Shown here piece by piece: positions 1 through 35,696 of a stretch of DNA of 35,696 nt. The position numbers and the translations under genes were made by a program. The DNA comes from Betaproteobacteria bacterium. GTDB taxonomy: Bacteria; Pseudomonadota; Gammaproteobacteria; Burkholderiales; SG8-39. The notes beneath the pieces were generated by a model that was not told the origin of the DNA, did no database searches, and saw only the letters and a list, made by a program, of their open reading frames with translations. Every line of letters starts with the position of its first letter. Positions within the stretch are counted from its first letter, which is position 1. The stretch lies in the NCBI GenBank assembly GCA_007280315.1, contig QYQC01000086.1:1-35696 (forward strand), given 5' to 3'.

Positions 1-1151
1 AATGTAATCATCCCGGCGCGCAGTGCCGGCAGGGGCCCAGGGTCGGGCATGGACACCTGCGGTCGGAAGCACCACATACTATGCGGCAGGCGCAGCAGCC
101 TTTCAGTGTAGTAGGTATCGGCTACACCGGGCGGATCGAGCAGCGCGTCGCACACACGACAGTCCATGGCGCGCATGCCCGTTGTCGCAGCATAACCAAG
201 ATAGGTCAGCTGCACCGGTGCGGGTTTTCGCGCAAAGATGCCGAGCCGATTACCGCTGGAATGCCCGGACAAATCGACCAGGATATCGATGGCGTCGGCG
301 CGGACCAGACCCGCTACGGCGTCATCGCCCTGCCAGCGCACGTCGCGCCAGCAGTCCGCCAAGACGCGCAGCCGCTCGGTGACCGCATCGATCTTTTCGG
401 TGTTGGAATAGCAGTAGATTTCAAAATTCCCGGAATCATGCGCGGCGAAAATGGGCTCGATGAAGCTGCTGGCGGCGTGCTCGCGGAAATCGGCCGACAC
501 ATAGCCGATGCGCAGCCGCCGCTGTGCTTCGGGCGCGTTGGCCCAGCCGGTGCTTGGCCCGCGCAGGGGCTCGGCGTGAATTTCGGACCAGCGGCAATGC
601 GCCGCACGCACCTCCAGCGGATGCTCGCCCTGAAGCACCAGTTGAAACAGGTAGCCGGCAAAGGCTTGCGCAACATCGGGCTGCTCGCGCACCAGGCGTT
701 GATAGAGGGCCAGCGCTTCGTCCATGCGCCAGCAGGACTGCAAAGTCAGCGCCTGGATGTGCATTGCCGGCGCACTACCTGCGTCGAGCGCGAGTGCCCT
801 CGCGCAAAGCTCCAGCGCGCGCGCCTGGCGCCCGGCCTGGCGATTGGCTTCGGCAGCATTGCACAACGCCTGCGGCGTATCGCCCGCCAGTCCAAGCGCG
901 GTGTCGAAGCGCTCGCGCGCGCGATCGTTCTCGCCACGCTCGAGTGCAATTGCGCCCAGCAGTTCCCACGGCCCCGGCACAGCGGCATCGCGCGCGATGA
1001 GCTCTTCGCACACCCGTGCGGCGCCGGCGTAATCGCGGGAGCGCATCAGCGCCAGCGCCTGCGGTAAAGTGAACTCCGGATCTGGCTCCGGCGTCTGACT
1101 GACCGCGGAGCCGGCGGATCCGATCAACTGCCTGATCAGCCGTTTAAGCAC
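1..1151 (-). CDS. SPINDLY/OGT-like O-linked GlcNAc transferase with TPRs, C-terminus cut by window edge
   Basis: This gene is missing from the ORF track because it runs off the left edge. The minus-strand frame is open from a GTG at 1151 to base 1, about 383 codons. The start gives MLKRLIRQLIG, matching the N-termini of the three paralogs upstream (MLKGLLSGIL, MLGRMLRAL, MLFKSLL). The GTG overlaps the stop of the preceding gene by 8 nt (GTGCTTAA), so translation is probably coupled. Visible parts are TPR-like helices in the first 150 or so residues, then the OGT catalytic start RLRIGYVSADFREHAASSF, then DILVDLSGHSSGNRL, KPAPVQLTYLGYAATTG and a Trp-Cys-Phe segment before the cut. The missing part should hold the UDP-sugar-binding half (NGGATTCEALWxGVP in the paralogs). 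By family it moves a sugar, classically GlcNAc from UDP-GlcNAc, to Ser/Thr. The acceptor is unknown; pilA nearby suggests pilin. Confidence 0.85.
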   Translation of the reverse strand, partial: MLKRLIRQLIGSAGSAVSQTPEPDPEFTLPQALALMRSRDYAGAARVCEELIARDAAVPGPWELLGAIALERGENDRARERFDTALGLAGDTPQALCNAAEANRQAGRQARALELCARALALDAGSAPAMHIQALTLQSCWRMDEALALYQRLVREQPDVAQAFAGYLFQLVLQGEHPLEVRAAHCRWSEIHAEPLRGPSTGWANAPEAQRRLRIGYVSADFREHAASSFIEPIFAAHDSGNFEIYCYSNTEKIDAVTERLRVLADCWRDVRWQGDDAVAGLVRADAIDILVDLSGHSSGNRLGIFARKPAPVQLTYLGYAATTGMRAMDCRVCDALLDPPGVADTYYTERLLRLPHSMWCFRPQVSMPDPGPLPALRAGMIT

Positions 1152-4100
1152 GCGGCTGGCCCTGTTGAGCGCACCACTGACGCCATATCTGCTGATAGCC
1201 CGCCTCGAGCGCCTTCATATAAGCGGGCGCATCCAGCAGCAGCGACGCCAGCATGCGCCGGCGCAGAGACAGCCGCAGCTGTCGCAGTCCGTCCAGATCG
1301 GCGGCCAACCGGCGCGCGATCGCCAGGTACTCATCGGCGCTGCGGCCAATCAGCTGCGGCATGCCGGTGTTCTGCAGGATGGTGGCGCCGGAGCGGGAAA
1401 ATCCGTAATCGCCTGCCAGCGTCACCACCGGAACCCCCATCCACAGCGCATCGCAAGTGGTCGCGCCGCCGTTGTACGGAAACGGATCGAGCGCGATGTC
1501 CGCATTGGCAAACTGGCTCCAGTATTCCGCGCGCCCGAGCCGGCCGAGCGTACTCACGCGGCCCGGATCGATCCCGGGCAGGGCGGCGCGCAGGCGCGCC
1601 GCCGCTGCCGCATCGGGCAGCGCGAGAACGAGCAAGCGCGAATCTGGTGTCTGGTGCAGCAGATTCGCCCACAATTCCAGCACCCGCGGGTTCAGCTTGG
1701 CGAATTGATTGAACGAGGCGAACGTCACGTAGCCGCGCTGTAGCGCCGGTGGCGCGCACACCGGCGGCGCGTCCGTCGGCGGTTCATAGCACCACAGCGT
1801 GTGCGGCAGGCGCAGCAGGCGCTCGGTGTGCGCATCGTCGCTTGGCCCCGCGGGGTCGGCGCTGCCGTCGGTAATCCGGTAGTCGATCGCACTCAGGCCG
1901 GTAGTGTTCAGATAGCCGAGATAGCTTACTTGCAGTGGTGCGGGCTTGCGCGCAAACAGCTGCAGACGATTGCCGCTGCTGTGCCCGGAAACATCGACCA
2001 GGATGTCGATTTCGTCGGCGCGTATCGCCTGCTCCACGGTGGCATCGTCTTCGTGTTGGATGTCGCGCCAGACGTCGGCGCGCGCGCGCACACGTTCGGT
2101 GACCGCATCGCGCCTGCTGCCATTGTCATAGCAGAACACCTTGAACTGCGACCGGTCGTGCCGCCTGAGGACATGCTCGATGAACGGCGCCAGCGCGTGA
2201 CTGCAAAAATCCGCGGAGACATAGCCGAGCCGGATGATCTGCCGCGACGCGCGCCCGGCATGGCCCATATGGGCGAGCGCGTGCCGGCGCCCCCAGTCGG
2301 CGTGTTCGTCGCGGACCACGCGCGGATCGAGGCCGGGCACGCTGTTCAGCGTGAATAGCAGATTGCTGCCCAGGTCGCTGGCGTCAGCGTGTTGCGCCAG
2401 CGCCCTGCGATAGATTGTGACGCTGTCCTCCGCGCGGCCTTGCTGATAAAGCAGCAACCCCCAGTTGCTGAAAATCAGCGACCACAGCGCCCGCTCGGCG
2501 TCCGCATCGACGCGCGCTGCGGCTTCGCGGTAGCAGTTTTCCGCTTCGGCCGCCCGACCCGATTCCTGCAGCAGCCGTCCCAGGTTGTACCAGGCCTGCG
2601 TCAGCGCGGGTTCGAGTTCGAGCGCGCGCCGGTACGCTCGTTCCGCCTCCTCCGTCCGCCCGGTCGCATCCAGCTCGGTACCGAGGTTGCACCAGATCCG
2701 TGAATCCGTCGGCTGCAGTTCGAGACATTCCAGGTAGGCATCCGCAGCTGCGGCATGGTCGCCGGCCGCGGCGCGCGCCACCCCGCGCGCGAGACTACGC
2801 TGCAAACGATCCGGTGCGGCGGTTTGATTTTCGCACCATCGACCCCAGACTGCGCGGTAGCAAGCCTCCAGATCGCGCGTGAACGCGGCCGCGGCGAGCA
2901 GCGGCGACGCGCGCATGCGCTCGCGCATGCCCGCTCGCAACCGGGCCAGGCGCTGCTGGTCCGACGCGAGGTCGCGCGCGATTTCGAGGTATTCGTCCTC
3001 GCTCTGCGCCACCAATTCCGACAGGCCGATGCCGGTGAGCAGGCTCAGCCCCGCGCGCGCGAGGAAGGCGTCGCCAGCCAGACTGACCAGAGGAACACCC
3101 AGCCACAGCGTTTCGCAGGTCGTGGCGCCGCCATTGCAGGGAAAGGAATCGAGCGCGATGTCAATGCGGCCGTGCAAGGCCCAGAATTCGTCCCAGGAAA
3201 GAAAACCATGGAATTCCAGCCGCGCCGGATCGGTGCCGTTCGACTCGAACACCCGCGTGATTCGCGCGCGCGGCGCGCCCTCGGGCACGGTGGCGAGCAC
3301 CAGCTTCGATCCAGGCAAGGCATGCAGCAACCGCGACCACAGGGCCAGCATTCGCGGCGTGAGCTTGAACACGGAATTGAGCGAACCGAACGTGATCTGG
3401 CCGGTCGTCGCCGCAGGCAGCGGACCAACCTGCGGCATCTGCGGCGGCGGCGCGAAGCACCACAGGCTGTGGGGAAGGCGCAGCAAACGCTCGACGTAGC
3501 GCGCCTCGCTCACGCCGGGAAGATCCGCCCGGCTATCGGTAAGCCGGTAATCCATCTGCGCCAGGCCCGTGGTCGCGGGGTAGCCGAGATAGGTCAACTG
3601 CACCGGTGCGGGCTTGCGCGCGAACAGCGCCAGCCGGTTGCCCGATGTATGTCCGGAAAGATCGATCAGGATATCGATGCCGTCGCTGCGCACCAACGCT
3701 TCAGCCGCCGCGTCCGGCAGTGCGGCGATATCGCGCCACTGTGCCGCCAGCGTTTCGCAGCGGCGCGTGATGTCGTCGGTGACCGCGGTATTGGAATAGC
3801 AGAAAACCTCGAACCGCGCCGGGTCGTGATGCTCGAGCAAAGGCAGCACGAAATGGCTGAGCGCGTGCTGTCGGAAATCGGCGGAAACATAGCCGATGCG
3901 CAGTCGGCGCTCAGGTTGTGGCGAATTACCATGGGGCGCATCGATCGGAGGCGGCACGGCGCAGTATTTTGCCCAGCGGCGATGGGCCTCCAGAATTTGC
4001 GCGGGATCGGCACCGGCGCGATTGAGCATGGTCATCAGACTGGTATGCAGCGCGGGCATTTCCGGATGCAGCTCGAGCGCCTCGCGGCAGGCGCCAAGCG

Positions 4101-4527
4101 CCTCATCGCTGCGCCAGGACGATTCCAGCGCCAGTACCTGGATATGCAGGAACGGCGCGTGACCGGGCTTGAGTGCAAGCGCGCGGGCGATGAGCTCCAT
4201 AGCCCGATCACAGCGGTCGGCCCGCCGATTCGCCTCGGCCGCGTTGGCGAGCATCTGCGCATCGTCGCCCGCCAGCGCCAGCGCGCGCTCGAAGTGCCCG
4301 GCCGCCTGCGGATAATCGCCCCGATTGAGCGCGGCAACGCCGAGCAGTTCCCACGCCTTGAGCATTCCGGGATCGCGCTCGAGCAACCGTTCGCAGATCT
4401 CGGCCGCACCGGCATCGTCGCGCAATTGCAGCAGCCTGACCGCCTGCTCGATTTGCGCTTCAGTGGCGTCGCCGGCGGCGCGCTGCGTGCCCTTGCGCAG
4501 AATGCCCGACAGCAGTCCCTTCAACAT
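1144..4527 (-). CDS. Tandem double TPR-OGT (SPINDLY-like) glycosyltransferase, 1127 aa
   Basis: The track starts this ORF at 4566, but the ATG at 4527 gives MLKGLLSGIL, matching the paralogs, and overlaps the upstream stop by 7 nt (ATGTTGA). The protein holds two complete TPR plus OGT units. Unit 1 has TPRs in about residues 20-200, then RLRIGYVSADFRQHALSHF, DLSGHTSGNRL, FGSLNSVFKLTPR and NGGATTCETLWLGVPLV, ending near 580. Unit 2 has its own TPRs (about 590-750), then IIRLGYVSADFCSHALAPF, DVSGHSSGNRL, FASFNQFAKLNPR and NGGATTCDALWMGVPVV, to the C-terminus. Both keep the His, Gly-His, Lys and GGATTC features shared with the single-unit neighbours, so both may be active. Single-unit family members usually run about 500-700 aa, so this looks like an in-frame fusion of two gene copies. 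No signal peptide is seen; it is predicted cytoplasmic. Acceptor and exact sugar are unknown. Confidence 0.9.
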   Translation of the reverse strand: MLKGLLSGILRKGTQRAAGDATEAQIEQAVRLLQLRDDAGAAEICERLLERDPGMLKAWELLGVAALNRGDYPQAAGHFERALALAGDDAQMLANAAEANRRADRCDRAMELIARALALKPGHAPFLHIQVLALESSWRSDEALGACREALELHPEMPALHTSLMTMLNRAGADPAQILEAHRRWAKYCAVPPPIDAPHGNSPQPERRLRIGYVSADFRQHALSHFVLPLLEHHDPARFEVFCYSNTAVTDDITRRCETLAAQWRDIAALPDAAAEALVRSDGIDILIDLSGHTSGNRLALFARKPAPVQLTYLGYPATTGLAQMDYRLTDSRADLPGVSEARYVERLLRLPHSLWCFAPPPQMPQVGPLPAATTGQITFGSLNSVFKLTPRMLALWSRLLHALPGSKLVLATVPEGAPRARITRVFESNGTDPARLEFHGFLSWDEFWALHGRIDIALDSFPCNGGATTCETLWLGVPLVSLAGDAFLARAGLSLLTGIGLSELVAQSEDEYLEIARDLASDQQRLARLRAGMRERMRASPLLAAAAFTRDLEACYRAVWGRWCENQTAAPDRLQRSLARGVARAAAGDHAAAADAYLECLELQPTDSRIWCNLGTELDATGRTEEAERAYRRALELEPALTQAWYNLGRLLQESGRAAEAENCYREAAARVDADAERALWSLIFSNWGLLLYQQGRAEDSVTIYRRALAQHADASDLGSNLLFTLNSVPGLDPRVVRDEHADWGRRHALAHMGHAGRASRQIIRLGYVSADFCSHALAPFIEHVLRRHDRSQFKVFCYDNGSRRDAVTERVRARADVWRDIQHEDDATVEQAIRADEIDILVDVSGHSSGNRLQLFARKPAPLQVSYLGYLNTTGLSAIDYRITDGSADPAGPSDDAHTERLLRLPHTLWCYEPPTDAPPVCAPPALQRGYVTFASFNQFAKLNPRVLELWANLLHQTPDSRLLVLALPDAAAAARLRAALPGIDPGRVSTLGRLGRAEYWSQFANADIALDPFPYNGGATTCDALWMGVPVVTLAGDYGFSRSGATILQNTGMPQLIGRSADEYLAIARRLAADLDGLRQLRLSLRRRMLASLLLDAPAYMKALEAGYQQIWRQWCAQQGQPRA

Positions 4528-6260
4528 GATGGCCCCGGCAAGTTGCGGGCGCACCATTCGCGCCATGCGCCGCGATATAGATGTTCCAGATCGCGGGTGA
4601 ACACCGCGGCGTCGAGCAGCGGCGAAGCGCGCAGGCGCTCACGCAGCGTCGCGCGCAGCTGTGCCAACGCCGGCAGATCAGCGGCCAGGCCGAGCGCAAC
4701 GTCAACATAGCCTTCCCAGGAGCGCGCGATGAGATGCGGCAGACCGGCATTGGTAAGCAGGCTTACGCCGGAGCGCGAGGCAGCGCTGCCGCCGCTACGG
4801 CTGACCACTGGCACCCCCAGCCAGAGCGCTTCGCAGGTGCTGGTGCCGCCGTTCATCGGGAACGGATCGAGCGCGATATCGACCTCGAGGTATTGCCGCA
4901 GGTATTCATCCAATGGCAGACGCCCGATCAGGTCAAGTCGATCGGCGTGCACGCCGGCCGCGTCGAAGATCTCCAGCATCCGATCAAGGCTCTCGCCACC
5001 GGGTGCGGTTACGACGCGCAGCCTGGCGCCAGGCAGGCGCTGCAACAGCAGCGCCCAGGCGTGCATGGTTTCATTGCTGATACGCGGGAAACTGCAAAAC
5101 GAGCCGAACGTGACATGGCCCCGCCCGAGCGCGGGCAAGGCGTTGCACGCGGGCATTGCCGCAGGTGGCAGGTAACACCACTTGCTATGTGGCAGGCGCA
5201 GCAGCCGTTCCCGGTAATGCGCGTCGGCCTCCCCTTCCGGATCGACGTAGCCATCGCTGATGCGGTAATCCATCGCCGCCATGCCGGTCCCGCCCAGATA
5301 GCCGAGCCAGGTCATCTGAATCGGCGCAGGCTTTTGTGCAAACAGCAGCAGCCGGTTGCCGCCGGTGTGTCCGCATAGATCGATGAGTATATCGATGCCG
5401 TCTTCCCGGATCAGCTGCGCCGCCGCATCGTCGGGGAGCGCGGCGATATCGCGCCATTGGTGCGCCAGGCCACGCAGGTGCTGCGTGACATCGTCCGGCC
5501 GCACGCAGTTGGAGTAGCAGTAGGCGCGCACCGCGCGCTGGTCATGGCGCGCCAGAAACGGCTCGACGAAATAGGCCATGGCGTGGCGGCGAAAATCCGC
5601 CGACACGTATCCGACGCGCAGCATTCGCTCCGGTTCGCGCGAATTGACGTGCAGTCGGGCGCCGGCCGACAGATGGTCCGCATGCAGTTCGCCCCAGCGA
5701 CGGAACTCGGCCGCGATCTGCTGCGGCGGCAGCAGGTCGGAGCGGCTGAGCAGGAACAGCAGGCTGGAGTGCGTGTCGATACTGTCGGGCTTGATTTCCA
5801 GCTCATGGCGCAGGCAATCCAGCGCCTCATCCAGCCGGTCCTGCTCTTCCAATGCATTGCCGCGCACCTTCCATGCGCGACCGTCGCGGGGCCGCAGCTT
5901 CAGCGCGCACTCGCTCAACTCCACGGCACGACCCAGATGACCGGTGCGGCGGTTGATTTCCGCGGCGTGGATCAGGTGCTCAGGATCGTCCGGGCGCTGT
6001 GCCAGTATGTGCGCATAGGCGTCGAGCGCCTGCTCCGCTCGCCCGTCATCCAGTGCGATGCGCGCGAGCAGGATCCACGCCGGCAGCAGACGCTGATCCA
6101 GCGCCAGCGCGGCGCGGCAATGCGCTTCGGCCCCGGCTTTGTCGCCATCGCGATAACTTTGCAATGCCCGGTCGGAAAGCAGCGCCGCCTCTGCGGCGCG
6201 CCCGGTCTCGTGTTCGGGGATGGCGCGGCGCCTGAGCGCCCGCAGCATGCGTCCGAGCAT
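4521..6260 (-). CDS. SPINDLY/OGT-like O-linked GlcNAc transferase with TPRs, 579 aa
   Basis: The track ORF begins at 6422, inside the upstream gene. The ATG at 6260 gives MLGRMLRALRRRAIP, like the paralogs, and leaves a 40-nt gap after the preceding stop; a second ATG four codons in is possible. About four TPR-like helix pairs occupy residues 20-190. The catalytic region starts at ERMLRVGYVSADFRRHAMA and continues with DILIDLCGHTGGNRL, KPAPIQMTWLGYLGGTG, FGSFCSFPRISNETM and NGGTSTCEALWLGVPVV. The FPRIS stretch replaces the Lys-containing FKLTPR segment of the paralogs. Because a Lys there contacts the nucleotide in OGT-type enzymes, activity or donor choice may differ; this is inference from eye alignment. 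It is third-to-last in the minus-strand array and overlaps the double-unit gene by 7 nt. Confidence 0.9.
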   Translation of the reverse strand: MLGRMLRALRRRAIPEHETGRAAEAALLSDRALQSYRDGDKAGAEAHCRAALALDQRLLPAWILLARIALDDGRAEQALDAYAHILAQRPDDPEHLIHAAEINRRTGHLGRAVELSECALKLRPRDGRAWKVRGNALEEQDRLDEALDCLRHELEIKPDSIDTHSSLLFLLSRSDLLPPQQIAAEFRRWGELHADHLSAGARLHVNSREPERMLRVGYVSADFRRHAMAYFVEPFLARHDQRAVRAYCYSNCVRPDDVTQHLRGLAHQWRDIAALPDDAAAQLIREDGIDILIDLCGHTGGNRLLLFAQKPAPIQMTWLGYLGGTGMAAMDYRISDGYVDPEGEADAHYRERLLRLPHSKWCYLPPAAMPACNALPALGRGHVTFGSFCSFPRISNETMHAWALLLQRLPGARLRVVTAPGGESLDRMLEIFDAAGVHADRLDLIGRLPLDEYLRQYLEVDIALDPFPMNGGTSTCEALWLGVPVVSRSGGSAASRSGVSLLTNAGLPHLIARSWEGYVDVALGLAADLPALAQLRATLRERLRASPLLDAAVFTRDLEHLYRGAWREWCARNLPGPSC

Positions 6261-6300
6261 CAGCGGGGGCGCGCCACTATTGCGGCGCCAGCGGTCGGAT

Positions 6301-7926
6301 TCACTGCAGCGGCCGGATGCACCAGCTGCGCCAAATGTCGCGGTAGGCCGCCTCAAGCGCGCGGGCATAGGGGCGGGCCGCGGTAAGCGATGAATCGCGC
6401 ATGCGCTCGCGCAAGCCGGCACGCAAGGCTACGAGGCGGTTGGTGTCGTGCGCCAGATCGACCGCGATGCGCACATAGTCCTCGTCGCTGAGCGCAATCA
6501 GCTCATCCAGCCCCATGCTGCCGAGTATGCTCATTCCGGCGCGCGACTGGAAAATTGCGCCGCTGCGGGTAATCACCGGCACGCCCAGCCACAGCGCTTC
6601 GCAGGTGGTGGTACCGCCGTTCATGGGGAAGGTGTCGAGCAGGATGTCGATGTCCGCGTACAGCGCCCAGAAATCCTTGGTCGGCAGGCGATCGTGCAGG
6701 CTGAAGCGCTCTGCGGCGACGCCGGCTTGCGTCAGGGCGTCGCGTATGCGCTCGCGCCCCTGCTCCGGCACGGTCGTAAGCACAATGCGCGAGCCGGGCA
6801 CCTCCCCGAGCACGCGCGCCCACAGGGCCAGCATGCGCGGCGTGACCTTGCTCGCGCCGTTCATGGAGGCGAAGGTCACGCCGCCGCTCTTCTTCGCCGG
6901 GGACGGCGATACGTCCGGCATGTCTGAGCGCGGCTGGTAACACCACATGCAGCGCGGCAGGCGTATCAGCGTTTCGCGGTAGTAGCGCTCGGTCGCGCCG
7001 GGCGGGTCGCACACGCCATCGGTAATACGGTAGTCCATGGCGCGCATGCCGGTGGTGTTGGGGTAGGCGAGATAGGTCACCTGGATCGGCGCCGGCTTGC
7101 GCGCAAAAACCAGCAGGCGATTCTCGCGCAAATGGCCGGACAGGTCGATCAGGATATCGATGCCGTGGCCGCGAATCAGCTCGGCCGCCTGATCATCGTC
7201 AAGATCGATGATGTCATGCCAGTGATCGGCATACTGCGCCAGACGCCGGGTCGCGTCGTCGACGATACGGCCGCTGTAATAGCAAAACACTTCGATCGCG
7301 GCGCCGTCGTGCTGCTCCAGCGCCGGCGTGATGAAATAGCTCAGCGCGTGTTCGCGGAAATCGGCCGACAGGTAGCCGACGCGCAGACGCCGCTCCGGAT
7401 CGCGCGAATTTGCGTGGGGCTTGGACTGCGCCAGGAACGGGTCGGCGTGGATCCGCGCCCAGGCGACATGTTCCGCATACACCTCCTCAGGGCGCACGCT
7501 TTCGAGCAAAACCAGGATGAAAATAAGATTGGCGCGGGCGGCGTGCAGCCCCGGATCGATTTCGAGCGCCTTGCGAAAGTACACGACCGCTTCTTCCGAT
7601 CGACCAGCCTGGACCAAGATGCTGCCGAGGTTGCTGTGAAACACCGCGTCGTTCGGGCGTGCTTGAATTGAGCGCTCGAAATACTCCAGGGCAAATCCAA
7701 GATCGCGAATACGGTGCCCAGTCAGCCCCATGAAATGCAGTGCATCGGCGTGTCCAGGATCGATTTCAAGCACATCCTCGAACAGCAACTGCGCCCGCAC
7801 CAGATCGTTGGCGTCGAATAGTTCGCGCCCCTCGGCCATCAGTTCCGCCGTCGTTCGTACTCGTGGTGCCGCGCTCGGGGAAGCACGTCCTATGTTACGC
7901 AGCAGCGACTTGAACAGCATTCTCAT
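6301..7926 (-). CDS. SPINDLY/OGT-like O-linked GlcNAc transferase with TPRs, 541 aa
   Basis: This is the first of four consecutive OGT-like genes downstream of pilA. Clear TPR repeats lie at about residues 30-140 (AQLLFEDVLEIDPGHADALH, ALEYFERSIQARPNDAVFHS, AVVYFRKALEIDPGLHAARA). The catalytic part begins at RLRVGYLSADFREHALSYF, then DILIDLSGHLRENRL, KPAPIQVTYLAYPNTTG, FASMNGASKVTPR and NGGTTTCEALWLGVPVIT. This is the bacterial OGT (GT41) architecture, which transfers GlcNAc from UDP-GlcNAc to Ser/Thr in characterised relatives. The start could be the ATG at 7926 or the one at 7920 (MLFKSLL, closer to the paralogs); no strong ribosome site separates them. The pilA terminator lies between this gene and pilA, so a separate promoter or read-through must serve the array. 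I could not identify a convincing promoter in 7927-8059. Confidence 0.92.
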   Translation of the reverse strand: MRMLFKSLLRNIGRASPSAAPRVRTTAELMAEGRELFDANDLVRAQLLFEDVLEIDPGHADALHFMGLTGHRIRDLGFALEYFERSIQARPNDAVFHSNLGSILVQAGRSEEAVVYFRKALEIDPGLHAARANLIFILVLLESVRPEEVYAEHVAWARIHADPFLAQSKPHANSRDPERRLRVGYLSADFREHALSYFITPALEQHDGAAIEVFCYYSGRIVDDATRRLAQYADHWHDIIDLDDDQAAELIRGHGIDILIDLSGHLRENRLLVFARKPAPIQVTYLAYPNTTGMRAMDYRITDGVCDPPGATERYYRETLIRLPRCMWCYQPRSDMPDVSPSPAKKSGGVTFASMNGASKVTPRMLALWARVLGEVPGSRIVLTTVPEQGRERIRDALTQAGVAAERFSLHDRLPTKDFWALYADIDILLDTFPMNGGTTTCEALWLGVPVITRSGAIFQSRAGMSILGSMGLDELIALSDEDYVRIAVDLAHDTNRLVALRAGLRERMRDSSLTAARPYARALEAAYRDIWRSWCIRPLQ

Positions 7927-8059
7927 TATTTACTCAGGTCCGGCTGCGAGGTTCTGGTTAACGCAGGCATTGCACCCAAGGATAACGGAAACACGGGAAC
8001 CACGTAAGTCGACGGCAAATTTTGAATCGACTCAGGCCAAACTGGGGTCCGAAACGAAC

Positions 8060-8079
8060 AGCCCCTCCGCAGAGGGGCT
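8060..8079 (-). terminator. Intrinsic terminator after pilA
   Basis: A perfect 8-bp stem (AGCCCCTC / GAGGGGCT) with a 4-nt loop starts 20 nt past the pilA stop. On the minus strand it is followed by TGTTCGTTT, a moderate T-rich tract. It would insulate the abundant pilin transcript from the OGT array. Confidence 0.75.
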
Positions 8080-8098
8080 TTCGTACACCCTGAACTGA

Positions 8099-8515
8099 TT
8101 AACGACAGGTCGCTGGCAGGTACTTAGACGGCGTGCCTACGCATGCCCAGGTGATCGTGCCCGTCGATGTGTTGTATGTCGGCGTCATGGTGACAGTTAC
8201 AGCCTGGCCGACACTGGTCGAACGCGTGCTTCCCGTAACCGTAACCGTGCCGGTATCGGTCACCGAAGCCGTTACGATCTTTCCGACGATCGGAATGGTC
8301 ACGCCGGCGCCGGCGCTGATGGTATTGCTCGGACCAGTTTGAAACTTCTCCGAAATACCGGTACGAACGCCGCTGGCCGCAAGCATCAGTTCCGAAACTT
8401 TGGCGCGAACGGTGTAGTCCTGATAAGCCGGCAATGCCACCGCCGCCAAAATACCGATAATCGCGACCACGATCATCAGTTCGATCAGGGTAAAACCCTT
8501 CTGGATTGATTTCAT
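8099..8515 (-). CDS. pilA: Type IV major pilin PilA (prepilin)
   Basis: The 138-aa product is a classic type IV prepilin. A short leader MKSIQKG is followed by the peptidase cut before Phe, and then [20 protein letters not shown] with the conserved Glu at mature position 5. This helix anchors in the inner membrane and packs in the pilus core. Mature length is about 131 aa, normal for a major pilin, and two C-terminal Cys (125 and 137) can close the disulfide loop. The globular half is strikingly Thr/Ser-rich: 29 of the last 79 residues are Thr or Ser, and 21 of 41 between residues 82 and 122. That would suit O-glycosylation by the adjacent transferases (inference). Translation uses a strong AAAGGAGA site 7 nt upstream of the ATG. 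Transcription fits a sigma-54 promoter, as known for pilA under PilS/PilR in Pseudomonas and relatives. Confidence 0.95.
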
Positions 8516-8522
8516 TCAGCTG

Positions 8523-8530
8523 TCTCCTTT
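8523..8530 (-). promoter_or_regulatory. pilA ribosome binding site
   Basis: AAAGGAGA on the minus strand lies 7 nt before the pilA ATG. It is one of the strongest sites in the window and fits a highly expressed structural protein. Confidence 0.85.
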
Positions 8531-8580
8531 CCGTTACAAAATGTTCAGCACCCGGACTCTGTGCCCCCATCCTTCTGTAA

Positions 8581-8596
8581 AGCAATTAGCGGGCCC
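8581..8596 (-). promoter_or_regulatory. Sigma-54 (RpoN) promoter of pilA
   Basis: The minus strand reads GGGCCCGCTAATTGCT, close to the RpoN consensus TGGCACG-N4-TTGCW. The invariant GG and GC pairs are spaced by exactly 10 nt. Transcription would start near 8570, giving a 5' leader of about 55 nt. RpoN with the PilR activator is the known pilA control mode in several proteobacteria; pilS and pilR are not in this window. Confidence 0.75.
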
Positions 8597-8684
8597 GAAA
8601 TATACGTAGCTAACCCTATATTGCAAAGTGGAAATTGCCGCGTACACTTTCACGCACGCCGCTTTTGGCCCCATACGGGAATAA

Positions 8685-8703
8685 AGTGACAAAAAACGTC
8701 ACT
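8685..8703 (-). terminator. Possible weak terminator at the end of the TPR-GT9-like gene
   Basis: An inverted repeat (AGTGAC / GTCACT, 6 bp, 7-nt T-rich loop) spans the stop codon of the upstream glycosyltransferase and is followed by TTTATT on the minus strand. The stem is short, so this is tentative. Confidence 0.35.
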
Positions 8704-10336
8704 CTGCTGCCTGAGCAGCGATATTCGTGAGACGTTCCAGCTGCGGTCTGACACGGGTGATGACATCTTGCCACCGGCCGGTCTCGGCTTGCCGGAACAA
8801 TTGCGCGCTGGGATACCAGGGCAATTTCTCGCCCCGGTCGAGATACCGCCATTCCGCTACCGCCGGAACCAGTACCCAGACAGGTTTGCCCAAAGCGCCG
8901 GCCAGATGAATGACGGCGGTACATACGCTGATCACCAGATCGAGCGCGCAAACCAGCGCTGCCGTTTCGTCGTAGTCATCTATTGCGTCCTGCCAATGCG
9001 GCAGGATGACGCCATGCTCCCGGCGCAACAGATTCAGATCGTCGCCGCAATCGCCATATTGCAGACTCACGAACCGGGCCGGAAGGCGAAGCAGCGGCAG
9101 GAATTCTCCCAGCGCCAGTGAGCGCAGGTGGCGGCGGGTCGCGGCGACGCCGCCGCGCCAGGACAACCCTATCTTGGGTCCGGGTCCAAGTTCGTCCAGT
9201 CTGGCGCGCCAATAGGCGACGCGTTCGGGCGCGGCGCGCAAGTATCCCGCATGCTGCGGAAAATCTTCGCGGCGATTGCGCCACAATCGCGGCAGGCTGC
9301 CCATCGGAATCTGGCAGTCGACGCCGTGCGCGCGGGCGCTCCAGGCGGATTGCTGCCCCGCGGGCGCGCTCGCCTCGATCATTGCTTCGGGGAACGAGCG
9401 CCGGAACAACGCAACCAGCCGTCGGTCGCAGTCGATGATGCAGCGTCCGGCCCGCGCGATTGCCTCCTCGAAACAGGACGCGAACATGATCTGGTCGCCA
9501 AATCCCTGTTCTCCATAAATGAGCAGAGTGTTCGCGCTTTCTGCGCCATCCCAGGGCGGAAAATCAAACGACGGACGCAATGCGAAACTGCTCAGATGTC
9601 GCGCTTCATAGTCGCGCCAGCCACTTTTGAAGTCGCCGCGCTTGAGGTTCATGTAACTGCGTACCAGGCGCGTCTCGTGGTCATCCGGATTGCGCAGAAG
9701 TGCGGCATCGAGCAATGTCAGACCCTGCGCATGGTCGCCGTTCTCCAGCAGGATCCAGCCCAGGTTGCACAACGCGGCCGACCATGCAGGGTCGGGTTCC
9801 AGCGCCTGCCGCAACAATCGCTCCGCTTCGTCGAACTGGCCGAATTCACGCCCGAGGATCAGGCCGAGCAGGTTGCAGGCGTCACGGTCCGGCGGGCGCC
9901 GTTGTGTCAGAGGCCGCAGCAATTCCATCGCCGGCGCATACTCGCCCCGAGCGTAGTGCCAGACTGCGAGCTCGCGCGCGGCGCCGGCATGTCCCGGATT
10001 GGAGCGCAGGAAGTCGAGGTAGGCGTCAGCCGCCTCCGACGACTTGCCCAAAGCGTTCTGCGCGCGCACTTTCGCGGCGCAGGCAGTGAACATATCCGGT
10101 GCGTAGTGCAAGGCCAGATGAAAGTAATCCAGTGCCTGAACCGGGTCACCCTCACCAAGGCGGACGAGGCCCATGCGGCAATTCAGATCTGCGTCGTCTG
10201 GCCGGGCGACCAGCGCCAGTTCCAGCGCTGTGCGCGCTTGCGGCGATCCTCGCTCCGTAGGCGTCCGGGCGGCAGGCGTTTCGTCGCGCACGCGAGCGCT
10301 GTCTCCCGCAAGCCAGCCTTTCAGCTTTTTCCACAC
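8699..10336 (-). CDS. TPR protein with C-terminal GT9-like (heptosyltransferase-type) glycosyltransferase domain
   Basis: The product is 545 aa. Residues 30-240 or so form six or more TPR-like helix pairs (for example ALDYFHLALHYAPDMFTA, AERLLRQALEPDPAWSAA). The C-terminal 280 residues have a GT-B look related to ADP-heptose:LPS heptosyltransferases: WDGAESANTLLIYGEQGFGD, then PKIGLSWRGG, then DLVISVCTAVIHLAGALGKP and the ending LPWYPSAQLFRQ. This TPR-GT9-like layout is common in proteobacterial surface-glycan and flagellar or pilin modification loci, but substrates are rarely known. It sits 27 nt behind the GT8-like gene, probably in one transcript, and just upstream of pilA. No signal peptide is seen, so it is likely cytoplasmic. 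The ATG at 10336 (MWKKLKGWL) was kept because it follows the preceding stop closely. Confidence 0.85.
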   Translation of the reverse strand: MWKKLKGWLAGDSARVRDETPAARTPTERGSPQARTALELALVARPDDADLNCRMGLVRLGEGDPVQALDYFHLALHYAPDMFTACAAKVRAQNALGKSSEAADAYLDFLRSNPGHAGAARELAVWHYARGEYAPAMELLRPLTQRRPPDRDACNLLGLILGREFGQFDEAERLLRQALEPDPAWSAALCNLGWILLENGDHAQGLTLLDAALLRNPDDHETRLVRSYMNLKRGDFKSGWRDYEARHLSSFALRPSFDFPPWDGAESANTLLIYGEQGFGDQIMFASCFEEAIARAGRCIIDCDRRLVALFRRSFPEAMIEASAPAGQQSAWSARAHGVDCQIPMGSLPRLWRNRREDFPQHAGYLRAAPERVAYWRARLDELGPGPKIGLSWRGGVAATRRHLRSLALGEFLPLLRLPARFVSLQYGDCGDDLNLLRREHGVILPHWQDAIDDYDETAALVCALDLVISVCTAVIHLAGALGKPVWVLVPAVAEWRYLDRGEKLPWYPSAQLFRQAETGRWQDVITRVRPQLERLTNIAAQAAE

Positions 10337-10363
10337 GTCCCGGTGTCCCGCCAGATGATCGGC

Positions 10364-11071
10364 TCAGCGCTGCGAACCGGCATAGAGCATGGCGTCGCGC
10401 TCGGCCCGCCACTCTTCAGCCATGGGACAATCTGCATACTCGGGAAAGTATGGCCCACCAATCGTGAAGTGCGCGAGCGAAATTTCCGCGCCAGGCGCAT
10501 CGTAGCCCACCAGATGATTCCAGCGCTGCGGCAACTCGCCTATCATGGCGTCGCTCTCCAGCCATTGGAACTGATGCAGTTGCAGGCCGCTCGCGCTATT
10601 GACGTAGTCCGGCGTCAATGATTTGCACCTGGCGTTATTGAACAGCATCACGCTGGACCAGTTCTTTTTCGAGTACGCGGTCTGGGCGGCGCCGAGAAAC
10701 TTCGTCGTTTCCCTCGGCCTGTGATCGTGCTTGACCACCTGTACGGCGTAGCGCTCATCGCGCAGATCCCACAGCCTGGCGACATCGTCGCGCATCAGCA
10801 TGTCGCAATCCATGAACAGGCTCCACCCCGCATAGTCCGACAAATACGGTGTTAGAAAGCGGGAAAAGGAAAAATCCGTCGATTGCAGCGCATGGCGTTC
10901 CCGCGTAAGAACTCGCTTGAGCTGTGACAGCGCCAACGGCGCTATCGCGACCGGCGCGCTGGCGCGCGCCTGGATGCTACGCGCAAGCACGTGATAGGCG
11001 ACTGTTTCGCGCGGATCGAATCCGACAAAAATCCTGATCAATCTATCCTCTGGTGCATCGACAACTATCAT
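10364..11071 (-). CDS. Glycosyltransferase, GT8-like fold
   Basis: The protein is 235 aa from the ATG at 11071, which I prefer to the track start at 11137. An AGGGG stretch lies a few nt upstream of 11071, and the extra N-terminal residues look non-conserved. The N-terminus IRIFVGFDPRETVAYHVL and the metal-binding MDCDML motif (D88-C-D90) are typical of GT8-type nucleotide-sugar transferases with a GT-A fold. Later features are KNWSSVMLFNN and an Asp-rich and Trp-rich C-terminal half ending in a PYFPEY segment. It is expected to be a cytoplasmic metal-dependent transferase; donor and acceptor cannot be told. It heads a two-gene unit with the TPR-GT9-like gene and is transcribed away from the plus-strand gene at 11227. 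Confidence 0.8.
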   Translation of the reverse strand: MIVVDAPEDRLIRIFVGFDPRETVAYHVLARSIQARASAPVAIAPLALSQLKRVLTRERHALQSTDFSFSRFLTPYLSDYAGWSLFMDCDMLMRDDVARLWDLRDERYAVQVVKHDHRPRETTKFLGAAQTAYSKKNWSSVMLFNNARCKSLTPDYVNSASGLQLHQFQWLESDAMIGELPQRWNHLVGYDAPGAEISLAHFTIGGPYFPEYADCPMAEEWRAERDAMLYAGSQR

Positions 11072-11177
11072 TTCTGCCCCTGTCCCCGGTCGAAAATAAT
11101 GCGCGCTGCCCTGTTGCCGGTCGCGGACATAAGTCACGGTGGCTGCTCAATTCGCTCTTCATTCGCGTCGGTCGGAC

Positions 11178-11186
11178 TGGTATAAT
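11178..11186 (+). promoter_or_regulatory. Extended -10 promoter for the 11227 gene
   Basis: TGGTATAAT is a perfect extended -10 element (TGn-TATAAT). The matching -35 position (TTCATT at 11158-11163, 17-nt spacer) is poor, as expected for extended -10 promoters. Transcription would begin near 11193, about 34 nt before the ATG. Confidence 0.75.
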
Positions 11187-11226
11187 TTGCGCCGGGTCCA
11201 TACTTGGCCATCCCGGCGGGAGAATC

Positions 11227-11553
11227 ATGATTTTAGAGTTTTTTTCCACGCGCAAGGTTACGGAATTTGCCAAGAGCCTGGCGCAGGACGTCGCCAAGCG
11301 CTATCCGCCTGCGATCGCCAATAATCCGGCGCAAATGGTGTCGCAAAAGCGCCTGTCCGGCATTCTCGAAGAGGCGTTTACCCGCGCTTCCGAATTCAGC
11401 CGGGAACAGGAGCTGGGCTGGTACAAGAAGGCCAAGCTGGGCAACGAATTCAAGTGGGAGCTCAAGGAAATGGGCTACGACGAAAAATTCATCGATGTCG
11501 CCACCGAAGGTCTGGTGGTCTACGTCACAAAACGCCCGTCTCCAAAAACCTGA
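11227..11553 (+). CDS. Conserved-looking small protein of unknown function, 108 aa
   Basis: I do not recognise this family. The track start at 11053 is replaced by the ATG at 11227 (MILEFFSTRKVTEF). That ATG has a GGGAGA site 4 nt upstream and lies just behind a perfect extended -10 promoter that the longer ORF would place inside its coding region. The protein is charged and mostly helical by composition (EFAKSLAQDVAKRYPPAI, ILEEAFTRASEFSREQELGW), with a short C-terminal segment GLVVYVTKR. There is no signal peptide, membrane segment or metal-binding Cys cluster, so it is likely a soluble cytoplasmic protein. It is one of only two plus-strand genes here, is monocistronic, and ends just before the palindromic element and shared terminator. 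No function can be inferred from context. Confidence 0.75.
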   Translation: MILEFFSTRKVTEFAKSLAQDVAKRYPPAIANNPAQMVSQKRLSGILEEAFTRASEFSREQELGWYKKAKLGNEFKWELKEMGYDEKFIDVATEGLVVYVTKRPSPKT

Positions 11554-11596
11554 GACCTCGCCCAGGCGGCCTGGCGCCAGCTTCGTGTTACCAGGC

Positions 11597-11718
11597 TGTT
11601 GAAAAACGCGTCCCGATCTAACAGCGGTCATACTCTAATCCGCGCGCTCAGAGGGACGCGTTTTTCTGCGGCCTCCGGTTTGGGGGATATAAAAGGGGGC
11701 GAGCCCCCTTTTTCAACA
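11597..11718. repeat. MITE-like palindromic element between convergent genes
   Basis: The 122-bp segment has perfect 10-bp terminal inverted repeats (TGTTGAAAAA / TTTTTCAACA). Nested inside are a 13-bp inverted repeat (AAAAACGCGTCCC at 11602-11614 and GGGACGCGTTTTT at 11653-11665) and the terminator palindrome at 11691-11712. It has no coding capacity. Ends of the GCTGTTGAAAAA type occur at some IS termini, so it may be a non-autonomous derivative. No clear target-site duplication is visible. Confidence 0.5.
11691..11712. terminator. Bidirectional intrinsic terminator
   Basis: AAAAGGGGGC-GA-GCCCCCTTTT is a near-perfect palindrome with A-tract and T-tract on its two sides, so it can end both the plus-strand gene (stop 11553) and the minus-strand HD-GYP gene (stop 11724). 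It is followed by TTTTTC on plus and by TTTTATAT on minus. Confidence 0.8.
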
Positions 11719-11723
11719 CACCC

Positions 11724-13406
11724 TCAGGGGCAATACCCCGGAATTTTGCTCTCGTCGACGCGGTCGATCTGGTTCGCATCCAGAAACTTCTCTGCGTAGC
11801 GCAGGTATACTTTTTGCCGGATGAATACGTCGAACAGGTCCGGATCGATGTGCCCTCCCTCTTTGAATTTCCCGAGGATCTGCAGCGATTCGGTCAGCGT
11901 CTTGCCTTTCTTGTAGGGCCGGTCCCTGGCGGTGAGCGCTTCGAAAATATCGGCTATGCCCATGACTCGCGCCTGCACCGACATCTGCTCGCGCGTCAGG
12001 CCGCGCGGATAGCCCTTGCCGTCCATGCGCTCGTGATGTCCGCCGGCGTATTCTGGAACGCGCTGAAGGTGCTTGGGCCAGGGCAGCGCCTCGAGCATTT
12101 TGATCGTCGCGACAATATGGTAGTTGATGACCTCGCGCTCCTTCGACGTAAGCGTGCCGCGGGGAATGTTTAGGTTTTCGATTTCATCGTCGGTAAGAAA
12201 ATGTGCGGTATTGCCCGACTGGTCCAGCCACTTGTAGTCGGCGATCTTTCTCACGTTTGCCTGCGCCTCGGGCGGCATGAATTCCCCGCCGATATTGCAT
12301 TTGCGCAGAAACTCGCGGTCCTGGTCGAACTGGCGCAGGCGCGCGCGGTAGGTCTGTTCCAGATTATTGCTGCGTTCGCGCAGCGTCAATTCGTCCAGCC
12401 CCTGCCGCAGCAGCGCGGCACTGTCTTTCAACAGATCGATCTCGGCGTCGCGTTTGAGCACCTCGAAGCGGGTGTCGATCAGGTGAACACGATCGAAGAT
12501 CGACTCCAGCTTGGTTGCCTTGTCCACCACGTGCACCGGGGTCGTAACCTTGCCGCAATCGTGCAGCAGGCCCGCGATCTTCAACTCATAGCGGTCCTTG
12601 TCGCTCATATCGAAATCCATGAGCGGACCCTGCTTGGTCTCGTTCACCGCTTCGGCAAGCAGCATCGTAAGCTCGGGCACACGCTGACAATGTCCGCCGG
12701 TATAAGGGGATTTTTCGTCGATCGCCGAATTGATCATGGCGATGAACGATTCGAACAGCGCCTCCAGCTGGTTTATCAACTGCCGATTGGTGAGCGCAAT
12801 CGCGGCCTGCGAGGCAAGCGATTCCGCCAAGCGCTGGTCCGGATCGGAAAACGCCACGACCTCGCCGCTCACCGAATCCTGGGAGTTGATCAACTGAAGA
12901 ACGCCGATGATCTCGTTCTCGTGATTCTTCATCGGCACGGTGAGAAAGGATTTCGAACGATAGCCGGTCTTTTTGTCGAAGCTGCGCGTGCCGGTGAAGT
13001 CGAAGCCTTCCGCGGTATACGCATCGGCGATATTGACGGTCTGCCCGGTCAGTGCCGCAAACGCAGCCACCATCTGGTTGTTGGGCTGGCCATCCTTGCC
13101 GTACAAGTGAATCGGATAGAACGGTATGGGCGTTCCGGTGGTTCCGCCCATGGCGATATTGAGCGACTGCGTGCGCATGATCTCGAATTTCAGCCGCTTG
13201 GAGCCGTCTTCTTCAGTCAGCAGATACAGCGTGCCGCCGTCGGCGCGGGTGATTGTCTTGGCCGCGAGCAGGATGCTTTCCAGCAGCCGGTTGATGTCCC
13301 GTTCGGCCGACAGCGACGCGCCAATCGCGTTCAGCTGCTCCAGGCGCCGGAACATGTCTTCCACCGTCTGGACCGCCATCGTCTGCCCGCTGTGTTCCGC
13401 CTCCAC
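11724..13406 (-). CDS. GAF-HD-GYP cyclic-di-GMP phosphodiesterase
   Basis: The 560-aa protein has an N-terminal GAF domain (about residues 15-210; KTGYRSKSFLTVPM, EIIGVLQLINSQDS) and a C-terminal HD-GYP domain. Catalytic features are complete: H282-D283 in LLHDCGK, and H457-H458-E459-RM-D462-GKGYP. HD-GYP enzymes hydrolyse c-di-GMP to pGpG or GMP, so it should lower c-di-GMP in response to a ligand or partner at the GAF domain. A roughly 110-aa insertion between the HD part and the GYP motif (DRVHLIDTRFEVLKRD onward) is longer than in minimal HD-GYP domains. The start is a GTG at 13406 with AGGA 8 nt upstream; the ATG at 13379 (MAVQTVEDM) is the alternative. It is the last gene of the signalling array, 32 nt after the GAF-PilB gene. 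It is soluble, with no membrane segments. Confidence 0.93.
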   Translation of the reverse strand: MEAEHSGQTMAVQTVEDMFRRLEQLNAIGASLSAERDINRLLESILLAAKTITRADGGTLYLLTEEDGSKRLKFEIMRTQSLNIAMGGTTGTPIPFYPIHLYGKDGQPNNQMVAAFAALTGQTVNIADAYTAEGFDFTGTRSFDKKTGYRSKSFLTVPMKNHENEIIGVLQLINSQDSVSGEVVAFSDPDQRLAESLASQAAIALTNRQLINQLEALFESFIAMINSAIDEKSPYTGGHCQRVPELTMLLAEAVNETKQGPLMDFDMSDKDRYELKIAGLLHDCGKVTTPVHVVDKATKLESIFDRVHLIDTRFEVLKRDAEIDLLKDSAALLRQGLDELTLRERSNNLEQTYRARLRQFDQDREFLRKCNIGGEFMPPEAQANVRKIADYKWLDQSGNTAHFLTDDEIENLNIPRGTLTSKEREVINYHIVATIKMLEALPWPKHLQRVPEYAGGHHERMDGKGYPRGLTREQMSVQARVMGIADIFEALTARDRPYKKGKTLTESLQILGKFKEGGHIDPDLFDVFIRQKVYLRYAEKFLDANQIDRVDESKIPGYCP

Positions 13407-13438
13407 TCAGGAATTCCTCATCGCCGCGCGCGCTGCGG

Positions 13439-15814
13439 CTACTTGATGCAAACCGCGCGCACTGTCGGCATGTCGGTAAGTCCCATCAGGACTTTTTCCA
13501 TACCGTCCATTTTCAGCGTGCGCATGCCTTCGTTCAGGCAGCAGGCCAGCATCTCCGCCACGCGCGCGTGCTCCTGGATCAGCTTTTTCAGCGGATCGGT
13601 GCCGACCAGCAGCTCGTGCAGGCCGACCCGGCCCTTGTAGCCGCTTCCGCCGCAGGTGTCGCAGCCGATCTTCTTGTACATGGTGAACTGCCCCTTGTCG
13701 TTGGCGTAGTCCTTGACCCATTCCTTGTACACGTTCTCGTAGCCCTCCTTGGGATTCTGCTTGAATGTCAAGGTATTCGTCAGCTCGCTGCAGTATTCGG
13801 TGAGGAAGGCTTTCATTTCCTCCCCGGCGGGGTTGTACGCCTGTTTGCACTTGGCGCACAGGCGCTTCGCCAGGCGCTGCGCGAGAATGCCGAGCAAGGC
13901 GTCGGAGAAGTTGAACGGATCCATGCCCATGTCGAGCAGACGGATGATCGATTCCGTCGCGCTGTTGGTGTGCAGAGTGGCGAATACCAGGTGACCGGTG
14001 AGCGAAGCCTCGATGCCGGTTCCCACGGTTTCCTTGTCGCGCATCTCGCCCACCATGATGATGTCTGGATCGGCGCGCAGGAACGCCTTCATCACCATGG
14101 CGAAGTCCAGCCCGGCCTTCTTGTTCACCTGTACCTGGCGCAATCCCTTCTGGGTGATTTCGACCGGGTCCTCGGCGGTCCAGATCTTGGTGTCCGGCGT
14201 ATTCAGGTGTTTCAGCACTGAGTGCAGCGTCGTGGTCTTGCCCGATCCGGTCGGCCCGCAGACAAAGAACAGCCCATAGGGCTTGCTCACGACCACCTTC
14301 AGCGTCTCCAGGTTGTGCGGAGTAAGTCCGAGCTTTTCGAGCGGAATCGGCTCGCCCGCGGCAAGAATACGCATGACGATGTCTTCGACACCGCCCTGCG
14401 TCGGTATGGTGGCTACCCGCAGTTCGATGTCCAGCGGTCCGAACTTCTTGAACTTGATCTTGCCGTCCTGCGGCCTGCGCTTCTCTGAAATATCCAGATC
14501 GCACATGATCTTGACCCGGGCAACGATCGCGTTTCGATAGGAAGCAGGTATCTCGATGTAGGGCGCCAGCGATCCGTCCTTGCGAAAGCGGATCTCGGTC
14601 TTGCCCTTGCCCGGATAGGACTCGACATGGATGTCGGAGGCGCCCTGGTTGTATGCGTCGATGACGATTTTGTTCACGAGCTTCACCAACTCGTTATCGG
14701 CCGCCTGCGACAGATCGTCGCCAGCACTCTCGCCGCCCGCGGCGTCGTCCTGATCGTCCAGTCCGGAGAGCATGTCGCCGATATCGCCGGTGTCGAGCAC
14801 TTCGGCGCCGTAGAATATGTTCAGCGTTTCCTTGAACTCGCGCTGGGTGGTCACGCGGTAGATCAGCTTGCTCTTTGGAAACACATTCTGCACGATGCGC
14901 GAACTTTTTACCCGCTCCGGATCGAGGCACAGCACGATCAAGCCGTCCTTGCCGTCGTCAATCGGCACCCACTGATTCTGTTCGACGTACTCCCGTTTCA
15001 GGTTCTTCAGCAGATCCGGCGGCTTGATGCGGTCCGCCTTGTGCGGCTCATAGGGCACACCGAAAAATTTCGAAAGGGCCTGGCCGATGGCGGGCAACTT
15101 GACCTGAAATTCCTCCACCAGCACCTGCTCCACATCCACCGCTTTCTTGCGCGCCGAACGCGCCGCCAGATCGAACTCGGCCGGAGAAATCACCGCGTCG
15201 CTGACCAGGAAATCGTATTTGGTCTTGATAATCTGGGGTTTTTGCCGCTGCCTGAAAGCAATCGCCAGGGTCTGCGCCAGCTGGGTCACGCCCTCTTCCA
15301 TCAGCGCGGTAAACGGTACACCGGCCTTGTTGTTGATAATCTGGATCACGCCGATCAACTCGTCGCCGTCCAGCACCGGCGCGGCCAGCACCTGTTTGGT
15401 GCGATAGCCGGTGCGTTTGTCCACTTCCTGCAGGAATCGCAGGTTGGGATTGATCGCCTTCAGTTCCGATTCGTCGTAGCAGTCCTTGATGTTGATCATC
15501 TTCTTGGAGAAGGCGACATAGCCGCCCATCGAATGCTCGGCGATCGGCAGCTTCAGGTCCTTGAACGAATTCAGCCCGGTCTTGACCTTGGATACGATCG
15601 ACTGCTTGTCTTCGCCGACGATGTAAATGGTGAGGCGGTCGGCGTTGAACAGGCTGCAGATGTCGGACGATACCTCGAGCATGATCTCGTCGATATTGGA
15701 GGTCGCGTGAATCTTGTTGGTGACGTTCTGCAGGTTCTTCGAGAACATCAGCCTGGCGTTGACGTCAGCCGACCCGGTGGCCGCAGCCGGTGGTGTATTC
15801 AGCACTGCACTCAT
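13439..15814 (-). CDS. GAF domain fused to a PilB/GspE-type assembly ATPase
   Basis: The 791-aa protein is a type II/type IV pilus assembly ATPase with an added N-terminal GAF domain. GAF covers about residues 30-195 (KRTGYRTKQVLAAPV, ELIGVIQIINNKAG), a GspE/MshE N-terminal type domain about 205-345, and the ATPase core about 375-760. Walker A is GPTGSGKT (520-527), the Walker B region is DPDIIMVGEMRD, and the His box is TGHLVFATLHTNSA. The zinc-type pairs CAKC and CDTC flank an unusually long spacer. Such ATPases are cytoplasmic hexamers that drive pilin extraction and pilus growth or type II secretion. No pilC, pilD or secretin genes are here, so it may serve pili encoded elsewhere, including the nearby pilA. 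It starts at an ATG with GAGG 5 nt upstream, behind a terminator-like hairpin and a REP-like hairpin, so it may have its own promoter. Confidence 0.93.
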   Translation of the reverse strand: MSAVLNTPPAAATGSADVNARLMFSKNLQNVTNKIHATSNIDEIMLEVSSDICSLFNADRLTIYIVGEDKQSIVSKVKTGLNSFKDLKLPIAEHSMGGYVAFSKKMINIKDCYDESELKAINPNLRFLQEVDKRTGYRTKQVLAAPVLDGDELIGVIQIINNKAGVPFTALMEEGVTQLAQTLAIAFRQRQKPQIIKTKYDFLVSDAVISPAEFDLAARSARKKAVDVEQVLVEEFQVKLPAIGQALSKFFGVPYEPHKADRIKPPDLLKNLKREYVEQNQWVPIDDGKDGLIVLCLDPERVKSSRIVQNVFPKSKLIYRVTTQREFKETLNIFYGAEVLDTGDIGDMLSGLDDQDDAAGGESAGDDLSQAADNELVKLVNKIVIDAYNQGASDIHVESYPGKGKTEIRFRKDGSLAPYIEIPASYRNAIVARVKIMCDLDISEKRRPQDGKIKFKKFGPLDIELRVATIPTQGGVEDIVMRILAAGEPIPLEKLGLTPHNLETLKVVVSKPYGLFFVCGPTGSGKTTTLHSVLKHLNTPDTKIWTAEDPVEITQKGLRQVQVNKKAGLDFAMVMKAFLRADPDIIMVGEMRDKETVGTGIEASLTGHLVFATLHTNSATESIIRLLDMGMDPFNFSDALLGILAQRLAKRLCAKCKQAYNPAGEEMKAFLTEYCSELTNTLTFKQNPKEGYENVYKEWVKDYANDKGQFTMYKKIGCDTCGGSGYKGRVGLHELLVGTDPLKKLIQEHARVAEMLACCLNEGMRTLKMDGMEKVLMGLTDMPTVRAVCIK

Positions 15815-15840
15815 AGTGACCTCGGCATTAGATCCAGAAC

Positions 15841-15864
15841 CGCGCAGCCGGCGGCTGCGCCTAC
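15841..15864 (-). repeat. REP-like hairpin with 5' GTAG in the leader of the GAF-PilB gene
   Basis: On the minus strand GTAG is followed by GCGCAGCC-GCC-GGCTGCGC, a perfect 8-bp stem with 3-nt loop, 27 nt before the GAF-PilB start. A GTAG tetranucleotide in front of a GC-rich hairpin is the mark of REP elements mobilised by RAYT transposases. Only one copy was seen in the window. Confidence 0.5.
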
Positions 15865-15889
15865 AACGGCATATTTCACACTATACGTC

Positions 15890-15924
15890 AAAAAAAGCCG
15901 GCCGCGCTCCGCACTGCCGCGACC
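15890..15924 (-). terminator. Intrinsic terminator after the cNMP-rhodanese gene
   Basis: On the minus strand GGTCGCG pairs with CGCGGCC (7 bp, one G-U) around an 11-nt loop, followed after GGC by a run of seven T. It lies 38 nt past the stop of the cNMP-rhodanese gene and may split the array into an upstream six-gene unit and a downstream two-gene unit, or allow partial read-through. Confidence 0.6.
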
Positions 15925-15961
15925 GCCCGGTCGTGAAGAACGCCCGACGCGCTTCCCGCAC

Positions 15962-17032
15962 TCACGCCGCTCGATCCCCGCCCCACAACCCGCCTTCAAG
16001 CACGAAAACGTGATAGCCGCGCTGCGCCAGCAGGAAAGCGGCAGCCGAACTGCGCCTGCCGCTCTGGCAGTAGACGATATATTCCTCGCCGATATCCAGT
16101 GCACCGAAGGCGTTGCGGATTTCTGACAAAGGAATATTGCGCGCACATGGCAGGCAGTCGTGCTGGTATTCGGATGGATAGCGCACATCTATCCAGTGCG
16201 CGCCGTTCAAAGTTTTCTGTTTTGCCTGCTCCATGTTGATCGCGTGCAGCAAGGGTTCGCGCAGCAGCATGTTGAAATCCTCCCGCCTCAGCCGCAACAG
16301 GCTGCCCGGCGTCTTCATCGTGACAGTGGCGTTACGCGTCGCATCCGACACCAGCGCCTCCTCGCCGAAAGTGTCGCCGCTCTTCAACTCGGCCAGCGTC
16401 ATATTGACGCCGCCTACCCTGCGCTCCACCTGGCACCTTCCCGACTCCACCAGGTAGTAATAATCGCCCTCCGCGCCTTCGCTGATGATCACGTCGCCGG
16501 ATCCCGCTTCGATGCGCTCGAAGCGCTGCAATAGTTCGCCGATATGCGCCGGTGGCAATTCGGAAAAGGCGCCGAAGCGCAGGCTGTTGATGCCGAGCAG
16601 GCCCGTGGTGACGCCCCAGTTGGCTCCAGGCGTTGACGCTGACGCGGGCGGCTCCATGCCGGGCTGATTCTGCATTGCCACCTGATCCCAGGTAAGCATG
16701 ACATCCAGCAGATCGTCGTCGATGCGCAGTAGCCGCAGGTCGGTCACCGCCTTGGCTGCGCCAAAACCACGCCGCTTGCCCAAAGGATGGCGCGCATCTG
16801 CGGACCCTCCGACGATGACCTCGGAGCTGCCCTCGCCATAGGTGAGGGCCAGCTCGCCGCTCAGCAGGTACACCGACTGACCCGCGATCGAACCCGGGCC
16901 AAACGGCTCAGCAGCGCGGCGCACAGGCTCGATGGAGCACAGCTTGGCGAGTTCCTTCAGCCGGGCGCCGGAAAGCGACGACAGCGGATCGAGCATACCC
17001 AAAGCTTCCACGCTGATTCTTGTGACTGCCAT
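15962..17032 (-). CDS. Cyclic-nucleotide-binding protein with C-terminal rhodanese domain
   Basis: The start is taken at the ATG at 17032 (MAVTRISVEALGML), 37 nt after the preceding stop; the track ORF overlaps the upstream gene. Length is 356 aa. A degenerate cNMP-like fold fills about residues 20-140 and a good cNMP-binding domain about 185-300. The second has the phosphate-binding cassette FGEEALVSDATRNATV, keeping the Glu and Arg that bind the ring phosphate and ribose in CRP-type domains. A single rhodanese domain follows (WIDVRYPSEYQHDCLP, VYCQSGRRSS) with a candidate catalytic Cys at 322. There is no helix-turn-helix, so it is not a transcription factor. It is probably a cytoplasmic cAMP-controlled sulfurtransferase or redox/persulfide sensor. 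The adenylate cyclase and a putative cAMP phosphodiesterase are directly upstream, which supports cAMP as ligand (inference). Confidence 0.88.
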   Translation of the reverse strand: MAVTRISVEALGMLDPLSSLSGARLKELAKLCSIEPVRRAAEPFGPGSIAGQSVYLLSGELALTYGEGSSEVIVGGSADARHPLGKRRGFGAAKAVTDLRLLRIDDDLLDVMLTWDQVAMQNQPGMEPPASASTPGANWGVTTGLLGINSLRFGAFSELPPAHIGELLQRFERIEAGSGDVIISEGAEGDYYYLVESGRCQVERRVGGVNMTLAELKSGDTFGEEALVSDATRNATVTMKTPGSLLRLRREDFNMLLREPLLHAINMEQAKQKTLNGAHWIDVRYPSEYQHDCLPCARNIPLSEIRNAFGALDIGEEYIVYCQSGRRSSAAAFLLAQRGYHVFVLEGGLWGGDRAA

Positions 17033-17069
17033 GCGCGTTTCCGTGGCGATTGACGTATTTATGGTGCCG

Positions 17070-17837
17070 CTAGAACTCGAAAACCTGGTTGTTCTGCAGC
17101 ATGCGCGGTTTGTACTGTCCGGCACAATCCTCAATTTCCTGCATCGTCAGTTCGATCTCACCCGGTTTCAGATGGGTGATGAAAATCTCCGCATCGCGCT
17201 CGAGTTTTACCAGCTCCTCAGCAAGCAGGCTCGGGCAAAAATGCTTGGCTGTTATCGCAAGTTCCCGCTCGCGGTTGCAGAAGGCAGTCTCGATAATCAA
17301 GTAGCGCAAATTGGCAATCTTGTTGACTTCCTTCCACAACGGATCGTGTGTCGTGGTGTCGCCTGTAAACACCAGGCTGGCGTCGCCCGAATCGATCTGG
17401 AAGCCCACTGCAGGCACCACATGGTTTGCCGGCAGCGACGTAATTTTTCGCCCTTTCAGCTCCACCGTCTTGCCGAGCTCCAATACCTCGTAACGCATGA
17501 ACGGCTTGCTCGGTGTGGGAATTTGCGTGAAGTCCGGCCAAATGCTCCAGTTGAAAATATGGTTGCGGATGATCTCCAGCGTCGGCTCGGTCGCGTGCAC
17601 GGTGAGCGGCTTGTTGCGCATGCCGCCGACGGTGTCGACCAGGAACGGTATGGAGCAAATATGATCCAGGTGCGAATGCGTGACGAATATGTGGTCGATC
17701 AGCATCAGCTCCGCCAGCGATACGTCGCCGACCCCGGTACCGGCGTCGATCAGGATGTCATTGTCGACGAGCATCGACGTGGTGCGCAGATGCCGTCCGC
17801 CGATTCCGCCGCTGCAACCGAGGATTCTCAGCTTCAT
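17070..17837 (-). CDS. Metallo-beta-lactamase-fold hydrolase, likely class II cyclic-nucleotide phosphodiesterase
   Basis: The 255-aa protein begins directly with the fold (MKLRILGCSGGIGG). It has the dinuclear-metal motif THSHLDH (H54, H56, D58, H59), then TGDTTTHD, and ends with IFITHLKPGEIE. The THxHLDH motif followed by an Ile-rich segment, plus the late FITHxKPGE strand, resembles class II 3',5'-cAMP phosphodiesterases (yeast PDE1, Vibrio CpdP) more than beta-lactamases or glyoxalases. RNase Z-like proteins share part of this pattern, so the specificity is not certain. It is cytoplasmic, with no signal peptide. It lies 12 nt downstream of the adenylate cyclase and 37 nt upstream of the cNMP-binding protein, which makes a cAMP-degrading role attractive. 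Confidence 0.8.
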   Translation of the reverse strand: MKLRILGCSGGIGGRHLRTTSMLVDNDILIDAGTGVGDVSLAELMLIDHIFVTHSHLDHICSIPFLVDTVGGMRNKPLTVHATEPTLEIIRNHIFNWSIWPDFTQIPTPSKPFMRYEVLELGKTVELKGRKITSLPANHVVPAVGFQIDSGDASLVFTGDTTTHDPLWKEVNKIANLRYLIIETAFCNRERELAITAKHFCPSLLAEELVKLERDAEIFITHLKPGEIELTMQEIEDCAGQYKPRMLQNNQVFEF

Positions 17838-17849
17838 CGCGCGCGTCGG

Positions 17850-20072
17850 CTACTTGGTCTTGAAGGTCGTTACGCCGTCCCAATCCGCAGGGGGCGGTTC
17901 GATACGGCACTGGGCAATACGCTCGAAGTACATCTGGTAGAGCACGGAATCCGGTGACATGCGCTGCACATTCAGCAGATTCATCTCCGCCTCGTCCCAG
18001 TTCTGCGCACGATAGGCTTTGAGCGCTTTGTGCCACAGCTTGATTTCATCCTTGATCTTTTGATCGACCTCGCTATCGACGCCGATCGGCTCGAAGATCG
18101 CCACCGGTTCGTCCTTGCCTTTGACCTTCACCCGATCGAGTTCGCGAAACACGATATCCTTTACCGCCACTTTCGTATTCGGGCCGACGATAACCCCGAC
18201 GCCGTAGATCCGGGTCAGGCCCTCCAGCCGCGATCCGAGATTGACTGCGTCGCCCATCACCGTGTAGGCCTTGCGCAGCTTGGAGCCCATATCGCCGACG
18301 CTCATGCTGCCGGTATTGACGCCGACGCCGATGCGTATGTCAGGCCAGCCGCGCTCCAGCATCTTTGCGCGCAAGTTGTCGAGTTCACGCTGCATTGCCA
18401 TGGCGCTGATCACCCCCTGGCGCGCATGCTCGGGATCGGCCACCGGCGCGCCCCAGAAAGCCATGATGGCATCGCCGATATACTTGTCGAGGGTGCCGCG
18501 GTGGTTACGGATCACCAGACTCATCGCGGTAAGGTAATCGTTGATGAACTGCGACAGATCCTTTGGTGACAGGCTTTCGGAGATCGAAGTAAACCCGACG
18601 ATATCGGAGAACAGTACAGTAAGTTCCTCGCTCTTGCCTTCCATGCTGTAGCGCTGCGGATCCTTCGCCATTTCATCGACCAATTCCGGCGGCACATACT
18701 GACCAAACAGCTCGGTGAACTGACGTTTGCTGCGCGATTCGACGAAGTAACCCCAGGACATGTTGAACGCAAACAAGGCAGCAATCATCAGCAGACTGGA
18801 TGCAAGGGGCAGAATGATGCCGCCCTTGGTCCACAGCGCAACGTCGAGGCCGGTAATGAGCGCCGTCGCCAGCAGAGACGCCAGAGTGGCCTTGAACGGA
18901 CTCAGCAGCGGCACCAGCAACGACAGCGCGACGCCGCCGATCAGCAGCAGCACTACCTCGGTGCCGAGGATGTAGGCGGGTTTGTGCTTGAAATTGTTAT
19001 CCAGCATTGAGGCGATCATGTTGGCGTGGATTTCCACACCGGGGAACACGCTGCCCACCGGCGTGGATCGCAGGTCGAGCAGACCCGGCGCGGTGGTGCC
19101 GATCAGCGCGATCTTGCCGCGCAGTTCATCCTTGGGTACTTTCCCGAAATACACGTCGGCAAGCGAAACGTACTTGAAGCTGCCGCGTGTGCCGCGGTAA
19201 GGAATGAACGCGCTCACGGTATCATCGACCGGAATGGTTACCGGCCCCACTTTCAGCCATTCCAGCCCGGAGTAACCGTCACTGGTGGGTTTCTCGGACG
19301 AAAATCCCGGCTCCACCTTGGGGTAGTTCGCCAGCACCCGGATGACCGCAAGCGAAAGCGCTTCGTAGTAGTCGCCGTTGTATTCGGCGAGTATCGGTAC
19401 CCGCCGCGACACACCGTCGTTATCTACCAGCGGATTGAAGTGCCCTGCGTTGGCAGCGTTGGCCTGGAATTCCGGCAAATTGGCGCCATAGCCGCGCCAG
19501 TGGGTGAATCGGATATTCCTGCCCTGGAACGCGCCTTTTTCCAGCACCGGCTTGGGTAGTGCGCCCGAGCGCACGGCGTTTTCGTCGCTGTTGAAATAGT
19601 ATCCGAGTACGACGGGTCGTCCTTTGATCGTCTCTGCCATGATGCGGTCGTAGTCGAGTTCCGGCCGCAATTCCTTGAGCGCCGATTGAAACGAGCCCAC
19701 ATCCCTGAGCTTGCCCTTGGCGAGCTTCTCGAGCACCGGCAGTCCCGAGCCTTCGTCGGGTTCCGCGAACACGATGTCGAAGCCGGCGATGACTATGCCG
19801 TATTCATCGAAAAGCTTCTTCAGCAGGGCGGAGAACTTGTCGCGGCGCCAGGGCCAGTGCCCGAGCGCGGTCTTGTCCACGCTGCGCTCGTCGATATCGA
19901 GGATGACGATTCGCGGGTCCACACCACCGGGCATGGTGAGAGCGAGCCGCGTGTCGTAGATTATGTTGTCGAGCCGGGTGATGAGCCCGATATTGAACAG
20001 TTCGGCTACATGGCCGACGAACACCAGCATCAAAGCAAGGCTAAGGACGATCCTGACGATATGCTTTTTCAA
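17850..20072 (-). CDS. CHASE2-domain membrane adenylate cyclase (class III)
   Basis: The product is 740 aa. The layout is an N-terminal membrane helix (about 5-25), a periplasmic CHASE2 sensor (about 30-355; IVILDIDERSVDKTALGHW), three membrane helices (about 362-445) and a cytoplasmic class III cyclase domain (about 480-665). Metal Asp residues are D490 (FSDIVGF) and D534 (DKYIGDAIM). K530 is the purine-specifying Lys of adenylate cyclases, and N611 and R615 are the transition-state residues. The second specificity position is Thr (T604), the pattern of class IIIb enzymes, some of which are stimulated by bicarbonate. A short TPR-like tail follows. The start is TTG with a strong AAAGGAGA site; no better ATG is nearby. 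It should make cAMP from ATP in response to a periplasmic cue. The phosphodiesterase-like gene starts 12 nt after its stop. Confidence 0.93.
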   Translation of the reverse strand: MKKHIVRIVLSLALMLVFVGHVAELFNIGLITRLDNIIYDTRLALTMPGGVDPRIVILDIDERSVDKTALGHWPWRRDKFSALLKKLFDEYGIVIAGFDIVFAEPDEGSGLPVLEKLAKGKLRDVGSFQSALKELRPELDYDRIMAETIKGRPVVLGYYFNSDENAVRSGALPKPVLEKGAFQGRNIRFTHWRGYGANLPEFQANAANAGHFNPLVDNDGVSRRVPILAEYNGDYYEALSLAVIRVLANYPKVEPGFSSEKPTSDGYSGLEWLKVGPVTIPVDDTVSAFIPYRGTRGSFKYVSLADVYFGKVPKDELRGKIALIGTTAPGLLDLRSTPVGSVFPGVEIHANMIASMLDNNFKHKPAYILGTEVVLLLIGGVALSLLVPLLSPFKATLASLLATALITGLDVALWTKGGIILPLASSLLMIAALFAFNMSWGYFVESRSKRQFTELFGQYVPPELVDEMAKDPQRYSMEGKSEELTVLFSDIVGFTSISESLSPKDLSQFINDYLTAMSLVIRNHRGTLDKYIGDAIMAFWGAPVADPEHARQGVISAMAMQRELDNLRAKMLERGWPDIRIGVGVNTGSMSVGDMGSKLRKAYTVMGDAVNLGSRLEGLTRIYGVGVIVGPNTKVAVKDIVFRELDRVKVKGKDEPVAIFEPIGVDSEVDQKIKDEIKLWHKALKAYRAQNWDEAEMNLLNVQRMSPDSVLYQMYFERIAQCRIEPPPADWDGVTTFKTK

Positions 20073-20076
20073 GTCG

Positions 20077-20084
20077 TCTCCTTT
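20077..20084 (-). promoter_or_regulatory. Ribosome binding site supporting the TTG start of the cyclase
   Basis: AAAGGAGA on the minus strand sits 4 nt before the TTG at 20072. Its strength and spacing, and the MKKHIVRIVLSLALML membrane N-terminus that follows, decide for TTG. Confidence 0.8.
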
Positions 20085-20103
20085 CTAGTCCGGGGGAGAC
20101 GGG

Positions 20104-20940
20104 TCAGCGTTTGAAGAAAAATTCCACCTTCACACCGGCAAGCTCGATGACGTCGTGGTCATTGAGCGCATGCGCCTGCTGCTCTATCGGTTTGCCGTTG
20201 ACAATGGGCTTGTTGGCGCCTTCAACGTGGGTGATGAAAAAGCCCTGTGGCCGGCGGGTGATGACCGCGACCTGCACGCCGGGCTTGCCCAGAGTGGTCA
20301 GCGGCTTGGTCAGTTCGAGTTCCTTGCCGGCATTGCCGCCGGACATGAGCTTCAGCATGGCGTGCCGAGCCGGAGCGGCAGGGGCAGGGGCAGGAGACGG
20401 CGCATGAGTCGGCGTCGGCACTGACGCCGGAGTGGATGCAGAAACACCCACAGATGCGGCGGTTATGCCGACCTGGGTGGCGGCATGCGATCTGGCGGCC
20501 GCGTCAGCTGGAGGCGTTGCCGCTGCCGCGCCCGCGGGCGCGGTCTCGACGTGGGCCGGTGCCGGGGCAGCTGGCGCAGGGGGCTTTCGCATCGCGCCGG
20601 GGCGGAGAATCATGGTCTTCTCGAAGTCGGCGGCCTTGACGGCGCCTGGCTGCGCTTCGGCCATGTACTTGAGCTTGTACTTGCCCAGTTCGATTACATC
20701 GTTATTCTGCAGAAAATGTTTCTTTACCGTTTTGCCGTTGACGAATGTGCCGTTGGTGCTGCCCAGATCCTCGAGGAACGAATCCGCGAGTATGGTCACA
20801 ATTACAGCGTGCTCGCCGCTGACGGCCAGATTGTCGATCTGGATATCATTGTGCGGTTTGCGCCCGATGGTGGTGCGCTCCTTGGAAAGCTGAATTTCCT
20901 TGAGCACCAGACCGTCCATACTGAGTATTAGCTTCGCCAT
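20104..20940 (-). CDS. Double FHA-domain protein with Ala/Pro-rich linker
   Basis: The 278-aa protein has a canonical N-terminal FHA domain (about 5-95) with IGR (26-27), S41, H44 and STNG (61-64), the residues that hold phosphothreonine. An Ala/Pro-rich flexible linker (about 116-195) leads to a C-terminal FHA-like domain (about 197-276) that has lost most phosphothreonine contacts (TLGKPGVQVAV, VNGKPI). Just after the first FHA domain is FEKTMILRPG. A Thr in such a short acidic/hydrophobic context resembles the phospho-acceptor of GarA-type FHA regulators, so T109 could be phosphorylated by the adjacent kinase and bound by an FHA domain (inference). It is cytoplasmic and lies between the PP2C phosphatase (15-nt gap) and the cyclase (31-nt gap), so it may carry the kinase signal to cyclase or motor. 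Confidence 0.9.
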   Translation of the reverse strand: MAKLILSMDGLVLKEIQLSKERTTIGRKPHNDIQIDNLAVSGEHAVIVTILADSFLEDLGSTNGTFVNGKTVKKHFLQNNDVIELGKYKLKYMAEAQPGAVKAADFEKTMILRPGAMRKPPAPAAPAPAHVETAPAGAAAATPPADAAARSHAATQVGITAASVGVSASTPASVPTPTHAPSPAPAPAAPARHAMLKLMSGGNAGKELELTKPLTTLGKPGVQVAVITRRPQGFFITHVEGANKPIVNGKPIEQQAHALNDHDVIELAGVKVEFFFKR

Positions 20941-20955
20941 AGCGTTGTCCTCGTG

Positions 20956-21780
20956 CTATCTAAACCATCCGAAAATTTTCTTTGCCAAACCCTGTCCGGC
21001 CGGGTAATCACGCAGAATCTTCACCAATACCACCGATACGTTGTCGCGCCCGCCGTTGTCGTTCGCCATCTGCACCAGCTGTTGCACTGCCAGATTCAGA
21101 TTGGCGCCCAGGGCCTGCAGCGCCATGCCGATATCTTCATCGCTCACCATATCCGAGAGCCCGTCGGAGCAGAGCAAATAGATATCGCCCGGCTGCGTGT
21201 CGTATTCGTGAATCTCCGGCTCCACCGCCGGATCGATGCCCATTGCCCGCGTCACCAGATTCTTGTTCGACGAGCCCTTCGCCTGCTCCTTGGTCAGCAT
21301 GCCGGCATCGATCTGCTCCTGCAGCAACGAATGGTCCTTGCTCACCTGGCTGAATTCGTCGCCGCGCATACGGTACAGGCGCGAATCGCCGATATGCGCC
21401 ACCATCACCTTGTTATCGTAAAACAGCGCCACTACCAGCGTCGTGCCCATGCCGGCGTACTGAGGTTGACTCTGCGCGGCCTGGAATATCGACGAATTGG
21501 CCTTGGCAATCTGCTGCTGCAGCATTTTCGCCGCAGCCTTCTGTCCGCTTTGCGGGTCAACCTCATGCGGTGCGTGCTCCTCAAGCATCTGCCGCAATTC
21601 GGTGGTAAGCACCGTTGTGGCCATACCGCTTGCCACTTCACCCGCATTGTAGCCCCCCATGCCGTCTGCCAGCACCACCAGGCCGTGTTCCGGGACCGAA
21701 GCGATCGAGTCCTCGTTGTTTGAGCGCACCATCCCGGGGTCGGTATGGCTGGCCACTTCCAGGGCTTGGCTCAGGTCCAT
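20956..21780 (-). CDS. PP2C-family Ser/Thr protein phosphatase
   Basis: The 274-aa protein covers a complete PP2C domain. Metal and phosphate motifs in order are VRSNNEDS (E23, D24), VLADGMGG (D39-G40), AGMGTTLVVAL, HIGDSRLYR, LLCSDGLSD and GGRDNVSVVLV. This is the set found in PstP/Stp-type bacterial phosphatases, Mn/Mg-dependent enzymes that reverse Ser/Thr kinases. There is no membrane segment, unlike PstP of actinobacteria. Twelve nt separate it from the upstream kinase gene and 15 nt from the FHA gene, the usual kinase-phosphatase-FHA grouping. It probably removes phosphate from the kinase, the FHA protein and other targets of the array. The ATG at 21780 follows directly on the kinase stop. 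Confidence 0.94.
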   Translation of the reverse strand: MDLSQALEVASHTDPGMVRSNNEDSIASVPEHGLVVLADGMGGYNAGEVASGMATTVLTTELRQMLEEHAPHEVDPQSGQKAAAKMLQQQIAKANSSIFQAAQSQPQYAGMGTTLVVALFYDNKVMVAHIGDSRLYRMRGDEFSQVSKDHSLLQEQIDAGMLTKEQAKGSSNKNLVTRAMGIDPAVEPEIHEYDTQPGDIYLLCSDGLSDMVSDEDIGMALQALGANLNLAVQQLVQMANDNGGRDNVSVVLVKILRDYPAGQGLAKKIFGWFR

Positions 21781-21792
21781 GCGGCGGGCTTC

Positions 21793-24405
21793 CTAGGCTC
21801 CGGCATCCGTGCCGACACCGCCGACCGGTGCCGCACCGGCAGCGAACGCCGCGCGCAGCGCTGCGGCGAATTCTTCTCCGGTCTGGTAGCGATCCTCCGC
21901 CTCCTTGGCCATCGCCTTGTCAAGGAACGCCACCAGCGCTGGCGGTATTCCCGGCCGGACCAGGAAGATTTCGGCCGCCGGTTCGTTGGCAATCTTGAAC
22001 ATCAGCTGCGCCATTGAATCTCCGACGAAAGGCAACGCGCCGCAAAGCATCTGGTACAGGCTCACCGCCAGCGAAAACAGGTCGCTGCGTCCGTCCACCT
22101 TCTTGCCCGAGAGCTGCTCTGGCGACATATAGGATGGCGTGCCCAGCACCATGCCCGTTTTGGTCTTGGAGGAATCGGTTATGCGCGCAATGCCGAAGTC
22201 GGTGACCTTGGGCGCGTCGCTTTCCGGCTCGTACATGATGTTCGCCGGCTTGATATCGCGATGAACGATGTTCTGCTTGTGCGCGTAGCCGAGCGCATCG
22301 GCGACGCGCGCGATGATCGACACAACCTTGTCCATCGGCAGCAGGTTGTCCGGTTTGGTAAACGGGATCAGGTCCTTGCCTTTGAGCAGTTCCATTGCGA
22401 TATAGCACAGGTCGTGCTCCTCACCCGCATCGTAAATGGTGACGATATTGGGGTGCGACAACCGCCCTGCGGTCTCCGCCTCGCGAAAGAATCGCTCCTT
22501 CACCTCGACCAGCTCCTCCGCCTCGAACTCCTGCGACAACGCCATGGTTTTGATCGCCACCACGCGGCCGATCTTCGGGTCCTTGCCCTGGTAGACCACG
22601 CCCATCGCGCCCTTGCCCAGCTCTTTTTCCACCTGGTAGCGGCCGAGCATGGGCTTTTCCGCGCCCGCGCCCAGCGACATGGAGCCGCCGGGATGGCTGG
22701 ACGCCCCGCCAAGGACTATCGTCTCCGACATCGCCCTGGCGCGATTCAGCCGCGACTCCAGGTCGCGGAACTTCGGATTGTGATTGGCCATGTACTGAAA
22801 CACGTTTTCCGCCTTGTTGAACTGGCGTTTGCGCTCGAAATCGAGCGCCAGGTTGTACAGGTTGTCCATTACGCCATCATCCAGCGGCACCTTGCGGAAC
22901 TTGTCCCACGCCATGTCGAGCTGGCCCTGCCCCTGAAACGCGAGCCCGAGCATGCGGTTGGACTCGGCCGAATCGGCGTCAGACTTGACCTTGCCCGCTT
23001 CGGTGAGGACGAAGCGTTTGGTCACCAGCAGTACATGGCCGATAACCAGCAGCACCAGCGGCAGCATCAGTTGCAGCCACATCGCACTGGTGGTCATGAG
23101 CACGAAGTGTGTAATCAGCAGCAATCCGATCAGCGCCGCGGTAATCATCGCGCCCATGCCGGCTTTTAGCCGCGGCAGGATTCCGATCAGATAAGCGGCG
23201 ATGAGTACGAATACCAGAAGCTCAACCCAGTAGCCCCAGATCGGCGCGACGAAAAAATGCTCGGATAGAATCGAGGACACCGAATGCGCGAGCACCAGCA
23301 CCGGCGGCATCGCGGGCGACACCGGCGTGATGGCCGCGCTGCCCAGGCCAGGAGCAGTGGGCCCGATCAGAACTATCTTGTCCTGATATTTGCTCACCGG
23401 GATTTTGCCGCTGATGACGTCGTAGAACGAATCGACCGGGAACGCGGGCCGCCCGTCTCGATCCTTGTAGAAATAGGCGTACATCCGCGTAAACGGATCG
23501 GTGACTATGTTGAGCCGTCCCAGCGATACCTTCTCACCTGGCTGGACTTTGATGTCGCCCACGCCGAGGTTGAGACTGCGAGCTGCGACCATCATCGACA
23601 GCGACGGATAGATCTGCCCGAAATAATCCAGCACCAGCGACTCGGCGCGGGTGCCGCCGTCCACATCGGGCGTCGAGTTGAGGTATCCGAGCGCGGCCGA
23701 GGCCTTGCCCAGGATTTCAATCGGATAATCGATTTTACGCGTCGGCAATATCGAGTCGTCAGTCACTTTGACGGCTTTGGGCAGACTGTTCCTAGCTACA
23801 AACTCAGGCAGAGGCTTGTCCGGTTTCCCCAGCGCGGCACCGAGGTCGAACAATGTCATTGGCACCACGTTACCCGCATGCGCAAAGCTTTCGGAAAGCC
23901 TGCGGTCGGTGTTGAGCTTTTGCTCTGCCTCCTTCAGCAGCGCGATGAACTGCGCGAGTTCGCCCGTCACCGGCGCCGCCGCGGGCGCTGTCACGGGCGC
24001 AATCGGCGCCTGCGCCGCGTCCGCGGGCACAACCGCTGCCGGTGCGCCCGCCCCGGTCAGGTCGAGCAGCTTGGTGACGTAGGTGTAGCCCGGGTCGGTC
24101 TGAGGCTCGGAGAACAACACGGTATAGGCGATGACTTTCGCCTTCGCCGCCGCCAGGCTATCGGTGAGTTTCGCCAATACCTCGCGTGACCAGGGCCAGC
24201 GGCCAAGGTTGGCCAAGCTCTGCTCGTCGATGGCGATAACTGCGATCTTGTCGAGCGGGGTGCGCGATGTCGCGATTACGCCCAGGTCATAGGCCTTGCG
24301 CTCGAGACTGGGAACAAGATCGCTGGCACGTGCGAACAGGGCGACGCAAACGACCACGGCGACGCCGAGAAACCAGTCGGTCTTCCAAAAACCCGCTTTC
24401 GTCAT
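21793..24405 (-). CDS. CHASE2-domain transmembrane Ser/Thr protein kinase
   Basis: The start is set at the ATG at 24405 (MTKAGFWKTDWFLG) with GAGGA upstream; the track ORF adds 38 unlikely residues. Length is 870 aa. One membrane helix (about 11-28), a periplasmic CHASE2 domain (about 30-380; VIAIDEQSLANLGRWPW) with an Ala/Pro-rich insertion, and three membrane helices (about 385-465) are followed by a short TPR-like segment and a PknB-type kinase domain (about 590-850). Kinase residues are intact: GKGAMG loop, K619 (VAIK), HRDIKPAN (H715, D717), D736 in DFG, and SPEQ in place of APE. The kinase signals on cytoplasmic Ser/Thr in response to a periplasmic cue. It shares its CHASE2 plus three-helix layout with the cyclase of the same operon, so the two may read the same cue. 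It is the first gene of the array. Confidence 0.94.
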   Translation of the reverse strand: MTKAGFWKTDWFLGVAVVVCVALFARASDLVPSLERKAYDLGVIATSRTPLDKIAVIAIDEQSLANLGRWPWSREVLAKLTDSLAAAKAKVIAYTVLFSEPQTDPGYTYVTKLLDLTGAGAPAAVVPADAAQAPIAPVTAPAAAPVTGELAQFIALLKEAEQKLNTDRRLSESFAHAGNVVPMTLFDLGAALGKPDKPLPEFVARNSLPKAVKVTDDSILPTRKIDYPIEILGKASAALGYLNSTPDVDGGTRAESLVLDYFGQIYPSLSMMVAARSLNLGVGDIKVQPGEKVSLGRLNIVTDPFTRMYAYFYKDRDGRPAFPVDSFYDVISGKIPVSKYQDKIVLIGPTAPGLGSAAITPVSPAMPPVLVLAHSVSSILSEHFFVAPIWGYWVELLVFVLIAAYLIGILPRLKAGMGAMITAALIGLLLITHFVLMTTSAMWLQLMLPLVLLVIGHVLLVTKRFVLTEAGKVKSDADSAESNRMLGLAFQGQGQLDMAWDKFRKVPLDDGVMDNLYNLALDFERKRQFNKAENVFQYMANHNPKFRDLESRLNRARAMSETIVLGGASSHPGGSMSLGAGAEKPMLGRYQVEKELGKGAMGVVYQGKDPKIGRVVAIKTMALSQEFEAEELVEVKERFFREAETAGRLSHPNIVTIYDAGEEHDLCYIAMELLKGKDLIPFTKPDNLLPMDKVVSIIARVADALGYAHKQNIVHRDIKPANIMYEPESDAPKVTDFGIARITDSSKTKTGMVLGTPSYMSPEQLSGKKVDGRSDLFSLAVSLYQMLCGALPFVGDSMAQLMFKIANEPAAEIFLVRPGIPPALVAFLDKAMAKEAEDRYQTGEEFAAALRAAFAAGAAPVGGVGTDAGA

Positions 24406-24583
24406 TCCCGGTCCTCTGCGTCCCTGATCTACTTCCGCCAACGCCCGGCTATCTGCCGAATAGCGAAGGCATTTTACGACATTAGCCCCGGCGCCAGTGC
24501 TACTCGAACCGGAGCGCACGGATCATGCCGAGAGGCGTCCCGAAGCGCTGCCGGCTGCGACCCGGAACCTTCTTCTGTACAGA

Positions 24584-24653
24584 CTATTAGCCCTGTGTCG
24601 CCCCAACTTTCGCCTGTGCGGGCAAGTCTTATTAATAAACAGGGCGATAATAG
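24584..24653. repeat. Spaced inverted repeat upstream of the kinase operon
   Basis: CTATTAGCCCTGT (24584-24596) is matched by the reverse complement of ACAGGGCGATAATAG (24639-24653), 13 paired positions with a 2-nt bulge, about 42 nt apart. It could be an operator pair or an RNA stem in the kinase leader. Confidence 0.5.
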
Positions 24654-24700
24654 TCATTCTTGCAGTTAAATATCAGATTAGTCAATTGTTTTTTGCTAAT

Positions 24701-24719
24701 TCGGGTGACATCCACCCGA
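24701..24719. repeat. Short perfect hairpin or operator dyad
   Basis: TCGGGTG-ACATC-CACCCGA is a 7-bp stem with a 5-nt loop in the AT-rich part of the gap. There is no T-tract after it on either strand, so it is not a standard terminator. Confidence 0.45.
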
Positions 24720-24779
24720 GCCAAAAGACGCGGTCTTCCAGTAGCGTCGGAAGAAATGCGCGCGGCGGAGTACACGCGA

Positions 24780-24829
24780 CTGCGGAAAGCGCCACCCGGG
24801 AGCAGCGTGATGTTCCCGGTTTTCCGCAG
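24780..24829. repeat. Long hairpin 1 (arm CTGCGGAAA)
   Basis: CTGCGGAAA pairs perfectly with TTTCCGCAG, enclosing a second 6-bp stem CCGGGA / TCCCGG with a 12-nt loop and a 7-nt one-sided internal loop. No T-tract follows, so it looks like structured RNA or a protein-binding palindrome rather than a terminator. Confidence 0.6.
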
Positions 24830-24846
24830 TAATAGGCGTTAGAAAT

Positions 24847-24875
24847 TGCGGAAACGGTCACGACCCTTTACCGCA
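24847..24875. repeat. Hairpin 2 with the same arm sequence
   Basis: TGCGGAAA pairs with TTT(A)CCGCA (one bulged A), enclosing GGT-CACG-ACC across a C-C mismatch. The outer arm repeats that of hairpin 1, which starts 66 nt earlier. Confidence 0.5.
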
Positions 24876-24974
24876 TGGCGCAACCGTTGCCATACCGGTG
24901 TCACAGGAAATCTGACCGGACTCCCGTCCGCTGCGCGCAGGAGCGAAGTGTGGCGCCTGCGTCGCCGCCCTGGA

Positions 24975-25895
24975 TCAGCTACCCAGTATCGTTCCAACGG
25001 GAATGCCTAGGTCGGCGGGCGAAACTTTCTTGCCGCTCGCCAGCTTGCCCTTGGCAACTTCGATCTGTCCACCCTGGCCGGTGATCAACATGCCGCCGGC
25101 GCTGATTGCCGTGACCTCGCCGATCTTTCCCCTGACCGCGCCGAAGGTGCGCACCGGGTTCTTTCTCGAGCCGAACAGCTGCAGCTTCTCCCCTTTGTGC
25201 GTTGTCCATGCGCCCGGCGCGGGGTCGCAGCCGCGGATCAGGTTATGAATATAATCGACGTGACTGGCCCAGTTGATCTTGGCTTCTGCCTCGCGGCACC
25301 AGCCCTCGTAGCTCGCCTCGGATTCGTCCTGCACCAGTTCCCTGTGCCGGCCAGCGACAACCAGGTCTGCTGCTTCCAGCATCGCTGCCACACCCATCGG
25401 AAACAAGCGATCGAAGTAGACCGTGCCGAGGGTGTCGTCATCGCTCAACGGTGTTCGTTTCTGCAGGATAACCGCGCCTTCGTCCAGGCCGTCGGAAGGG
25501 CGGAAAATGGTGAGGCCGGTTTCGGACTCGCCCTTGATCAGGGGCCAGTTGATCGACGATGGGCCGCGGAACCTGGGCAATAGCGATGGGTGATACTGGA
25601 TGGTGCCATGCGCCGGAATGCTGACGAACTCCTGCGGCGCGAACTGCAGCACGAACGCCATGATGCCAATGTCCGCCTTGGCCTCGGCGAGCGCCTGCGC
25701 CGCCTCGGGGGCGCGCAAGGATTTGAACTGGTAGACCCTTAGCCCCTTCTCCTCGGCCGCCGCGCGCAGCGCGTCAGGTCGTGCGCCCTCCTTCTCCGGT
25801 GCGCAGAATACCGCGGCAACCTCGTCGCCGCGCGCAAGAAATGCTTCCAGCACTGCCTTGCCAAAATCTTGCTGTCCGATGATCGCGATCTTCAT
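24975..25895 (-). CDS. Formyltransferase-fold protein of the 10-formyl-THF hydrolase type
   Basis: The 306-aa protein has an N-terminal formyltransferase domain (about 1-200) and a C-terminal OB-like domain (about 205-300). It resembles methionyl-tRNA formyltransferase in layout but matches the hydrolase domain of 10-formyl-THF dehydrogenase better: IQYHPSLLPRFRGPSSINW, then FRPSDGLDEGAVILQK, and a C-terminal half with IRGCDPAPGAW. The catalytic His and Asp are H102 and D138, spaced 36 as in that enzyme (H106/D142), and the tRNA-enzyme Asn is Gln100. Expected chemistry is therefore formyl transfer or hydrolysis on 10-formyl-THF, not proven. It follows oxc and frc on the same strand, so it may manage the formyl group made from oxalate. 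AAGGA lies 7-8 nt before the ATG. No signal peptide; cytoplasmic. Confidence 0.85.
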   Translation of the reverse strand: MKIAIIGQQDFGKAVLEAFLARGDEVAAVFCAPEKEGARPDALRAAAEEKGLRVYQFKSLRAPEAAQALAEAKADIGIMAFVLQFAPQEFVSIPAHGTIQYHPSLLPRFRGPSSINWPLIKGESETGLTIFRPSDGLDEGAVILQKRTPLSDDDTLGTVYFDRLFPMGVAAMLEAADLVVAGRHRELVQDESEASYEGWCREAEAKINWASHVDYIHNLIRGCDPAPGAWTTHKGEKLQLFGSRKNPVRTFGAVRGKIGEVTAISAGGMLITGQGGQIEVAKGKLASGKKVSPADLGIPVGTILGS

Positions 25896-25920
25896 ATCGT
25901 TCTTCCTTTTCAGCGAGATT

Positions 25921-25998
25921 TCAGTGAAGACTCACATATGCGCAAGCGAATGTTATGTCGGAACCAAAATCTTGCTGCCCGATGATTGCAATTCGCAT
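25921..25998 (-). pseudogene. Truncated duplicate of the formyltransferase N-terminus
   Basis: The ATG at 25998 opens a 25-codon frame, MRIAIIGQQDFGSDITFACAYVSLH. Its first 12 residues match MKIAIIGQQDFG of the intact gene 26 nt downstream, and the upstream AAAGGAC ribosome site is also similar to the intact one. After Gly12 the homology stops abruptly. This is a remnant of a tandem duplication, or of an older copy replaced by the present gene. It could still be translated as a short leader peptide. Confidence 0.75.
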
Positions 25999-26039
25999 GG
26001 TTTCGTCCTTTGCGGTGAACGGTTATCCTCGTACTGCGG

Positions 26040-27311
26040 CTATTTTGCCTTCTTCGGCGGTGCGCTGAAGGCGCCGGCGGTCTTGAGCGCCGCGACTCTT
26101 GCCGCGTCGTAGCCCAGCACCTCCTTCAGCACTTCGTCCGTATGCTCACCCAGCAGCGGCGAGCGCTCGATCTTCGCCGGCGACGCCGACAGCTTTATCG
26201 GCATGCCGACGTTCCACCACTTGCCGCGCTGCGGATGGTCAAGTTCGACCCACATGTCGCGGCCGCGGATATGCTCGTCGTTAGCAAGATCCTCGGTCGA
26301 CATGATCGGACCGCAGGGTACGTCGAGCGGATTCAGAATCGCCATGAACTCGCGTTTGGTGTGCTTCTCCGCGAATTTATTGATCAGGGTCCACATCAGC
26401 TGCTGATTCTTGCGCCGCTCGGCGATGCCGGCAAAGTGCGGGTCGGCCGCGAGATCGGGCATGCCGATGTCCGGACCGATGCGCTTGGCGAGCGCACCCC
26501 AAACCGCCTCCTGCACCACCACATAGCGCCAGTCGTGGGCGCCGGGCGGCTGGCAGTGGATCGCATTGCCGAGCGGGCCGCCGCCGGAGTCGTTGCCGGC
26601 GCGCGGCACTTCCCCCATGCCCTTGTAGGTGGGAACGGAATACTCGGTCAGCTCACCGCGCGTCAGTCGCTGATGGTCGCGGAACTTGACCCGGCACAGG
26701 TTCATCACACCGTCCATCATCGCCACCTCGACGTACTGCCCCTCGCCGGTACGGTTCGCCTGGTGCAGAGCCGCGAGCAATCCAATCGCCAGGTGCAGCC
26801 CGGTACCGGTGTCGCCGATCTGCGCACCGGTGACGAATGGGGGGCCATCGGGAATGCCGGTGGTGCTCATCGCCCCGCCCATCGCCTGCGCCACGTTTTC
26901 GTAAGCCTTGAATTCCGCGTAGGGCCCGCTGGAGCCGAAGCCCTTGATCGAACCCATCACGATACGCGGATTGATTTGGTGGATTTTCTCCCAGGTGAAA
27001 CCGAAGCGGTCAAGTACCCCCGGCCCGAAGTTCTCCATGATGATGTCGCATTTTTTCAGCAGATCGACGAACACCTCCTTGCCTTCGGCGGACTTCATGT
27101 TCACCGTGATCGAACGCTTGTTGCAGTTGAGCATGGTGAAATACAGGCTGTCGGCATTGGGCACGTCGCGCAGCTGGCCGCGGGTGGCATCACCCTGCGG
27201 GTTCTCGAACTTGATCACATCCGCCCCCATCCACGCCAGCAATTGCGAGCAGGTGGGACCTGCCTGCACATGCGTCATGTCGAGTATGCGAACTCCCTTG
27301 AGTGCTTCCAT
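26040..27311 (-). CDS. frc: Formyl-CoA:oxalate CoA-transferase
   Basis: This is a 423-aa class III CoA-transferase, the length of Oxalobacter FRC (428 aa). Motifs are LDMTHVQAGPTCSQLLAW at the N-terminus, with the Gln near position 17 that orders the active site, IENFGPG-like IMENFGPGVLDRFGF, and QIGDTGTGLHLAIG with the catalytic Asp at D167 (D169 in Oxalobacter). A Gly-rich loop SGGGPLG sits where FRC has its mobile tetraglycine loop. It transfers CoA from formyl-CoA to oxalate, giving formate and oxalyl-CoA for the decarboxylase. It is cytoplasmic. Oxc is 65 nt upstream and the formyltransferase downstream, so the set is probably one transcript. GGGAG lies about 9 nt before the ATG. The symbol rests on family motifs and the oxc neighbour. 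Confidence 0.93.
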   Translation of the reverse strand: MEALKGVRILDMTHVQAGPTCSQLLAWMGADVIKFENPQGDATRGQLRDVPNADSLYFTMLNCNKRSITVNMKSAEGKEVFVDLLKKCDIIMENFGPGVLDRFGFTWEKIHQINPRIVMGSIKGFGSSGPYAEFKAYENVAQAMGGAMSTTGIPDGPPFVTGAQIGDTGTGLHLAIGLLAALHQANRTGEGQYVEVAMMDGVMNLCRVKFRDHQRLTRGELTEYSVPTYKGMGEVPRAGNDSGGGPLGNAIHCQPPGAHDWRYVVVQEAVWGALAKRIGPDIGMPDLAADPHFAGIAERRKNQQLMWTLINKFAEKHTKREFMAILNPLDVPCGPIMSTEDLANDEHIRGRDMWVELDHPQRGKWWNVGMPIKLSASPAKIERSPLLGEHTDEVLKEVLGYDAARVAALKTAGAFSAPPKKAK

Positions 27312-27376
27312 GTTGCCGATCTCCCAAAATTTTTGCGGCAGACGAAAGGCTGCTTGCCCCCGACCTGCCGCGCTGG

Positions 27377-29116
27377 TTACTTTTTCTTTGCGCTTTGCGG
27401 ATTCAGGCTCGTTATGCGACCGCTTTCGGTGCCGGCAGTTTCATCAATGACGGCGTTGACGAGCGTGGGTTTTCGCGAACGAATGGCCTGTTCCACGGCG
27501 TTTCGCAACTCGAGCGGTGTCGTGGCGTGCACGCCCACGCCGCCGAAAGCTTCCATCAACTTGTCATAGCGGGCACCCTTGACGAACACAGTGGGTGCAA
27601 CGTCTGAGCCCCCAGTCGGATTGACGTCGGTGCCGCCGTAGACGCCGTTATTGTTAAGGATGACCACGCACACCGGCAGATTGTAACGGCACAGCGTTTC
27701 GACTTCCATGCCGGAAAAGCCGAAGGCGCTGTCGCCCTCGATCGCGATCACCGGCTGGCGGCTGACCACGGCCGCCGCGACCGCAAAGCCCATGCCGATG
27801 CCCATGATGCCCCAGGTTCCGACGTCCAGGCGTTTGCGCGGCAGGTACATGTCGACGATGCTGCGGGTGAAATCCAGCGCGTTGGCGCCCTCGTTGACCA
27901 GGATCGCGTCCGGGTTGGCCTTGATGATGTCGCGCACTACGTTCAGCGCGCTGTGAAAATTCATCGGCGTCGGATTGCGCGCCAGGGTCTCGGCCATTTT
28001 GGCGAGATTCTTGTTCTTGCGCTCGGCGATCGCTGCGGTCCACTCAGCCGGCGGCTTGGCCCAGTTGGAGCTAATGCCGGCAAGCAACGCCGACACGCAG
28101 GAACCGATGTCGCCTACCAGCGGCGCATCGATGCGCACATTGCTGTCCATCTCGGTGGCAGCAATGTCGATCTGGATGAACTTCTGCCGGCCCCAGGTCT
28201 TATGCTCTTTGCCGCCCCAGGTCTTCCCCTTGCCGTGGGACAGCAGCCAGTTCAGGCGCGCGCCGATCAGCATCACCACATCGGCGCCGGGCAGCACATA
28301 GGAGCGCGCGGCGGCGGCAGACTGTTCGTGCGTATCGGGCAGCAGGCCCTTGGCCATGGACATGGGCAGATAAGGGATGCCGGTGCGCTCGATGAGGGTG
28401 CGGATGTCTGCGTCCGCCTGAGCGTACGCGGCCCCTTTACCCAACACAATGAGCGGACGCTTGGCGCTCTTGAGCAATTCCAGCGCACGCTGAACCGCGT
28501 CCTCGGCCGGGATCTGGCGCGGCGCAGGATCGACTACTTTGATCAGCGATTTCCTGCCGGCTTCCGCCTCCATGGTCTGCGCAAACAATTTGGCCGGCAG
28601 GTCAAGATACACCCCGCCCGGGCGGCCGGATACGGCGGCTCGTATGGCGCGCGCGATACCGACGCCGATGTCTTCGGCGTGCAGTACGCGGAACGCGGCC
28701 TTACACAGTGGCTTGGCAATGGCCAACTGGTCCATCTCCTCGTAGTCGCCCTGCTGCAGGTCGACGATCTCGCGCTCGCTGGAGCCGCTGACGAGGATCA
28801 TGGGAAAGCAATTGGTGGTGGCGTTCGACAGCGCGGTGAGGCCGTTGAGGAATCCGGGGGCGGATACCGTCAGGCAGATGCCGGGCTTTTGCGTCATGAA
28901 GCCGGCGATGGCGGCGGCGTTACCGGCGTTCTGCTCATGGCGGAACGAAATCACGCGCATGCCTTCGGCTTGTGCCTTGCGCGCAAAGTCGGTGATCGGG
29001 ATCCCTGGCAGACCGAAAATAGTATCGATGCCGTTTAGCTTGAGCGCATCGATGACCAGGTGAAAGCCGTCAGTCACATCCTGTGATTGAGCGACTTGCG
29101 CTTCAACGGTTCCCAT
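27377..29116 (-). CDS. oxc: Oxalyl-CoA decarboxylase (ThDP-dependent)
   Basis: The 579-aa protein is a full-length ThDP decarboxylase. The N-terminal PYR domain has the proton-relay Glu in FRHEQNAG (E61, equivalent to E56 in Oxalobacter OXC) and [12 protein letters not shown]. The middle domain follows, and the C-terminal PP domain has the ThDP/Mg motif GDSAFGFSG through VVILNNNG (D462 region). [12 protein letters not shown] and the [11 protein letters not shown] loop fit oxalyl-CoA decarboxylases rather than acetolactate synthases. It turns oxalyl-CoA into formyl-CoA and CO2. It is the first gene of the oxc-frc-formyltransferase unit, with AGGAGA 5 nt before the ATG. An Fnr-type dyad centred around -42 to -46 relative to a plausible start suggests activation by the divergent Crp/Fnr-type regulator. 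Confidence 0.95.
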
Positions 29117-29213
29117 GCTGTTCTCCTGGATGTTGGCGTGGCCACGGCACTCGCTCGCCGCCGCGCCGGATTAAAAATATCGGCGCCGCTGGATACGCCG
29201 GCACCTGGCAACG

Positions 29214-29219
29214 TCTATA
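29214..29219 (-). promoter_or_regulatory. Candidate -10 element of the oxc promoter
   Basis: TATAGA (or TAGTAT three bases upstream) on the minus strand, about 100 nt before the oxc ATG. Either hexamer puts the Fnr-type dyad at about -42 to -46, near class II activator geometry. No -35 match is needed in that arrangement. Confidence 0.45.
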
Positions 29220-29245
29220 CTAAGAAATCCGTGCGCCTGTGCACC

Positions 29246-29259
29246 TTGACTGAGGTCAA
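29246..29259. promoter_or_regulatory. Crp/Fnr-type operator between oxc and the regulator
   Basis: TTGAC-TGAG-GTCAA is a perfect dyad of the Fnr/Nnr type (TTGAN-N4-NTCAA). It lies 46 nt before the regulator start and 130 nt before the oxc start, so it may activate oxc and autoregulate the regulator. Confidence 0.7.
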
Positions 29260-29304
29260 TGATTTCATTTTTAGTTCGCGCCGGAATCCCCTTCGGATGA
29301 CTCA

Positions 29305-29910
29305 ATGCCGCCCATCGCTACCCATTCGCAACGCAACACGATCCGCCTGCAATTGAGGCAATGTCTGGTGCTGAAGGACCTTCAGCCGCACGCCTGGGTG
29401 GAACTCGAATCGCTGCTGGAAATTGCCGACTTCGGCAAGAGCGATCAGCTGGTGAATCAAGGCCACGGCGCGATGGAGCAGTTTTTCATTCTTGAGGGCA
29501 TCCTCAAGCGCGTGGTCAGCGACCCGAAAGGCAAGGAAATGATCCTGCGCTTTGCCGCGGAATCCGACATGGATACGTCTTACGCCGCCTGGCGCCTGCG
29601 TACGCCGATGCCCTACAGCATTGTCGCCGTGACCAAGGTGCGCGTGGCCAAACTGTCGATGCTGCAATGGGTCGGATTTCTCGATCGTCACGCGGATGTA
29701 AAGGCGCTGTTCGAATATGAGGTTATGAGCCTCATGTCCGAAGTCATGGCGCACACCATCACCCTGCATCTGCTCGACGCGCCCGGGCGCCTGTCGCGCT
29801 TCAAACGCAAGCATGCGGAGCTGCTCGCGCGCATACCGAAAAAAGAGCTGGCATCCTATCTCAACCTCACGCCGGAAACGCTTTCCCGCCTCAAACAGAA
29901 AAAACGGTGA
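29305..29910 (+). CDS. Crp/Fnr-family transcriptional regulator, short form
   Basis: The 201-aa protein has a cNMP-type sensor barrel (about 20-110; FGKSDQLVNQGHGAMEQFFI), a dimerisation helix, and a C-terminal helix-turn-helix (about 178-198; ELASYLNLTPETLSRLKQ). It stops a few residues after the recognition helix, as do short Crp/Fnr members with SRxRK-type endings. The phosphate-binding cassette is not that of CRP: FAAESDMDTSYAAWRL lacks the Glu and Arg that bind cAMP. Only one Cys is visible, so an Fnr-type 4Fe-4S cluster is not possible. Its ligand is thus unknown and may be an oxalate-pathway metabolite (inference). It is divergent from oxc with the Fnr-type dyad between, and convergent with tctA. 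The ATG at 29305 has GGA 7 nt upstream. Confidence 0.88.
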   Translation: MPPIATHSQRNTIRLQLRQCLVLKDLQPHAWVELESLLEIADFGKSDQLVNQGHGAMEQFFILEGILKRVVSDPKGKEMILRFAAESDMDTSYAAWRLRTPMPYSIVAVTKVRVAKLSMLQWVGFLDRHADVKALFEYEVMSLMSEVMAHTITLHLLDAPGRLSRFKRKHAELLARIPKKELASYLNLTPETLSRLKQKKR

Positions 29911-29951
29911 TCGGCGCGGGGCGAGTACAAATTCGTTGCCGCTTATCCGTC

Positions 29952-31451
29952 TCAGGCCAAGGACTTCCTGACCGCCGTCCATAGCGCCGATAGCAGCGGC
30001 CACAGCAGCAGCGCCAGAGCCAAGCCGGTGATCGAACCAACCAGTGGGTTGGCGAACAGGATGCGCATGTCACCCTGCGACATCAGCATCGACTGGCGGA
30101 ACGAATCCTCGGCCCGATCGCCCAGCACCAGCGCCAGCACCAGCGGCGCCAGCGGGTAGTCGAGTTTCTTGAACACGTAGCCGATGAAGCCGAATATCAC
30201 CATGAGCCAGACATCGAACATGGAATTGTGCACGGTAAAGGCGCCGATGGCGCAGATCACCAGAATAACCGGCGCGATGATCGAGAACGGAATGCGCAAT
30301 ATCGCCGCAAACAGCGGCACACAGGTCAGCACCACGATCAGCCCGGCGATGTTCCCCAGATACATGCTGGCGATCAACCCCCAGACGAAGTCCTTTTGCT
30401 CGACGAACAACAGCGGCCCCGGTTGCAATCCCCAGATGAGCAACCCGCCCAGCAGCACCGCGGCGGTGGGCGAGCCGGGAATGCCCAGCGTAAGCATCGG
30501 TAGCAGCGCCGAAGTTCCGGCTGCATGCGCCGCGGTTTCCGGTGCGACCACGCCCTCTACTTCTCCGGTGCCGAACCTGTCTCCCGTGGCGGAAAATCGC
30601 TTGGCCACGCCGTAACTCATGAACGAAGCCGGCGTGGCGCCGCCGGGCACGATACCCATGAAACAACCCACCGCGGCGGAGCGTATCGACGTCGCCCAGT
30701 AGCGCGGCAGTTCCTTCCACGTCTCCAATACGACTTTCGCGTTCATTTTCGCCTGGACGCCCTTGAATGCCAGGCCTTCCTCCATGGTTTGCAGGATTTC
30801 GCCGATGCCGAACAGACCGATCACTGCAATCAGGAAATCGAAACCCTTGAGCAGTTCGGTGTGGCCGAAGGTGAGGCGCAACGTGCCGGTGACCGTATCC
30901 AGGCCGACTGCAGCCAGCGCGAAACCGGCCATCATCGAGGCCACGGTCTTGAACGCGGCGCCCTTGCTCATGCCGACAAATGCGCAGAAGGTGAGCAGAT
31001 ACACCGAAAAGAATTCCGGCGGCCCGAACTCCAGCGCGAAGCTCGCCACCACCGGCGACAGGAAGGTGATCATCACCACCGCGATCAGCGCGCCGATGAA
31101 GGAGGACGTGAACGCGGCGGTGAGCGCGCTGCCGGCGCGCCCCTTTTGCGCCAGCGGATAACCGTCGAATGTGGTCGCCACCGACCAGGGCTCGCCCGGT
31201 ATGTTGAACAGGATCGAGGTAATCGCGCCGCCGAACAACGCGCCCCAGTAGATGCAGGACAGCATGATGATGCCCGAGGTCGGCGGCATGGTGAAGGTCA
31301 GCGGCAGCAGGATGGCGACGCCGTTGGCACCGCCGAGCCCGGGCAGCACCCCGATCACCACGCCCAGCACGACGCCGATGAACATCAGCATCAGATTGTA
31401 GGCCGATAGCGCGACCGAGAAACCGTGCATCAGCGAACTGATTTCCGCCAC
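29952..31451 (-). CDS. tctA: Tripartite tricarboxylate transporter large permease TctA
   Basis: The 499-aa protein is a typical TctA permease with about 11-12 membrane helices. Family landmarks are VVIGVLPGLGGANGVAILLP near residue 35, IYWGALFGGAITSILFNIPG at about 70-90 and TLGIPGSPTAAVLLGGLLIWG in the second half; the two PGLGG/IPGSP loops are thought to form the substrate path. It sits in the inner membrane and works with TctB and the binding protein TctC in ion-coupled uptake of carboxylates. The start is GTG at 31451 with GGGAG 7 nt upstream. It is the last gene of tctCBA, 85 nt after tctB. The adjacent oxalate genes make oxalate or a related acid the favoured substrate (inference). It converges with the regulator gene. 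Confidence 0.95.
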   Translation of the reverse strand: MAEISSLMHGFSVALSAYNLMLMFIGVVLGVVIGVLPGLGGANGVAILLPLTFTMPPTSGIIMLSCIYWGALFGGAITSILFNIPGEPWSVATTFDGYPLAQKGRAGSALTAAFTSSFIGALIAVVMITFLSPVVASFALEFGPPEFFSVYLLTFCAFVGMSKGAAFKTVASMMAGFALAAVGLDTVTGTLRLTFGHTELLKGFDFLIAVIGLFGIGEILQTMEEGLAFKGVQAKMNAKVVLETWKELPRYWATSIRSAAVGCFMGIVPGGATPASFMSYGVAKRFSATGDRFGTGEVEGVVAPETAAHAAGTSALLPMLTLGIPGSPTAAVLLGGLLIWGLQPGPLLFVEQKDFVWGLIASMYLGNIAGLIVVLTCVPLFAAILRIPFSIIAPVILVICAIGAFTVHNSMFDVWLMVIFGFIGYVFKKLDYPLAPLVLALVLGDRAEDSFRQSMLMSQGDMRILFANPLVGSITGLALALLLWPLLSALWTAVRKSLA

Positions 31452-31536
31452 TCTTTGCTCCCTCAGTTATTTACGGGCATCGCCGAAAGCCGGACCGCGC
31501 AACGAAGCGGAACTACCTGGATTCACGGCCATTTCC

Positions 31537-32046
31537 TCAATTCAGGCCGATCAGGGCTTCAATCGGACCTTTGGGCAGCGGCACATGGAACCAGATCTCG
31601 AACATCAAAAAAAATGCCACGCTTACGCCGCAGCCGACCAGCACCGACCTGAGCCAGCCGTATTTGCCGAGCCACATCATGAACACGGCGATGAACAGGG
31701 TCGATGCCGCGTAGATGCCGAGAAACTGGATCACCAGCACGTAAAACAAGGTGGGGATGGCCACGCTCAACACCAGCTTGAGTTGTTCCGCGGAAACGAA
31801 CGATTCGCCTTCCGCGGCTTTTACGCGCAAGGCGAGGACGACGTTGATCAGGCTGGCGAAGCAGATAATCAGACCGACATAGAACGGAAAATAACCCGAC
31901 TGGGGTCCGTCCTCGGCCCATTTCGCGCCGAGGCGGTGGCTGTCCCATGCGACCAGCAGACCAAAGGCGAAAAAAATCAGCGCCACCAACACGTCCATGG
32001 TTTTCAAAGACACAACCGAGCGGCTGCCGCCGTTCCCGTCGGACAT
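31537..32046 (-). CDS. tctB: Tripartite tricarboxylate transporter small subunit TctB
   Basis: The ATG at 32046 (MSDGNGGSRSV) has AGGAG upstream and replaces the longer track start. Length is 169 aa. Four membrane helices are visible (DVLVALIFFAFGLLVAW, FYVGLIICFASLINVVLAL, VLSVAIPTLFYVLVIQFLGI, VLVGCGVSVAFFLMFEIWF), the usual TctB topology, and a GPQSGYFPFY loop after the first helix is a family landmark. Sequence conservation in TctB is low, so the identification also uses its place between tctC and tctA. It assembles with TctA in the inner membrane. A 76-nt gap with a strong hairpin separates it from tctC. Confidence 0.92.
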   Translation of the reverse strand: MSDGNGGSRSVVSLKTMDVLVALIFFAFGLLVAWDSHRLGAKWAEDGPQSGYFPFYVGLIICFASLINVVLALRVKAAEGESFVSAEQLKLVLSVAIPTLFYVLVIQFLGIYAASTLFIAVFMMWLGKYGWLRSVLVGCGVSVAFFLMFEIWFHVPLPKGPIEALIGLN

Positions 32047-32084
32047 TGTTACGCTCCTGCCATAGAAGTTTCGGAATGCCGCTG

Positions 32085-32116
32085 GCGCGGAGCCCGTCAA
32101 TATTCGGGATCCGCGC
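32085..32116 (-). promoter_or_regulatory. Hairpin between tctC and tctB
   Basis: GCGCGGA-T-CCCG pairs with CGGG-C-TCCGCGC (11 bp, one mismatch, 8-nt AT-rich loop) just 6 nt past the tctC stop. Hairpins at this place in binding-protein operons often protect the upstream mRNA, so that the binding protein is made in excess over the permease. There is no T-tract, so full termination is unlikely. Confidence 0.6.
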
Positions 32117-32122
32117 AACGAA

Positions 32123-33136
32123 CTATTTGGCGGCCGCGAGGAACCCTGCTTCCTTCATCAGCTGAATGTGGCGCTGCTCTTCCTTCGCCACCCAGTTCTT
32201 GTAGTCGTCGCCGATCAGCGCCGTCTGGTTGAATGCACCTTTCTCCATGAATTCCTTCCATTCCGGCGTCGCGCGCACTTTCTTCAGCAGATCGACATAG
32301 AAATTGCGCTGCTCCTCGGTCACACCTCCGGCCATGAAAATGCCGCGCAGCATGACGTAGTCCATGTCCACCCCGGATTGCTTGCACGTGGGGATGTCAT
32401 TCCAGGACATGGTATCGGTCACCTTGGCCTTGTACGGCATGCGCTCGTCGTCGAATACGCACAGGGGACGCAGCTTGCCGGCACGCCACTGCGCCACCGC
32501 CTCGATCGGGTTATTGACCGAGGAATCGATATGCTTGCCCACCAGCTGGACCGCCACGTCACCACCGCCCTTGAACGGTATGTAAATGAACTTGGTGCCG
32601 GTCTGTTTTTCCAGGCCGACGGTGATGATCTGGTCTTCCTGCTTGGAGCCGGTGCCGCCCATTTTCATTTTCAGCGGCCCCGCCTTCTTCACCGCGTCTA
32701 TGTAATCCTTGGCGTTCTTGTACGGCGTCTCGGCATTGACCCACAGCACGAACTGGTCCAGGGCCATCATCGACACCGGGGTCAAGTCCTTCCAGTTGAA
32801 CGGCACGCCCGTCGCAAGTGGCGTGGTAAACAGGTTGGACAGGGTGATGATGATCTTGTACGGATCGCCCTTGGCGCCCTTGACGTCGAGAAAACCTTCA
32901 GCGCCCGCGCCGCCGCTCTTGTTGATGACCACCAGCGGCGCCTTCATCAGATTGTGTTTCTTGACCACGCCGTCGATCATGCGCGCCATCTGATCGGCGC
33001 CGCCGCCGCTTCCGGCGGGCACGATGAACTCGACTGTCTTGGTCGGCTCCCACGCCAGCGCCGGCACGGCTATGGCCGCCATCGTGGCAACCACCGCGAC
33101 CGTCAAACCATTCTTGAAAATTGCAGAAACTTTCAT
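32123..33136 (-). CDS. tctC: Periplasmic binding protein of the Bug/TctC family
   Basis: The ATG at 33136 (MKVSAIFKNGL) has AGAGGAGA 4 nt upstream and opens a clear Sec signal peptide (TVAVVATMAAIAVPALA, cut before WEP). This makes it 337 aa; the track start adds 46 unlikely residues. The mature part has the TctC/Bug landmarks KTVEFIVPAGSGGGADQMAR, VVINKSGGAGAEGF and KMGGTGSKQEDQI, and a C-terminal helix rich in Lys/Glu. Bug proteins bind carboxylates or other small acids through two loops and water bridges, and deliver them to TctAB. Bug genes are greatly expanded in Burkholderiales, which fits the assigned lineage. It is the first gene of tctCBA, behind an Fnr-type dyad and a TATCCT -10 candidate. 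Ligand unknown; oxalate suggested by neighbours. Confidence 0.93.
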   Translation of the reverse strand: MKVSAIFKNGLTVAVVATMAAIAVPALAWEPTKTVEFIVPAGSGGGADQMARMIDGVVKKHNLMKAPLVVINKSGGAGAEGFLDVKGAKGDPYKIIITLSNLFTTPLATGVPFNWKDLTPVSMMALDQFVLWVNAETPYKNAKDYIDAVKKAGPLKMKMGGTGSKQEDQIITVGLEKQTGTKFIYIPFKGGGDVAVQLVGKHIDSSVNNPIEAVAQWRAGKLRPLCVFDDERMPYKAKVTDTMSWNDIPTCKQSGVDMDYVMLRGIFMAGGVTEEQRNFYVDLLKKVRATPEWKEFMEKGAFNQTALIGDDYKNWVAKEEQRHIQLMKEAGFLAAAK

Positions 33137-33177
33137 GATTTCTCCTCTAGCAAGTGAATCTAGGTATCCGTACCCCA

Positions 33178-33215
33178 CGTGAATGTTCACGCGAAGCACA
33201 GGTCCGATGCCTGTG
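33178..33215. repeat. Two small dyads in the tctC leader
   Basis: CGTGAA-TG-TTCACG (33178-33191) and CACAGG-TCCGATG-CCTGTG (33197-33215) lie between the putative tctC transcription start and its ribosome site. They may be RNA hairpins of the leader or operator half-sites. Confidence 0.45.
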
Positions 33216-33273
33216 TTGTCTGGCACATTTTGACTACAGTGACAGGATACCGCCTTCCACGCCCGTCGGCGCA

Positions 33274-33287
33274 TTGATTTGTGTCAA
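33274..33287. promoter_or_regulatory. Crp/Fnr-type operator upstream of tctC
   Basis: TTGAT-TTGT-GTCAA fits the Fnr-family consensus. On the minus strand a TATCCT hexamer at 33249-33244 would place it at about -43.5, the same geometry as the dyad in front of oxc. It lies just past the end of the TerC-family gene. Confidence 0.65.
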
Positions 33288-33310
33288 CAAACGGAAAATA
33301 GAAATAACAA

Positions 33311-34045
33311 TTAGCTTCCGATTTCCCTGGTTTCTCCTGCAGTAGCCGCTTGCCTGTGCGCCAGCAGCTTGCCCGTCAGCACCACCAGCGCGGCTCCGAC
33401 AAGCCCGACAATGGCTTCGAGAGGCATACCCGCCAGTGTCGGCTTATTGTCGATTAACTGAAAATTGGCACTCATCCAGTCGTGCAGGGCGGGATCGGTC
33501 ACCACCATTTCGCCTGCAACGAACCCGATCAGCGCGGCGCCCACTGCAATGACAATGGGGAAACGCTCCATCACCTTGATCAGCAGGGTGCTACCGAAAA
33601 TTACCAGCGGGATGCTGATCGCCAGACCCAGAACCAGCAGCGTGACGCTTTCTCCTGCGGCTGCGGCCACCGCGATCACATTGTCCAGACTCATCACCAG
33701 ATCCGCGATCAGTATGGTTTTTATCGCCGCCATCAGGTTCTGGTGGCCATCGATATTTTCTTCGCCTTCTTCCGGCAGCAGCAGCTGCACCCCTATCCAC
33801 AGCAACAACGCCGAGCCGATCAATTTCAGGTAGGGCAATTGCAGCAGCGCCACCGCAAACAGGGTAAGCACGATACGCATCAAGACCGCAGCGCCGCTGC
33901 CCCAGGCCACCGCCAGTTTTTGCTGGCGCGGCGGCAGCGAGCGTGCCGCCAGCGCGATCACCACCGCGTTATCTCCGGACAAGACAATGTTTATCCAGAT
34001 GATTTTCAGCAGCGGGATCCAGAATTCCTGTAGCGAAAAATCCAT
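33311..34045 (-). CDS. TerC/YjbE-family integral membrane protein, putative metal exporter
   Basis: The 244-aa protein has about seven membrane helices and the two family motifs with membrane-embedded Asp: NIVLSGDNAVVIALA near residue 20 and DLVMSLDNVIAVAAAA near residue 115. This pattern is that of YjbE-type TerC proteins, several of which are manganese exporters; others affect tellurite resistance. The inverted repeat of the two halves (GDN and LDN motifs) is visible. The nearest ribosome-like site, GGGAG, is rather far (12 nt) from the ATG. It lies between fhs and tctC on the same strand, but with 155-nt and 174-nt gaps, so it may be a separate unit. No yybP-ykoY manganese riboswitch was seen in its leader. 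Function in the oxalate context is not evident. Confidence 0.85.
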   Translation of the reverse strand: MDFSLQEFWIPLLKIIWINIVLSGDNAVVIALAARSLPPRQQKLAVAWGSGAAVLMRIVLTLFAVALLQLPYLKLIGSALLLWIGVQLLLPEEGEENIDGHQNLMAAIKTILIADLVMSLDNVIAVAAAAGESVTLLVLGLAISIPLVIFGSTLLIKVMERFPIVIAVGAALIGFVAGEMVVTDPALHDWMSANFQLIDNKPTLAGMPLEAIVGLVGAALVVLTGKLLAHRQAATAGETREIGS

Positions 34046-34200
34046 GGTGCGAATATTCTCCCTGTGCGAAGTCGCGCAATCTTATCTCATGCTACATCCC
34101 GGCTGTAGTCCCAAGAAGCAGAATTTCTTCCGCGGCGCGGCTTCGCTATCAGCGTGTCTGCGGCCAGGCCTTGGTTTCGGCTGTTCCCCGCCTCTTGTAC

Positions 34201-35696
34201 CTAGAACAGCCCCACCACTTTGCCATCGACCAGGTCGATCTTGTTGGCCGAGGGCACCTTGGGCAGCCCGGGCATGGTCATGATGTCCCCGCACACCATC
34301 ACCACGAACTCCGCACCGGCGGCGAGCCGCACCTCGCGGATGTTGATCACGTGGTTCTCCGGCGCCCCGCGCAGCTGCGCATCGGTGGAGAACGAGTACT
34401 GCGTCTTCGCCACGCACACCGGGTAATGCCCGTAGCCCTCCTCCTGCAGCTTCCTGATCTGGTTGCGCACCTTCGCATCGGCGGTCACCTCGGCCGCGCG
34501 GTAGACCTTCTTCGCAATCTTGTTCACCTTGTCCCACAGGCTGTCGGCGTCTTCGTAGACAAAGCTAAAGCTCGATTTCTGCTCGCACATCTGCACCACC
34601 ATTTTCGCCAGCTCGGCCGCCCCCTTGCCCCCGTCGGCCCAGTGCGTCGCCAGCACCACCTTCACCCCGAGCTTGGCCATGCGCGCCTTGAGCATGTCCA
34701 CCTCGGCCGCCGTGTCGCTGGTGAAGTGGTTGATCGACACCACGCAGGGGATGCCATACACCCGCTGCACGTTGTCCACATGGCGCTCCAGGTTCACCAG
34801 CCCCTTGTCCAGCGCCGCGAGGTTCTCCTGCGTGATCGTCTTTAACTCCGCCCCGCCGTGGTACTTCATCGCCCGCACCGTAGCCACGATCACCGCGGCA
34901 GACGGGCGCAGCCCGCTCTTGCGGCACTTGATGTCGATGAACTTCTCCGCCCCCAGGTCGGCGCCGAATCCGGCCTCGGTCACGACATAGTCGGCAAGCT
35001 TCAACGCCGTCTTGGTGGCAATCACCGAGTTGCACCCGTGCGCGATGTTGGCGAACGGCCCCCCGTGGATGAAAGCGGGGCTGTTCTCCAGCGTCTGCAC
35101 CAGGTTGGGCGCCAGAGCGTCGCGCAGCAACACCGTCATCGCCCCGTGCGCATTCAGCTCGCGTGCGTACACCGGCTTCTGCTCACGCGTATAGGCCACC
35201 ACAATGTTTCCCAGGCGCTGCTTCAGGTCCTCGAGCGAATTCGACAGGCAGAATATCGCCATCACCTCGGAGGCCACCACGATGTCGAACCCGTCCCCGC
35301 GCGGATAGCCGTTGCCCGGCCCGCCCAGAGACACCACGATGTCGCGCAGCGCCCGGTCGTTCATGTCCACCACCCGCTTCCACGCGATGCGGCGCACGTC
35401 GATCCCGAGCTCGTTGCCGTGGTGGATGTGGTTGTCCAAGAGCGCCGCCAGCAGGTTGTTCGCCAGCGCGATCGCGGAGAAGTCCCCGGTAAAATGCAGA
35501 TTGATGTCCTCCATCGGCACCACCTGCGCGTAACCGCCCCCGGCCGCGCCCCCTTTCATGCCGAACACCGGTCCGAGCGAGGGCTCGCGCAGGCAGATCA
35601 TCGCCTTCTTGCCGATGTGGTTGAGCGCATCCCCCAGCCCCACCGTCGTCGTCGTCTTGCCCTCCCCCGCCGGGGTCGGGCTGATCGCCGTCACCA
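34201..35696 (-). CDS. fhs: Formate-tetrahydrofolate ligase, N-terminus cut by window edge
   Basis: The frame is open to the right edge and about 60 N-terminal residues are missing (family about 557 aa). The ORF-track start is a GTG that is really an internal Val in [17 protein letters not shown], the ATP-binding loop. Further landmarks are [63 protein letters not shown] and [15 protein letters not shown] near the C-terminus. It makes 10-formyl-THF from formate, THF and ATP in the cytoplasm. With oxc and frc producing formate from oxalate, it provides the entry of oxalate carbon into C1 metabolism. It ends 155 nt before the TerC-family gene. The upstream context is outside the window. Confidence 0.96.

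Follow-up and report, generated by a model that had tools for sequence, protein, structure and literature searches.

The eight-gene array found in the window (the whole 35,696-nucleotide stretch of DNA that was analysed) is best explained as a whole as a control operon for the type IV pilus that contains the extension motor itself and is probably gated by cAMP. The motor is a PilB-like ATPase with an extra N-terminal GAF domain (GAF-PilB), which very probably took over from the canonical PilB in many Burkholderiales, a replacement that is well supported. The genes of the array, in order of transcription, and those downstream of it are as follows.

21793..24405, minus strand: CHASE2-transmembrane Ser/Thr protein kinase, PknB-like, array gene 1 (Pfam: CHASE2 8.6e-49, Pkinase 5.7e-54)
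20956..21780, minus strand: PP2C (Stp1-type) Ser/Thr phosphatase (NF033484 255.9 bits, above the cut-off of 230)
20104..20940, minus strand: double FHA-domain protein, a phosphothreonine reader (PF00498 5.4e-25, two stretches)
17850..20072, minus strand: CHASE2 class III nucleotidyl cyclase, predicted adenylate cyclase (CHASE2 2.8e-52, Guanylate_cyc 1.2e-21)
17070..17837, minus strand: MBL-fold hydrolase, predicted cyclic-nucleotide phosphodiesterase of the class II type (PDEase_II 4.7e-12)
15962..17032, minus strand: cNMP-binding and rhodanese protein, an optional member (PF00027 1.6e-18, PF00581 1.9e-13)
13439..15814, minus strand: GAF-MshEN-PilB, inferred to be the type IV pilus extension ATPase (T2SSE, PF00437, 1.6e-111)
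15200..15736, minus strand: GAF domain of this ATPase, about residues 27-205 (best PDB match 1YKD, CyaB2, 1.9e-28)
11724..13406, minus strand: GAF-HD-GYP protein, predicted c-di-GMP phosphodiesterase, last array gene (HD_5 8.5e-41, GAF 1e-13)
10364-11137, minus strand: gene without a Pfam match, between array and pilin
8699-10336, minus strand: TPR protein, between array and pilin
8099..8515, minus strand: type IV pilin (PF00114 3.5e-13, the single match in the window's genome, G000)
6301..7926, minus strand: TPR-GT41 (SPINDLY/OGT-like) glycosyltransferase beside the pilin (Glyco_transf_41 2.9e-56)

All eight ORFs lie on the minus strand; the original prediction also placed them on one strand, and its statement that most gaps are under 40 nt agrees with the distances of 12, 15, 31, 12, 37, 147 and 32 nt (5' to 3' of transcription, counted from the likely ATG starts), six of the seven being 12–37 nt and one 147 nt. 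The kinase starts at the ATG at 24405 in an open frame that extends to 24519, and the cNMP-rhodanese protein at the ATG at 17032 in a frame that extends to 17134. The eight genes of the earlier list are real, but the cNMP protein in it is optional, being found in 10 of 60 loci, and the pilin gene at 8099-8515 was omitted. The catalytic motifs of the array proteins are intact and conserved among relatives. The kinase has VAIK, HRD and DFG, the PP2C phosphatase has its Asp motifs, and the ATPase has Walker A/B, the Asp and His boxes and the four zinc cysteines, conserved across 61 sequences of the ATPase, which places it in the T2SSE superfamily of type IV pilus and type II secretion ATPases. 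In Pfam, the MBL protein falls into PDEase_II/Lactamase_B_2, the HD-GYP protein combines GAF with HD/HD_5, and the ATPase combines GAF, MshEN and T2SSE. Both the kinase and the cyclase carry CHASE2, which is a periplasmic sensor domain.

The grouping is an operon that many environmental Burkholderiales share, to an extent far beyond chance. A close relative of the ATPase occurs in 90 of 200 sampled genomes of this order, and the loci of 60 of the 90 were searched with the eight proteins of the window. The same order, kinase-PP2C-FHA-cyclase-MBL-(cNMP)-PilB-HD-GYP, recurs on one strand in these 60 relatives, so that the conservation on which the original prediction had staked its proposal of one unit is indeed present. 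The ATPase is found in all 60 loci, the MBL protein in 56, FHA in 51, PP2C in 50, HD-GYP in 47, the cyclase in 38, the kinase in 36 and the cNMP-rhodanese gene in 10 (L043 included); these counts are lower bounds, because contig ends truncate a number of loci. The median gaps in relatives, mostly below 50 nt, are operon-like (kinase-PP2C 7, PP2C-FHA 17, FHA-cyclase 70, cyclase-MBL 6, MBL-PilB 46 and PilB-HD-GYP 11 nt). The kinase and cyclase, or the HD-GYP gene, are absent from some loci, and the full wiring is therefore not obligatory. The MBL protein accompanies the ATPase most constantly (56/60, versus 36/60 for the kinase), and one genus, g20, retains the MBL and ATPase genes alone (L062, L087, L091 and L092), which makes this pair the minimal unit. 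The named relatives include environmental Betaproteobacteria MAGs, Rhodocyclaceae and Candidatus Desulfobacillus denitrificans. In gammaproteobacterial relatives the array genes are little linked, with the exception of L227 (genome G319, same class, other order), where relatives of the cyclase, HD-GYP and MBL genes lie, partly in other orientation, near a GAF-PilB of 40% identity; this arrangement is possibly an older form of the grouping. An account of the operon was not found in the open-access literature, in which Ramlibacter tataouinensis is mentioned only as carrying three PilB paralogues (PMC3164672).

The GAF domain of the ATPase is a good, if unproven, candidate for a cyclic-nucleotide receptor. 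By sequence, CyaB2 (1YKD, 1.9e-28), PDE6, PDE10, PDE5 and PDE2 rank first, alongside the GAF of PmGH, and fold comparison with a confident model of the ATPase N-terminus agrees with this, the matches including the Lcd1 GAF solved with cAMP. The residues of CyaB2 in contact with cAMP, R291, T293, I308 and D356 (PMC4411481), correspond to R60, T62, V/I77 and D132 of the ATPase, which are kept in 61, 60, 59 and 61 of 61 ATPases, respectively; the domain thus has the contact residues of a cNMP-binding GAF, with Thr at the position of CyaB2 N359. Anabaena CyaB2 and the mammalian PDE2/5/6/10 are the closest solved GAFs and have equivalents of these four residues, but the PilB GAF differs from them in being a single GAF, in not keeping NKFDE and in having an ATPase as its output. 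The NKFDE motif is typical of most characterised cNMP GAFs; in the alignment of PilB GAF relatives its N and F are kept, and K, D and E are not conserved. The GAF of the HD-GYP protein also matches PDE5 (1e-20) and CyaB2 and keeps the T, I and D, with Gly/Ala in place of the arginine equivalent to R291 in 46 of 46 sequences, and it is a weaker candidate receptor than the GAF of the ATPase. In addition, the GAF of PmGH, itself an HD-GYP protein (4mcw), scores well by both sequence and fold, so membership of this GAF class is not proof of the ligand.

It is possible, though rather unlikely, that the operon and the motor are as described but the GAF binds another ligand or is structural, with control exerted mainly by the kinase, PP2C and FHA proteins. 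The unconserved NKFDE, the arginine missing from the GAF of the HD-GYP protein and the similar GAFs beside HD-GYP in PmGH are in line with such an arrangement, whereas the invariance of R60 and D132, the near-invariance of T62, the best matches to cAMP/cGMP GAFs by sequence and fold, and the MBL phosphodiesterase accompanying the ATPase more often than the kinase does (56/60 against 36/60) all argue for a cyclic nucleotide. On balance we lean towards cAMP as the ligand of the ATPase GAF, and the constant MBL-ATPase pairing fits a predicted enzyme that removes the ligand of the ATPase. The original prediction had assigned the role of dedicated effector to the cNMP protein; with just 10 of 60 loci carrying it, the cNMP-rhodanese protein is discarded as the main cAMP effector, and since such an effector is mostly absent, the GAFs of the ATPase and the HD-GYP protein are the likelier cAMP receptors, a role for them that the original prediction had left out of account.

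For c-di-GMP, the RLG motifs of MshEN are absent in GAF-PilB and in the aligned canonical PilBs of the beta group, which disposes of direct c-di-GMP sensing by the MshEN domain of the ATPase; c-di-GMP is therefore linked to the array only through HD-GYP. The motif is likewise missing from the PilB of Xanthomonas and Pseudomonas (PMC8389850), and the PilB-PilZ-FimX system of these genera resembles the array in placing a PilB without the c-di-GMP motif under second-messenger control; there, however, c-di-GMP acts via FimX and PilZ, whereas GAF-PilB has its putative sensor built into the motor protein, with cAMP as the likely ligand. MshE of Vibrio cholerae is similar in that the N-terminus of a pilus ATPase senses a second messenger, as GAF-PilB putatively does, but MshE binds c-di-GMP through the MshEN motifs missing here. 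A further PilB-like subfamily of about 790–870 aa and 45–51% identity was seen in loci L206-L211; the L206 paralogue retains the RLG motif and may therefore be a real c-di-GMP receptor.

The enzymes that would make and remove the nucleotides are encoded in the same array. The catalytic domain of the cyclase has P. aeruginosa CyaB (3r5g) and other adenylate cyclases among its closest solved structures, and it contains the metal-binding Asp pair, the adenine-specifying Lys and Asp, and the Asn and Arg of a class III adenylate cyclase in conserved columns, within the stretches FSDIVGF, DKYIGD and MGDAVNLGSR. Moreover, a class III cyclase is present in 88 of the 90 genomes with GAF-PilB, versus 54 of 110 others, and this includes genomes whose array lacks the cyclase; in two of the 90 none was found. 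The model of the MBL protein (pLDDT 95.3) is nearest in fold to YhfI, RNase Z, Apyc1 and yeast PDE1, and its HxHxDH site (H54, H56, D58 and H59) is invariant, as expected of a PDE1/YhfI-like enzyme. It shares fold and site with the class II phosphodiesterases B. subtilis YhfI, Apyc1 and yeast PDE1, but at about 16–20% identity, and its activity is predicted; YhfI itself prefers cAMP/cGMP (PMC9117128). The score against the equivalog NF041851 is below the cut-off (31 versus 400 bits), and an assignment as RNase Z is rejected (73 bits against a cut-off of 293). The HD-GYP protein has the HD, HHE and GYP motifs of an HD-GYP phosphodiesterase, conserved in 46 sequences. An insert of about 110–130 residues, variable in relatives, lies in its HD-GYP domain between HD and the next metal-ligand His (window 12101-12500). 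A GAF-HD-GYP protein activated by cAMP is Tlr0485, which matches the last array gene in its domain pair, and in both Tlr0485 and the GAF-GGDEF protein Lcd1 a GAF couples cAMP to c-di-GMP turnover (PMC8846402), although for neither is an operon with a pilus motor, a kinase or an FHA protein known.

The ATPase shares its core, the zinc site and the MshEN-like domain with the canonical PilB (TIGR02538), the extension-motor role being inferred, but it has the additional N-terminal GAF and lies in a signalling operon beside a pilin rather than before pilC. It scores below the TIGR02538 cut-off (464 versus 675.65 bits), forms its own clade in the tree apart from the canonical PilB, and sits in the array, not directly before pilC-pilD; GAF-PilB is thus outside the canonical PilB family by score, clade and position, yet its predicted way of working is that of a type IV pilus extension system. 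It is accompanied by the parts of such a system, namely PilQ, PilC, PilD and pilin, with PilQ in 89 of the 90 GAF-PilB genomes of the order. Among 164 PilQ-positive genomes, 39 have both ATPases, 50 have GAF-PilB only, 66 the canonical PilB only and 9 neither, these being raw counts of matches above the criteria that ignore shared ancestry and come in many cases from draft genomes. The GAF-only genomes represent 18 families, and GAF-PilB is the sole evident PilB in about a quarter of the sampled Burkholderiales, the window's genome included.

The position that the canonical gene occupies in the conserved order CorC-pilB-pilC-pilD-coaE was read directly in the GAF-only genomes. It is without an intact pilB in 45 of the 50, being empty in 42 and holding a truncated remnant of the canonical pilB directly before pilC in three (G065, G189 and G002; loci L232, L243 and L254); in a few of the 45, CorC was not found upstream, and there is still no PilB before pilC in the stretch fetched. 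The remnants are truncated, frame-shifted or diverged, with the ATP-binding half gone, and they show the loss of the old motor. In four further genomes (G036, G132, G081 and G123) the slot is occupied by an ATPase of the GAF-PilB clade without the GAF (L117:3171-5096, L198, L199 and L200), which is nested inside this clade in the tree, as though the new motor had been copied into the old position; the GAF-PilB array is also present in these genomes. The remaining GAF-only genome is G126. As a control, PilB was found in seven of seven slots checked in genomes with a canonical PilB. In the window's own genome (locus L116) the slot is empty, and a draft-assembly artefact is rejected there because a single contig carries CorC, pilC, pilD and coaE together, CorC and pilC being 200 nt apart. 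Matches of 630 bits to TIGR02538 in G069 and G189 were considered as hidden canonical PilBs and discarded, as they lie in Msh-type loci (L259 and L260). Genus g20 (G015, G063, G146 and G183) has two PilB-like ATPases left, and the other one of G146 adjoins a GspF-like gene.

Thus, of the pilus or secretion ATPase originally proposed, the pilus part stands and can be narrowed to the type IV pilus, because PilQ is near-universal (89/90), 45 genomes have nothing or only a decayed gene in the usual pilB position, and the array is followed by a pilin. GAF-PilB could instead be an accessory ATPase of a minor or alternative pilus, with another PilB-like ATPase driving the main pilus despite the empty slot. 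Most genomes do have 3–7 PilB-type T2SSE ATPases, of which the GspE/MshE types could in principle help, and in the 39 PilQ-positive genomes with both the canonical PilB and GAF-PilB the latter may therefore be a second motor. However, pilC, pilD and PilQ remain in the 45 genomes without an intact slot pilB, the remnants show its loss, the other ATPases adjoin GspF- or MshG-like genes where their neighbours were examined, and a pilin gene is next to the array, which renders the accessory role improbable.

The pilin 3.2 kb downstream of the array is the sole PF00114 pilin found in the window's genome, and in 37 of the 60 loci a pilin lies at most about 3.4 kb downstream. With one to three PF00114 pilins per sampled genome, we estimate the chance of such an adjacency at about 1 percent. 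The TPR-GT41 protein beside the pilin is possibly a pilin modifier. It belongs to tandem TPR-GT41 (OGT-like) genes at 3-7926 of the window with 66% G+C, compared with about 60% elsewhere, and GT41, Wzy_C ligase or TPR genes are near the pilin in relatives too (L047, L072 and L055), which suggests pilin glycosylation. On the other side, upstream of the array (24975-35694), a formyltransferase, a CoA-transferase and oxalyl-CoA decarboxylase-like pair, a TctABC-type transporter, TerC and formate-THF ligase look like an oxalate/formate locus; a formyltransferase-domain gene is upstream of the array in 7 relatives as well.

Two other assignments have very little to recommend them. The kinase-PP2C-FHA triad is known from type VI secretion, where it forms the PpkA-PppA-Fha threonine-phosphorylation pathway, and the FHA protein matches TagH at 44 bits, but the TagH cut-off is 120 bits, type VI genes were not identified in the loci examined, and the array has a CHASE2 sensor kinase and pilus neighbours, so that a type VI pathway adjoining pilus genes by chance is rejected as hardly credible. 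An anti-phage (Pycsar-like) or other defence unit, which a nucleotide cyclase with a cNMP effector and the PADLOC matches (cyclase domain to PycC, kinase domain to PD-T4-6) might evoke, is just as far-fetched and is rejected too, since the matches are generic and at domain level, the toxic effector of Pycsar is absent, most loci lack the cNMP-rhodanese protein and the linked genes belong to the pilus.

Type IV pili are known to respond to cAMP by way of Vfr and transcription, and to c-di-GMP by way of FimX, PilZ or MshEN. For the cAMP-gated operon favoured here we propose, with the odds evenly balanced, that this lineage swapped its canonical pilus ATPase for a cAMP-receptor paralogue, so that cAMP gates polymerisation at the motor, and that the cyclase, the phosphodiesterase, the c-di-GMP phosphodiesterase and the phospho-Ser/Thr module were brought together in one operon. 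A periplasmic cue would act on both CHASE2 proteins, the kinase and the cyclase. The cyclase, presumably sensing something outside the cytoplasm, would make cAMP, which would bind the GAF of the motor and alter pilus extension directly, and the MBL enzyme would degrade cAMP and reset the motor. The GAF-HD-GYP protein, probably controlled by a cyclic nucleotide too, would lower c-di-GMP in parallel, and a rise in cAMP may thus favour pilus activity and lower the sessile signal, if the sign of the regulation is as supposed. Furthermore, the CHASE2 kinase and PP2C would provide a reversible phospho-Ser/Thr mark as a second input to the motor machine, the presumed target, with the FHA protein as its reader.

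A motor that carries its own cyclic-nucleotide sensor, if true, would let cAMP act on pilus extension directly and fast. The exchange of a core component also offers a clean example of evolution, in which the old gene can still be seen in decay, and annotation pipelines can wrongly label many Burkholderiales as 'PilB-less'. In addition, with the two-gene form of one genus, which consists of the phosphodiesterase and the motor, two purified proteins are enough to test the key claim.

Follow-up and report, generated by a model that had tools for sequence, protein, structure and literature searches.

A GAF-domain relative of PilB as a probable type IVa pilus extension motor in Betaproteobacteria

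The ATPase PilB is commonly regarded as the conserved and obligatory extension motor of type IVa pili (T4aP). A second extension motor, TfpB, is proven for Acinetobacter baylyi, and a genome with tfpB only is already known from Pseudomonas fluorescens A506, which lacks pilB (PMC8213720). Control of such motors by second messengers is represented by MshE and several PilB proteins, which bind c-di-GMP via their MshEN domains (PMC5013675, PMC11656802). The corresponding motif consists of two 24-residue stretches of the pattern RLGxx(L)(V)xxG(L)(V)xxxxLxxxLxxQ, and a GspE protein of Xanthomonas with several altered key residues does not bind c-di-GMP (PMC5013675). In P. aeruginosa, cAMP affects the pili through transcription, using the regulator Vfr (PMC11656802).

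We analyzed a stretch of 35,696 nucleotides from a betaproteobacterial genome (contig QYQC01000086.1 of assembly GCA_007280315.1), referred to as the window, which contains a gene for a motor protein with an unusual N-terminus, termed here GAF-PilB (Table 1). The sequence-only reading had proposed an extra GAF domain ahead of a PilB/GspE-type ATPase, and the Pfam domains, the open reading frame and the orthologs all confirm this. The protein consists of a GAF domain, a degenerate MshEN domain and an intact PilB/GspE-type ATPase. The latter contains the motifs RRPQDGK (residue 446), GPTGSGKTT as Walker A (residue 520), ADPDIIMVGEMRD (residue 581) and TGHLVFATLHT (residue 606) as well as two CxxC pairs (residues 653 and 718), and the motif set appears complete. 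Its Walker A, Asp box, Walker B and His box together with the T2SSE domain place it in the T2SSE/PilT-VirB11 secretion ATPase superfamily. An AlphaFold model based on 48 orthologs reached pLDDT values of about 80–93 for the GAF and MshEN domains and was poor for the ATPase. Fold searches matched the motor part with PilF, PilB and GspE, and the N-terminus with the GAF domains of an HD-GYP protein, PDE10, CyaB2 and PDE6.

Table 1. Features of the GAF-PilB locus in the window, with the evidence for each assignment
Feature	Position	Strand	Evidence
GAF-PilB (GAF-MshEN-T2SSE ATPase)	13439..15814	minus	uninterrupted ORF, ATG start, 791 aa
GAF domain of GAF-PilB	residues 41-186, about 15257-15694	minus	Pfam E 4.5e-12, above gathering score
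MshEN domain of GAF-PilB	residues 251-338, about 14801-15064	minus	Pfam E 1.6e-7, above gathering score
T2SSE ATPase of GAF-PilB	residues 371-784	minus	Pfam E 1.6e-111, above gathering score
GAF-HD-GYP protein, putative c-di-GMP phosphodiesterase	11724..13406	minus	Pfam GAF 1e-13, HD_5 8.5e-41; HD and GYP motifs present
cNMP-binding domain fused to rhodanese	15962..17032	minus	Pfam cNMP_binding 1.6e-18, Rhodanese 1.9e-13
Metallo-beta-lactamase-fold hydrolase, putative class II cAMP phosphodiesterase	17070..17837	minus	HxHLDH motif; Pfam Lactamase_B_2 1.3e-15, PDEase_II 4.7e-12, both above cut-off
CHASE2 - class III adenylate cyclase	17850..20072	minus	Pfam CHASE2 2.8e-52, Guanylate_cyc 1.2e-21
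FHA-domain protein	20104..20940	minus	Pfam FHA 5.4e-25
PP2C-type Ser/Thr phosphatase (Stp1 family)	20956..21780	minus	NCBIfam NF033484 above cut-off
CHASE2 - Ser/Thr protein kinase	21793..24519	minus	Pfam Pkinase 5.7e-54, CHASE2 8.6e-49; GKGAMGVV, HRDIKPAN, DFG motifs
Type IVa major-pilin-like gene, downstream of GAF-PilB	8099..8515	minus	N-methylation motif; Pfam Pilin 2.2e-13, N_methyl 3.2e-10
Conserved gene, function not assigned	11227-11553	plus	108 aa
Three adjacent TPR + glycosyltransferase family 41 (O-GlcNAc-transferase-like) genes	1144-7926		G+C 0.65-0.67 vs about 0.60

The protein resembles PilB (TIGR02538) in its domain order of N1 (MshEN), N2 and ATPase, its Walker, Asp-box, His-box and tetra-Cys motifs and its inferred use of PilC, but it carries a GAF domain in front, forms a separate clade, is encoded in a signalling cluster instead of a pilBCD locus, and its presence goes along with the absence of PilB. 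Assignments as PilB, GspE or TfpB were ruled out by the curated NCBIfam cut-offs. GAF-PilB scored 464.3 bits on the PilB equivalog model (cut-off 675.65), compared to 856 bits for a true PilB used as control (L189), 438.8 bits on the GspE model TIGR02533 (cut-off 630.25), and 381.5 bits on the TfpB model NF053534 (cut-off 850), on which real TfpB genes of relatives reached about 868–933 bits. The gene context gave no support for GspE either, because the gspE gene of the same genome adjoins gspD and gspF on other contigs. Nor is GAF-PilB encoded in a pilBCD locus, its neighbours being kinase, phosphatase and cyclase genes. In a tree of the ATPase cores, all GAF-PilB proteins formed a single clade (support 100/99). 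It fell within a broader group (100/100) that also comprised paralogs containing multiple MshEN repeats and no GAF domain, while canonical PilB stood apart (100/100); long branches restrict the reading of the deeper joins. Judged from these comparisons, GAF-PilB represents a clade of its own which is neither PilB nor GspE nor TfpB.

About 70 of 100 relatives contained full-length orthologs with 57–97% identity, and the GAF domain was present in all 48 of the orthologs that were aligned, so the architecture does not represent a chance fusion. Further orthologs occur in Azospira, Gallionella, Sideroxydans, Nitrosomonas, Chitinimonas, Undibacterium, Massilia, Janthinobacterium, Accumulibacter and others, and the GAF-MshEN-ATPase architecture is conserved across the Betaproteobacteria. 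It is not unique to the window, because distant homologs were also detected in 8 of 273 other genomes of a class-wide sample. These proteins from other Gammaproteobacteria (L270–L277) share the architecture, a length of about 770 amino acids and recognisable homology, but are only 25–31% identical over the GAF-MshEN part, often end their GAF domain with N-R..F...D and are mostly encoded outside such a gene cluster. Our literature search, with subscription journals outside its range, yielded no paper describing the GAF-PilB family or its gene cluster and no studied member; Azoarcus BH72 has its own pilB2C genes.

The distribution of PilB itself provided the main result. Only 29 of the 100 relatives contained a PilB above the curated cut-off, whereas PilQ exceeded its cut-off in 84. 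The genes around pilD are arranged in the order corB-pilB-pilC-pilD-coaE-zapD, and pilB directly preceded pilC in all 20 added pilB-containing genomes, although corB or the far end of the locus was not recognised in a few of them. Among 19 genomes containing GAF-PilB without PilB, 16 showed pilC in place but no pilB, including the source genome of the window, whose pilC and pilD genes are located on contig C189. One further case is uninformative, since the contig ends inside pilC (L177 of genome G031). The remaining two have kept a sequence at this place: genome G061 has retained a pilB relic directly upstream of pilC (L179, about 5876-6325), comprising only the last ~150 codons without a Walker A motif, and genome G094 contains a chimera at the pilB position (L188:3174-5003, minus strand), which combines a canonical PilB N-domain with a motor domain of the GAF-PilB type. 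Its N-terminal 162 amino acids share 56% identity with PilB. The C-terminal 415 amino acids match the GAF-PilB of the same genome at 81% identity, but PilB at only 41%; in the tree of ATPase cores, it fell into the GAF-PilB clade.

The isolates Nitrosomonas sp. Nm51, N. oligotropha Nm45 and Sulfurisoma sediminicola likewise lack PilB and contain pilC-pilD without pilB. Genome G073, which is complete, encodes no extension-type ATPases besides GAF-PilB and a T2SS GspE with GspF- and GspG-like genes next to it. Other ATPases of the source genome were also considered as a hidden PilB and rejected: those on contigs C60 and C50 are GspE, that on C250 is a GspE-type tail, and that on C74 is PilT/PilU-like. 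An assembly gap as the reason for the missing pilB was ruled out by the contiguous neighbours and the matching isolates. We therefore regard it as highly improbable that GAF-PilB is just an ordinary accessory GspE/PilB paralog and the pilB losses are assembly gaps. Most of the genomes are indeed metagenome-assembled and not phylogenetically independent, and that of the window is only 89% complete, but pilB is missing in the middle of contigs between retained neighbours, one complete genome and several isolates included, always in the presence of GAF-PilB, and the orthologs are 57–97% identical across the order.

A tree of PilC-PilD-CoaE-ZapD, constructed by a quick method, required 11 changes by parsimony to explain the absence of pilB, at least three of which are forced by supported branches, indicating that pilB was lost in several events. 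Because all 22 pilB-less loci in this tree come from genomes picked for carrying GAF-PilB, the fair test of an association is a cross-tabulation, which we based on 54 PilQ-containing genomes of at least 95% completeness. PilB was absent from 31 of these; GAF-PilB was present in 29 of the 31, but in only 10 of the 23 genomes with PilB (Fisher p=1e-4, relatedness ignored).

The role of GAF-PilB needs to be weighed against that of TfpB, since a conserved orphan ATPase of 600–680 amino acids in the relatives turned out to be TfpB by its NF053534 scores, which weakens GAF-PilB as the sole candidate motor in most genomes. TfpB resembles GAF-PilB in being a phylogenetically distinct T4aP extension motor, but the TfpB genes of this sample lack a GAF domain and are separate genes alongside that for GAF-PilB in most of these genomes. 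Among the 54 genomes, 26 contained GAF-PilB and TfpB without PilB, three GAF-PilB alone, ten all three proteins, nine PilB alone, four PilB and TfpB, and two none of them. It might be argued that TfpB powers extension wherever PilB is missing, leaving GAF-PilB to drive a minor pilus, a secretion or adhesion filament, or something else. The presence of TfpB in 26 of the 29 genomes with GAF-PilB and without PilB would agree with this, as would its proven function in A. baylyi and the pilB-less P. fluorescens A506. We nevertheless consider it unlikely, because the absence of PilB tracks GAF-PilB better than TfpB (p=0.07 for the weak association with TfpB in the same 54 genomes, relatedness ignored) and none of these genomes contained TfpB as the sole motor. 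Moreover, PilB and TfpB are both missing from genomes G073, G074 and G094 and from the two Nitrosomonas isolates, all of which have kept PilC and PilD, and the chimera of G094 carries the motor domain of GAF-PilB at the pilB locus beside pilC. GAF-PilB and TfpB were found together much more frequently than expected (p=4e-6, n=54, uncorrected for relatedness). In a single genome (G082, L227:8242-12403), tfpB adjoins a gene for a class III cyclase.

Based on the repeated loss of pilB, the relic, the chimera and the lack of both PilB and TfpB in the Nitrosomonas isolates, GAF-PilB is probably a T4aP extension motor that displaced PilB, and we consider its participation in pilus extension to be the most secure part of this proposal and quite likely. 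The occurrence of a pilin gene near that of GAF-PilB in 33 of 65 loci (see below) supports this role. By analogy, the data fit a scheme in which GAF-PilB fills the part of PilB in a two-motor system resembling that of PilB and TfpB in A. baylyi, and they also fit GAF-PilB alone being sufficient in Nitrosomonas-like genomes.

The genes surrounding that of GAF-PilB form a signalling cluster. They are arranged on one strand in the order of transcription CHASE2-kinase, PP2C, FHA, CHASE2-cyclase, PDEase_II/metallo-beta-lactamase-fold hydrolase, cNMP-binding-rhodanese protein, GAF-PilB and GAF-HD-GYP protein, separated by only 12–32 bp through most of the cluster and by 147 bp ahead of GAF-PilB. The open reading frame of the cNMP-binding-rhodanese protein opens at 17134, and its likely start is the ATG at 17032; this fusion is unusual and was present in less than one third of the loci. 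The gene order is kept in most of 40 GAF-PilB loci. Among 65 further loci with sufficient upstream sequence, the neighbours were found with decreasing frequency from the hydrolase (57), the cyclase and the HD-GYP protein (50 each), PP2C and FHA proteins (49 each) and the kinase (43) to the pilin (33) and the cNMP-binding protein (19). In Oxalobacteraceae, the genes for the cyclase, the HD-GYP protein and the hydrolase have remained next to that of GAF-PilB with changed orientations, and the Nitrosomonas loci have retained the hydrolase and lack the cyclase and cNMP-binding genes. Matches to class III cyclases numbered 0–13 per tested genome, with at least one in every GAF-PilB genome tested.

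The cyclase has its metal Asp, Lys, Thr and Asn/Arg residues in place, of which we take the Asp to be metal-binding and the Lys and Thr to be adenine-selecting. The structure of yeast PDE1 was among the weak matches of the hydrolase (1.4e-5). The earlier suggestion that the neighbours make or destroy cyclic nucleotides is therefore well in line with the predicted functions of the CHASE2 class III cyclase, the hydrolase, the cNMP-binding protein and the GAF-HD-GYP protein, with the breakdown being the probable rather than the certain part. The window has two further features of note: the 108-aa gene faces it and is found beside the GAF-HD-GYP gene in several relatives, and the TPR-glycosyltransferase genes are located just downstream of the pilin gene and are possibly involved in pilin glycosylation.

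Two second messengers were considered as potential effectors of the motor. GAF-PilB shares with MshE and related motors an MshEN domain ahead of the ATPase and, in principle, second-messenger control of a pilus motor, but differs by having a GAF domain at the sensor position and lacking the c-di-GMP-binding residues. We looked for the c-di-GMP-binding motif in the MshEN region, as had been suggested, and did not find it: the R and G of RLG and the Q were present in none of the 48 orthologs in either half-motif, leaving mostly the hydrophobic positions. The MshEN-type N1 domain therefore appears to have kept its fold and lost its c-di-GMP site, and c-di-GMP sensing through it, which we rejected on these residue counts, is very unlikely. 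Gating of the motor by c-di-GMP via MshEN, with the neighbouring GAF-HD-GYP protein as its phosphodiesterase, would agree with the adjacent HD-GYP gene in 50 of 65 loci and with the binding of c-di-GMP by MshE and several PilB proteins, but has hardly any probability left in view of these counts and of the Xanthomonas GspE, which does not bind c-di-GMP with changed key residues (PMC5013675). The nearest paralogs (L078–L087) and a further one (L089) contain an unclassified N-terminal domain as well as multiple MshEN-like repeats before a closely related ATPase; some of these repeats retain the RLG...Q residues, and the proteins may be c-di-GMP-gated counterparts of GAF-PilB.

The GAF domain is related to those binding cyclic nucleotides (CyaB1/CyaB2 and PDE2/5/6/10/11). 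Among solved structures, these are its nearest relatives in sequence and belong to the nearest in fold, and the residues aligned with their ligand pocket are conserved. A profile search against solved structures returned the tandem GAF of CyaB2 as the best match (9.7e-36), followed by PDE5 (3e-18) and the HD-GYP protein 4mcw (5e-17), while the fold search did not separate cyclic-nucleotide GAFs from those of HD-GYP proteins and PtsP. The pocket-aligned residues R60, T62, T135 and Q158 were invariant in the 48 orthologs, as were G136 and the D..TG positions; R60 and T62 align with R291 and T293 of CyaB2. The positions of R291, T135/T139 and Q158 are presumably ligand contacts, as in CyaB2 and PDE2. 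In the GAF-B domain of CyaB2, T293 matters for cGMP rather than cAMP, and I308 matters for cAMP (PMC4411481); the latter aligns with V77 of GAF-PilB, which is V in 43 of the 48 orthologs.

The sequence-only reading had likened the segment NNKAGVPF and its acidic tail to the NKFDE motif. This holds for N and F (48/48 each) and mostly for E (39/48), but fails for K and D (0/48 each). Because all five residues are needed for cGMP binding by the GAF-B domain of PDE2 (PMC11977230), and K and D are missing in every ortholog, we dropped the motif as support for cyclic nucleotide binding. GAF-PilB further differs from the known cyclic-nucleotide GAF proteins in that its GAF is linked to a pilus motor, and theirs to cyclases or phosphodiesterases. 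The likeness to this subfamily is no proof of cyclic nucleotide binding, because the GAFs of the phosphodiesterases match hardly better than that of the HD-GYP protein 4mcw. It is thus quite conceivable, if somewhat doubtful, that GAF-PilB is a pilus motor whose GAF senses another ligand or only serves in dimerisation or docking, e.g., to the FHA or cNMP-binding proteins, with cAMP acting via the separate cNMP-binding protein. The missing K and D, the nearly equal match of 4mcw and the presence of that separate protein in the operon all speak for this, while CyaB2 as by far the best solved match, the invariant pocket-aligned residues and the occurrence of the cNMP-binding gene in only 19 of 65 loci, compared to a GAF in every aligned ortholog, argue against it. 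Because the GAF of CyaB2 is the closest solved relative and the cyclase and putative cAMP phosphodiesterase are constant neighbours, cAMP represents our best guess for the ligand of GAF-PilB, which we propose tentatively and with slightly less than even confidence.

In the proposed mechanism, GAF-PilB would act on the ordinary T4aP machine of PilC, PilD, PilQ and PilT/PilU encoded elsewhere in the genome, and its GAF domain, a relative of the GAFs with which adenylate cyclases of cyanobacteria bind cAMP, would allow a small molecule to switch the hexamer. The CHASE2 cyclase would produce cAMP, whose binding to the GAF domain would alter the activity of the hexamer until the PDEase_II-like hydrolase removes it and ends the signal, and the kinase, PP2C and FHA proteins would provide a phosphorylation input. 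As a whole, we regard it as rather probable that GAF-PilB represents a third, distinct class of T4aP extension motors, which is in the place of PilB in many Betaproteobacteria and switched by a small molecule. The more specific version, in which this third class displaced PilB several times and is gated directly by cAMP from the enzymes of its own operon, is possible but clearly doubtful.

What makes the GAF-PilB family notable is less the GAF domain alone than its repeated substitution for PilB, and the natural chimera and the pilB relic provide an evolutionary series usable in experiments. If the proposal is true, annotation pipelines relying on PilB overlook a motor across the Betaproteobacteria, including Nitrosomonas, and the control of pilus extension would be rewirable by swapping the N-terminal sensor of the motor. 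In that case, cAMP may act allosterically on the motor itself, rather than the control running via c-di-GMP or via transcription by Vfr/CRP.
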